Origin: Malania oleifera
Taxonomy: Eukaryota > Streptophyta > Magnoliopsida > Santalales > Ximeniaceae
Length of the DNA stretch: 64,000 bases
Direction of reading: 5' to 3'
Assembly (NCBI RefSeq): GCF_029873635.1
Contig: NC_080421.1
Location: forward strand, 40,157,120 to 40,221,119
The notes beneath the pieces are model-generated. The model was given only the letters and a program-made list of their open reading frames with translations, was not told where the DNA came from and made no database searches. The position numbers and the translations under genes are program-made. This document shows, in pieces, positions 1 through 64,000 of the stretch (positions within the stretch are counted from its first letter, which is position 1; each line of letters starts with the position of its first letter).

Positions 1-210
1 AAATGTAAGATGCAGAAATAAAATCATGCGCAACATTCATAATACACGTGTAGTAAATAAATTATAGAAATGTAAAGTGCACACATGATATGTTATTCGG
101 GTTCGGCCAATATTGCCAACGTCCCCGCCTTGAGCTCATAAGCAAAAGGGTTTCCACTATTACTCACTTAACGGGTGGAGCAACACCATTTACAATCAAG
201 TCAAATTAAA
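1..210 (-). repeat. Fragment of a long LTR (S2/E4 family)
   Basis: This stretch resembles about 4125-4350 of solo LTR S2: the same order of a CATGCGCA motif, a block reading GGTTCGGCCAA, then ACTCACTTAA and a GTGGAG block. It is in the same orientation as S2. The left part lies outside the window and similarity fades near 210, so this is a truncated piece of the leader half of an LTR. Confidence 0.7.
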
Positions 211-1440
211 GCAGAGGACAATTGGTGTAATTTGCCAATACTTGTCTTCAATTTTTTTTTTTTATCATTATCTAACTGTAAATAGTCAATTTTGGTTTAG
301 AAACTTTTAAATATAAGAAGCAATTTATTTTAAGTTCTTAAATAACTAGACTAATCAATTTTCCTTGCTTTTCAAATGAAAAAAAAAAATGTAAAAAACA
401 AATCTTGGTCTTCTTGAAATATTATAGCTTCCCTAATGTGTTTTTTATTTTTTCATAAGTTTAAAATCCTCAAAAGGGTTTCAAGAAATTTTCATTAAAA
501 GAACCTTCCTTATGTTGGGATTAGAACTAAGGAAACTAAGGTAAAAAATGGATACATCCTATAAGAGATTCTTAGTAGCCATGATTTTGATGCTTCTTGT
601 GATGCAAAATGCAAATCATGATAGTTATTTGAGCCTAACAAAAAAAGAGAAGAAAGACAAAGATCAATAATTTCTTGATGCTGACTTAAATAGCAATTCC
701 TGTAGTTGAAAATTTTTGAAAATGCACCAAGACTAGTGTATTAGGCTATTTGCTCACTTCCTTAATTTGTGGTGTCATTATGGTAACCAAGTAGCCATTA
801 TTTCTTCATGCACTAAGAATCACTTTGTGCTTTGATCATGGAACATGTGGGGTTCTCTAAGGACCTCAAAGGTCTATTTCTCTCATGGGTACACACTCAT
901 GTATGCCCACACATGTACCCCTTCTAATTCTACCCATATACCCTTTTCTTTTTAGTGAGTGAAAAAAAAAAAAAAAAACAAAACGAAATGAAACAAAAAA
1001 AGAAAAAAAAAACAAAAAAACCAAAAAATAAGATCCCATATTAGGGTTCTAACGGAATTTCATTGAGGCCCAAAAAAAAAAAAGAGACCCTTTTTTAGGG
1101 AATTAGTGAAGGATTGTAATTGGCTAAGGAGAACCTTCGTAAGGATTGAAATCAAATCTAGACTAAATTTTTCACCAAAACCAAGGTTGAAGATTCTAGT
1201 TTATAGGAACCCAATAATTCAAGCATCTTTGAATTCAACTTTAGATTAGCTAAGGTAGCAAGGTTCACCATTGAGATGACACTATACAATTTGGTTTAGA
1301 TAGAATATTGGAAGGCATGCCTTTTGATAAGTTGATTGGCAACTTAGAATAGGCTCTTGAACTTTAGTAGATTTTTGGACTAGGTAGAGTTCTGTGGCTT
1401 CCTTTTTTTTTTTTTTTTTTTGTGATTCTACAAAAAGCAT
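211..1440. other. Gene-free AT-rich stretch
   Basis: No supported gene. It holds A- or T-rich runs (about 250-264, 960-1020, 1070-1085, and an uninterrupted T run at about 1403-1420) but no element ends or TSDs that I could recognise. Confidence 0.5.
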
Positions 1441-1869
1441 CCATTAGAATGTACTAGCTACTCTTGTGGTTCTTTTGTGTTTGGTTTTGCAAAATATTTT
1501 GGTTCTTGTTCAAATAATGAAGCTGAATTGAGAGCTGTGTTGGAGGGAATAAAGATTTGCAAACATTTGGATCATACTAGTATTGATATTGAATGCGATT
1601 CGAATATTGTTGTTAATTGGATAAGATCAAGTAGGTGCTCCTTGTGGTATTTATGGGATTTTTGGGAGCAGCTGATTGGTTTATTGGAGGGGGTAGACTT
1701 TTCAATAAAGCATTGGTATAGAGAAGGAAATAAAGTGGTAGTTGCCTTGGCTCATCAAGGTGTTAGGGGGAGGAATAGTTTGTTTACAAATAGTAGTCAA
1801 CTCCCTAGAGTTATCAATGAGTTGTATAAATTGGAGAAGATGAGTACAACTTATATGAGGTATGTTTAG
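1441..1869 (+). pseudogene. LINE-type RNase H domain relic
   Basis: The frame is open from about 1441 to a TAG at 1867-1869, with no ATG at its head, so it is a 5'-truncated piece. It resembles the RNase H domain found at the end of plant LINE reverse transcriptases and in related RNase-H-like proteins. NNEAEL carries the family Glu, ECDSNIVVNW carries an Asp, and a late SIKHWYREGNKV block precedes ALAHQG. The family normally has an Asp in the last motif (VADALAH); here the residues are VVVALAH, so that metal-binding Asp is lost, and the first Asp region is missing or unrecognisable. About 200 bp downstream is an A-rich tail (about 2090-2110), as expected of a LINE 3' end. The alternative is a decayed host RNase-H-like gene. 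Confidence 0.6.
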
Positions 1870-2819
1870 CTAATTTTCTATTGGTTTTGGTCTATGCTTT
1901 ATGTTGTTTATCTTTTATTTGTTTTGCTGCGTGATATTTGTTTTGTAGGTTCTTGTTTTGTTTTGTTTTGATTGGACTTGTAATCCTATTTTGGCTGGAT
2001 GTTGGTGTTATTATTTGGGAGACCTTTGAAGTTTTGTCTTTTGTTTCTCCCTTTGATTATCTTGTAATTACGGTATTCCTCCACCAAAAGTGAAAGAAAA
2101 AAGAAAAAAAACTCTTTTCAAGTTGGGAAGATGAAACCGCACTAGATGAAAAATGTTTTTTTTGGCAGCAATTCTTTTAGCAAAAATTGTGTGATTGCTT
2201 TTAACTATTGCCTTAAATATGATGTCGGTATTAATTGCCCTTTAATGGTGATGTGTTCAAATCACCATTATTAATCACCACTAAAATTCATTTGTTTAAG
2301 ATTTTTTTGAATCTTTTCAATTCCCTTTTAAAATGAAAATAGACGCCAAAACTTTGGTTTCCCTCAAACAAAATCCCTCTTTTAAATCAAATGCCTATGC
2401 CACCTCGTACCACATCACTGATGCTTCTCTTGCCAATGTCAATGCTATTCCTACTAATGACACCAATTTTGCTCTTGCCATGAAGTCAATTTTGCTCCTG
2501 TATATCTTGCTCCCTAATTCTAGAAACTCTTCCCAACCACCCTCCCCAATCGTAGAGTATTAGTTACTTTGATAGTTTCTTTAGAATTAAAATATATAAT
2601 AGGTTCCTCTTTGTATTCATTTCTCTATCTGATTATGGTGATGCTTTTTCATTTTTTTATATGGCTAAACCTTTATGTATGTTTGCTCAGAAGTGTCTTG
2701 GGTTCATTTTGATGGCTTGTATGTCTCTATATCTTCTCTTTATACAAATATATTATATTATATTATATTATGTTATGTTATATTATATTTATACAATGTG
2801 TTTTAATTTAACGTTTGCT
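1870..2819. other. Gene-free stretch with A-rich tail and TATAT-type repeat
   Basis: The A-rich run at about 2090-2110 may be the 3' tail of the LINE relic. A short pentanucleotide-like TATAT array lies at about 2749-2790. The open frames here (for example about 2333-2563) show no recognisable domain or coding bias. Confidence 0.45.
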
Positions 2820-3074
2820 AAGGACCCAACTCTACTGAGGTATTATCCGCTTTGGCCCATTAGCCTCGCAAGTTTATCCTATAAAACACACCTTATATAG
2901 TTAGAGCCTAAACCAGCCATCCTTATAAGCTGAAGATCTTCCTAGTACAGATCTGATGTGGGATCATAGCATGTTCTCTCCCGTTCGATCTCTAATGCCA
3001 TCGTCGAAGTAGCTTACACCTATGTGTAGGATTCACTCACATGATAGCACCCTGAGGATGGCTCTAATATTAAA

Positions 3075-3210
3075 TGTAGCAGTCTTGGGCCTATAAGGAT
3101 AGTTTGGACTCCAACTATATAAGACATTTTTTTTTATATAGAGCAAAACCGTGAGGCTAGTGGACTAAAGTGAATAATATCTCATCAAAGCTGGGTCTCA
3201 GACTATTACA
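3075..3210 (+). repeat. TRIM-like LTR, central copy
   Basis: Begins TGTAGCAGTC and ends GACTATTACA, directly before the decayed PBS at 3211. Compared with the copy at 3312 it lacks about 25 bp that include the CCCACATCGG box. Confidence 0.55.
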
Positions 3211-3311
3211 TTTGATATTAGAGCCACCTTGGAGGTACTATCATGTGGGTGGATCCTAAATAGAGGTGTAAGCCACTCTGATGAGGGCATCAGAGAATGA
3301 ATGAGAGAGCA

Positions 3312-3469
3312 TGTTATAGTCCCACATCGGATGTGTATTGAGGATATCTTGAGCTTATAAGGGTGGTTTGAGCTCCAACTATATGAGGCGCCATTTATAA
3401 GACAAACCTGTGAGGCCAGTGAACCAAAGGGGAAAATACCTTACTGGAGTTGGGTTCAAGACTATTATT
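3312..3469 (+). repeat. TRIM-like LTR, right copy
   Basis: Begins TGTTATAGTCCCACATCGG and ends near GACTATTATT. It shares CTTATAAGG, CTCCAACTATAT, a GTGAGGC block and a GGGTTCAAGACTATTA end with the other copies. Confidence 0.55.
3319..3329 (+). promoter_or_regulatory. snRNA-type upstream sequence element (USE) match
   Basis: GTCCCACATCG is an exact match to the plant snRNA promoter element RTCCCACATCG. A TTATAA box follows at 3355-3360, about 25 bp after the element, a gap nearer the Pol III (U6-like) spacing than the longer Pol II snRNA spacing. The minus-oriented LTR at about 2945-2957 has a one-mismatch copy. Promoter function is inference. Confidence 0.5.
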
Positions 3470-3998
3470 CATTTTCGCTTCTTCTAGGCCATAGTTTATG
3501 ATCAATAGCAAGCAACACTTGGGCTTAATGATTGAAAAGAACTTGTGATTTAGAGTTGGAAGTGACTTTTTTTGGATTAACAAATATATTTAACAAATGT
3601 TTGAACTGAGAACTCTTCCTTTTATGTAATTATTTTTTAAAAAATAATGTGTTGCAAGACAATTATGCAACCTTCTAAATTTTAAATATGATTGGTTATG
3701 ATTTGATGAATAGCTTACGTATGGATATTTATTTTGAACAAAAAATGATAATCATATTGATAGCAACTACTTCTAGATATACATGTTATTTATGTCGTGA
3801 CAAAAAAACCATACATAAGTGGTTGAGTTAGCAACCTTTAGTTGCAATTGTAATTTCTGCTGAAACATTTTGTGTATGTTTCTTGCAGTAATTCAAATTG
3901 ACTGTACAAAGTTCCAAGCGATGCCTGTAGGATCCTTTAGGGTAACATAGTGTCTCCCATAAGTTTTTTCAAGAAAAACTTGTGGCATATTAAATATA
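3470..3998. other. Gene-free flank of solo LTR S2
   Basis: AT-rich host DNA between the TRIM-like composite and the S2 target site; nothing recognisable. Confidence 0.4.
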
Positions 3999-5138
3999 TT
4001 GTATATTGGAATTGGTGTATTCCCAAGAGGGGGGTGAATTGGAATTTTAAAACTTGTTCCTAGGTTAAACCAGAATATTAGCAGTATTTCACAACCTAGG
4101 GTCTTTCTAGGTAATCCCAAATATGCATATAAATATAATATGCTAAAATTTAAATCATGCGCATCATTCACACAATAATATACACGTGTAGGAATATAAA
4201 TTGCGAAAATATAAACAGACACACGATATGTTATCGGGGTTCGGCCAACTGTGCCTACGTCCCTGCCTCTAACTCGCAAGTTCGAGGATTCCACTATGGC
4301 TCACTTAATAGGTGGAGTGACACCGTTTACAAGCAGGTCAACTAGCGAGGTTGACCTCAATCTACACCTTACCAGGATGGTGCACCTAACTTTCCTAATC
4401 GGGTCTAAACCAATTCGGGACTATTTACTAGGGCTAGTCTCCCTCTTCAGGCCCGTGCCTAAAATACAACAAATTTACACTATAATTTGCATACACATAA
4501 AATGCTTCTTACACTAAGCAAATATATACGAATAAACTTAATTGAATAATGCATTTGTGTATGATAGGATATTAAGCTCAAGTGAGATTTATTTAACTAA
4601 TGTGTTAACTCTCAACAAAATGTATATCAAAGTGTCTATGTGAGAGTGAGACTTTTGATATCAGACTAATATGCTTTTTGTGTGCACAATCAAACAGTCT
4701 CTATAATCCTAAACAAGTATCACAAAATTATTTATCAAATGCAAAGCATAGTGGATAATAGGGTTTTATGCTTGCTAAAGGTATTTTCGTCAAAGCACAA
4801 ATTAGGCTTATGAATCTTGTAATGAGGATGCAAGATCAAAAGATACACAAGGGTTTTTCCCAATCAAATATTTATGAATGAAATATTATAGAAAAAACCT
4901 TAGCTAACTCTCCAAAAATCAACACATAATCAAATATAAACAAGGGAGAGTTTAGCTTGTAAGAATAATATGAAACACTAATCTCTCTTAAAATAAATGG
5001 AAAGATAAGTATGAGAAAAGATTTTGGCAATGAGTATGAAAAATATGGAAGTAGGAAAGATTTTTGCCCAATAAAATTTTCATGAAATTTTGGCTAATCT
5101 AAAACCCTAATCTTGTATTAATTTTGAAAATGAGGGCC

Positions 5139-5146
5139 TATATATA
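5139..5146 (-). promoter_or_regulatory. S2 TATA box
   Basis: TATATATA on the minus strand, about 990 bp from the LTR start at 6136 and directly downstream of the motif array at 5266-5817. Confidence 0.5.
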
Positions 5147-5265
5147 GAATTTGGAAAAATTATAAACATTGGGGACATGCTGGGTATTTTAGAAAAAGAT
5201 TAAGTGAGTTTTTTTAAAATTAACAGTGTTTTAACCTCAATAATTCTCGCCAACCCGAGAGCACC

Positions 5266-5817
5266 GGTCGACCGAACTTAAGGTTTGGTTGACCGAGTTA
5301 TATAGTTCGGTCGACCGTGCAAAAAATAAACTAAGAGTTTGGTCGACCGCACTGAGGGTTTCAAAGGCAATTTTCCAAATCTACACGGTTCGGTCAACCA
5401 ATCTGTTTTGAACTATGAAGTTTGGTCGACCGGGCGGTTGGGGCTTCTCCCAAGGATGTTCGGTCGACCAGAGCGTTTGAGTTCATTTTCTGGTCGATCG
5501 ATTGAAGAGTCAATTTGTTGTCCCTGGGAGGTTTGTTCGACCAAGTCTTGCCTATATACTTCTGGTTGGTCAACCGATCGATCAACATGTTGACCCGGTT
5601 GGGGTTCGGTCGACCGAGGATCTTAGTATAACTGAGTTCGGTCGACCGAACATGCCATCCTTGGGCTTTTTGGTCCCTTTTCTTTTATAAATTTTTCCTA
5701 TTCATATGATGATTAATGTTAATACTATAGGGCATATTTTTATGAAGTATAGAGAGTCCTAAGGTCAGTTTAAGGTCTTTCGAGGACACCGAAAAAATTC
5801 GGCATCGGTCGACTGAA
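5266..5817 (-). repeat. GGTCGACCGA motif array in S2 U3
   Basis: About 13 copies of a roughly 12-bp near-palindrome (consensus GGTCGACCGAAC with one or two changes each) at irregular 20-50 bp spacing, for example at 5267, 5308, 5340, 5422, 5461, 5607, 5639 and 5806. Apparent open frames here are by-products of the motif. Confidence 0.75.
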
Positions 5818-6141
5818 AGGTGATCCCTAAAGTTTTTCTATGGTCTTGAGCTTATAATCCCTACCATAGATGTAATACATTAATTATTACAGACAGATAG
5901 ATTATTATTATAGCCCGAATAAAAATACAACTTAAAATAAACGAGGGCTTCATGCTCTACTCCTCGTCAATCCCATGGGCTTTGCTGAAAGATGTGCTCA
6001 TTTAAGTGCGTCTCGGCTTCCATCTCTCATCTGTCAACCGTGCATAGAAAAATACACCTATTTATACACTTAGCACACAGATGAGATACTATGGTTTGTC
6101 ATAATCAAAACAGGAAATAGACTCAAAAAGTCAACATTGTA

Positions 6142-6979
6142 GAAGATTACTTAAATGTTCTCAAAGTTGTTTCATTAATCTAGCATCTCCCATGACTTCT
6201 TTCTTTGTCAACCTCAAGGATCTTCTTTGTTGTTGTTGTAAAAAATTCAATGATCATGACTATTATATTCACACATGTTTATTTATGTCAAGAGCCCACC
6301 CTTTTAAGATTGTCAAAAGCTTTGTTGTCATTTTTAGCACATCTAATTTTTATCAACAACTAGGATTTATTTTAATTAACTATACTTTTTCATATCTTAT
6401 AGAGTTAAGGCTCTTTGCAAGCCTCTTTTCTTATTCCAACTCTTTCCTTTTATTTTGACACCTTCCCTATTCCTTCCAAGTTTCCTCTAAGGTTTCTATT
6501 CCTATCCCTTTCCTTCTATATTTTCTTATGTGCTCTCCTTGGTGTTGATTTCTTAGTTTAGTCGTTATCCTTGTATACCTTCCTTGTCTTTATTCTTCTT
6601 TTAGGTCTAATTCCTTTCATTTACTTGCCTTTTAATTCTTTGTTTATTTTTATTTATGTGGTGTTATGGGAACTATTGAACCTTCTGCATCTTTCCTTGC
6701 ACATCTTCTTTGCTTCCCTTGCAGCTTGCATCCTATGCCTAGAAGATGCCATGTTGTTAGAGCATCTTTTTTAAAAGAGGACAAACAAGGTCCCCACTAG
6801 TGACAATCTTTTGGCAAGGCCCAAAGGTCCCTCTTTTATCATATAGTGAATCTCCTAACACATTAACGAGACTAAGGCCTTTACTTAAACATAGAATATT
6901 TCAATAGATGAAATGGAATGCCCTCTAGCTATAACCAATATTCTCACCTTTAACAATATTCCTCTCCTAACTTGAAAAT
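6142..6979. other. Gene-free flank right of S2
   Basis: CT- and T-rich DNA with open frames (for example 6192-6458 and 6571-6774) that give only low-complexity hydrophobic peptides; no gene supported. Confidence 0.45.
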
Positions 6980-7366
6980 TCCAAACACTGAAAATCATTG
7001 CCTTAGGCATTTCTGAGAGGGAACAGATCCTGCAGTCACCGAAAATTGGGTGCAGGATATAAAGAAAATATTTGCAGTGTTGTAATGTTCAGAGGAGTAG
7101 AGGGTGATATTTGCTACCTGCAGACTGACTGGAGAGATCGAGAGATGGTGGTCAGCGGTGAAACTTTTAGAGTAGCAGAGGAAAGTACCTGTGAAGATGA
7201 TATGGGAGCAGTTTAAGGAGACATTCTTCGACAGGTATTTTCTAGCCTTGTCCAGGGAAGCGAAGAATAAGGAGTTCCTAAATCTAAAGCAGGGACAACA
7301 GACTGTACAACAATATGTGGTGAGGTTCATCGAATTATCTCGCTTCGCCCCGTACATCATACCGAA
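6980..7366 (+). pseudogene. E6 gag fragment (Ty3/gypsy)
   Basis: A plus-strand remnant of the gag core. Readable blocks are TENWVQ, RWWSAVKLLE, WEQFKETFFDRYF, LKQGQ, VQQY and FIELSRFAPYIIPN; the same blocks occur in E2 gag. Two in-frame stops and at least one frameshift break it. It stops abruptly at 7366, where the sister copies continue with a DEVKK motif, and LTR sequence follows, so gag end, pol and the first half of the LTR are deleted. Confidence 0.75.
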
Positions 7367-8317
7367 CGTATATGTTGATTTATACTGTGTTATAGGGATG
7401 GTCGTGCCTTGACTTGTTTTAAACTGTATGTGTTTGGAAAACCATGATTTTAGATTACCAAATAGGTGTGGTTTGTTTGGTTATATGAGCACGCATGTTT
7501 ATGTTGTGTTTGGTTGAAATGCTAGTAGAAACATGGTTCCAAAATTGTTCTAGGTACTGAGAGTTTCCGACTCTATATCCGAGGGCATGAGCCTATCCCG
7601 GCTGATCACCAATGGGTGTGGATCCACCAGTTTAGCACCAGTATGATATCATGGGAGTCTGGGACTAGCCATGTGCCGGTCGTGCCGTGTTTCGCGGGCT
7701 GGCTAAGGGCTAACGTCGTATGTCGCGGGCCAGCTTCGGGCCGATGGGTGCGACGACTCCAGGTTTTGCTGATCATATGTGTGTGCATGTATGCACTGTT
7801 GTGAAATTAGTACTGGAACTGCATTTAACTGCATGTATGTTACATCATGATAACACTCAAATGCCACACATCAATATAACTTGTATCCTTCCTTACTAAG
7901 AGGTGTCTCACCCCTACTGTACGTACATATTTTTTAGGTCCTTCGAGTAATCGGAACTAACGTCCTTGTGTCAGGAGCGTAGTGGCCGGTGTACTGCGGG
8001 TAGCGCTTGGGTAAGTGTCAGGACTTGTATTTTTTGGGTTGCCATTTTGAGATATGTTGGGCACCCATTTGTACATTATTTGATGGACCCTTGGTTCTAT
8101 CCTTGTATAGACTCTGGTATGGTACTGTATGTATATAGAATGATCATATTTTTGCTACGTACATTCTGTTGTGATTGGATGTGTATAGGGTACCTGGAAA
8201 CCCCATGGGATCGGACCCTCATCCTCTATATAGTATCTTTGGATATTTTTTTGGATATAAGGATAGGTTAGGTTACTTATTCACGCCTGGGACCCATCTA
8301 CGGATTCGGGTTGTGAC
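7367..8317 (+). repeat. E6 3' LTR, right half
   Basis: Plus-oriented LTR sequence: it has the CTAAGAGGTGTCTCACCCC block that in the other gypsy LTRs reads as TGAGATGTGTCTCA..., and ends GGGTTGTGACA at 8317. The left half is missing. The sequence right of 8317 is minus-strand pol of E1, so the edge looks like an insertion boundary, but no matching TSD is left. Confidence 0.6.
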
Positions 8318-8432
8318 ATTGATGCCGTTCCTGGAAGTAGATCAATGGCAATTCGATTTCATGGTCGGGAGGCAACCGAGGTAAATCCTCTTGAAATACA
8401 TCAGTGAATTCTGTCACTACTAGGATATCTTC
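8318..8432 (-). pseudogene. E1 reverse transcriptase start fragment
   Basis: Minus-strand reading gives VTEFTDVFQEDLPRLPPDHE, the linker that opens gypsy RT (compare [10 protein letters not shown] in E5). It continues in frame from the protease end at 19261 once S1 and one TCTTC copy are removed. It breaks off at 8318 against the E6 LTR. Confidence 0.8.
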
Positions 8433-8955
8433 TGTAATGACCTACTATTTATTTTCCAGGATTTTTTTTATATATATTATACCAGGAAATTTATAATGCT
8501 ATCATACCTGCTAGATTAAACCAAACCATCACCCTACGCAGTGAGAAGCTAAAACCACACAACCACCACCATATATAAATATGTACAATACCATAGAGCT
8601 ACAATGTTCCCAAACTATATAGATATGACATTTTCCCAAAATACCCTGGGCTGGGGCTATACAGAAATACTCACTCTACTGACAGGGCAGTACTAAAGCC
8701 CCACTACCTGCGAGCTTGATCTGCTTGCCTAGTTAGATCACCTAAAAAATATTAATTTAATGGGATGAGACGACGCTCAGTAAGACGAAAGATGCTATTA
8801 CTAGTGTGTGGTAAATGAGTTACAATACTATGAAAATATGTTTCTATATAATCATGTATAACTGAATCTGTAAATACAATACAAGTAATATAAACCACCA
8901 CCTTTTACCATGTTGCTTAACATATATCTGTATTTTAGGTTTTTATACATAATAC

Positions 8956-8958
<3 letters not shown>

Positions 8959-8990
<32 letters not shown>
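8959..8990. repeat. (AT)n microsatellite in S1
   Basis: An uninterrupted TA run inside the leader half of LTR S1. Confidence 0.8.
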
Positions 8991-8992
<2 letters not shown>

Positions 8993-9877
8993 TCTATTTC
9001 TGTGAAACTGTACGTACATAGTAATAACTGAAAACTTCCCTAGATAGATAACTGTATGTCATGATTTAACCCCTCATGGCAGGGTTGTGCGGCCTGTAGG
9101 CGGAATCTATCATTGGCTGGCCTACCAAGATAAACCACTACACTCCATCAGTCCGATCAGCCCTCCTCAACCCATATCTAATGGGGAGCCTGTCCATATG
9201 TGGGCATGATCAACTTATCTACCACGTATTATCTAAATAGGTGGTTACACTCTATTTTGTATATAGCAACGGTACTGTGCTCTATAAACTGTATCTGTAA
9301 TGGTCCATTAGGGTCAGATACTATATAATACTTCTTTATATACAACTATCTGTTTTACCATGATTCTGTAATAACTGTATTAACCATGATGATGTAGTAA
9401 ATTGTATCTATATCAATTGTGTTTCTATGATTAACTGTAAATCTGTATGTCATGGTACTGTAAAACTGTATAATCATGGTATTCTGAAAATGCTGTAAAA
9501 CATATTTACTGTCCGTATATTCTGTATAACATAACTCTGAAAGATACTATAAAACATGTTTTTGTACTTTATCTATATTCCTAAGCCACATGGTAATTTA
9601 AAACATATTAAACATACTTGTTAAACTGTATAATTTTCTGCTGTGAAGAATAATATGGTAAAAACGTATAATTTATATTGAAAACATACTAGAATTGCCT
9701 AACATAGCATACTTCCCTTACCTGATTCCTGTTAAAATCCCCTACTGTGATGGGTCCTACACCCGCAGGGTTCTCCATCCAACACCCTGAAAACCATATA
9801 TCCAAGAACGAAACATCATTATTTCTACGTCTACTACATTTCCTACAACTGCTGGAAAGCCAAATTTTTCTTAAAAG

Positions 9878-9882
9878 ACCTT
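9878..9882. repeat. TSD of E2, left copy (ACCTT)
   Basis: ACCTT directly left of the E2 LTR edge TGTAATGG. The same five bases follow the right edge at 18699-18703. Confidence 0.85.
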
Positions 9883-10784
9883 TGTAATGGCCTCAACTTC
9901 CTTAACATAAAATGTAACATAATAAATGGAAAATTCTACCCGAACCTGTGGGTAACGGGGACACTTGTTAATCACAGCGGAAATCTAAGCTGCAATAAAC
10001 ATAAAATCTCAATCATCCATCCATAAAACATAATACCAGAGTTTACTACAACATCATATAACTGTATTTATATACATCCTCATAAACATTAAAATAACTC
10101 TAGGATCAAACACAAAATAATTCTGACCCTAGTACAAAATCTTACCCTCCTAACGGGGTAATATCACTAACTCAATGACGGCATGACCCGCCGATCACTC
10201 AGGGTCTCCTGAAAAATTAATTAATGTTGGGGATGAGACACATCTCAGTAAGGAAAAATAAACTAAATACAATTGTGTGGCAACATGAACATTTAATGCA
10301 ATTATACATATACAATACATTTCATATATCGGTGAACATTCATCATAACATACTAAATTCTCATATGCTTTCATATTTATTAATAAATCATAACGTAAAT
10401 AAAACATCTATTATAACTGATAATACTGAAAACATACTCAGGATGAATAGCTAACTAATGTCATGTATTACCCCCCATGACGGGTTGTGCAGCTTGAAGG
10501 TGGGACCTAACAATAGCTGACCGACCACTGCCTAGTCAAATATGTTTGTAAGTACGATAGACTCGCCACACCCTGGTCCGGACTGCCAGGTGGACGTCCA
10601 CACTCTACTGAAAGCCACATTGACTATCCATCTCCCACCCCCTCATGGGGTGCTTAGCACTAATCTGAACATAGATATCTGATCTATATAGCTACGGTAC
10701 CGAGCTCCTGAACTAAACTAAACTAACATCCGGGCTCTAATAAAATATAGTACATGATAGTATAGCATCGTTTATAATTTCATA

Positions 10785-11015
10785 ATTACGGCCTTGTGCC
10801 AAACATTTCATAAATATGGCCTCGTGCCAAAATCATACATAAATACGGCCTCGTGCCGATCATACGTAGATATGGCCTCGCACCAAAATTATACATAAAT
10901 ACGGCCTCGCACCGAAATCATATATAAATACGGCCTCGTTCCGATCATACGAAAATACGGCCTCACGGCGAAATCATACATACATATGGCCTTGCGCCGA
11001 AATCATATATAAATA
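10785..11015. repeat. Minisatellite in E2 3' LTR, about 8 units
   Basis: Units of 27-29 bp around TACGGCCTCGTGCCGAAATC, starting near 10787, 10814, 10843, 10870, 10900, 10929, 10955 and 10984. The 5' LTR has only about six units. Confidence 0.8.
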
Positions 11016-11670
11016 CGTCATTCTAAAAATAATCATTTAATTATATATTTGTCAGAATCATAATGTACTGTATACTTTCATAACTTCTCAAATCATAATG
11101 CATTCATATCATTATCATATCATAATATTTCTTTGCGTAAAATAATATTCATGCCACACATTTGCTGTATAAAACCATACATTGCATTTTAAAATCATAC
11201 TTTCTGGCATCTCTTATATATATATATATATATACATTTCAACATATCAGCAGTATTTTTCTCAAACGTACATTTCCTTCGTAATTTATAGCTATAATAC
11301 ATGCCTTTCAGAAAATAATTTTTCTCATAAATAATAATAATTTATATGAAAATGACTGTTTTAGTTTATTCCCTTATCTAGCTACTGAGAAAGCCCCTAA
11401 AATATCCTAGCCTAACACCCATAGGATTTCCTGATCAAAACCCTGAAAAGGAAAATTCGCAGTACTAAACTTCAGTATTTCTACGTATACATCATTTTAT
11501 ATAACTACTGTAAGGTCAGATTTGGCTTAAAAAGCCTTACCTCAACTTAGGGATGATTTGCAACTTGCTTTCACTAGCGATCCGCTTCGGCAGATTTGGG
11601 GAGAACTTCCATAGGAGTGTCGTGGTGACTTCAAATTGTCGATCCGATGTAAATCTAGCGCAAAATCGAT

Positions 11671-11705
11671 GAGAGAGAGAGAGAGAGCCGAATGAAAGAG
11701 AGAGA
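11671..11705. repeat. GA-rich microsatellite, CT leader of E2 3' LTR
   Basis: (GA)n on the plus strand, so CT-rich in the sense of the element, just downstream of the TATA box. Confidence 0.75.
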
Positions 11706-11750
11706 AAATGAGTCTGCTTACTTGTGAAGTAACAAAATTCCAGATTTTGA

Positions 11751-11758
11751 TATTTATA
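11751..11758 (-). promoter_or_regulatory. E2 3' LTR TATA box
   Basis: TATAAATA on the minus strand, 255-262 bp from the LTR start. A cluster of TTCGTCGACGAA-like palindromes lies upstream at 11769-11960. Confidence 0.65.
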
Positions 11759-12013
11759 GAACAGGGGATTTGTCGACAAGCCACGTCATTCATCAACGAA
11801 TCCTTTAATAATTTCATAGACGAAATTCAGTCCTCGTCGACAAAATTCAGTCAGCTCAAAATCTTCCCTGGTATTTCCTCGTCGACGAAATTCAATCTTC
11901 ATCGATGAATTCTCTTATGACCTCATCGACGAATCCTATCTTCGTCAACGAGTCCTCTGCTAATTCCCTTTTCCTCTTTATCATTTAAATTCCATTTTAT
12001 TCAGGTTGTCACA

Positions 12014-12026
12014 TTCTCCCCTCCTT
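12014..12026 (-). other. E2 polypurine tract
   Basis: AAGGAGGGGAGAA on the minus strand directly abuts the 3' LTR start; it is where plus-strand DNA synthesis would be primed. E3 and E5 carry near-identical tracts. Confidence 0.85.
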
Positions 12027-12269
12027 ATAAAATTTCGTCCTCAAAATTTACTAGTCACTTAAATTTTTCATCCCTTAGGCAAAATGGTGTGCTTACTTTA
12101 TTACTTACCCTCACTTATGGTGGAGGAGTACCGTGGTTACAACTCAAGTTCTGGGAGATTACATATACTAAAAGAAAATTCTTCCAAAACTAAATATCTC
12201 ATAGTACCAATAACATTACATATACCTATACAAGAAACATTACATATTTACTCACACTTCAAATTACAT

Positions 12270-15213
12270 TTAAATTTCTGAGAATAGTTGCAAATATTTC
12301 TTTCTGATCTGTTCCTCGAGTTCCTAAGAAGCCTCTTCTATTGCATGATTCCTCCATAGAACATTTACTAGAGGAATCTTCTTATTACGTAGTTCCTATT
12401 CTCTTATATCCAGAATCTGCACTGGTACCTCCTCATAAACTAGTGAGTCACTAAGCTCTAACTCACCATAGCTGATAATATGAGAAGGATCTAGGACGTA
12501 TTTCCTCAACATAGATACGTGGAATACGTCGTGTATTCTGGATAGTGTAGGTGGTAAAGTTAGCATGTAGGCCACCGCTCCCACTTTCTCTAAAATCTCA
12601 AATGGACTGATGAATCTAGGGCTAAGTTTACCCTTCATACCAAACCTCATAACTCATTTTAATGGAGCTATCTTAAAAAATACATGATCACCCACATCAA
12701 ACTCCAAATTTCTGCGGTGATTGTCGGCATAACTCTTCTGTCAGCTCTGAGTTGCACTGATTCTTTCCCAGATGAGCTGAACCTTATTGTATGCCTGCTA
12801 TACCAGCTCTAGACCCACAACTCGCCACTCACCCATCTCATCCCAATACAAAGGATATCGACATCTTCTATCATACAAGGCCTTAAACGGTGTCATGGCA
12901 ATACTGGACTGGTAACTGTTATTATATGCGAACTCTACTAGCGGCATGAACTGAGTCTAGTTACCCGCAAAATCTAATACACACGCTCGGAGCATATCTT
13001 CTAGTATCTGTATTGTCCTCTCAGTCTGTCTGTCTGACTGAGGATGGAATGTAGTGTTAAATGATAACTGAGACCCTAAAGCATCCTGCAAGCTTCTAAA
13101 AAATCGTGACGTGAATCGCGGGTCTCGACCTGACACTATGGATATTGGAACTCCATGAGAACAAACTATTTCCTGAACGTAAATCTCTGCCAATCGGCTG
13201 ACGGAATAGCTAATCTTGATAGGGAGAAAATGGGTAGACTTAGTCAATCGATTTATTATCACCCAAATTGCATTCTGACCATGCGATGTTGACGGCAGCC
13301 CTGAAACAAAGTCTATGGATATATAATCCCACTTCCACTCTAGGATAAATAGCGACTACAACTGATCCACTGGCCTCTGGTGCTCAGCTTTTACCTGTTG
13401 GCATGTCAAGCACTAGGCTACATACTCGGCAATCTTCCTCTTCATACCACTCCACCAGTAACACTCTCACATATCCCTGTACATTTTCGTACTACTGGGA
13501 TGAACCGTATACAAAGATCTATAAGCCTCATCTAAAATAGTCCTCCTAATGTCAACATCAGTAGGAACACATAATATAGAAAGGAACCGTAAAGCTCTGT
13601 CATCTGAAATGCAAAATTCCTCTCCTTGACCACTCTTTACTTTGTCCATCACCTGTACTAATTCTGGATCTTCTTTTTGGGCGGCTTCTTTCCTGTAGAG
13701 TAGGTTGTACCACTAGGATGGCGATACATACTGGAGTATTACTCTCTATCAATTAAATGCCTAGTCTCTCTAGATCCATCATCATCAGTCGAGTCAAAGG
13801 TCCTGAGAAAGCTGAGAACCCCTCGACAAAACGACGATAATAATCGACTAACCCCAAGAAACTCCTAACTTCCTGGATGTTCCTTGGTCTAGCCCAGTTC
13901 ACCACCACCTCAATCTTACTGGGATCTACAGAAATTCCGTCTCCTGAGATAACATGCCCCAAAAACACAACTTTCTCGACCTAGAAGTCATATTTACTGA
14001 ATTTGGCAAACAGCTTCTTCTCTCTAAGCCTCTGCAAAACCTACCTCAAATGTATCTCGTGCTCCTCATAGCTCCTCGAATAGACTAGTACATCGTCAAT
14101 GAAAACAACAACAAAATGATCTAAATATGGATGAAAAATCCTATTCTTTAAATCTATAAATATCGCAAGAGCATTCATCAGACCAAATGGCATAACCAGA
14201 AACTCATAATGCTCATATATGGTCCTGAAAGCCATCTTCGATACATCTTCCGTTCTCACCTTTACCTGGTGATAGCCTAACCTAAGATCGATCTTGGAAT
14301 ACACCTGTGTACTCTGGAGCTGATCGAACAAATCATCAATACGGGGTAGAGGATATTTGTTCTTGATTGTCACTTTATTAATCTCTCTATAATCTTTGCA
14401 CATCCTCAAAGACTCGTCCTTCTTCTTTACAAACAGCACTAGAGCTCCCCACAGCGATACACTAGGTCGTATGAAGCACTTATCAAGCAAATCCTGCAAT
14501 TGATCTTTCAATTCTGCCAACTCTACTGACGCCATTCTATACGGTGCTTTAGAAATCAGCACTGTACCTGGAAATAGATCAAAGGGAAAATCTACTTCAT
14601 GATCAGGCAGCAAACCTGGAAATTCATCTGGAAACACGTCTGTAAATTTTTTCACTATAGGCGTATTAATAAGCTTTAATTCATTTTCTGACATTTCCTT
14701 CACAAAAGCCATGAATCCTAAACAGCCATTCTGGAGCAGTCTCCTCGCCTGAACAATTGAGACCATCTGAGGTAAGGATTGCACTTGCGACCCTGTAAAT
14801 TTAAATTATGATTTTCTTGGAGGTCTAAATATCACTTCCCTTGCACGACAATCTATAATAGCAAAATTGGCCGCTAGCCAATCCATGCCAAAGATAATGT
14901 CAAACTCGTGCATATCCAGCACTACCAAATCAGCAGATAAAATTCTCCCCTGAATATCAACCGGACAACCATGAAGTATCCTACTACATCTCACCACTGA
15001 TCCACTCGATGTAGCCACTAATAACTCGACATCTAATGATTGTGTTTCAACCCCACATAATTTAACACACCCCAAGGACACAAACGAGTGTGTGGCACCA
15101 GAATCAAAAAGTGCAATAACTTTAAATGAAAACACATTAATTGTTCCTGTCACCACATCGTCGGCCGCCTCAGCGTTGCCTGGCATCAATGCGAAAACTC
15201 TGGTTGGGGTCAT
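12270..15213 (-). pseudogene. E2 pol (protease, RT, integrase, chromodomain), RNase H deleted
   Basis: Domains in order on the minus strand: aspartic protease with intact LFDSGATHSF (about 15105); RT with [11 protein letters not shown] and catalytic [10 protein letters not shown] (14784-14041); the RT tail up to SGPLTRL; then directly [10 protein letters not shown] (junction near 13790), where E5 has about 500 bp of RNase H between the same blocks. Integrase follows: zinc-binding part 13652-13467, core 13262-12957, with the first catalytic Asp changed (INRLTKS for VDRLTKS) and the second changed (SGRDPRF for SDRDPRF). The C-terminal part (12650 to a TAA at 12272-12270) has [17 protein letters not shown] and a chromodomain-like end. 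Stops occur for example after HLR (near 14040) and after YRDM (near 13467). Confidence 0.88.
13775..13800 (-). other. Junction of in-frame RNase H deletion in E2
   Basis: The minus strand reads SGPLTRL then [10 protein letters not shown] without a frame change. In E5 these blocks are at about 61677-61696 and 62198-62220, about 500 bp apart, and enclose the whole RNase H domain. Confidence 0.8.
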
Positions 15214-16239
15214 ATTCCTCTGCTGGCCTCCTCATGGTGCCCGGTGACCTCCTCGTGGAGGTCTAGGAGTAGGAGCAATGTCAATTTGTGTTGGACACTC
15301 CCTCATCATATGTCCTGGCTCCCCGCACCTATAGTAAACACCTCGCCCAGCACGACACTCCCCCAGGTGTCTCTTCCTGCAAGATTAGTAAGCTGGAGAT
15401 GGCTACACACCCTGGAAACAGTGATTCCCGATCTCTTATCTCTGGTCTCTATAATAGCCACCTCTCTTCCACACAGCACGGTCGGCTCCCCGCTGGGAAT
15501 CAGAAGGTGCGAATCTATTCTTCTATCTTTGTTCCTTAGCCTCCAACCGCTCACTAATCTCTGCTATAGTGGCTCGGTCAACTAGTTCGGCGAAATCATG
15601 CAACTTCAGAATCGATACCTACTTGTATATTTCTCTCCTCAGGTCTCTCTCAAACTGTCGTACCTTCTTTACCTCATCTGAAATAATGTATGAGGCAAAG
15701 CGAGATAGCTTGATGAACCTCACCGCGTACTGTTGTACTGACAGTTGTCCCTGCTTTAGATTCAGGAACTTCTCAATCTTAGCCTCCATGGAAGAGGCTG
15801 GAAAATACCTGTCGAAGAATATTTCTTTAAACCGCTCCCATGTCATCTCCACAGATATAGTCCTCCGCTGCTCTAAAAGTCTCACTGTTGACCACCATCT
15901 TTTGGCCTCTCTAGTCAGTTTATAGGTGGCAAACAACACCTTCTGCTCCTCTGAACACTGCAGCACTGTAAATATTTTCTCTATCTCTTGCACCCAGTTT
16001 TCAGTAACTACAGGATCTGTCCCTCCTGAGAATGCCGGAGGACTCATCTTAATAAACTTCTCAATCAAACTACCGTGGCCTACCAATGGACCACCCTGTT
16101 CCTTCGAACTTCTGGCAATTTCTGCCATAACTTGCTGTGCCACGCTGCGTAAGACGACATCTAAATCACTACCCGCAGTGCCTGAGGGTCCAGCACCCTC
16201 ACTCCCACTGGCATGGGCACTATTGCCACCATGGTCCAT
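15214..16239 (-). pseudogene. E2 gag
   Basis: The ATG at 16239-16237 (MDHGGNSAHASG) is chosen because it directly follows an acceptor-like TTTTTCAG|G and aligns with MDPGGGSAHES in E5. The gag core contains FIKMSPPAFSGGTDP, ENWVQEIEKIF, RWWSTVRLLEQ, WERFKEIFFDRYF and LKQGQLSVQQYAVRFI. A TAG ends the frame at 15619 after REIYK. The nucleocapsid knuckle further on (about 15300-15340) reads YYRCGEPGHMMREC: the first Cys of CX2CX4HX4C is a Tyr. Gag would form the particle and bind element RNA; this copy is broken. Confidence 0.85.
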
Positions 16240-16543
16240 CCTGAAAAACATGTAACTTAACTCAATACTTCCTTCTCTATACGTATCACTCAACTCATAT
16301 AATATTTTTCTCCTAATTAACTTGTCACTCCTGATCTTAATTCAAGGTTCAATCATACAACCTAGACACCCAACCTGACGATAGTCTACCATGACTTTCC
16401 TGAAATCGTCACCCCAGGAAAATCATACAAACCACCACAGAAGTCCTGTATCTAGACTACAAAACCAGATTTCAAATTCCTTCATCCTATATTCTGGTAT
16501 TATTACTACTACACTCTAGAGTCTACAAAACCTAGTATCCTAG

Positions 16544-16555
16544 GCTTTGAAACCA
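16544..16555 (-). other. E2 primer-binding site (decayed)
   Basis: TGGTTTCAAAGC against TGGTATCAGAGC, the complement of the initiator tRNA-Met 3' end; two mismatches. It lies three bases inside the 5' LTR end. Confidence 0.75.
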
Positions 16556-17462
16556 AACTATAACGACCTCAAATTCCTTAACATAAAATGTAACATAATA
16601 AATGGAAAAGTTTACCCGAACCCGTGGGTAACGGGGACACCTGTCAATCACAACGGAAACCTAAGCAGCAGTAAACATGAAATCTCAATCATCCATCCAT
16701 AAAACATAATACCAGAGTTTACTACAACATCATATAACTGTATTTATATACATCCTCATAAACATCAAAATAACTCTAGGATCAAACACAAAATAATTCT
16801 GACCCTAGTACAAAATCTTACCCTCCTAACGAGGTAATATCACTAACTCAACGGTGGTCACGACCCGCCAATCACTCAGGGTCTCCTGAAAAATTAATTA
16901 TGTTGGGGGTGAGACACATCTCTGTAAGGAAAAATAAACTAAATACAGTTGTGTGGCAACATGAACATTTAATGCAATTATACATATATAGTACATTTCA
17001 TATATTAGTAAACATTCATCATAACATACTAAATTCTCATATGCTTTCATATTTATTAATAAATCATAACGTACATAAAACATCTGTTATAACTGATAAT
17101 ACTGAAAACATACCCAGGATGAATAGCTAGCAAATGTCATGTATTACACCCCATGATGGGTTGTGCAGCTTGAAGGCGGGACCCGACAATGCTTGGCTAA
17201 CCACTACCGAGTCAAATATGTCTGTAAGTACGATGGGCCCGCCATACCCTGGTCCGGACTTCTAAGTGGACGTCCACACTCTACTGAAAGCCATATCGAC
17301 TATTCATCTCCCACCCCCCCTCGTGGGGTGGTTAGCACTAATCCGAACATAGATATCTGATCCATATAGCTATGGTACCGAGCTCCTGAACTAAACTAAA
17401 CTAACATCCAGGTTCTGACAATATATAGTACATGATAGTATAGCATCTTTCATAATTTCATA

Positions 17463-17635
17463 ATTACGGCCTCATGCCGAACATTTCATAAATACGGCCT
17501 CGTGCCGAAATCATACATAAATACGGTCTCGTTTCGATCATACGTAAATACGGCCTCGTGCCGAAATCATATATAAATACGGCCTCGCGTTGAAATCATA
17601 CATACATACAGCCTTGCGCCAAAATCATATATAAA
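17463..17635. repeat. Minisatellite in E2 5' LTR, about 6 units
   Basis: Same 27-29 bp TACGGCCTCGTGCCG-type unit as at 10785-11015, starting near 17463, 17492, 17521, 17547, 17577 and 17606. Confidence 0.8.
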
Positions 17636-17836
17636 TACGTTAATCTGAAAATAATCATTTAATCATATATTTGTCAGAATCATAATGTACTGTATACTTT
17701 CATAACTTCTTAAATCATACTGCATTCATATCATTATCATATCATAATATTTTTCCACGTAAAATAGTATTCATGTCACACATTTGCTGTATAAAACCAT
17801 ACATTGCATTTTAAAATCATACTTTCTGGCATCCCT

Positions 17837-17840
<4 letters not shown>

Positions 17841-17888
<48 letters not shown>
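17841..17888. repeat. (TA)n microsatellite in E2 5' LTR
   Basis: About 24 TA units; the 3' LTR has a much shorter run at about 11215-11236. Confidence 0.9.
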
Positions 17889-17891
<3 letters not shown>

Positions 17892-18319
17892 TTCAACATA
17901 TCAACAGTATTTTTCTCAAACGTACATTTCCTTCGTAATTTATAACTATAATACATGCCTTTCAGAAAATAATTTTTCTCATAAATAATAATAATTTACA
18001 TGAAAATGACTGCTTTAGTTAATTCCCTTACCTGGCTACTAAGAAAGCCCCTAAAATATCCTAACCTAACACCCATAGGATTTCCTTATCAAGACCCTGA
18101 AAATAAAAACTCACAATACTAAACTTCAGTATTTCTATGTATACGTCATTTTCTATAACTACCGTAAGGTCAAATTTAGCTTAAAAAGCCTTACCTCAAC
18201 TTAGGGATGATTTCCAACTTACTTTCACCAGCGATCCGCTCCGGAAGATTTGGATAGAACTTCCTCAGGAGCGTCGTGGTGACTTCGAATTGTCAATCTG
18301 GCATAAATCCGCCCAAAAT

Positions 18320-18320
<1 letters not shown>

Positions 18321-18374
<54 letters not shown>
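18321..18374. repeat. (GA)n microsatellite, CT leader of E2 5' LTR
   Basis: About 25 GA units on the plus strand (CT in the sense of the element) just downstream of the TATA box; about 10 units in the 3' LTR. Confidence 0.9.
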
Positions 18375-18435
18375 GAATGAAAGAGAGAGAAAGTGAGTTT
18401 GCTTACTTATAAAGTAACAAAAATCCAAATTTTGA

Positions 18436-18443
18436 TATTTATA
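18436..18443 (-). promoter_or_regulatory. E2 5' LTR TATA box
   Basis: TATAAATA on the minus strand, about 255 bp from the LTR start and 248 bp upstream of the donor site. Confidence 0.65.
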
Positions 18444-18698
18444 GAACAGGGGATTCGTCGATGAGCCATGTCATTCGTCGATGAATCCTTTAATAATTTT
18501 GTCGACGAAATTCAGTCCTCGTCGACAAAATTCAGTCGGCTCAAAATCTCCCTCGGTATTTCCTCATCGATGAAATTCAGTCTTTGTTGATGAATTCTCT
18601 TATGACCTCGTCAACGAATTATGTCTTCATCGATGAGTCCTCTGCTAATTCTCTTTTCCTCTTTATTATTTAAATTCCATTTTATTCGGGTTGTCTTA

Positions 18699-18703
18699 AC
18701 CTT
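18699..18703. repeat. TSD of E2, right copy (ACCTT)
   Basis: Matches 9878-9882. On the minus strand it is AAGGT, part of the GTAAGGT donor match of LTR S1. Confidence 0.85.
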
Positions 18704-18915
18704 ACCTTGAATATGGGATGATATCCAACTTCGTCCCATCGACAATCCGCTCCAGCAGACTTGGAAAGAACTTCCCCAGGAGCATCATGATGGCCTCAGA
18801 TCGTCGATCCGGTGACTAACAGGGCCAGAATTGAAGAAAGAAGGAGGAAGAACCGTAGGAGAGAAGAGAGAGAGAGTGGCGGTGAATTTTCTGCATAAAA
18901 ATCTTTGTTTACCAC

Positions 18916-18923
18916 TATTTATA
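18916..18923 (-). promoter_or_regulatory. S1 TATA box
   Basis: TATAAATA on the minus strand, 338 bp from the S1 start; the palindrome array lies upstream at about 18930-19180. Confidence 0.6.
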
Positions 18924-18929
18924 CTGCGA

Positions 18930-19180
18930 GCTTCGTCAAGGAGCCATGTCACCTTGTCGACGAGGCCAAGAAGAAGGTTCGTCGATGAACATCATCATCT
19001 CGTCGATGAAATTCAGAACTTGAACAAAGTATCTCGGTATCCTCTCTTTGACGAAACTTGTTTTCATCGACGACACCCTCTTGTTCCATCGTCAACGAAT
19101 CCCCTGTGTTCGTCGACGAGGACCTGATAAATTTTTTTGGGTCATTACATCCCAAAGTGCAACATCGTTGATGAATTCCA
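18930..19180 (-). repeat. GTCGAC palindrome array in S1 U3
   Basis: About eight imperfect copies of TTCGTCGACGAA, for example around 18955, 18980, 19003, 19068, 19089, 19112 and 19163. Confidence 0.65.
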
Positions 19181-19260
19181 ATCGGTTGCCTCCTTCTGTT
19201 GCTGTTTCCATTTCCCTCCATCGTTATTATTTAAATACCATTATTCTTCGGGTCGTTACA

Positions 19261-19799
19261 TCTTCAAACTTTAATTCTCCCTTGGGTGCTTCCTTCACAC
19301 AAGCTAGGTATCCTTGACAACAATCCAAAAGTAACCTTCTCGCCTGAATAGATGACAATATCTGTGGTAAGGAGCGTACGCATGACCCAACAAACATGTA
19401 CGTCTGCTCCCCAAGAGGACTGAACACTACTTCTTTCTTGTAACAATCAATACTGGCATAGTTGGCGGCTAGCCAGTCCATTCCCAGAATCACATCAAAT
19501 TCGTGCATGCCAAAGACCACTAGATTAGCAGGTAGCGTTCTTCCCTAAATATAAATTGGATAATCCTTAAGATTCTTTCTACAAACCTCCACAGTCCCTA
19601 TCGGTGTGACCACAGATAAGTCAGCCTCTAATGGCTGAGTTTCTACCCCACACATTTTGACATGCTCCCGAGATATAAATGAGTGTGTTGCCCCTAAATC
19701 GAATAATGCAACAGCTTTACTTGACAATATAAATATAGTACTTATCACAACATCACTGGTATTCTCTGCATCTCCCAATGTCAGTGCATAAACCCGTGC
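19261..19799 (-). pseudogene. E1 protease fragment
   Basis: The minus strand reads ALFDLGATHSFISREHVKMCGVE, then GMHEFDVILGMDWLAANYASIDC, IQARRLLLDCCQGYLACVKE and GELKFE. The catalytic D-S/T-G triad is DLG here, so the enzyme would be dead. The frame is cut at 19261 by LTR S1 and resumes at 8432. Confidence 0.8.
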
Positions 19800-20395
19800 C
19801 TGGGTGGTGTTCCTCTATTGGCTTCCTTGGGGTGCTAGGTTATTTTCCCGATAGTGATGAGGAGTGGATGCATTGTTCGGTGGCCCCCAATATTCTTGTG
19901 CAAAGTGGCCGGGTCTACCACGCCGATAACAAGTCTTCGCTCCCCTCCGAAATTCCCCCTTATGCCTCTCGTTACATATAGGACAAATAGGGTATAATTG
20001 ATTACCCTGATCACTAGCCTCTACTCCTCAAGTAGCTTCATAGCTAACCACCACCTCTCGACCTCTACCGTCATCTTAAATGTGGTATAGAGGACATTAT
20101 ACTCATTCGTGCAGCGCAACACTGCTAGTATCTTCTCAATCTCCTGTACCCAATTCTCTGCAATGAACGAGTCAGCTCCTCTTGAGAATGATGGGGGATT
20201 CATACAGGTAAATTGTTCTATCGTGCAGCCCTTATTAGTTAGTGGGCAATCATGTTCCCTAGAATTTTGTGCAATTTCCATCATGACCTACTGAGCTACA
20301 CTATGCAGTACTTGATCAAAATCACTGCCACCTATGCTGGAAGCCCCCACGTTGCCACTACTTCCAATAGTTGCATTGTTATTCCTAGGGTCCAT
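19800..20395 (-). pseudogene. E1 gag with internal deletion
   Basis: ATG at 20395-20393 (MDPRNN) directly after an acceptor-like TTTTCAG|GG. The core has FTCMNPPSFSRGAD, AENWVQEIEKILAVLRC and RWWLAMKLLEE. At about 20020 it passes directly into the nucleocapsid region (ICNERHKGEF, CYRRGRPGHFAQEY), so roughly 400 bp of gag are missing compared with E2 and E5. Two knuckle Cys are lost. Confidence 0.75.
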
Positions 20396-20827
20396 CCCTG
20401 AAAATAGGTCAGAAAACAATCTTAGAATCCTGTATCATAACATGACCGGTACAATCATTTAACTAAGATACCATAAAATACACTCTATCCTCGTATTAAA
20501 ATACTCAGGCTATCCTAGAAACTTCCCTTATACAAACAAATCAACTTACCATTCAAATTTCCCCTTTTCAAGTCCCAGTATCACTACTCATAAACAAAAA
20601 CCGTTGATAGTTTGCCATGACTTTACTGAAACTGTCGTATCAGGAAAATCACAGAAGACTATCATGGAATTTCTACCTCCAGACTGCAAGATGAACCCAA
20701 AATTCCACTTTAACCTCCAATAATGACTTACTAGATTCCTAATCTACCCATTTCCTATCCTCGTCAAAATTTATTCTTATACTCTAGTATTGTTATCTGT
20801 TAAAGTTTGCAGAACTTAGCAACCTAG

Positions 20828-20839
20828 GCTCTAATACCA
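20828..20839 (-). other. E1 primer-binding site
   Basis: TGGTATTAGAGC on the minus strand, one mismatch to the initiator tRNA-Met complement, four bases inside the LTR edge at 20844. Confidence 0.75.
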
Positions 20840-20843
20840 CATT

Positions 20844-20910
20844 TGTAACGCCCGAAACCCGGTGGGGCTCAGAGTGCTTCTCTCTATACATAATCTCTGA
20901 TACCATAACT
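20844..20910 (-). repeat. E1 5' LTR, inner 67 bp
   Basis: Plus-strand edge TGTAACGCCCGAAACCC next to the PBS. The LTR is cut at 20910 by E3 and continues at 30320 after the second TAACT. Confidence 0.75.
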
Positions 20911-23088
20911 TGTAATGCCCTGACCCTTATACGGCCCCAAAGTACTACTATAAATACATAACCTGTACAAATCCTAATGTCATATGTAACTACCCGCCCT
21001 AAACAAGGACATACAGGTATTTCATAATGATCTACACTCTCATATATTGTGGAAAACATAAACATTCATATGGATTATAATAGACATACTAGAATATCTA
21101 AATGTTCCTTACATATATTCAACTGTACATAAAACATAAACTGTATTACATGCCCAAACCAACCAGGCTAACAACCCAGTACTCACAAAAAAAACTTACG
21201 CTAACTAACAAGACCGTATGCTCCACAACCTCTCTTGATAACTAGGACCGATTTCTTGTAATTCTTAAAAACAAGGTCATAATATTGGGGTGAGACACTT
21301 CACAGTAAGGAGGAAGATATTACATCAGTGTGTGATTGTATAGTTATATACTTATTTGAAAATGATCACATAGATTTCACATTATCAATACTGTAATGTG
21401 TATATATATACAATACATATATAACTCCCTGATAACATAAAACCCAGCATCGTTACAAGTGAGAGTTTCTGAGGTTAGGGTAGGGTATAAGCCCATATAC
21501 TGTACGATCCCTCCACCCGTTACTCAGACCTGTGACTTTCCGCAGTAAAGCCTTTAAATCATGTATATGCATATTTAGAACACCGTCCAGCTCGAAACTA
21601 TCATAACTATGCCAGTAACTCCCCGTGGCAAGGGTTGTGTGCTAAGAGAACACTAATCGAGCCCTGTACGTACAGGCATCGTCAGGCATCATAACATACT
21701 GCAGTCCAACCTAGCCATCACCACTCTGATCCCTTTTGACTAGTGGCCCTTCTTACCAAGCCTACTACTAGGTACCCACACTGAACAATAACTACGTGTG
21801 CTTGCACTGTACCTTGGTTTTGGCAATGGTACTGAGCCTACATAAAATAAGCTTTTTAAGGCTTCATATACTATTGAGACAAGTTGCGGTTCCAATATCA
21901 TATATACAATTTACATTAAAACATAATAACTTGTGCAATTCCAGTATTTTCACAATCTCATTCATGCATACTTTCATTCATACTATGGTAAAAATCGGCT
22001 CGTATTCTCTCAGTTTTACCCTTTTCTCATACTTGGCATGGTATCTAACTGGCACCTGTTTTTTGTATTTTCTAATAATCACTTAGGACCTTAGTTCCCA
22101 TAATTCATAAACATACATATCAAATTAGTATAGATTCAATTCATATCATACGTCACACTTATTTGATCATATATATACATTTCATATAAACTAGTTCGTA
22201 AAATATCATTTCTACTGCTATTAAGAGTTTCAAGCATCTCCTACTTTAGTTTTAATGCAAATAAAGTAGTTTAAGAAATTTGGAGATCATATGCCAAAAA
22301 CCCCAAACCAAAACCATAAAATTGTGAAAAATTGTAGAAATCGATATTTATACCCAGTAAAACTTTGCAAATAAGCAGTCAATAAGTACATATGAATATA
22401 AGCTACATATCCTATGGTTTCTTTTTCTAAAAATATTGATGTAAACAAATCCCCTGACCTTTTAACGTAAAAATCAAAACACGAGCTTGTTGATCCAAAC
22501 TACAACACGAAATCCTCAAAACCTAAAAATCGAAGAACAATACTTCAGTATAATCTTATTTACTACAGATCTACAGAATCAAAAAAGAATTCAGATCCTT
22601 ACCTCAATTTTAAGAAAAATCCTGAAAATCCTCAAAACAACGATCTGATCTACTATAACTGTAGAGTTTCTCCTTCTAATCCACACAGAAACCTCTAATC
22701 GTCGAAACGGACGACGAACGGTGAAGAATCGTAGAGAGAGAGAGAGAGAGAGAGAGGGAGCTTTTGGGTTTTCTTAACCCTTAAGCAACTAAAAATGATA
22801 TTTATAAGGCCTTTGACCAAGTCAAACTCTTCGACGAAGCGGCACCTTCGTCAACAAACCAGCCAGGCTGTTCGTGGACGAAGTTTTTCCCTCGTCGATG
22901 AACCCCATCCAGATATTTTCTTTGGTTCGCTCGGTATCTCTTCGTCGATGACTCTTTGAATTTTGGCGATGAAAAGCTGAAGGGACTTTGTTGACGAACA
23001 TATTGCCCTTGTCGACGAACCCTGCTGTTATTCCGTATTTACTCCATTTCTAATTTATTTTCCTTATTTACGGGTTCGGGTCTCTACA
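20911..23088 (-). repeat. E3 3' LTR (2178 bp)
   Basis: Minus-strand start TGTAGAGACCCGAACCC at 23088; end GGGCATTACA at 20911. TATA box 22799-22806, GA/CT run 22733-22757, palindrome array about 22826-23022. Confidence 0.9.
22799..22806 (-). promoter_or_regulatory. E3 3' LTR TATA box
   Basis: TATAAATA on the minus strand, about 285 bp from the LTR start. In the 5' LTR this box is changed to TACAAATA (30024-30031). Confidence 0.6.
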
Positions 23089-23102
23089 ATCTCCCCTCCT
23101 TG
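23089..23102 (-). other. E3 polypurine tract
   Basis: On the minus strand an AAGGAGGGGAGAT run abuts the 3' LTR start. Confidence 0.8.
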
Positions 23103-23375
23103 TAAAAATTTTTTCCTCAAAATTTGCTAATAAATACTATGCATATTCTACACTTACGACTCAGTCCTAACGAAGAGTTGGCAGCCACCCATATAGCAGC
23201 TCTAGCCCAAGTTTATTACATACCCTCACATATGGCGGAGGAATATAGTGGTTACAACATGATATTTTGGGAGATTACATACAAATACAAAACTCTCCCG
23301 AAGACCATACTATTTAATCTAAACCACCTATACTAATATATATACTTACGTACCATAAAATAACTGCGGGTAGTT

Positions 23376-26300
23376 CTAACGTATCTCTAACTCTAGCTCC
23401 CATGAAGCTTCCTCCACTGCATGGTTACGCCATAATAACTTCACTAGACGTATTTCCTTAGTCCGTAACTATTGTACTTTCTGATATAATACATGCACTG
23501 GTACCTCCCCATATGATAAGGCATCACTGATCTCCAAAGGTTCGTAACTCAGCATGTGTGATGGATCTGACACGTACTTCCTTAGCACTGGCACGTGGAA
23601 TACGTCATGGACTCTGGATAGTGTTAGGGGTAAAGTCACTCAATAAGCAATCAAACCTATCCTTTCCAGGATCTCGAAACGCTCAATATACCAAGGACAT
23701 AGATTCCCCTTCTTCCCAAACCTCATCACCCTTTTCATCGAAGCGATCTTCAAAAATACCATACTTCCTACCTCAAACTCTAGTTCTCATTGGCAAGTAT
23801 CAGCAAAACTCTTATGCCGACTCTGAGCTGCCTTAATTCTCTCTCTGATCAACTCAACCTTTGTAGAGGCCTGTTGAATCAGTTTCAGACCTAGTATCTG
23901 CTGCTCACCTACCTAATCCTAGTACAACGAAAATCGACACCGACGACCATACAATGCCTCGTAAGGTGCCATCTCTATGCTAGCCTGGTAACTTCTTTTA
24001 TATGCAAACTCAACAAGCAGTAGATATCGTATCCAACTATCATCAAAGTTTAGTACAAAAGCCTACAACATATCCTCTAATGTCTGAATAGTCCTCTCAG
24101 ACTGCCAAACCGTCTACGGGTGAAAAGATGTACTGAATGTCAACTGTGATCCCAAGACATCCTGTGGACTCTTCTAGAAACAAGATGTAAAATGTAGATC
24201 TCGATCTAAAACAATAGAAACAGGGACACCATGGAGTCGTACAATCTCTTACACATACAACTTAGTCAGCCTATTCAAAGAATAAATGACTTTGATTGGA
24301 ATGAAATGTGCAATCTTCATCAGTCGATCAACTACAACCCAAATAACATTCTGCCCATGCACCACCACAGGTAACCCCATCACAAAATCCATCAAGATGT
24401 GCTCCCACTTCAACTTGGGGATGTCAAGTGGCTGAAGTGGTCCCACTGACCTCTGGTGCTCTGCTTTGACCTACTAACACGTCAGGCACTGCTCTACGAA
24501 TCGGGTGATCTCTCTTTTCATGTTCGACCACCAGAAAGATTCCCTCAAGTTTCGGTACATCTTCATATGGCCAGGATGTACGGTGTAGAGTGAATGGTGT
24601 GCCTCCTTTAGAATGACCTGTTTAATCTCGGCATCATTCGGTACACATACCCTGTTATGGAATCTCAAAATCCCATCACCAGAAATACTGAAATCCAACT
24701 TTAACCCACTATGAACTCCTTCTATAACCTCCAAAAGCTCTGGATCCCCCTTTTGCACTGCTCAGATCCTCTCCTATAAGGTTAGCTATACCACTAAGCT
24801 AGCAAGAATAGCCTGATGATTTCCTTCCACTACCTCTAAGACCAACCTTTCTAGGTCCATACAGATTTAATGATAAACTCTCACTGCAGGGACCATTGCA
24901 TCAACTGACTTCCGATTCAAAGCATCAACTACCACATTTGCTTTTCCTGGGTGATAGCTAATGGTATAGTTGTAGTCCTTTATCAAATCAAGTCATCTAC
25001 ACTGTCTCATGTTTAGTTCTTTCTGGGTGAAAATGTACTTAAGACTCTTGTGATCAGTAAAAATATTGTACCTTTCACTATACAGGCTGTGCTTCCATAT
25101 TTTTAATGCAAACACTACAACCGCCAATTCCATATCATGTGTCAGGTAGTTCTTCTCGTACTCCTTGAGTTGACAAGAAGCATATGCAACCACCCTTACC
25201 TACTACATTAGAACACAGACAAGACCCTTCTTAGAGGCGTAACTGTAGATAACAAATCCACCATCCCCAGATGGAATGGTCAGAACTGGAGCTGTAACCA
25301 GTCACCGTTTCAGCTCCTGGAAACTCAGCTCGTACTCATCAGTCCAATCATACCTCACGTTTTTCCTCGTGAGTCGCGTCAATGGACCTGCTAAATTGGA
25401 GAACCCTTCTTCAAAATGATGGTAGTAACCTGTAAGACTTAGAATACTTTTGACCTCCTAAATATTCTTCGGTCTCACCCAGTCCACTACTGCCTTTATC
25501 TTACTCGGATCCACTAATACTCCTTCTTTAACTTCTTCTCCATAAGCATTTGCAATAACTATCTCAAATGAACTTCATGTTTAGCTGCACTCCTAAAATA
25601 CACTAGGATGTCATCAGTAAATACTATGATGAACTGGTCTAAGTATTCAAATCCATAAATGTTGCAGGTGCATTAGTCAAGTCGAATGACATAACTATAA
25701 ATTTGTAATGGCCATACTGAGTTCGGAAAGCTGTCTTCGGAACATCCTCCATTTTCACTTTCCGCTGGTGATACCCAGATCGTAAATCGATCTTAGAAAA
25801 GATCTGCATGCCCTGAAACTGATCAAACAGACCATCGATCTTGGGTAACAAGTATTTGTTCTTTATCGTTGCCTTGTTATGTTCTCTGTAGTCGATGCAC
25901 ATCCTCATCGACCCATCCTTCGTCTTCACAAATAGCACGTGCTCCCCAAGGAGAAACACTCGGTCGAATGTACCCCTTATCTAGTAGCTCTTGAAATTGT
26001 TCTTTTAACTCTCTTAGTTCAACTGGAGCCATACGATACATAGCTTTTGATATCGGCGCCGTACTGGGAGCTAGCTCTATACCAAAATCCACCTCATGAT
26101 CTAGAGGCAATCCCGAAAAATCTTCTGGGAACACATCTGGGAACTCGCACACAACAAGAATCTCCTCCAGTTCACGTTCCCCTATCGGCTTGTCTTTCAC
26201 AAATGCCAGATACCCTTGGCATCCCTTCAAAAGTAATTTCCTAACCTACAGAGATGAAAGGATCCATGGCACGGAGAGCACACACGACCTTAAGAATCTG

Positions 26301-26700
26301 AATTCCTGCTTCCCTAGAGGTCTAAACACCACTTCTCTTCTATGGCAATCGATACTATCATAACTGGTAGACAACCAATCCATACCCAGAATAATATCGA
26401 AGCCATGCATATCAAACACAATAAGACTAACTGGTAGTACTCTCTCCTGAATTTCTATCGGAAAGTTACGAATTACCCTACTACATATGACTACCAGTCT
26501 TGAAGGCATAGCTACTACCAGTTCATAATCTAACTATTAAGTCCCAATGTCACATGGTTTAACAAACCCTCGAGAGATAAAGGAATGCATTTCCCCCGTG
26601 TCAAATAATATAACAACTTTATTGAAAAGCACGTAAATGGTACCTATGACAACATCTCCTGCATTCTCTGCATCACCAGGAGTTTGGGAGTACACCCTAG
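23376..26700 (-). pseudogene. E3 pol (protease, RT, RNase H, integrase, chromodomain)
   Basis: Protease with intact DTG (about 26607, LFDTGEMHSF) and GFDIILGMDWL. RT with [36 protein letters not shown] and a catalytic FTDDILVY motif (about 25600); the frame shifts shortly afterwards because about 25 residues of the usual KFSKCEFW region are missing near 25530. RNase H with [29 protein letters not shown] and [16 protein letters not shown] (25193-24993). Integrase zinc-binding HH-CC part (24758-24474), core with VVDRL and LDRD (24446 to about 24050), and an end with LSRVHDVFHVPVLRKYV and [15 protein letters not shown], closing with TAG at 23378-23376. At least ten breaks. Confidence 0.85.
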
Positions 26701-27716
26701 GCTGGTCTGTTTCGCCTCAATTGACCACCCTACTGTGCTTGAGCACCTACTTCATATGACTGTTATGGGGCTCCGCTATTCATCGGCATGCGACATTCTT
26801 TCTTCTGATGTCCCATCCTAGCACAATGGAAACAAGCTCCAAAACCTGACAAACACCTCCCTGAGTGAGGTCTCCCACACTTGGAGCAAGCCGGAGTAGT
26901 TGCGGTACTCTGTGAAGCACCACCACTGTTCTTCTTCCAGTGGCCCTGCTTTGCCCCTCCATAAGGATTGGAAGATGCGGGTCTCTTCTTCAAAACCTAA
27001 ACCTCAAAGTCCTCCTGTAAACTCTCTTATACTATTGTGGCTTTGTCAGCTAGAGTGACAAAGTCCTACATTTTCTAGATCATAGTTTGCTTCCTAATCT
27101 CCTTCTTCAGGCCCCTTTGAAACTTCCAAGCCTTCTTTGCCTCGTTCGGAATCATGAATGGAGCAAATTGAGATAGCTCCTGAAATCTGGTAGCATACTG
27201 CTGAACTAATAGTTGCCCCTGCTCCAGAATCATGAATTCCTCCATCTTAGCATTTTTGACCGTGGTTGGCAAACATTGTTCAAAGAATAAATTTTTGAAC
27301 TGAGCCCATATCACAATCATAGGAGTAGGTCAATGCTCTTCAAGCATCTTAACTGACTTCCACCACCTCTCTACTTCACCCGTCAGCTTGAACATTGCAA
27401 AGGCTACCTTCTACCTCTCAGTGCAATTTAGGACATCTAGAATCTTCTTAATCTCCCTAATCCAAATCTCCAATTCTCAGCTCGAATCGAATCTACACTC
27501 CCCATGAAAGACAAAAGGTTTCAGTCATGTAAACTGGTCAATAGAGCATCTCAACTCAGCAAGGGGACGATCTTGACCCTTATTCGTCTAGACATCCTTA
27601 GCCATAAGCTGTTGAGCAAAGTCCCATAGCACACTAGTAGAGTCACTGCTAGCCTCATGGCCAACACCCTTACTACTACTGCCTCCAATGTTGGCAGTAA
27701 TATCCCTAGATTCCAT
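26700..27716 (-). pseudogene. E3 gag
   Basis: ATG at 27716-27714 (MESRDITANIGG), one base after an acceptor-like CTTTTTAG|G. The core has RWWKSVKMLEEH, WAQFKNLFFEQCLP, LEQGQLLVQQYATRFQELSQFAPF and KAWKFQRGLKKEI. The knuckle CFHCARMGHQKKEC (about 26820) is an intact CX2CX4HX4C. Several in-frame stops lie in the N-terminal half. Confidence 0.82.
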
Positions 27717-27717
27717 C

Positions 27718-29811
27718 CTAAAAAGCAATTGAGAAACATCGATTAGAAGCTTAACAAACTACTTATCAACTACTATCATGAGACTACAAACTCATTCCTT
27801 ATAGGAACCTTCCTAGTACTGACGTACTCTGATGACTCACATTCTCATTCTAACTCGAGTTTCACCCTTCCACTTAGAAACAAAACTGTCAATAGATTGC
27901 CATGATTTTATGAACCCTTTGAATGATCCAGAAAAATACAGAAGTTTGTCAATGAATTTCTGTCCCTAAGTATACTAAGCTAAACTTGAAAGTCATATTC
28001 ACATCCTAAACTCTGGTCTAGTCTACTCTACAGAATCTAGCAACCTAAGCTCTGAGCATATCCATGACTAGGCAGTGCAATTCACATCACACTTCCCCCG
28101 AGCTATGGGCTCTGATACCAAACTATAACGCCTAGCCCTTATACGGCCCCAAAGTGCTATTATACATACATAACCTGTACAAATCCTAATGTCATACATA
28201 ACTACCCACCCTAAACAGGGACATACAGGCATTTCATAATGATTTATACTCTCATATATTGTGGAAAACATAAAAATTCATATGGATTCTAATAGACATA
28301 CCAGAGTATCTAAATGTTCCTTACATATATTCAATTGTACGTAAAACATAAATTGTATTACATGCCCAAAACCAACCAGGCTAACAACCCAGTACTCATA
28401 CAAAAACTTACGCTAACTAACAGGATCCTACACCCCACAACCTCTCTAGACGACTAGGACCATTTTCCTGTAACTCCTGAAAACAAGGTTGTAAGATTGG
28501 GGTGAGACACTCTCAGTAAGGAGGAAGATATTACATTAGTGCGTGACTGTACAGTTATATTCTTATTTGAAAACGATCACGTAGATTTCACATTATCGAT
28601 ACTGTAATGTATATATATACAATACATATATAACTCCCTGATAACATAAAACCCAGCTTTATTACAAGTGAGAGTTCCCGATGTTAGGGTAGGGTACAGG
28701 CCCATACACTGTGCGATCCCTCCGCTCGGTACTCAGAGTAGTGACTTTGCCCAATAAAGCCTCTAAATCATGTATATGCATATTTAAAAAACAGTCCAAC
28801 TCGAAACTATCATAACTATGCCAGTAACTCCCTGTGGCAAGGGTTGTGCACTAAGAGAACACTGATCAAGCCCTGTACGTACAGGCATCGTCAAGCATCA
28901 TAACATACTGCAGTCCAACTTCGCCATCACCACCCTGATCCCTTTTGACTAGTGGCCCTTCTTACCAAGCCTACTATTAGGTACCCACACTGAACAATAA
29001 CTACGTATGGTTGCATTGTACTTTTGTTTTGGCAACAGTACCGAGCCTACATAATATAAGCTTTTTAAGGCTTCATATACTATTGAGAAAAATTGCTGTC
29101 CCAATATCATATATAAAATTTACCTTAAAATATAATAACCTGTACAATTCTAGTATTTTCACAATCTCATCATGCGTACTTTCATTCATATTGTGGTCAA
29201 TATCGACTCGTAACCTCTCAGTTTTAACCTTTTCTCATACTTGGCACAGTATCTAATCGGCACCTATTTTCTGCATTTTCTGATAATCACTTGGGACCTT
29301 AGTCCCCATAATTCATAAACATACATTTCAAATCAGTATAGATTCAATTCATATCATACGTCACACTTATTTGATCATATATATACATTTCATATAAACT
29401 GGTTCGTAAAATATCATTTTTGCTGCTATTAAGAGTTTCAAGCATCTCCTACTTTAGTTTTAGTGCAAATAAAGTAGTCTAAGAAATTTGGAGATCATAT
29501 GCCAAAAACCCCATTTTTTTCAAAATCGTAAAATCGTGAAAAACCGTAAGAATCGGCATTTATACCTGATAAAACTTTGCAAATAAGTAGTCAATAAGTA
29601 CATATGAATATAAGCTACATATCCTATGGTTTCTTTTTCTAAAAATACTTATGTAAACAAATTCCCTTACCTTTTAACGTAAAAACCAAAACACTTGTTG
29701 ATCCAAAACTACGATACGAAATCCTCAAAACCTAAAAACCAAAAAACAATACTTCAGTATAATCCTATTTACTACAAATCTACCAAATCAAAAACAAATT
29801 CAGATCCTTAC
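27718..29811 (-). other. Predicted leader intron of E3 (2094 nt)
   Basis: Donor CGAG|GTAAGG at 29812/29811 in the 5' LTR and acceptor TTTTTAG|G at 27719-27718, with the gag ATG one base further. It contains the PBS. Confidence 0.6.
28109..28120 (-). other. E3 primer-binding site
   Basis: TGGTATCAGAGC on the minus strand, exact match to the initiator tRNA-Met complement, three bases inside the 5' LTR. Confidence 0.9.
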
Positions 29812-30314
29812 CTCGATTTTAGGGAAAATCCTAAAAATTCTCAAAACGACGATCTGATCTGCTATAACTATAAAGTTTCTTCTTCTGATCCATGCAGGAA
29901 CCTATAATCGTTGAAATGGATGACGAACAGTGAAGAATCGTAGAGAGAGAGAGAGAGAGAGAGAGCACTAATTCTAAAGAGAGAGTTTTTGGGTTTTCTT
30001 AACCCTTAAGCAACCAAAAATGATATTTGTAGGGCCTTTTGACCGAGTCAAACTCGTCGATGAAGTGGCACCTTCGTCGACAAACCAGCCTGGCTGTTCA
30101 TGGACAAAGCTCTTCTCTTGTCGACGAACCCTATTCGAATATTTTCTTTGATTCGCTCGATATCTCTTCGTCAACGACTCTTTGAATTTCAACGACGAAG
30201 AGTTTAAGGGACTTCGTTGACTAACATATTGCCCTCGTCGACGAACCCTGCTGTTATTCCCTATTTACTCCTTTTGTAATTTATTTTCCTTATTTATGGG
30301 TTCAAGTCTCTACA
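28124..30314 (-). repeat. E3 5' LTR (2191 bp)
   Basis: Partner of 20911-23088. Inner edge decayed (TATAACGCC). GA/CT run 29942-29966, donor at 29812/29811, palindrome array 30053-30245. Confidence 0.9.
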
Positions 30315-30747
30315 TAACTCATATTAAACAACACAGCGAAACCATAAAATATGTAAACCCCAAATAATATACCAGAGTTCTAATGTTGCCATAATGACAT
30401 ACATATATCCCCCAAAAAAATCCATAATACATCCCGAGATACAAATGACTATATCTATTTACATAACTGTGTCTCACAAGTACTTACCCTGAACTACTCT
30501 ATCTAGTCCTATCCTGGGCTCTCTAGGTTTGGTTCATTGGATTTCCTAAAACATTGAAATTAATATTCGGGGTGAGACACTTCTTAGTAAGATGGAACAA
30601 ATTAATATCAGTATGTGGCAAATGAGTTTTAGTATAGCAAGAATACATCCATTAATTAATTAATTTAACTGAGATAACATCTAAAACTGTACTCACACCT
30701 ATATAGTCAAACAAAATGCATATTTATTTCTCAACACATGGTTCATT

Positions 30748-30960
30748 GAGCATCCCTCCCCATCGGCCTCAATACATACTTCTCAACCGAATTTCCATAC
30801 TGAGTATTCCTCCCCATCAGCCTCAGTATAGACATCACAACATAATTTCCATACTGAGCATTCCTCCCCATCGGCCTCAGTACAGACATCACAACACAAT
30901 CTTCATGCTGAGCAATCCTCCCCATCAACCATAGTATAGACTTATTTCCACAATTTGGTA
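30748..30960. repeat. 54-bp minisatellite, 4 units, in E1 LTR
   Basis: Units start at 30748, 30802, 30856 and 30910 (exact 54-bp period), each beginning GAGYAWYCCTCCCCATC; the last is diverged. Open frames here on both strands come from the repeat. Confidence 0.85.
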
Positions 30961-31590
30961 TAAAACCTTCATATTCACAATAAGTATAAAGCCTTTCATA
31001 TTCATAGTTTGGTGAAAAACCGCCATATCATAAACCTGTATAAGTCTCGTCATATCATGAATCTGTTTGAATCTTGTCATATTATGAATCTGTCTAAATC
31101 ATGTCTTATCATAAATTTGTATAAATTCATACATTGTTGTGTATCATCATAAAATATTTTATCAAACTTATTTATGCCGTAAAAATAATCATACTCATGC
31201 CACACATTTTGAGTGATAATTTAGGATATAATAACTACCTGGAAAAAATATTTTTACTGAGAAATAATCGTATAATCATCTTCTAGGATTTACTTAACTC
31301 AAAATACCTGGATTTTCCCAAATACACATATATATAATATACCAAATTATCATTTTCTTATGCCCGATTATTCAAAAAATCATATATAACAATCCTATAA
31401 TCATAGACTTCATTTTAATCGGTTAAAATTTGAAAATAAGCTGACATAATTTATTCCCCTTACCTTAACAGTGGAGTGGTGCTTAAGAAGCCCAAACCAT
31501 GAATCTGCTTCGATTAAATCATTGAGGATCAAAGTTAGGATCCCGAAATGGCTTTTGGTCGTCAATTTGGCTAAAATTTGGTGAGAAATT

Positions 31591-31591
<1 letters not shown>

Positions 31592-31660
<69 letters not shown>
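31592..31660. repeat. (GA)n microsatellite, CT leader of E1 LTR
   Basis: Long GA run with one interruption, between TATA box and donor, as in E2 and E3. Confidence 0.9.
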
Positions 31661-31722
31661 TTTGCAGCCTAGACAAAGAGTGAGAGAGTTATAATTTTTC
31701 CCCAAAAAAATGAACTAGGATC

Positions 31723-31730
31723 TATTTATA
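31723..31730 (-). promoter_or_regulatory. E1 5' LTR TATA box
   Basis: TATAAATA on the minus strand, about 210 bp from the LTR start and 266 bp upstream of the donor. Confidence 0.6.
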
Positions 31731-31938
31731 GGGTGTTGTCCCCAGACAAAACCGTCGACAGTTTGATTTTTAACCAAACCGATTTTTATCATTTTACATT
31801 TACCAGCCATTGGTAATACAAAACCGTCAATGGTTTTCCTGAGCTCCACCAAACTGTCGACAATTTGGTCCTGTACCAAACCAGTTTTCCCATTTTATTA
31901 TTATTATTATTATTTTTTTGTTTTTCTGGGTCTCTATA

Positions 31939-32283
31939 CTTTCGACTACTGAAGTTGAGTTTATTACAGCCACTGAAACTTGCAAGGAAGTGTTTTGGAT
32001 AAAAAAATTCTTGCAGGAACTTAAGTTCAAGTAAGAGAGGTATGTGTTGTATTGTGATAATCAGAGCATGATTCATCTTTGTAAGAATCACACTTTTCAT
32101 TCTCACTTGAAACATATTGATGTGAAATATCATTGGATTAGAGATGCACTAGATTCTGAATTTTTTGAAATTAGAATGATTCATACTGATGACAATGGTT
32201 CAGAAATGATGACAAAATCCCTATTAAGGGAAAAACATAAAACGTGTTGCCTGATTTCTGGTATGCTGAACTTCTCCACATAG
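31939..32283 (+). pseudogene. Ty1/copia RNase H C-terminal fragment
   Basis: Plus-strand reading from 31939: LSTTEVEFITATETCKEVFW, YVLYCDNQSMIHLCKN, HSHLKHIDVKYHWIRD and DDNGSEMMTKSLL. This is the C-terminal RNase H of copia polyproteins (CDNQS carries a catalytic Asp; H-KHIDVKYHWIRD is a family signature). A TAA at about 32033 breaks it. The frame starts abruptly at LSTTE because E1 is inserted there. Upstream copia sequence is not in the window. Confidence 0.85.
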
Positions 32284-32299
32284 TCAAAAGGGGGATATT

Positions 32300-33160
32300 T
32301 GTTGGGTTTCCCTCCTATGTGGAGGATGACCTATATGTATAAATGATTCTCTTGGAAGTCTTGGTCAATGACCAAGTAGAATTCATGTCCTAGTGGAAGT
32401 AAAGAGCATTTGTGCTTTGGTATACTAATTGTTGTCTTGTGATGGAGTGGTTCTTTATTAGTTGAGTGCAACTTTATTTCACTCAGATGGAAGGTCATTT
32501 TTTGAGAAGTAAATAAACACTTTCTTGGGAAACTATTGCTGTAGAAAAAGAGAGTTTCGTGCATCCTTGGAACGGCTAAGAAAGAGTGAGGGAGTAAAGA
32601 AAATTGTTTGTTGAAAATTCAGATTGAAGGTGCATGCACAGCTTGATCTTTCTGATCGGATAGTGATTTCTCATTTGATTGAGCTTAAATTTTGATAAGT
32701 TGTTTGTGACTCATCCTTCATCATTTTGATCAGTATAATTGTCATTTGGAATTTTGTAACTTTGGTTTCGTGGCTTGGACAACAACCCCTATTTTAGGTG
32801 AAACCTCTCCAGTTCTCATTCAAATTTGATTCCACCTTGATGGTGATAACTTATATTATTTTTCTATGCCAAGAATTTGTGATTCTTGATTATTTTTGTT
32901 GATGTATGCTTCTAACTTTAACTAAGGAAAACTTATTGTAACCTACTAATTTTAAATAGTGGAAGATTGGAAGTTGACTTCGGTCTCATGGTTTTTACCT
33001 TCATACCGAAGGGTTTTCCACGAAATTCTTGGTGTTCTCTTTGTGATTATGTGGCTGATTTTGTGTGTTTGGTTGTTATGTATTTCTATTTTTGGATAAT
33101 TAATTATTCTTCTTGATTGATCTTGGGGAAGGTTTATTTTTGGGCCATTATGTTTTAGAC
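32300..33160 (+). repeat. Copia 3' LTR (right end approximate)
   Basis: The PPT-like AAAAGGGGGATATT (32286-32299) is followed by TGTTGGGTTTCCC, a usual start for plant copia LTRs. The right end is placed near 33160 from the fading of LTR-like sequence; no TSD could be tested. Confidence 0.55.
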
Positions 33161-33760
33161 ATCACCTTCATAACCGACCTCCTCCCCAAAAAAATGTTGC
33201 CCTGTGCTGTTTCTTTCATACATTCTCTATGATTATGCCACTAGATCATTTTCTTCAACCATATAATATAAATGCTTCTTATTTTTTTATTTGTTTCATA
33301 AAAAAATACTAGTTAAATGTTAAATAGGTAGGCATATTTTTGTTTTTGAAAATATATTTACTTAATGATCTGATCCATTCATATGGAGAGTGTACAAAGA
33401 GATTGAATGGAGCAAAACAGCTTCTAATTAACACGCTCCTATTCGTACTGATAAAACATAAGAACTGGTAACAATAAGATCCAAGAAATGAACCCACAAT
33501 TTTTTTTTTCTTGACCAAGTAAAGAATATGATTGACATTAATTTACACAAAGCCCAATGTTATATACAAAAATTTTGAAAAAAGAAACCCTAAAAACACA
33601 ACAGCACAACCTTCTATGAGGCAATATTCAAGCACTAGTTTTCTCAAAACCAAACAGTAGCATATGTAATTAATGCATAGTACATATCAACAAATTACTG
33701 CATGTGTGTATAGATATATATACCTTGTTTCAAATTAAGTATGCATGCAACATTAATTAT
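33161..33760. other. NAC gene 3' flank
   Basis: AT-rich DNA. A minus-strand AATAAA lies near 33286-33291, about 470 nt past the NAC stop; whether it is the poly(A) signal is open. Confidence 0.4.
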
Positions 33761-34255
33761 TCAGAGGAAAACTATACTGTTGTCATCTTCAAATCTCATC
33801 TCCACTGGATTTGAGGGCAAACCAGCACTTCCCAGGCCACTTTCCTCTAAGCTCATGTCCCATAAGAACCCAAACTCATCATCACCAGTGCTGCCACCTT
33901 TAGTGGAGTTGAATTGATCAGCTGCAGCTGTGATATTGTTAATATTATTGTTCTTGTCGTGATGAGAGAACTGAAGGAAGCTATTAAGGTTTGAAACAGC
34001 TAAGTTTAGGAGCTGCTGGTTACTGGGATTAATGTTGTTATTAATGTTGCTGCAGGTTTGGTGCTGTGGGGTTGAGGGCAGTGATGAAACAAATTGGTGG
34101 TGATACCCACAGGGCATGGCCAGGTCTGTTGGAGGAGAGGCTGGTAAGGTTGGAGAAGAGGCTGCGGCTGAGGCCTCATACATGTTTTGTGGGCTGAGTT
34201 TTGCACTGTTCTCCCCTTTGCTTTTGTGGAAGACTCTGCACAGCACCCAGTCCTC
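33761..34255 (-). CDS. NAC exon 3
   Basis: Starts after GGCAG at 34256 with [13 protein letters not shown] (subdomain E) and ends at the stop at 33763-33761. Encodes 164 residues, including runs of Asn ([15 protein letters not shown]) and the acidic C-terminus. Confidence 0.93.
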   Translation of the reverse strand, partial: EDWVLCRVFHKSKGENSAKLSPQNMYEASAAASSPTLPASPPTDLAMPCGYHHQFVSSLPSTPQHQTCSNINNNINPSNQQLLNLAVSNLNSFLQFSHHDKNNNINNITAAADQFNSTKGGSTGDDEFGFLWDMSLEESGLGSAGLPSNPVEMRFEDDNSIVFL

Positions 34256-36683
34256 CTGCCAATTCATAAGATAAGCCAATTAGCAACTGAAATATGAATT
34301 GTTCATGTAATTGAGGCCTTAAAAATTCATGAAAGCAATTAAGTTATACTGTGGTCAAATTGGCAAAGTGTCCTTAAAAAGTTAGCATGTTTTCTTTTTT
34401 TATGAAGTTTAACTATAAGACAATGAATCCTCTTTTTTCTTTTTCTTTTTTCTTTTTTTTTTCTTTTTTTAATTTAGCGTTAGTTTTCTCTATGCTTGTA
34501 TACTTCTTATATATGCTTGAGTAAAATTTTTGCCCTTCAGAAAAAAAAAAAAAACTAGACACCATAAAATTTGACAAAATCATTATTTCTCTAATAATTT
34601 CTCTCTCACAGTTAATTGGATAATTAAAGATAACCATAACCATATAACTGGCACAATTTTTCAGAATATAAAGGTATGAAGAGTGTCTGTTTTTTACCCT
34701 CAAAACAATAGTATATATACTACTATATATCATTTCTTACCACTCTCGAAAATCATGACATGTAACCCACTAATTAATATAATTTTTTTAAAAACAGAAA
34801 ACCTAAAGCAATGTATCAATCTTTTTAACATGCATTATAATTATAAACAAATTGTCACTGCAATTAAAACTAATTAATGATAACAAGAAACGGAACGATG
34901 ATTTCTGATATTTCAAAACGAGGGAGGTAGGTGGGCTGGCTGGTAGGAATATGAAATTATGAATACTGAAACATATGTACATGCATGCATGGGGACGTGG
35001 TAATTAATAGTTAAGAAGAGATCACCTTAGGAGGCATGTGTGGGGTCTCGAGGCGGAACTCATGCATGATCCAGCCGGTCTTGATGCCATTGGGAGCTCT
35101 GTTGCGATAAAACACGAGGGTCTTTCTCATCCCTACGATCTGATGGGTGGAGGGGTCCAGCACCATCCGATCCTTTCCTGTGGCTTTCCAGTATCCAGAT
35201 GTCGTCGCCCTATTGGTCCGAAACCCCGTCGCATATTTCCTGTCCCTGAAGCTGAAGAAGTACCACTCGTTGGAGTTCAACTTCGCCACCTCTGCATGAA
35301 CATTATTGCTCGTATCAATCATCCATGCATGTGAGTAGGTATATATATGTGTTTGTGTGTGTGTAGAGACAAAGAGAGAAGGAGATATGTAGTTTAAAGT
35401 TTATATGCCAGTCTGTTAGAGGGGTGCTTTATTTTCTATGTATGATCAAATCCATATATATATACGTGCAAGTAAATGATAAGCAAAAGAGACATACAGC
35501 CCTTAAATTAATATCATCACTTTAGCTAAAGAGTCCTAACTTTATTTAATTAGTATATACCATCACTTTGATTTAGTTGTCCACTCGTTTGCATGCATGA
35601 AACTATATATATTTAATTTACCATCACTTTAATTTAGTTGTCCACTCGTTTGCATGCATGATACTATATATATATATGTCAAAAAATTGTGTTGTGAAGA
35701 TAACAAATATCACTTTAGAGATTTATTAGTAGACGTAATAGATTTTTTAGGTTTTCAAATGACTTGATACTTTTACATGATATGAGTGAGAGTATAGGTC
35801 TTTAATTGATTAAAAAATTTAAAGTTTAATTTTCACAACCTTCATTTTTTTTAATATAATATAATATGTAAAAGATGAAAGATACCTTTCAAACAAACTT
35901 ATGCAAAAGATAAAAGATAAATCTATTCACATGATATTTTGTCCTTGAAATATGTATATTTCAATTAAATACGGATAAAAAATCAACCTCTCTCTCTAGT
36001 ATATCTATATATAATTATGTTTTTTTTTTAAAAGAAAAAAGGGAGGGTGGCACCTCCATTTATTTATAATTATGTTGCTACTACTATACTATTAATTATT
36101 TCATTAATATCTATAATTATTGCTGTTATAATATTACTGTACACATATTGTTACTACTATTAAAAATATTACTACTAAATTACCGTCACTACCATTGGTA
36201 CTCTAGGTTTCTTGTACATGCAATCATATGTTTGTTCATAGTTTCTTATATATATATATATATATATTAGTATGAAAAATCCATTAACCCATGACATGTT
36301 GAGTAGTTTAACTTGTAATCAACAAGCATGACGAGTAACTATCTCTCCCTCTGATTCCTCTCTAGCATTGATCATTACTTTTCTTTTGTAGTATTGTCAT
36401 TTTATAATTTAGAGTAGTAATTAAAACAAAGAAGGCTAAATTCATATAGTATAAGGATAGTTTTTGTTTCCTAACTTTAAAATATTTTATACATAGGCTC
36501 ATTATTAGGGATATAGAACCCTAAATTTTTTTCATAATTGGGCATAGAAGAGGTGAAGTGACACACACACAAATATATAGGGGCTTTTGAAAATTTATAA
36601 TTAGTAAGAATAATAGCAAAATGAGAAATTAAAATTGTTAGGTTAAGGATAAACATTGGATTAAGAAATAAATATTATAAATT

Positions 36684-36714
<31 letters not shown>

Positions 36715-37552
36715 GATTGTGTGTTTATGCATGATTACATATGTATTGCTTGTGCATATATAGGCATCATTATGCATGTTAAAGATAATAATTGCAATAA
36801 CACATGCAGCTTCTACACTAATTGGTGTTATGCTTGTAATTAAGTGTAACATGTAGTTGTAAAAGTGGATGTGAATTAGTTCAATATGTAAAAGACATAT
36901 ATACACACATGCACAAGGGTTTTCAAGGCATCCTAACTTGTTACCATTAGAACAACTTTGAAGGTATAATATGTAGAACCTTTCAATATATATGCACAAT
37001 TTGTACATGACTTTTTAAAAACTACCTAGAATTAGAAAATGATAAACTCAAATGATTATCATATATGAATATGTGTCTAATTCTATGACTTTATGCCTAT
37101 AATTTTTAACTTGCATAGTTCATATTTTTAAGAGAGAGACGACCATGGTGGATATATAACTCGAACACTAACATGTGTCATGCATACACACAAAGTGTTA
37201 TGTTATAAAAGAGGTGTAAACTCAATATGCAGAAGGTTATATATGCATACATAATTGAATACCCTATCTTGTTTTTATAGGAATGGCTTTTTTTGCCCTA
37301 TAATCAAAGATAGTACTTCACATCAATTTGTTAAAAACTATGAAAGTAAATCAAAAAATAAACATAGATAAACTCAAATAACTACCACAATCATATGTAC
37401 TATTACCTTACGTGTTTAGGTCTCAAAATTTTAATTAAATAATAGGGAATATATCTAAAAACTATAGTCAAAAAGTAGAAATATTAAAAAGAAGAGCTAG
37501 GCCTCCTTGATATGAGCCCTTACCCTACATATGACGTACCTAAGAAGATGGG

Positions 37553-37583
<31 letters not shown>

Positions 37584-38268
37584 AAATAAAATTCACCCAA
37601 TTTGACAGAAAATGAATATAGCTAGGGTGGGGACACGTTAAGGTACTTACCATGTCATGTGGCCTAATCTTCACATGGAAGATTGAGGAAAAAGGGTCCA
37701 ACTTTTTTCTTGTTTCTTTGACTTTAACCGAGGAGGTGGGCCAGCAGGGCCCATTGGAGCAAGACCCTAAGGCCACCTTTTTCCCTCTTTTCGCGTGGCC
37801 AATGCCTTGGCGCTTAAGAAAGGTAAAGGAGGCTTGTGCGTTGCTTTTTCTTGAAGACTTTAGTTTCTAACGGCCGCTGCCGGCCAGTTGAGAGGAAATT
37901 GCTTTTTAAAATTAAATAGCTTTTTGGAACATGAAAGAAACGCATTGATCGGTTCACAGCAAAGGGATTTTTCTAAAACGAACATTACTTGAAGTAGTGA
38001 TGCTTCAAGGAAAAGGTGTGGGAAAGAATAATCAAGGTCTTTTTAGTTTGAGTTTGTGCTGTGGGGAAGATGAGTGCTGCATCTGCATATATGCATGCCC
38101 TGAAATGGAATTTAACGGCATATTCCTGCAGGGAAACTTACTTCTTCATTTCCCCCACCAATTATATATATAATATGTGAGTTCTTTTTTAATTATTATG
38201 AAGCAATCAGTAGTCAGTTTACTTGTTGCAGAGGCGTGGATGTTTTGTAATGTAGTTTGTCGGTTTTT

Positions 38269-38326
<58 letters not shown>

Positions 38327-39493
38327 CTAGCTTCTTTAGTGAAAGTTTTGAGAAGGGATGAAAAGAGGTTTGAGATTGGATCATCTGGTCCTCCCAAGTG
38401 AATAGAGATGATAGCTTCTAGGGTTTGGAATTGAAAATTGATTAACTCTTCATACAGGTCTCCCCCATAATCTCAAATGAGAAAATATTAGGGGCATCAA
38501 ATTTACCACTTGTGTAAAAAATGTACACTTGCGTCAGAGGTGGGGTAGGAGAGCTTCCTCCGGTGCGATGTGTATACAAATCCGGTGCACCAATAATTTC
38601 TCATGCCAGATAGAGAACGACAAAGAGAGCGAGAGAGTCTTATATGCAAAATATATGAAAAGAAGAAACAAAAATAATTAATAAAGTGAAGATACGCTGA
38701 AAGAGTACATGCAGTTGCAGACAAGCAGTTATAAGTGACTATTCTAGGGAAAAAAATGATATAAAGATGCATGGAAAGAAAAGAGTTGGAAAAGGAACCA
38801 AAAGAAAATTTGAAAGGTGGTATAAGTTCCCTGCAGGAATGTATACAGCTCAAAGCCAGCCAATGTTTCCCACTACAAATGGATCCTAACGCGTACTCCT
38901 ATTACAAAAGCAACATGCATGATTGATCCAACTCCATTAGTTAACTAAAAGGGAAAATTGGGAAGGAAATAATTAAATATTGGGAATGAAGGAAGGACCA
39001 CATGCAATTGCAATGAATTCCATTGTTTGCTAGTGAATTATTTGATATATTCATCCTTACTAGAAAATATAAATTCCCCTTAAGAAGGATACTATATGAT
39101 CATTTAACAATGAGATATTCATGTTAAAGGTCATGAGTTTTTTTTTTCCCTTCTTTTACTAGGTTAGAAATAATAGAGAGCAAATTTTGAAAAGAACCCG
39201 AGATATTTTCGCCGTGTAACTCGGGTTTAGAGGGAGTTTGGAAAGAAGATGGGATATTGTTGTGTATAGCACTTGAGTTGAATGAGCCTTTTAATTGTAA
39301 AAAAGAGAATCCAAAATTTGTTACATAAATATTGGTGCTTTATATAGATAAAAATATACATATACATAGATACATACATACATATATATGCTAAGTTTTG
39401 AACTAGGAACCATTATAAAATTCTAAAATTTCAAAATTTTGGGACAACTTGATATATATTAAATGTGACATCAAAGATTTCATCGAGAACCCA

Positions 39494-39539
<46 letters not shown>

Positions 39540-40288
39540 AAGATTTCGTCCTGATCACAATGATAAGTTGGCATTATCATTCAAAAAGTTCACAGTAAAA
39601 ACAGAATCGCTTTTGGAAAACTGAATTGTTGTCTACGCTAAAAAATCTGCTGCACCTATCTATCACTCCAAGCAAGGCAAAACCATGGCAAAAAACAGTA
39701 CCTGTGGAATTAAAACTATCACTAAAAGGATACAAAATTAATATTCACAGAGTTTAATAAGGTAAATATCCCTGAGGGATCATTCCTCTCTTTCTCTCTC
39801 CATGGTCATTCTAGCAGACATTTTTGTCTCTTTACCATTCGAACAAAAGTTACTGCAGACATTTTTGTCTGCCTGGTACAAAGAACTCAAATAATTTCTT
39901 TTGCCATCTCTGTGTGCCAACCTTGCTAAAGGACTGGTAAAAGCAAGCACAGAGAACATATTCGAAATCTAATTATGGATAAATATCATGATATATATAG
40001 TGAGTGAATGAAAATTAAAGAAGCTAGATCATTGATATTCCCATGGAGAAGAAGTGCATGGAAGAAGAAGAAGAAGAAGAAGAAGAAAAGGAAAGGCATG
40101 GAAGACAAAGGCGACCTACCGGGAAGCTGCCATGGCTCACAGGTATGTAAGTCAATTTCTACTAAAGTACCCTTCAAGGCTTCCTCATTTGCAATCTTCT
40201 TGTAGAGATAATGGCACACCAGCTCCTCATCACTGGGATAAAACCTAAACCCTGGAGGCAGTGTGGCCTCAATGTCCCTTAAACCCAT
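33761..40288 (-). CDS. NAC-domain transcription factor (3 exons, 309 aa)
   Basis: Exons 40288-40120, 35291-35026 and 34255-33761 join in frame with GT-AG borders to 145 + 164 codons plus stop. The N-terminal NAC domain (residues about 9-165) shows all five subdomains: [21 protein letters not shown] around [40 protein letters not shown] and [31 protein letters not shown] and [21 protein letters not shown]. This fold binds DNA as a dimer. The C-terminal part is Ser/Pro- and Asn-rich and ends in an acidic, Trp-containing block ([12 protein letters not shown]), as in transcriptional activators. The [22 protein letters not shown] start reminds me of the ANAC074-like group (from memory, not searched). 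No stops or shifts: the only intact host gene here. Intron 1 is unusually long (4828 bp). Confidence 0.93.
34256..35025 (-). other. NAC intron 2 (770 bp)
   Basis: Phase 0, donor AAG|GTGATC at 35026/35025, acceptor GGCAG|GAG at 34256/34255. This position, between MPPK and EDWVLCR, is a common NAC intron site. Confidence 0.9.
35026..35291 (-). CDS. NAC exon 2
   Basis: 266 nt. Begins after TGCAG at 35292, completing the GAG (Glu) codon split with exon 1, and encodes [13 protein letters not shown] to HMPPK (subdomains C and D). Confidence 0.93.
35560..35681. repeat. 61-bp tandem duplication in NAC intron 1
   Basis: Two units start at 35560 and 35621 (CCATCACTTT, TTAGTTGTCCACTCGTTTGC, CATGCATGA), with a few differences and a variable TA tail. 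Each has a CATGCATG core, the RY element known from seed promoters; whether it acts here is unknown. Confidence 0.8.
38273..38320. repeat. (GA)n microsatellite in NAC intron 1
   Basis: About 23 GA units; it makes false open frames on both strands. Confidence 0.9.
39497..39535. repeat. (GA)n microsatellite in NAC intron 1
   Basis: About 19 GA units, some 600 bp inside the intron from the exon 1 donor. Confidence 0.9.
40063..40085. repeat. (GAA)n run just inside NAC intron 1
   Basis: About eight GAA units (TTC-rich in the sense of the gene) 35-57 bp downstream of the exon 1 donor. Confidence 0.8.
40120..40288 (-). CDS. NAC exon 1
   Basis: 169 nt, from the ATG at 40288-40286 ([14 protein letters not shown]) to CCCG|GT. 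This start is chosen because family proteins begin close to the LPPGFRF motif. An ATG 144 bp upstream (40432) is in the same open frame; it would add 48 residues (MTFHLPPTSS...) with no NAC character. Confidence 0.9.
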
Positions 40289-40495
40289 TTGGATTGAGAT
40301 TTTGGAGGGAAGCCTCTGATGAAATATGGTTGGCGGCGAATTTGAACTGTTGCTTTTCTGAAGTTTAATATGCAAATAATAAGCAGCAGCAGCAATTGTA
40401 GAGCTTGAGGTTGGTGGGAGATGGAATGTCAAGCTCTTGGCTTTAATTTCTTTGTTTGGGATGTGAAATATTATAAAGGAGAGAATGGGTTGCGT

Positions 40496-40505
40496 TATAT
40501 ATATA
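40496..40505 (-). promoter_or_regulatory. NAC core promoter TATA box (candidate)
   Basis: A TATATATAA run on the minus strand, about 210 bp upstream of the chosen ATG. A start some 30 bp downstream (about 40465-40470) would give a 5' leader of about 180 nt that includes the in-frame ATG at 40432. Confidence 0.5.
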
Positions 40506-41960
40506 GAGAGATAGATGTGGGTTGATAACTGCCTTTGCCAGATAAAATTCTTCTAGGTAGCTTGTGTGTATAGTTAGTCATTGAGGGAAGTTTCATGAAA
40601 AACCCGAGTCACAAGAAATGTTCTTTAGAGGGGTGGGGGGGCCCTAAGCTAGGGTAGGGAAATTAATGCAGCATATGAACAAAATCCAAAATATTTTATT
40701 ATAGAAAACCTCCAAAAGGGCCCTTTTTAATGTATTATAGGTACCCATTTAAATTTAAATTTTTTTTTTTTTTTTTTTTAAAAGGAGAAATGAAATTGGA
40801 CTAGCAGTTACATATTATTTTAACAATATGATGAAGAAACCATGGGGTAAAGTTAACACATAGGCATCATATCTACCTAAAAAGAACACATGGGTAGCTC
40901 CTATATCTGCACAATCATGTGCAGTACACATGGCAAGGAATACTCCAAAAACTTATAACCAAACAAACACTACTCCTATTGATCCGCTTTATGTGTATAT
41001 TCCAATGTTAATTGGTTATAGCTTGGGCACACATAGGGAGTTTGCGTTTTATAATAAATCTCCTTTTCCCCAAAAGAAGTATATATTACTCAGTAAGGTG
41101 GCAACCCTTGATTTTGCATCCCTGCAGCTGCCTCCTGTTCTGGGGTGCCTTTTCTTCTTGTGGCCCATCTCAAAAGAAAAAGAAAGATACAAAATTTTCC
41201 ATAATTTTTTTTTACATCACACGATAATAATTATTGGCCATCGATTTCATGATTATTTTTTAGATTTCACTGTTCAAGAAAAAAAAAAAAAGGAATAAAG
41301 AAAAAAATACTTTGGCTTTCACTCAAAACAGTACTTGAAGAGTAATAAAAATTAATGATTTTTTATTATTTCACTGAATGTAAGTCAAAAGAAAATTCAT
41401 ATAACCGATCCTACTTGTTAGGATTTGTATTAGGGTTCGGTCGAGGAATTTTTCTTCTTTTCTTTTTTTAAAAATATTTTTAGAACAAATACATCATATA
41501 TAATTGAGGGCGGCCTATTGGAGGTGAGGTCCATCCATCTATGATTTAAATTATTAAATTATATACATTGGAGTTTGTAGGCTTGCTGATTGATTCTATT
41601 CTGTCTGAGAGGGGGACCATTAATGCCCCCAGTGCATGCATTCGTGAGATGTGTGCCATCTGATGGATCTGGTGGGCTTAGCTTAATTAGCCAGATTTAA
41701 TTACTTAATCAGTTAATTACTATCATATATATATACATATATATAATCTACAGCTCCTTCAAGAAATCAAAGGCTGCAGCCTGAAATAGAATGTTAATTA
41801 ATCATGCAGTTCCAAGGGTCCTTTCTGTCACCATTCTCATTCACAGAAGAACAATTTTGATTGATGCAACTGTGGGCCACCCAATTTGTTTTTCATCTGG
41901 AGCCCACTAATGATGAAACACATGAGACCCATCATACACATATACATATATTGTCATCAC

Positions 41961-42040
<80 letters not shown>
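41961..42040. repeat. (CT)n-(AT)n compound microsatellite
   Basis: About ten CT units run directly into about 28 AT/GTAT units, upstream of the NAC gene. Confidence 0.9.
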
Positions 42041-42048
<8 letters not shown>

Positions 42049-43227
42049 TGGGTGAGGAACTTTCATTTTTTCTGGAATGATGTTGGTGAGGCAATTATAA
42101 TGAAAAACAAGACAAAAAGATGTTTGTCGCTACATGGATGAGCTGATGATAATAATTAGGATAGTATATGCTGCAGGGGAGAGATGATGACTGGGACTGG
42201 GGTCACCATGGGTTAGCATAATAGAAAAATAATGGAGCTCATATTTCAGTTGATGAATATGACAAAAAATAAACCCCAATTAACTTGTTCATCAAATTCC
42301 CGCGTTTAGAAGTCGTTTCGCCAATAAAATTCTTAATAGCATCTACTATATATTAGGAGTTCGAATTTTTATCTAAGCTGGTCCCCCGATGGATTAGTCA
42401 GGTCCTGAAGAGATCAACTCGGACTATACTGCCAGTATAAAAGAAAATGAAAATAAAAAAGAGGTTGATCACATTAAGGTTAAAAATAAAAAAATAAAAG
42501 AAAACTCCTTAATTTAATTAATTAACTATAAGCATGCATGCACACAGGATCATTTTACCAGAACCACAACATGCATGTTAGCGACCACTTCACATGATTG
42601 GCCAGTTTTGCCACCGTGTTGGGGGCAAAAACCCAGTTGTGTGTTAATGCAAAACTTTGTTTTTTCTTTTTTATTTTCTGGAAATTTAGCATGGGAGACA
42701 ACTTTAAGTCATAATTGAAGTATATGTAAATTGGACAACCATCGAGGAGGTTGACATGATTCAATCCAAGCAGTCACCTATCAACTATATTAAGTTTTTA
42801 ACTTGAGATACATAAATTATTAGAAACTGAACATAAATGTCTATTTGCGTGTATATATGTTTATATTTATGTATGCACGGTTCAAATACATTAATGAATA
42901 TGAGTCAAGACAGATCATTGAGTTCTCAAGCTCACAAGAGTTCGTTTTCTACTAAATCGGAAACTTTTTTTTTCTTGAATTCTTTTATTTCTTTCTTTGT
43001 TTAACTTCTGGTTAGTTTTACCTTCTCTTTGACATGCTTGAATAAAATCATTTAATTAGTGGGAATCGAAAAAAAAAAATATCCCTCTATTTGGGTTGGA
43101 CAATGAATATTGTTAATTAATATATATTTGCACAAGTCGTGAACTTAGACATATTAAGTTTGATTTTCACGAGATCAAATTTGTATTTAAATGGATACTC
43201 ATAATGTATAGTAGCTTGACCTTATTG

Positions 43228-43263
<36 letters not shown>

Positions 43264-43957
43264 ATAATTCGTGTACTCCAATCATCATCGCATCATTTTG
43301 GACACTATGGTACGGCACCAAATTCGGGGGTGAAAGTCGTCCGCCCATTGACGCACCCTGATAATTCGCCGAGATAATATATTATATGTATGAATTTTAT
43401 TTTTTCATAGAACCAATTAAATGCAGTGGGGGAGACATGTGATGTATATATATCTTTGAGGAACACATCATACGCGGATGACGTATAAATTATTCTATGT
43501 TAAATCATGCCTATCCCAACCAAAGAAAGGAGATTACAATGATTGTGAGTTATAGGGCTAGGGTTCACTTCTATGAAGGGTATTTTTGTTAGGTGAGGCC
43601 AGGGGATGATGTTGGAGAATGAGTGACGGCTTCATATTCCTCCCTTGGGAACCAATAATTAAGTACTCCTCCCATCAAAGTGTCTTTTTATTTGTTTCAC
43701 TTCCATAAGTTATGGGCTCTCTATGGAATTCTTCTATATGTGCTACCTCACCCTCCCTCCCTCTTCACAGTTCACACCCTAATCTCACCAATCACCCTCT
43801 AATGAATTTTATATCCTAGCTAATTATTTTCTATTAACTATTAATTAATTAGACATATCTAACATTAATATTTCTGTGTGGGTCCAGAGGAACACCTCAA
43901 GAGATCAATGCGTGTCACCCAATCGAATCCCGCCAAGTATGCCCTATATATACATAC

Positions 43958-44004
<47 letters not shown>

Positions 44005-44513
44005 GGAACCCTAGCAGCATTCTCCAATTAATGTTCTTATTTAGCTATTAGTCTTTGTGAAGGGCATTATCAATATCACTTCATGATGGGTGGTATTGAA
44101 TTTATAATATAGTATTTGGGAAACTATAAAAAAAAATCAATTCAAATGATTATCCTAAGATTTGCACAGTAAGTTGACAGACATTGATTTTAACTATTTT
44201 GGGTTTAATGTTTATTAATTGGATGGGTAAACGAACTGTATTAGCAAAAGAATAGGGGGTTGGGAACAATTATTAACAAAGCTTCTCCTTCTCTCTTGTT
44301 CATTAATTATGTTTATTTTCATTCACATAACTATACTTCATTCCAACAAGATATAAAAGAAAGAAGGATGAAATTCTTCTGCTTCTGATCCTGAGTTGAT
44401 ACTTATTTTATTCCACCAAACAATTCCAATGGAAACTTTGGTTGATACAACCATGAGAATAATTAATATTCAACAAAGGGAAGCCATGAAAGAGAGACAA
44501 CTAATTTTCCAGC

Positions 44514-44549
<36 letters not shown>

Positions 44550-45798
44550 AGTTTTGTTAGGCAGTGTTTGGGCCACAACCTACTTCCAGGGATGCAGCAT
44601 GAAAACTACAGTTATAATTAATGAGGTGTGTACTGCATCTTTCTTTGAAAAACATGGTAACTAAGGAAATACAGTCCAAAAGTTTTTGGCAATTTGTAAA
44701 GAAAAGATAGCCAGCTTTTGCAGTGTGACTGAGAAGCCCCCCAAAAAAAATTTATTAAAAAAAAGCTCTAAATTTAACACCCTTACGAAGAAACAGAAAG
44801 TGAGATTTGGACCATCATTGCACACTTTTCTTTCATATAACGAATTTGAATAATCATTCCAAACAAAAATTGTATATGCAGAAGATAACTTTGCTTTTGC
44901 AAGAATATTATTATCATGCCTACTGCTTTTCTTCCTCTGCTTTTTCCCCTCCTATATATATATTATACTTTTTCTTCCTCTGTTGTTTAATTATAGATAG
45001 TCACCATTTTCTACAATATGTGCAGTTCATCTCTTTCTTCATAGTTTATGAACCCTTCATATATATATTTTTTTATTTTTAATTAAAATATATTATCGTT
45101 AATTATTATAAATACACAACATACAGCCTCAAAGAATTCCAACACAGAATATATGAAGATGATTTGGCAGGAACTAAATGGCATGCATCAATTGATAGAT
45201 TACTCATTAGCCAAAAACGTTCCCACAAATTAAGACTTTATGTCATTTTCAAATTAATAAAATATAAATGAAGCAATATTGAAGATTCGGTTGATAGCTT
45301 GAAAACTTGGGAAATTGTTTTCTACAAGTATAAGCATCATCGTTCTGCGGTTGATGTGATTGGAAATTAATCAGAGATCACAATAAACATCCAAAAATAT
45401 TAAAAAGAAAAAAAAAATCTCATATTTAAAAATAAAAGTCTAATATTTTAGGGTCTTTAATTTTAACATTCTTTCTTCATGGCTTAATTAGTTCTGGAGG
45501 AAAGAATGGTTTGCGAACCGCGCCGACGAAAGGTGACAGCTAAACAGTATAAATCAAGCAGTACTGTGTTATCTTTGATAATTAAGCACGAAAGGCTGAG
45601 GTTTAGAAGGGTTAATAATTTGATTTATGGATTGGTTGAAGTGACCCGGTTCGAGTATGGACACGTTGTGCGCCCGTGTGTTGACAGCTGGCTCATTACA
45701 GTCCAATGAACGCTAGCCATGCCATCTGATTGGAGAGAAGGCGTACGAGCTGCTTCCATATGCATATTTATCAGCCAGCTTGCCAATCTTCGCCGCAA

Positions 45799-45803
<5 letters not shown>

Positions 45804-45861
<58 letters not shown>
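45804..45861. repeat. (GA)n microsatellite
   Basis: About 29 GA units; the longest pure GA run outside the LTRs. Confidence 0.9.
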
Positions 45862-47226
45862 CCATGCATTGAGGAAATTATTTGAGAGGCAGAAAGATCC
45901 AAGAGAGGATATATGTGGAGAAGTGTGATGTATATGATCGATCACCAGAGACTGAGTTATTTTAATTAAGACCCACCAGCGGTCACCATACATTAATTAT
46001 ATATTCCAAATCCAAAACCATATGTACACCAAAAAGCTTTCATAAATTCGTGGTTTCTATACGCTCCATTCAATCAATTCATTTTTTTTTTTAAATTTTC
46101 TCATTAGCTCCTTATAAAAATTAAGAATGATCAGAACCCCATCTCTATCCATGCATGCATCTGATGAAGATATAGACACCAAAAGCTAGAGAAGTCAATT
46201 ACCCTAGTTTTGTACTTGCTTCCCTGAATGAAAGGCATAATTCATTAATTCTCACCCAAACACGGCCTTAGCTGGCTAGGGACCCCCCTCTCCTCCTCCT
46301 CCTCCTCCCACCTGTGTTTTTTAAACAAGCTTGCTTACAATAATGGAGGAAAGGATGTGCAGGGAGAGAACACATGTACAGAAGGAGTAGTTTTCAAGGG
46401 TAACATTAAATAAAACCCGTGAGGCTGAAGTTAAAAAAGGGTGGAGGGATGAGTAGCCAGTACTGTGGGATCGATCTATGGAAAATGATATTCTAGCTGC
46501 ACCAAAACAAACAGACACCTATGCATCCTTTCTAATATGTACATATATTTAAATTAAAACTTCTTGTTAATTAATTGGCTAGCTACAGATCGAGAGATAG
46601 AAAGATAGATGTATACACACACGTTGCCAGACAGAGAAGTTGAAGATAAAAAAAGAATGTACGTGTTGTGAGACACAACAACACGTGTGTGACGTTGCTT
46701 GGCTGAGGCCAAATAAGTGTGTAGTCCTCCGGGTCGCCCATCATGCATGGGTCTCTCTGTCTAATCTTAAGATTCTATGTCTAATGATTTCTTCTTTCAT
46801 TATTACTATACGTGTTTATATATAATATACATTTATATATGTCCAATATTATTTCTAGCGTTATTTTTCCATTAAATTTGCTTGATAAAAACATGGACCC
46901 CAATCTCTTTCCCACCCTTTCCACCAGTCCGGACCGCCCACGTTTGGAGACTTTTTGCATGTAGGCTACGAAGTAGAGGAGAAAAAAACATAATTGTAGA
47001 AAAAATGTGTAGATATTATCATTGAATCAATGGTGTGGAAGGAATAGTTAAAGAGTATTTACCATAAAAGATTTCTAGAAAAAAATTTATATATATAATA
47101 TTAATTATAAAATTAAAATAAAAAGGGAAAAAAGGTAGAATATTAAGAGCTTGGAGCAACCAAAATGAAAAGTAATTGGAAAACTATACTCTAGGAAAAT
47201 TTCTAATCAGTGTTGAATATTAAACT

Positions 47227-47333
47227 TGTTGGGTTGCAGTGGAGACGTCGGTAGCCACCTCCACCAACTCTAGCAACTTTTGTTGAATTGTTGAGTTGCA
47301 GTAGAGACGCAGGCAGCCACCTCCACCAACCTC
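47227..47333. repeat. 61-bp tandem duplication
   Basis: Two units (starts about 47227 and 47288) share GAGTTGCAGTRGAGACG and GCCACCTCCACCAAC. No function inferred. Confidence 0.75.
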
Positions 47334-47399
47334 AGAACACCTCTATTGAATTTAATCTCCACCTACCATCCCCATCCATGGTTATATATATGGAGATAT

Positions 47400-47401
<2 letters not shown>

Positions 47402-47434
<33 letters not shown>
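47402..47434. repeat. (GT)n microsatellite next to the E4 insertion
   Basis: About 16 GT units ending 12 bp before the E4 5' LTR. Confidence 0.9.
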
Positions 47435-47439
<5 letters not shown>

Positions 47440-47446
47440 AACATGC

Positions 47447-49409
47447 TGTTGACTTTATAGGTCACACTCTGTTTTGATAATAACAAATACTCAAGTATTT
47501 GATGGTTTTCAAGTGTTTGTACAGGCTTAAATGAGCATCTCAAAGAATGACACTTGAAGCAAGACATGAAGACCCTAGAGATTTTAATTTGTATTGTCAA
47601 TTCAATTTATGTAATATGAGTCTGTAATAGTAACTAGGGATATGGTCTGTATTAAATACCTGTATATCATGCATAATAGGATATATGGTAAGCTCAGTAA
47701 GACCATAGTATGACTTTAGGTCCCAACACTCATGCACGCATATCATATAAAATACAGGAGTGTTAAAAATACACTTAAATTGAATATTATTAGGGAATCT
47801 GAGAGAGCTCAAGAGAGCGAACCCCAGGAGTTCAAAACTCCTCGGACGTCCGAACTGTTGAGAACTCAATAGTTGACTTAAGCTCTCGAGCGACCAAACA
47901 AAATTGTGCACACCTTCCACGAGAGCCCAAACTGCTTGGAAAGGACATTCCACCAACTCGGACTACCGAGCTGTTTAGTTCAAATTGAGCCTCGGGCAAC
48001 CAAACACATGAATTTGGGCTACCGAACCTATGACCGGGCACCCGAATTTACAAAGAAATGTTTCTGACTTTGATTCGGGGCACCGAACTGAAACTCGGGC
48101 TGCTAAACCTATTTAAAGACCTTTTATTATTGTGTCTGTTCGAGCGACTAAATCACGATTCAGCCACCAGAACCGTGCCGAGTTAAAAATTATTTAACTA
48201 TGGTAAATACGGGTTAAGTTGGGTCAATGTCATTTAAACATTTTGGAACTTTTCTAAGAATTCCTAACATGTCCTAAACAGTTATAATTTTTCCCATGCC
48301 TATAAATATAGGCTCATTGGTGAGGATTAGCAATTAATTAACAATTTCATTAGTCAAAAATCCTCTCTTCTCAAAATAAACTCTTTGTCCAAATACTCTC
48401 AAATTTCCATTCCCTTGATACATTCTGAGATTGTGAGAGCTTATTTAGAGTGCTTGTGATTGCTAGATTTTGCTAAAAACTCTCATTTGCTTGTTTGATT
48501 GTGATATTAATTTTTGGGGAGTTTGGCTTAGATTTGTCCCACAGATTTCAATATTATAAATCTTGTGTTGTGATAAACTAACAAGTTTAGGATATTTGCA
48601 TTGTTATTGCAAGTGTCTCATAGCTTTGATTTTGTTGTGGAAAATATTTTCTATGAGCTAAAATATTTTTCAAACTACTCGTGTATGTATTTCATTGGAC
48701 GAAATCTTTTGAGTTAGTTTGAATATTTGACTAGCATCTTTGAACCTCTGATTGAACATTGAGATTTGATATAAACATGTTTCAAAGATACAACTTGTTT
48801 AGAACACTCTTGAACATTATTATCATCATATCTTGTTGAGTGTTATTTGCACATATATTCACATCACTGAGCTTACACTATATCCATATTGTTGATGTAT
48901 CATTGATTGAGTATATTGTGCGTATTAGGGTACATATCTGCTTTACTTGAAAAGTATAATCGTTGTACTAGTCATGTTGTGAAAAATACTGTTGTATTTT
49001 CAGGCGTGGCCTGAGGGGGCGGTAATCTAGCCCGTAAGGATTGTTAAGGTCTTCTTCGCCCCGTAAGGAGAATTTGTAAAGGTTGAGGTCAGCCCTGTGC
49101 TAATTGATCTGGTTGTATTAGGTGCCGCTCCACCCATTAAGTAAGTTTTAGTGGAATCCTCAGGCTTGCGAGTTAGAGGTGGGGATGTAGGCACAGTTGG
49201 TCGAACCCCAGTAACATATCATGTGTATTCTTTACATTTTCAAAATTTATTTACTGCACGTGTATGTTTTATTGTGAATGATTAGGTTTATTTTTTGCAT
49301 AGACAGACCCTAGGTTGCGTAATACTATTGATTTGGTTTAACCTAGAAAAAAGTTTTAAAACACTGAATTCACCTCCCTCCCCCTCTTGGGAATACACCA
49401 AGGCTAACA
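47447..49409 (+). repeat. E4 5' LTR (1963 bp)
   Basis: Starts TGTTGACTTTATAGGTCAC and ends AAGGCTAACA just before the PBS. TATAAATA at 48301-48308, about 855 bp in. Before it (47838-48175) lie many copies of a motif like CTCGGGCTACCGAAC. First 1003 bp match 55903-56905. Confidence 0.85.
48301..48308 (+). promoter_or_regulatory. E4 5' LTR TATA box
   Basis: TATAAATA following CCATGCC; the copy in the 3' LTR is at 56750-56757. Confidence 0.6.
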
Positions 49410-49411
49410 AT

Positions 49412-49423
49412 TGGTATCAAAGT
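49412..49423 (+). other. E4 primer-binding site
   Basis: TGGTATCAAAGT, two mismatches to the initiator tRNA-Met complement, two bases after the LTR end. Confidence 0.75.
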
Positions 49424-49463
49424 CTCGTTGCACTAGGCTTAACAGCTTTTGTAAAAGATCGCA

Positions 49464-50611
49464 ATGGCTCACATTGATGTATCCCCATTCGGTGAGGGAC
49501 AGTCACCTTCGAGTCCTCCATTGTTTTGTGGTGTAAACTACACCCACTAAAAAATTAGAATGAACATATTTGTAAAATCTATGAATTGGAGGACCTGGCA
49601 GGTGATTGATGAGGAAATTTGTATGCCAGTAGAAAATGATATTAATTTTATGCATGCAAATTTATATGTCATGGATTTACTGTACTATGTTGTAGATACT
49701 AATATTCTTCATGAGATTATGGCATGTAGTAGTGCACAGGAGATCTGAGTTGAGCTGGAAAAGAGATATGGAGAAACCTAGGAAAAGAAACCATCACTCC
49801 AGAGATGTCATGTTCAAATGATCAAGGAGTGGTAAGTGATAAGGATAATGCATCAACAGAACATGAGGTATATGATTCTCACGCTAGCTCATTTGAGGAT
49901 TCATGTGTTGAATTCTGTGTTGCTACATGTGCTGAATCATCTATTGAATATTGTGATAATCTTGTTATTGATGCACGTGATGATTCTTCTGAAAAATATT
50001 ACAATATATTGTATGATGAATCATCTGGTATTTCTTATGAAAACATTGTTGTTGTTGCATGTAATGATTCATGTGAAAATTATTGTGTTAATTCTTTTGA
50101 TGAATCATGTGCTGAATTGATAAATGAAAGCATGCCTTCGTGTGAGAAACCGGAAAATGCTTTATTGAAAATGAATAAGATTCTAGTTAGGGTGAACAAG
50201 AAGAAGGTATCTTTCAAAAATGAAAATGAAAGGATAGCTCAACAATTAGAAAATTTGAAGAAATATCATGCTATCCTTGAGAAGAAAAAGATTAAGAAGA
50301 TCTTGAAAATCATCTGCTTAGAAAGAAAAATTGACAATTATTCTAAAATGATTTTCAAATCTAAGAAGTGTAGTTCAAATAAACCCTTAGGGGTTGGAAG
50401 AAATAAATCTTTTGAAAAAGGTTCATCTTGCGAATCCCATATTTGTATGCATGCCTCATCTAGTGTAAATAAGCAAAATTTTTCACATGCACATAAAGTA
50501 TGCTTATATAGTGAAAGAAAAGGGCACATCACATACACTTATCCATCTAGAAGTATCGGAGGCTTAAATAAAAAAATGATGTGGGTAATCCTAAAGGCGA
50601 ACCTTTCATAA
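49464..50611 (+). pseudogene. E4 gag-like frame (copia-type), broken
   Basis: Starts MAHIDVSPFGEGQSPSSPPLF at 49464. Blocks such as RMNIFVKSMNWRTWQVI and EIMACSSAQEI-VELEKRYGET match the copia gag (UBN2-type) pattern, where stops now replace Trp codons. From 49805 a frame of 268 codons is open. Its first 110 residues are acidic and rich in Ser, Cys and Tyr with a repeated D/E-S-C or D-S-S-E theme. Then follow a basic stretch likely to form a coiled coil (about residues 120-185) and a decayed zinc knuckle (VCLYSERKGHITYTYP, where one would expect CX2CX4HX4C). It ends just after a WVI-L-K-type remnant of the WVPKG motif that closes copia gag. No protease follows. Another possibility is a captured or fast-evolving segment. 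Confidence 0.6.
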
Positions 50612-53228
50612 CCAAAAGGTGAATGGATTCAGATTTAAATTACATATTCATTTAATCCATCCTTAAATCTTAGGGTTAGGGGTTACAATGTCTAAAAGGC
50701 CTGGGAAGTGGTCTGTGCCTAAAGCTAAAATTCTAGAACCTTAAAATACTAAGATGAAAAACATAAATCATATCTTGAATAATTTCTCAGAAGCATGGCA
50801 AAGAAAATCCCCTTCCAAATGGATAAGGCGTATCTGCCTAGCAAAAATTCCTATTGCTTAACTCACACTTAAATATAAACATCTTAAGTTAAGCATAGTT
50901 TGTCCATTTCACAAAATTGAGGTTTAGGGATTCGTCTCACTATATATCCTTTTTCTCTAAACTTATTTTTTTAAAGACCTAGATCAAAACTTAGACATTA
51001 CTCTAGGTTTAAACACGGATGATCATAAATTCCAAATATTTCAAAGTGCTTATTTAAAAGACATCTCTTCTCAACCAAATTAGAGGCATCCACTAGGGGA
51101 TTCAAGTTTCACTGTTAAATCAAAAAATTCCCTTTGAGCTTAAATTATAAATCCTCTAATTTTGGTTTATATCCTCCATAGGAAATCTTTACCATACCAT
51201 GATCACATCAAGTAAAGATTCACCCTCTCATTGGTTCGTATCCTTACTCCAAAATTGTGATCATATCTAAAGGATACATTCCAATCACCAAAGAGCGTCA
51301 GTTACTAGTTATTCATTTCCTTCACAATGCTCTTTGCCAGAATAAGTTAGGACATATTCTTTAGAATGCTTATCTTGTTCAATGTCCTACTTTTGAATAC
51401 TCTCTTAAATAAAATGTTTAATCTTTAAGAGTATTCATTCTTTACTTCTCACATAAAGGTCTCAAACTCTAAGTCAAACCCATTAGAGCTTTATATACTT
51501 AGAGATGAGTTGAATGGCTAATAAAATTGCCTAGGTCTCAGTCTAGATGAATGTATAAAATTCAAGTAGACCTATGCACATGCAGTTTAAATTGAAAGCC
51601 ATTCCAACTTGGTGCCTCTCACACACATTAAAATTCATATCAATAAAGGCAATATAGGCTTAGAACTCTCGAAGAAATAATCATTGTGACTTTTTGGTCC
51701 GTTAAGCTTATAATCAAAATGCCAAGTTTATATCATTGAATACCCTTAAGTCACTCGGCCAAGAAACTTAAAGCATATGATGACATAAAATGAGTAGAGT
51801 ACATAATTGAGGGGGAGCTTTTATTCTTCATGGTTATATATAATAAAATGCTCTCATTATCTTGTAATACCCATGCCCATATGCCTTTATGAATTACAGC
51901 ATTGCACTGAACTCATATCTATCCTCTACTCTCTACCATTTATATTTTATGATGGATAGATTATATTTTATGAATTGTTACTTGCTACCTAATTGCATGC
52001 TTAATCTAGAATGCTTCTTGCATAGCGAATACAGTTGATGAGAATTGCATACTGGTAGTGAATATAGATTCTCGTGTGCCTTGAACATAATTATAATTTA
52101 CTTAATTGAACCTATCAGGTACAGGTTTTATAGGAAAATATCCGATTTGTAGATGGTATGCTGCTGAAATTTCGACAGGAATTTTCCAAAATAAAACCTT
52201 GTTCTAAAGAGGATTATGATAAAATTAATATTAATACATTTTTGAAAGGATGAGTGAAACCAAATAAATAATTAAACTTCATCCTAGCATAATCATCAAC
52301 CATTTAGAAAGGCTCAGATCCATCCCTATAGGAAGCGCATAAATGATCTATATGCATCACTTTTGTCTACTAAATATCGAGGCTCTTAAGAATACCCTAA
52401 ACATTATATCCAGTGCTTAAAGGCTTATGATTTGATATGGAATGTTCTTGGGTCATGAATATTATTGCACGCCTCAATATATATTCTCTAATGCATCTAT
52501 GATCTATAGGGACAATTATACTAATCAAGAGATAATATGTAATTGACAAATACTCAGTATAGTTGATTTTAAAGATTTAGATTGATTGCTTATACTTCTT
52601 GGCATGCTTAATGAATTAAATCTTTGAGTAGTATAAGTTGTTCATTTTATCTAAACTAGTATTCAAATTCATAGGGGGAGACCTTAAGCTAAAATCACAA
52701 TCTTGTTGTGCTCGCCCATTTTTAAGCTTAGATGTGCTTTAAGTTGTATTGTGGCATGTGCTTAAATGTATTAATCTCATTGAAAATCCTAAAGTAAAAA
52801 TATATTGTTTTGCCACAAACTATTTCAAAGTTTACCATATGATCTTGCACTTAAAATTGTCTATCTTTAAGTTACATATGATTGTAATTTCTCTGGTCAT
52901 AAAGTTGTTTTTTGTTTAAATGGTCACCAGAAAAATTTGCTTCCTTGATCTTCGAATTAAAGTTTTTTTTAAGCAAGCACTGCTCCTATGAATTTGTTTA
53001 AAATCATAAGGGAGATATATATTTATTTATTTATATTACATACTTTTGTTTTTGGCAGGAAAATGATTTTGCATGCGGCATGTCTTCTTTTCTTGCTTGT
53101 GTGCTTAAATGACATATTCTTTGGTTATAAAACTGTTTATACCCACAATTCTATATTAAAAGGGGGAGTTTTCTAATAATTTCAAAGTCTAACAATCAAT
53201 ATAACAGTTGGTATCTTTCGTTGGCTTG
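50612..53228 (+). other. E4 internal region without recognisable coding sequence
   Basis: 2.6 kb of AT-rich DNA with frequent stops in all frames. Short purine runs (GAGGGGGAGC near 51810, AGGGGGAGAC near 52675, AAGGGGGAG near 53161) resemble PPT-like motifs. No protease, integrase, RT or RNase H motif was seen. Confidence 0.55.
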
Positions 53229-53528
53229 AACTTTGTTGACCTTATAGGTCACGCCTGGTTTTGATAATGACAAATACTCTTGTAATTAATAAATGTCTAG
53301 TTCATGTGCAGGTCTATATTAGCAGATCATTAATGGCACGCGAAAGCTCAAAACTTGAAGACAAATTCATGCTCTTGATTGTAAAATTTTTGTAGTGAAA
53401 TTTTTCTGTAATAGTAATTAGGGTATTTGATTTGTAATAAGCACACACATCACATGTATGGTTTATTTTGTGAGCTCAAACCAATCATAATGCAAAATGA
53501 CCTTAGAGTGACCTTAGGGTTTTCCCTT

Positions 53529-54070
53529 CGGTCAACCTTCGGTTGACCGATACCAAACTTTTTTGATGTCTTCAAATTGGACTCCAAGTGACCTTAGGAC
53601 ACACACATTTGCACATATGTTTGTTAGGCACATGGATAGGGTTTGTATGATTCTAAACGGGAATGAAATGCACACTTGGTGCACTTTCGGTCAACCGAAC
53701 CAGGCAGTTCATTCTGCCCTGGTCGACCGAACCGGGCTTGGGTCAATAGTTGATCAAGGCCCTGGTCGACCGAGCCTGGTAGTTCAAAAAGCCCCGGTCG
53801 ACCAAAACCTCCCTGGGTCAACATTTTGACCATCTAGTCGACTGAGCCAGGTTTGTACACCAACTACCTGGTCGATCGAGGGTCCTCGAGAGAAATCCCA
53901 GTTGTCTGGTCAACCGAACCAGCCAGTTCAAATTGGCCCGGTCGACCAAACCTCGGAGATTTGAAAAATCTCCCTCTCCTAGTCGACCGAGCCCTCAGTT
54001 CAAAAGTCCCCTGGTCAATCGACCCATATGAGACTTGGTCGACCGAACTTGTTCTGGTCGACCGGACCTC
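53529..54070 (+). repeat. GGTCGACCGA motif array in S3 U3
   Basis: About 13 near-palindromic copies (for example near 53687, 53720, 53762, 53796, 53908, 53939, 54035 and 54056) within 540 bp, ending about 125 bp upstream of the TATA box. The open frames 53563-53829 and 53853-54098 (and minus-strand ones) are by-products. Confidence 0.8.
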
Positions 54071-54194
54071 TCGGGTTGCACCTAATTTTTTACCATAGTT
54101 AAAATTTTTAAACAAGGATAAAATGGGTTAAATGTCATTAAACTTTTCGAACAATCCCTAATAGGTCCCCAACGGTCAAAAATTGTGGTATGTC

Positions 54195-54202
54195 TATATA
54201 TA
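54195..54202 (+). promoter_or_regulatory. S3 TATA box
   Basis: TATATATA about 960 bp from the LTR start. Confidence 0.5.
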
Positions 54203-55433
54203 CTCCTTCATTTGGGAGAATTAAGCATCGATTAGCAAAGGGATTAAAAATTTCTCTCTCAAGAAAAAATACTCTCTTTTGATTCCTATTGCTCATACTT
54301 TCCCTACAAACACTACAGCTTTTCTTCTCAAGTTGAAAATCATTTGTAAGAGCTTTGAGTGTATATTCAAAAAGGTTTTGCTCTCATTGTTTAAAGTGTT
54401 TTGAATCGATTTTTCTAACGAGAGCATAACCTAAGTATTCTTAGGAGGCATTTCTAATAAGCTTATCCTAAGAAGACTTGTTAAACTTCCGAGTGTTGCA
54501 TTCTTATTGCAATAACTTAGGAAGTTTGTATTTGTTTTTGGCTTGCAAAAATACTTTCAAACTTACTCAAATATCTTATGGTATTCATATTGACATCTTT
54601 GTTGGAAGATATTTGTGTTTGATATACTAATCTTTGTGACAATATTTATTCAGGTCCATATCACTTGCTGAATGCAAAGATTGCTTAGCTTCTGCAAACC
54701 AAGCATATACACTAGTTGAAGTGACTGACACATACTACTATTTGAAATATTTGAGACTTGCATGATATCTTTGTTTGAGCATTTTGATTAAGAACATATT
54801 GAAATACAAAGATTTCTAGTTGACACTCTCACGTACGCATTACACTGATAGAAAACATATTTGAGAGTTGAACTATTTAGACCACACTGAGCTTACATTT
54901 TAAATCATCTGTGGTGTTTGTGATTGTGCGCATTTGTGGTACAAATCTACTTTACATGAAAGCACCTTTATATTGTACCTTTTGATTGTATATCTGAGAG
55001 ATTCCAGGTGTGGCCTGAGGGGGCGGTAATCCAGCTCAGTAAGGATTGGTGTAAAGGTTGAGGTCCGCCATGTGCTAATTGATTTGGTTAAGGTTGAGGT
55101 CAACCCTGTGTTAATTTGACCTGGTCTGTACAGGTGCCGCTCCACCCTTTTAAGGGAGCAAGTTATTTTGATAATCCTTGTGCTGGTTAGCCAAGGCGGG
55201 GACGTAGGCAGTTGGTCGAACCTCGATAACATATCTGTGTGTCACCCTGTTCTTTACTGCTTTCTGGTGCTGGTGTAATTAATTAAACTGTTTTATTTAA
55301 CTTCTGATATTACTTGCACTAGATTGATCATAGGGTTGTGAACATACTATTGTTAGAAGGAACACCTAGGGGATAGATTTTAAAAATACCAATTCACCCC
55401 CCCTCTTGGGATCACGGTAAAGCTAACAAACTT

Positions 55434-55888
55434 TATGAAATTGGTTATGTTTTGCAATGCACAATTCTCATATCTATTACATGATAATGATTCTATTTAT
55501 GTTTTATATCTTGATCATACTGCAACTGTTTGAGTTGAGTAGTTGTGGATAAAGTGTTAGATCTTAAAACTCAAAACAGGTCATTTTAATACAACAATTT
55601 TTGGCAAATGTCTTATTTTCAGACGACATGCTACCGAAATTTTTAAAATTCCAAAACTTCTCTTGTGTACTAATTTTCTATACCCAATACCTAAGGCTAT
55701 TAGTTTCATGTCCCTTTTTGCTATTTCCAAAAAGGGGAGATGGAAAAGATGGCAAAATTTTGGTTGACTTGAAAATTGGGTTGAATTAAACTTAAATGGA
55801 AATTATTTAAAGTTTTACATAATGCACATTGTTTGGGGGGGCCTTCTAAGGTTATACCCTTTTCTTGCACGATGTATTTATCATCATC
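55434..55888 (+). other. E4 interior right of S3
   Basis: AT-rich, no domains; leads into the PPT. Confidence 0.5.
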
Positions 55889-55902
55889 AAAAATGGGGAT
55901 AA
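55889..55902 (+). other. E4 polypurine tract
   Basis: AAAAATGGGGATAA directly before the 3' LTR start TGTTGACC. Confidence 0.65.
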
Positions 55903-56905
55903 TGTTGACCTCACACTCAGTTTTGATAATGACAAATACTCACGCATTTGATGGTTTTCAAGTGTTTATGTAGGCTTAGATGAGCATCTCAAAGAATGAC
56001 ACTTAAAGAAAGACATGAAGACCCTGGAGATTTTAATTTGTATTGCCAATTCAATTTATGTAATATGGGCCTATAATAGTAACTAGGGATATGGTCTGTA
56101 TTAAATACCTGCATATCATGCATAATAGGATATATGGTAAGCTCAGTAAGATCATAGTATGACTCTAGGTCCCAAAACTCATGCACACATATCATATCAA
56201 ATACAGGAGTGTTAAAAATGCACTTAAATTGAATATTTTAGGGATTTTGAGAGAGCTTGGGTAACTAAACCCCAAGAGTTCAAAACTCCTCGGGCGCCCA
56301 AATTGTTGAGAAGTCAATAGTTGACTTAGGCTCTTGGGTGACCGAACAAAATTGTGCACACCTTCCACAAGAGCCCAAACCACCTAAAAAGGACATTCCA
56401 CCAACTCGGGCTATCGAGCTATTTAGTTCAAATTCAGCCTCGAGCGACTAAACACACGAGTTCGGGCTACCGAACCTATGACTAGGCACCCGAATTTATG
56501 AATAAATGTTTCTGACTTTGATTCAGACCACTGAACTAAAACTCGGGCTACCAAACCTATTTAAAGACCTTTTATCATTGTGTTTATTCAGGCGACTGAA
56601 TCACGATTCAGCCACCCGAACCGTGCCGGGTTAAAAATTATTTAACTGTGGTAAATACGGGTTAAGTTGGGTTAATGTCATTTAAACATTTTTGGAACTT
56701 TTTTAAGAATTCCTAACATGTCCCAAACGGTTATAATTTTTCCCATGCCTATAAATATAAGCTCATTTGTGAGGATTAGCAATTAATTAGCAATTTCATT
56801 AGCCAAAAATCATCTCTTTTAAAAATACACTCTTTGTCCAAATACTCTCAAATTTCCATTCCCTTGATATATTCTGAGATTGTGAGAGCATATTTAGAGT
56901 GTTTG
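55903..56905 (+). repeat. E4 3' LTR, left part
   Basis: Matches 47447-48470 with scattered differences. Cut at 56905 by E5; the expected E5 target duplication would be GTTTG (56901-56905), whose second copy lies beyond the window. Confidence 0.85.
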
Positions 56906-56976
56906 TGTAGTGACCCGAAGAATTATGGTATTTAAATAATAAAGAAGAAGGAAAATGGAAAATGAAACAGTACCTC

Positions 56977-57165
56977 GTCGACGAACACAGGGGATTCGTC
57001 AACGAGAGCACATGAGGGGCTCGTCAACAGGGACGTGTCTTATCGACAAGAGGATACCGAGAGGATGTTTTGGCAATTCTGAATTTCGTCAATGAGGGGA
57101 GAGTTTGTTTATGAACTTCCTTTTTGACCTCGTCAATGAGGTGATGTGGCTCATTGACGAAGGTC
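56977..57165 (+). repeat. GTCGAC palindrome array in E5 U3
   Basis: About eight imperfect TCGTCGACGA copies (near 56985, 56998, 57022, 57041, 57089, 57131 and 57154), many with C-to-T or G-to-A changes (TCGTCAACGA, TCGTCAATGA). Confidence 0.65.
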
Positions 57166-57169
57166 AGTG

Positions 57170-57177
57170 TATAAATA
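57170..57177 (+). promoter_or_regulatory. E5 5' LTR TATA box
   Basis: TATAAATA about 265 bp from the LTR start, so U3 is short (about 300 bp) and R/U5 very long (about 1.75 kb). Confidence 0.7.
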
Positions 57178-57754
57178 GGCATAAACTTCATTTTTTGGCC
57201 GAAAACTCACGTACAACTTTCATTTTCTCTCTCCTCTTCTGTTTCCCATCTTTCTCTCTTGATTTTTGGATTCTTTCTTCGTTGTATCGACGATCTGAGG
57301 CCACCACGACACTCTAAGGGAAGTTCTTTGCATATCTACTGGAGTGGATCGTCGGTGGGACGAGTTTGAAATTCATCCCAGATTCAAGGTAAGGCTTTTC
57401 ATTTGGAATTTGGCTTTACCGTAGTTATAGGAAATGTTATATACGAAGAAATACTGAAGTTTAGTTGTGGGAGATGTTATTTTCAGAGTATTGAACGGGG
57501 AACCCAGTGGGTATTGGATTGCTTGTTTTAGGGGCTTTCTCAATAATCAAGTAAGGGGATAAACTAAACTAGTAGTTTTATGAAAATATATGTATAATTT
57601 TATAGCATTGGATTTTAGGAATATATATACATTATGTTGGGAAATACCGCTGTAAATGAAGATATGTTCTGAATATACATAATACCCATTCTGTGTGGCA
57701 TGAGTAGAATTTATGATGAAATACTATTTTTTGGGATAATACTAAATGATATGG

Positions 57755-57972
57755 AGTTTTTATATGATATACCGACGTACGGGTCGAGGATGTTTTTATA
57801 TGATATACCGACGTACGAGTCGAGGATGATTTTATATGATATACTAGCGTACGGGCCGAGGATGTTTTTACATGATATGCCGACGTATGGGCCGAGCTTG
57901 TTATATGATGTGCCGGCGTACGGGCCGTGATTGATAAAATATGAAATGCTAGCTTACGAGCCGATGATTTTA
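57755..57972. repeat. Minisatellite in E5 LTR, about 6 units
   Basis: Units of about 36 bp around ACCGACGTACGGGTCGAGG followed by a T-rich ATATGAT tail, starting near 57762, 57798, 57838, 57873, 57907 and 57944. Confidence 0.8.
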
Positions 57973-58962
57973 ATGTTATACATGAAATGTGATGTAATGA
58001 TATTGACTTGACCATTATTATTATGGAATAGCAATGTATCACAATTTGAAATATGTTATATGTTATCAGAACCTGGTTGGCTTGGTTTAAGCTTGCACTT
58101 GCATGGTACCGTAGTTATGTGTTCATGATCATCATGATATTTGTGTTATCGTTGTCATACGAGGCAACGTGAGCATGGATAGTCGATGTGGTTTATTGAA
58201 GTTTTGGCGCCCTTGGTGTATGGACCAGGTCTGGCACACTCATCTTACTTACAGACTGTACTATTGACTTGGCAGTGGTCGGCCAGCGATTGTTAGGTCC
58301 CAACTTCGGGCCATTCAATCCAGTCATGTGGGGGTAAGACATGACACCAGCCAACTAACCTTCTAGGGTGGTTTTTGTATTATTATTATATGAGATGAAT
58401 TATGCTTATAGAAAACTAGTATGTTCTGCTATGCTATGATTATACATGTTTTCCCCATAAATGATATAGATAGTTTTACTAAATATGCTTATGTATGTTT
58501 TTATGTAAAACACGAAAATACTCATGTTGCCACACATTGGTATTAGTTTATTTCTCTCACTGAGAGATGTCTCACCCCAAATTATATGAACATTTCAGGA
58601 GCCCCAGATAGGAGGGCGGATAAAGCTCCGCAGAGATAGTTACAGCTGATCTACCCTTTCTGAAGGGTGAGTATTTTAGATACTTTTAGATACTTTTTGG
58701 GTGGTGACTCTAGGACTATTTTAGATACTTTTGAGATGTGTGTATCTATATGATGGTTGTAGTAAACTCTAGTATTATGTAAAATGGTACGGTGGGATGT
58801 ATATGATTTTATGTTTCCTGCTGCTTAGGCTTCTATGTTGTGTTTCTAATGTATCCATGGTACCCATGGGTTCAGGTTGATTATGATCTGCTGGATTTAT
58901 TATATCGATTTTATTATCATAAGGAAAAAATAATATGGTAAAATAAGCAGGTCATCACGATT

Positions 58963-58974
58963 TGGTATCAGAGC
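58963..58974 (+). other. E5 primer-binding site
   Basis: TGGTATCAGAGC, exact match to the initiator tRNA-Met complement. Confidence 0.9.
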
Positions 58975-59263
58975 CTAGGTTACTAGGTTCTGTAGACTTT
59001 AGAGTGCAGCGGGAACGGTACCAGAGTATTGGAAAATGATTTAAGGTTTTGTTCTATAGACTAGAGGTAGGACTTCCGTGGTGGTTTCTGTGTTTATCCT
59101 GGGGTGACGATTTCAGGAAAACTATAGTAAACTATTGTCGGGTTGTGTTCTTAGAATGTAGGACTGGAGTTAGGAATAAGCTAAGGAAGTTAGGATAAAT
59201 AACTATGTTAGGTGTGTAACCTATAATTATAGGGTTCCTAAGTTACGTTTATTGTTTTTTAGG

Positions 59264-60280
59264 ATGGATCCAGGAGGAGGTAGTGCCCATGAGAGTGGCA
59301 ATGATGGGGCAGGGCCCTCGAGCGCAAGCAGAACTGATTCTAACGCAGTACTACGCAGCGTGCCTCAGCAGGTTATGGCTGAGATCGCTAGGAGCTCCCG
59401 AGAGTAGGAAGGTATGTCTGTAGGCCATGGGAGCACTATAGAGAAATTTACGAAGATGAATCCTCTGGCATTTTCAGGAGGGGTTGATCCTGTAGCTGCC
59501 AAGAATTGGATGCAGGAGATTGAGAAAGTCTTGGCAATGTTACAGTGTATAGAGGAACAGAGGGTCCTCTTCGCCACCTATAAATTGACTAGAAAGGCTG
59601 AGAGGTGGTGGACTGCTGTGAGACTTCTAGAGCAGTAGAAGACAACATTGATAGCCATGACATGGGACCGGTTTAAAGAGTTATTCTTTGATAGGTATTT
59701 TCCAGCTACTGTGAAGGAGGCTAAAGTGGAGGAGTTCCTGAGTCTGAAGTAGGGACGGATGTCGATCTAGCAGTATGTGGCGCGGTTTATCAAGCTCTCT
59801 CATTTCTCTTCGTATATTATTCCTGATGAGGTAAAGAAGGCGAGATTTGAGAGAGGATTGAGGAGAGGCATATTCAAATAGGTGGTAGTGTTGAACATTC
59901 AGGATTTCGTTGAGTTAGTTGATAGAGCAGCCTTAGCAAAGGTTGGTGAGCGTATGGATGTAGAGGAGCAGGGACGGAAGAAGAGATATGCATCTTCAGG
60001 TAGGTCAGGTCAGTGGAGGAAGGCAAATTATGGCAGAGGACGGAGATAGGAAACTGGGGATTGTGAGATTCAGACAGTGCAAAATCCTCTTGTCTGTCAG
60101 ACTTGTGGGAGGAGACACTGGGGAGAGTGTTAATTGGGATGAGCTGTCTGCTATCGCTATGGTAGATAGGGACATATGGTGCGAGACTGCCCTTTACCAC
60201 CAGACATCGCTTCTACTCCCATACCATACCAGGGAGGCTATCAGGCGCCATATGGGGACCAGCAGAAGAATATGGCTCAA
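59264..60280 (+). pseudogene. E5 gag
   Basis: ATG at 59264 (MDPGGGSAHESGNDG) one base after the acceptor match. Core blocks: TKMNPLAFSGGVDP, KNWMQEIEKVLAMLQC, RWWTAVRLLEQ, WDRFKELFFDRYFPA and IIPDEVKKARFERGL. Stops at 59405, 59638, 59750, 59768 and 59879; the first three sit where E2 has CAG, CGG and CAG. The knuckle reads CYRYGR-GHMVRDC, with the second Cys changed to Tyr and a stop inside. Confidence 0.87.
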
Positions 60281-63200
60281 ACCAGAGTTTTTGCCTTGAC
60301 ACCTGGTGATACTGAGACAGCCGGTGACGTGGTGACAGGTATGGTTAGCATGTTTTCCTTTAAAGTTATTATATTATTTGATTCAGGAGCTACACACTCG
60401 TTTGTGTCTCTAGAGTGCACTAGACTATATGGGGCAGAAACACAGTTGTGACACTGAACTGTTGGTATCTATACCGACTAGGTCAGCAGTAAGGTGTAGT
60501 AGGGTGCTCTAGGGTTGTCCCGTTGATATTCAGGGAAAACTTTTGTCTGCCAATTTGATAGTGCTAGACATGTATGGGTTTGATGTAATATTTGTTATGA
60601 ATCGGCTAACAGCTAATTTTGCCAGCATCGATTGCCATGTACGAGAAGGGATATTCAGACCTCCACGAAAAGCAGAATTTAGATTTGTAGGGTCCCGAGT
60701 GCAATCCCCGCCTCAGTTAGTTTTAGCTATTCAGGCGAGAAGACTACTGCTGAGTGGTTGCCAGGGATTCATGGCCTTTGTGAAGGAAATGTTAGGAAAT
60801 GAATTGAAACTCGCTAATACTCCAGTAGTAAAAGAGTTTACGGATGTTTTTCCTGATGAATTATTAGGCTTGCCACCAGATCAAGAAGTAGATTTTTCTA
60901 TTGATCTACTTCCAAGTACAACGTCGATTTCTAAAGTACCGAATGGCGCCAGTAGAGTTGGTAGAATTGAAGAATCAGTTGTAGGATTTTCTTGACAAGG
61001 GCTTTATACGACCTAGTTTATCTCCGTGGGGAGCTCCAATTCTGTTTGTGAGGAAGAAATATGGGTCTATGAGGATGTGTATAGATTATAAGGAGATTAA
61101 AAAGGTGACAATCAAGAACAAGTATCCTCTACCCCGTATAAATGATTTGTTTGACCAGCTCCAGGGTACACGGGTATATTCTAAGATTAACCTCAGATCA
61201 GGCTTTCATCAGGTGAAAGTGAAAGTAGAGGATGTATCGAAGACAGCCTTCAGGACCAGATATGGGCATTATGAATTCCTCGTTATGTCATTTAGTATGA
61301 TGAATGCTCCTACAGTATTTATGGATTTGATGAATAGAGTTTTTCACCAATATTTAGACTAGTTTGTTGTTGTTTTTTATTGATGATGTACTAGTCTATT
61401 CGAGGAGCTATAAGGAGCATAAGACATATTTGAGGTAGGTTCTGCAGACACTTCAGGAAAAAAAGTTGTATGCTAAGTTCAGTAAATGTGAATTTTGGCT
61501 TGAGAAGGTTATATTCCTGGGGCATGTCATTTCAGGAGATCGTATATATGTGGATCCTAGTAAAATTGAGGCGGTAGTGAATTGGGCTAGACCAAGGAAT
61601 GTCCAAGAGATTAGGAGTTTCTTGGGGGTAGTTAGGTATTACCGTCATTTCATTGAGGGATTCTTAGCACTATCAGGGCCTCTGACATGACTGACTATGA
61701 AGAAAGTTAGATTTAAGTGGGACGATAGCTGTGAGCAGAGTTTTCAAGAATTGAAGCAAAGGCTTGTCACGGCACTAGTATTGGTCATTCCGTCAGGGGG
61801 TGAAGGATATGTCATCTATAGTGATGCGTCCTTGAAAAGACTTGGCTGTGTGTTGCTACAGCATGGTAGAGTAGTAGCGTATGCTTCCAGGCAATTAAAA
61901 GAATATGAAAAAAGCTACCCTACCCATGATCTTGAATTGGCTGCAATGGTACACGCATTGAAGATTTGGAGGCATTACCTATATGGCAAGCAGTGTGAGA
62001 TTTTCTCTGACCACAAAAGTTTAAAATACTTTTTCACCTAGAAGGAACTAAACATAAGGCAGAGAAGGTGGTTAGAACTTATTAAATATTTTAACTGCAC
62101 TATCAGTTACCACCCAGGGAAGATGAACGTGGTAGTTGATGATATGAGTAAGAAGTTTATGGGACCAGCGTTGGCAGCTATGGAGATCCAGTATCCGATT
62201 ATGATGGATTTGGAGAGACTCGGCATTGAATTGGTCGAGAGTGGTTCTCAAGCTTGTATTGCTAGTTTAGTGGTGCAACCTACCTTACAGGAGAGGATTA
62301 AAGCTTCTTAGAAGGAAGACCTAGAATTAGCAGAGGTGATGGAAAGAGTACAGAGTGGTCAGGGGGAGGAATTCAGTATTGCAGATGACGGAGTTTTGCG
62401 GTTCCGTTCTAGATTATGTGTTCCTGCCAATGTTAATATGAAAAAGACTATTTTAAAGGAGGCTCATAGATCTTTGTATATAGTTCATTCTAGTAGTACG
62501 AAAATGTATAAGGATTTATGAGAGTCGTACTGGTGTAGTGGTATGAAGAAAGAGATCGTTGAGTATGTAGCCCAGTGTTTGACGTGCCAGTAGGTAAAAG
62601 CTGAACACCAGAGGCCAACAGGGCAACCATTATTTATCCCAGAGTGGAGATGGGATCATATATTTATGGATTTCGTTTCAGGGTTGCCATTGGCATTGCA
62701 TGGCTAGAATGCAATTTGGGTGATTGTGGATCATTTGACTAAGACCACCCATTTCCTTCCCATCAAGATCAACTACTCCATGCACAGGCTAGCAGAGATA
62801 TATATTCAAGAAATAGTTCGTTCTCACGGCGTGCCAGTGTCTATAGTGTCAGATAGAGACCCACGTTTCACGTTATGATTTTGGAGAAGTTTGCAGGAGG
62901 CTTTAGGGTCTTAGTTATCTTTTAGCACAACATTCCATTCCCAATCAAATGGGTATACTGAGAGGATGATACAGATACTAGAAGATATGCTCTGAGCGTG
63001 CATGTTAGATTTTGGGGGTAGTTAGACTCAATTCATGCTGCGGGTGGAATTTGTGTATAATAACAGTTATCATACCAGCATTAGCATGGCACCGTTTGAA
63101 ACACTGTACGATAGGAAATGTCATTCTCCTTTTTTCCTAGGATGAGATGTGTAAGCAGTGAGTTGTGGGGCTAGAGCTTGTTCAGCAAGCGCATGATAAG

Positions 63201-63695
63201 GTTCGACTTATCAGAGATAGAATCAGTGCAACATAGAGCCGACAGAAGAGTAATGCCGATAATTGCCGCAGGAATTTGGAATTTGATGTTGGTGACTATG
63301 TATTTTTTAAAATAGCTCCACTAAAAGGGGTTATGCGATTTGGGAAAAAGGGTAAACTTAGCCCTAGGTTTATCAATCCATTTGAGATTCTAGAGAAAGT
63401 GGGGCCGGTTGCCTATAGGCTAGCATTGCCCCCTGTGTTGTCTAGAATCCACGACGTATTCCACGTTTCCATGTTGAGGAAATACGTCCCATACCCTTCT
63501 CACGTGATCAGTTACGGTGAATTAGAGCTCAGTGATTCACTAACGTATGAAGAGGTGTCAGTACAAATTTTGGATAGGAAAGAACAAGAATTATTTAATA
63601 AGAAGATTCCTCTGGTGAAAGTCTTGTGGAGAAACCATGCAACAGAAGAAGCTTCTTGGGAGCTCGAGGAACAGATAAGGCAGAGATATCCATAA
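60281..63695 (+). pseudogene. E5 pol (protease, RT, RNase H, integrase, chromodomain)
   Basis: Protease with LFDSGATHSFVS (about 60378) and an altered FVMNRL where sisters have LGMDWL. RT with [27 protein letters not shown] and a T run (61373-61378) one base too long just before the FIDD codons. RT tail [17 protein letters not shown]. RNase H (61697-62120) with [33 protein letters not shown] and [11 protein letters not shown]. Integrase zinc-binding part (62336-62600) and core (about 62640-63010) with all three acidic residues still readable ([19 protein letters not shown]). The end (63276-63695) is open: [26 protein letters not shown] and chromodomain-like [21 protein letters not shown], stop TAA at 63693. 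Confidence 0.9.
61373..61378 (+). other. T-run frameshift at the E5 RT active site
   Basis: Six T where E2 and the frame require five; reading changes just before the catalytic Ile-Asp-Asp codons. Confidence 0.8.
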
Positions 63696-63937
63696 TTATT
63701 CAGGGAAGTGTAATAGTAGGTAATGTTTCTTTTGCAAGTACATGTAGCGGTTTAGTTAATAAGTAGTCTTTTAGTTTTGGGAGAAGTTTATTTTGTATAT
63801 GTAATCTCCCAGGACTTGGGATGTAACCCCAGTATTCCTCCGCCATAAGTGAGGGTAAGTAATAAAATAAGTAAACTGTTTTTCCTTTAAGGGATGATGA
63901 GTTATATAAATAGCAAATTTTGAGGATGAAATTTTAT

Positions 63938-63950
63938 AAGGAGGGGAGAA
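63938..63950 (+). other. E5 polypurine tract
   Basis: AAGGAGGGGAGAA abuts the 3' LTR start; same as in E2. Confidence 0.9.
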
Positions 63951-64000
63951 TGTAGTGACCCAAAGAATTATGGTATTTAAATAATAAAGAAGAAGGAAAA
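63951..64000 (+). repeat. E5 3' LTR, first 50 bp
   Basis: TGTAGTGACCCAAAGAATTATGG, matching 56906 onward with one G-to-A difference in the part visible. Confidence 0.9.

Follow-up and report, generated by a model that had tools for sequence, protein, structure and literature searches.

It is an open question how LTR retrotransposons share out one RNA for translation and for packaging. In the accessible text of a review, plant LTR elements are described as generally intron-less, with Ogre and EVADE as the exceptions and with short-GAG splicing in BARE1 (PMC12786077), and in triticale one intron was reported in 13 of 15 GAG RNAs and none in the single Ty3/gypsy RNA (PMC7765848). An intron 5′ of gag was foreshadowed in 2005 by Diaspora, a soybean Ty3-gypsy element of the Athila type in which software had placed donors 1.4-2.2 kb upstream, within the LTR, and acceptors at the start codon of gag; according to its authors these sites were untested and of unknown relevance, and an intron in this position was, to their knowledge, unreported (PMC1142308). 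Leader splicing goes unmentioned in the available portions of papers on chromoviruses, on LORE1 and on LTR structure (PMC3605345, PMC2832683, PMC3601003) and in those of grapevine long-read work (PMC9097378).

The DNA considered here is a 64,000-nt stretch of Malania oleifera contig NC_080421.1 (forward-strand positions 40,157,120 to 40,221,119; hereafter the window). A sequence-only reading had proposed that four Ty3/gypsy elements in it, E5, E2, E3 and E1, each carry one leader intron that runs from a donor in the LTR to an acceptor directly before the gag ATG and contains the primer-binding site (PBS). This observation is borne out and understates what is present. The donor, the acceptor and the PBS between them are real, but a single intron would skip two conserved exon-like blocks, so that the PBS would fall in the last intron only, and a one-intron leader is probably an oversimplification. 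The best model divides the leader into four predicted exons, 1, 1b, 2 and the gag exon, which are separated by introns of ~98 nt (intron 1), ~1 kb (intron 2) and ~0.6 kb (intron 3, containing the PBS).

Elements and predicted leader borders

Pieces of E5 and E2 match a Ty3/gypsy-type gag, aspartic protease and reverse transcriptase, with hits of PF03732 to the E2 gag (8.6e-13), of RVT_1 to both elements (E5 7.8e-15, E2 4.5e-22) and of RVP_2 to E5 (1.2e-12) in a domain scan of these two elements. In E5, SH3_Tf2-1 (1.6e-27) directly precedes a chromodomain-like stretch at 63513-63692 whose PF00385 match is weak (E 2.8e-4, 21.2 bits, under the curated 25.1), and a chromodomain was not found in the E2 tail piece scanned. 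The elements are probably Ty3/gypsy of the chromovirus type, and the long LTR and the domain order suggest a Tekay-like lineage. The PBS TGGTATCAGAGC, presumably of the initiator-methionine tRNA type, is present at 58963 (+) in E5 and 28120 (-) in E3 and in diverged forms in E1 and E2. E2 is nested within S1, a further LTR, and E3 within E1. E5 seems to be inserted in the 3′ LTR of another LTR element, E4 (47462-56907, left out of the analysis), because the E5 LTR (TGTAGTGACC, from 56906) starts where the E4 LTR-LTR match ends (56907); a 268-aa ORF piece of E4 has no match to any retroelement family.

The proposed donor AG/GTAAGG (donor 1; slashes mark predicted borders) is present in E5, E2, E3, E1 and S1 at 219, 249, 219, 267 and 218 bp from the TATA box, respectively, in keeping with the 215-270 bp claimed earlier, the degenerate TATA of the E3 LTR measured having been entered into the TATA pattern by hand. 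A T-rich YAG stands 1-2 nt 5′ of the gag ATG in all four elements, again as proposed. The window contains 12 copies of the word AGGTAAGG where 2.02 would be expected, and none of 100 shuffles reaches 12; seven occurrences are donor 1 (E5 57387+, E2 18196-, E3 29813-, E1 31465-, S1 18707- and the 3′ LTRs of E2 at 11542- and E3 at 22604-), three are the exon-1b donor (18033-, 29672-, 9723-) and two are unrelated (14770+, 25201-). The donor at 18707- is S1's own, since E2 is inserted 5 bp downstream of it, with AAGGT at 18703-18699 and again at 9882-9878, and the S1 LTR resumes at 9877 past the insertion.

The skipped blocks are short and alike in layout (Table 1). Exon 2, of 58-68 nt, lies toward the 3′ end of the LTR in all five LTR types (E5, E2, S1, E1 and E3) and is bordered by GTCTCAYCCC, 20-odd nt and TTTYAG on one side and by GTRAG on the other. 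Exon 1b, of 61-65 nt, begins 80-98 nt past donor 1 and is present in four of the five (E5, E2, E3 and S1) between TTTTCAG or TTTTTAG and GTAAGG; a clear counterpart was not seen in the E1 LTR. The exon-2 cassette pattern has eight places in the window versus 0.09 in shuffles (at most 1), one of them in the 3′ LTR of E3, where the AG of exon 2 is lost and the pattern took a later AG. In E5, E2 and E3 all six borders are present, with donors and acceptors alternating as they should. The LTR contains donor 1 as well as exons 1b and 2, so all three are present in both LTRs of an element (donor 1 at 11542 and 22604), and they might act mainly in the 3′ LTR, where they would join transcript ends or readthrough RNA to adjacent host sequence, leader splicing being a side effect. 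We judge this very unlikely, given that the gag acceptor is not part of the LTR and in 4/4 elements immediately precedes the ATG, a position that only a function in the leader explains.

Table 1. Features of the predicted leaders and neighbouring elements, in window coordinates
Feature	Position	Strand	Details
E5 TATA box	57170..57177	+	
E5 exon 1 (predicted)	57202..57388	+	start estimated as TATA+32; no ATG
E5 intron 1 (predicted)	57389..57486	+	98 nt, AAG/GTAAGG to TTTTCAG/
E5 exon 1b (predicted)	57487..57550	+	64 nt
E5 intron 2 (predicted)	57551..58598	+	LTR-internal; GTCTCACCCC motif at 58569-58578
E5 exon 2 (predicted)	58599..58666	+	68 nt, TTTCAG/ to /GTGAGT
E5 intron 3 (predicted)	58667..59262	+	LTR end, PBS 58963-58974, pre-gag leader
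E5 gag acceptor		+	TTTTTTAG/G, ATG 59264
E5 gag exon start	59263..59407	+	ATG 59264
E2 intron 1 (predicted)	18097..18194	-	98 nt
E2 exon 1b (predicted)	18032..18096	-	65 nt, donor CAG/GTAAGG at 18031
E2 exon 2 (predicted)	16822..16885	-	64 nt
E2 intron 3 (predicted)	16241..16821	-	PBS-like TTTGGTTTCAAAGCC; gag ATG 16239
E2 gag acceptor		-	TTTTTCAG/G, ATG 16239
E3 intron 1 (predicted)	29732..29811	-	80 nt
E3 exon 1b (predicted)	29671..29731	-	61 nt, donor AAG/GTAAGG at 29670
E3 exon 2 (predicted)	28412..28476	-	65 nt
E3 intron 3 (predicted)	27718..28411	-	PBS (28120); gag ATG 27716
E3 gag acceptor		-	CTTTTTAG/G, ATG 27716
E1 intron 5′ of exon 2 (predicted)	30546..31463	-	exon 1b not clear
E1 exon 2 (predicted)	30488..30545	-	58 nt, TTTTAG/ to /GTAAGT
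E1 intron 3 (predicted)	20398..30487	-	contains nested E3 insertion; gag ATG 20395
E1 gag acceptor		-	TATTTTCAG/GG, ATG 20395
S1 intron 1 start (predicted)	18699..18705	-	resumes 9877-9787 past E2 insertion; 98 nt, counted by hand
S1 exon 1b (predicted)	9722..9786	-	65 nt, donor CAG/GTAAGG at 9721
S1 exon 2 (predicted)	8675..8741	-	67 nt, TTTTTTAG/ to /GTGAGT
S2 LTR fragment exon 2 (predicted)	7938..8010	+	73 nt, TTTTTTAG/ to /GTAAGT
TCGTCGACGA cluster stretches	56908-57170 (E5), 18698-18443 (E2), 19149-18923 (S1), 30320-30030 (E3)		

Other features of the window concern the same kinds of sequence. A degraded gag piece at 7006-7360 (+), 81% to E2, adjoins the S2 LTR fragment (about 7500-8318 (+)) in the same orientation, and the two together are probably a deletion derivative. 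E4 also has an exon-like stretch at 48997-49146, with GTATTTTCAG/GCGTGG and a GTAAGT ~140 nt on, standing 5′ of a PBS-like TTGGTATCAAAG near 49411. The palindrome TCGTCGACGA (up to 2 mismatches) forms clusters 5′ of the TATA box, with five copies in E5, eight in E2, nine in S1 and seven in E3 and none in E1 or the scanned E4 stretch at the same tolerance; these are possible U3 enhancer repeats, and with at most one mismatch the palindrome has 27 places in the window. On reading, a short tandem-like array whose unit differs by element was noticed at a similar place of intron 2 in E5 (57750-57960), E2 (17640-17450) and E1 (31130-30740).

Site strength, composition and conservation

Sites were scored with a splice matrix of plant frequencies and ranked among all GT or AG of the stretch scanned. 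Donor 1 ranks first of 149 GT in E5, second of 163 in E2 and of 177 in E3, where the top-ranked GT is in both cases donor 1b, and first of 73 in the LTR part of E1, while the gag acceptor ranks first of 116 AG in E5, second of 138 in E2, 11th of 166 in E3 and first of 45 in the part of E1 past the insertion. Exon-2 acceptors rank 4, 4, 4 and 5 in E5, E2, E3 and E1, and exon-2 donors 6 in E5, 3 in E2 and 2 in E1, that of E3, looked up at a coordinate 2 nt off, not being in the top six. The exon-1b acceptor is first in both E2 and E3 and outside the top six in E5, and decoys of like score exist, e.g., acceptors 58255 and 59162 in E5. That donor 1 and the gag acceptor (except that of E3) are among the strongest sites, and that both are conserved, would suit direct joining of the two, with the mini-exons skipped or used in alternative isoforms only. 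The borders of exon 1b and exon 2 are nevertheless conserved and ordered, and their pooled composition is exon-like; pure skipping would not preserve such borders, and direct joining is in our estimate improbable.

Plant introns are U-rich, a rule stated in PMC3735527. The nine mini-exons pooled (577 nt) have 46.6% GC and 27.6% T, compared with 30.8% GC and 39.4% T in the 60 nt on each side of them (1,080 nt), and exon 1b of E3 opposes the T trend (0.44 vs 0.42 in its flanks). Branch points follow the rule YTNAY, which is fitted by the candidate CTCAC or CTCAT within GTCTCAYCCC, starting at -28 to -31 in 5/5 exon-2 acceptors; a second YTNAY, CTTAC or CTCAC, is located at -43 to -46 in all five, and no strict YTNAY was found at -50 to -15 of the four exon-1b acceptors.

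Around donor 1, the five LTR types (E5, E2, S1, E1 and E3) align with a mean pairwise identity of 57% over 108 gap-free columns, and AGGTAAGG is the sole run of eight invariant columns (column-permutation p 0.0009, or 0.09% of trials). The exon-2 alignment, which includes S2, has 51% identity and a best eight-column window GTCTCACC with 7/8 columns invariant (p 0.003, and 0.018 with S2 dropped), and among its remaining invariant runs are the TTT and AGG of the acceptor. For the gag alignment of four elements (48% identity), the best window is AGGATGGA, which takes in the coding letters ATGGA and is likewise invariant in 7/8 columns (p 0.005). These p values are guides only, because the aligner itself prefers identical words, and the LTR types share ancestry, the conservation counts being of non-independent events. 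The elements common to the alignments are AGGTAAGG, GTCTCAYCCC, TTTYAGG and, in five LTR types, GTRAG, for which S2 is uncounted owing to the misalignment of its donor 2. The predicted borders are canonical splice-site sequences in the right order, conserved across families. The earlier argument that the LTRs are too divergent for similarity alone to explain the shared borders stands for E1 and E3 and fails for the E5/E2 pair, in which the 73% ungapped similarity of the donor region suffices for a shared donor; the argument rests on the former two.

Copies in the host genome

The host genome scanned (1.49 Gb, 510 contigs) holds 18,468 exact places of CTTACTGAGNNNNGTCTCACCCC, 9,204 and 9,264 by strand, and none of the same word read backwards; the motif pattern has 0 matches in viral, bacterial and archaeal contig collections, as expected. 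The first 30 places on contig C1 were taken as a sample regardless of splice sites and fall into 25 groups of less than 90% ungapped identity. A strict acceptor rule is passed by 22 of the 30 places (18/25 groups; shuffles 3.6, max 8), and the strict acceptor and donor together by 17 (14/25 groups), versus 0.56 in shuffles (max 3) and 0.48 at randomly chosen points of these loci (max 4), leaving 13/30 that fail the two-sided test. Three of the eight places rejected by the acceptor rule (L042, L045, L056) show a plain TTTCAG by eye, and a YAG is seen by eye at the expected place in 25/30. At least one (A or G)GGTAAG(G or A) is present within 1.5 kb upstream in 26/30 places, that of L052 being at -237, off the expected donor-1 place, and two such donors 125-185 nt apart in 15/30. 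In four of these 15 (L062, L063, L067 and L068) the second donor belongs to a duplicated donor-1 block and not to exon 1b. Each of these four places has its exon-1-end block twice, with about 140-160 nt from one donor-1 copy to the other, a layout reminiscent of recombination between two LTR types within the leader.

Within the E5 type, 29 further loci were chosen by exon-2 likeness and counted where alignable. Donor 1 keeps its GT in 23/25, acceptor 1b its AG in 20/25, donor 1b its GT in 23/25, acceptor 2 its AG in 23/29, donor 2 its GT in 27/29 and the gag acceptor its AG in 8/12, so that the two borders of the sequence-only reading recur in most further copies examined. For the E1 type (12 of 39 other places), exon 2 keeps its AG in 9/12 (one AAG) and its GT in 12/12; as both sets were chosen by exon-2 likeness, the exon-2 counts are favoured. 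The lost acceptors of the two sets read AA in 15/18 cases, suggesting deamination at CAG, and the within-family counts were not used as a selection test because copies decay after insertion and AG-to-AA losses dominate. Such losses bear on the idea that the sites are disused relics of an old element or of a captured host 5′ exon, visible through kinship. All LTR types are related and many copies are without one or more borders, yet the AA losses are those expected of single-copy decay after insertion, and the flanks have drifted to 48-57% mean identity while the borders have not; a relic of this kind appears extremely improbable.

Spliced RNA sometimes leaves genomic copies. A 137-nt query of exon 1 joined to exon 2 gave 3,643 candidate places, and in none of the 40 scored does the match reach more than ~7 nt beyond the junction. 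The exon 1/exon 2 pattern (3 mismatches) has one place, which was rejected as a spliced copy since a small deletion in an unspliced acceptor accounts for it. The exon 2/gag pattern in E5 wording and the exon 1b/exon 2 pattern in E5-like and E2-like wordings have no place in the host genome. This negative is weak, as the four patterns cover two family flavours (E5 only for exon 1/exon 2 and exon 2/gag) without a positive control, and if true it would fit unspliced genome RNA as well as absence of splicing. A partly spliced RNA with intron 3 still in place might in principle give rise, on copying, to LTRs without introns 1 or 2, and the lack of intron-less LTR copies in these searches would be in line with a rare, unpackaged or non-existent RNA of this kind.

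The missing junction copies, for the E5 and E2 patterns and with the weakness just given, would also agree with a different function of the blocks, as signals for dimerisation, packaging, transcription factors or polyadenylation, with gag reached through internal ribosome entry, shunting or a downstream transcription start. The six blocks, however, fit intron borders, alternate properly and have plant-like intron and exon spacing, and pooled GC and T content shift across them, so that such other signals are an unlikely explanation compared with a spliced leader.

Proposed division of the RNA and comparison with known systems

We consider it likely that these elements have a multi-exon leader which is spliced by the host and parts messenger from genome RNA. 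What the sequence establishes is how the sites are ordered, placed, conserved and composed; from this we infer that they are used, where transcription starts and how the two RNA forms divide their roles. Transcription would start about 30 bp past the LTR TATA box, and the host spliceosome would join exon 1, the two ~60-nt mini-exons of the LTR (of which E1 shows one) and the gag exon with its acceptor 1-2 nt 5′ of the gag ATG. The unspliced leader, from TATA+32 to gag, contains 76 upstream ATGs in E5, 84 in E2, 67 in E3 and 67 in E1 (nested E3 excluded), numbers that make plain scanning implausible, compared with 0, 1, 2 and 3 in exon 1 plus exon 2, to which exon 1b adds 0 in E5, 1 in E2 and 0 in E3. 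Splicing would strip nearly all upstream ATGs, and a scanning ribosome could then reach gag, which it could hardly do on unspliced RNA. The PBS is, as the sequence-only reading had it, inside a predicted intron: it falls between the last donor and the gag acceptor (58963 within 58667-59262 in E5, 28120 within 28411-27718 in E3, and likewise for the diverged forms of E2 and E1), which is intron 3 of the multi-exon model. Removal of this intron would delete the PBS, giving a dedicated gag-pol messenger that is not primable at the usual place, and the intron-retaining RNA would serve as the genome for reverse transcription. A split between translation and replication would follow logically from this anatomy.

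If true, the model would answer the question of how one RNA is shared by way of anatomy, i.e., through splicing that deletes the primer-binding site, and would explain how ATG-rich leaders of 2 kb are tolerated. It also gives exact junctions for plant RNA data; in sunflower, Tekay elements are missing from the expressed set in the available text (PMC7730604), which suggests that RNA evidence may be hard to obtain. Should the 18,468 motif places, 30 of which were inspected, mostly be such LTRs, the genome would hold thousands of ready promoters with donors and mini-exons that could join host transcripts and mislead gene annotation. The broadest form of the proposal, to which we give an even chance, is that a dominant plant lineage has a four-exon, gene-like leader with two LTR mini-exons, in which loss of the PBS intron irreversibly commits an RNA to the messenger role and whose LTRs have carried a promoter, first exons and donors into thousands of genomic positions, where they could serve as 5′ ends of host transcripts.

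A leader intron as such has a counterpart in lentiviruses. SIV and HIV-2 have one intron 5′ of gag, within the R-U5 leader, which runs counter to the statement of the Diaspora authors that no such intron was known; it ends 5′ of the PBS, which stays in the RNA, unlike in the present elements, where more than one intron is predicted and the last would take the PBS with it. CRR, the centromeric Gypsy element of rice, is a chromovirus. It has spliced transcripts, in which rt and not the leader is removed (as cited in PMC3735527). In BARE1, a Copia element of barley, splicing parts RNA pools by role, as is proposed here, but the 104-nt intron is at the end of gag and not in the leader, and promoter and capping also separate the pools (PMC3735527). 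EVADE, with its short GAG, and Ogre are further plant LTR elements with functional introns, that of EVADE removing the protease region and that of Ogre lying between gag-prot and pol, so that the PBS stays in all of their RNA forms (PMC12786077, PMC6317226). The sequence-only reading knew of no description of the arrangement, and none was found in the open-licence literature as far as its accessible text goes, apart from one forerunner, the predicted sites of Diaspora, which shares with the present elements a very long leader, LTR donors and gag-start acceptors and differs in lineage and in that no mini-exons are described in the text available (PMC1142308). Spliced LTR retrotransposon RNA is already known, and a multi-exon leader that removes the PBS is a plausible addition to it.
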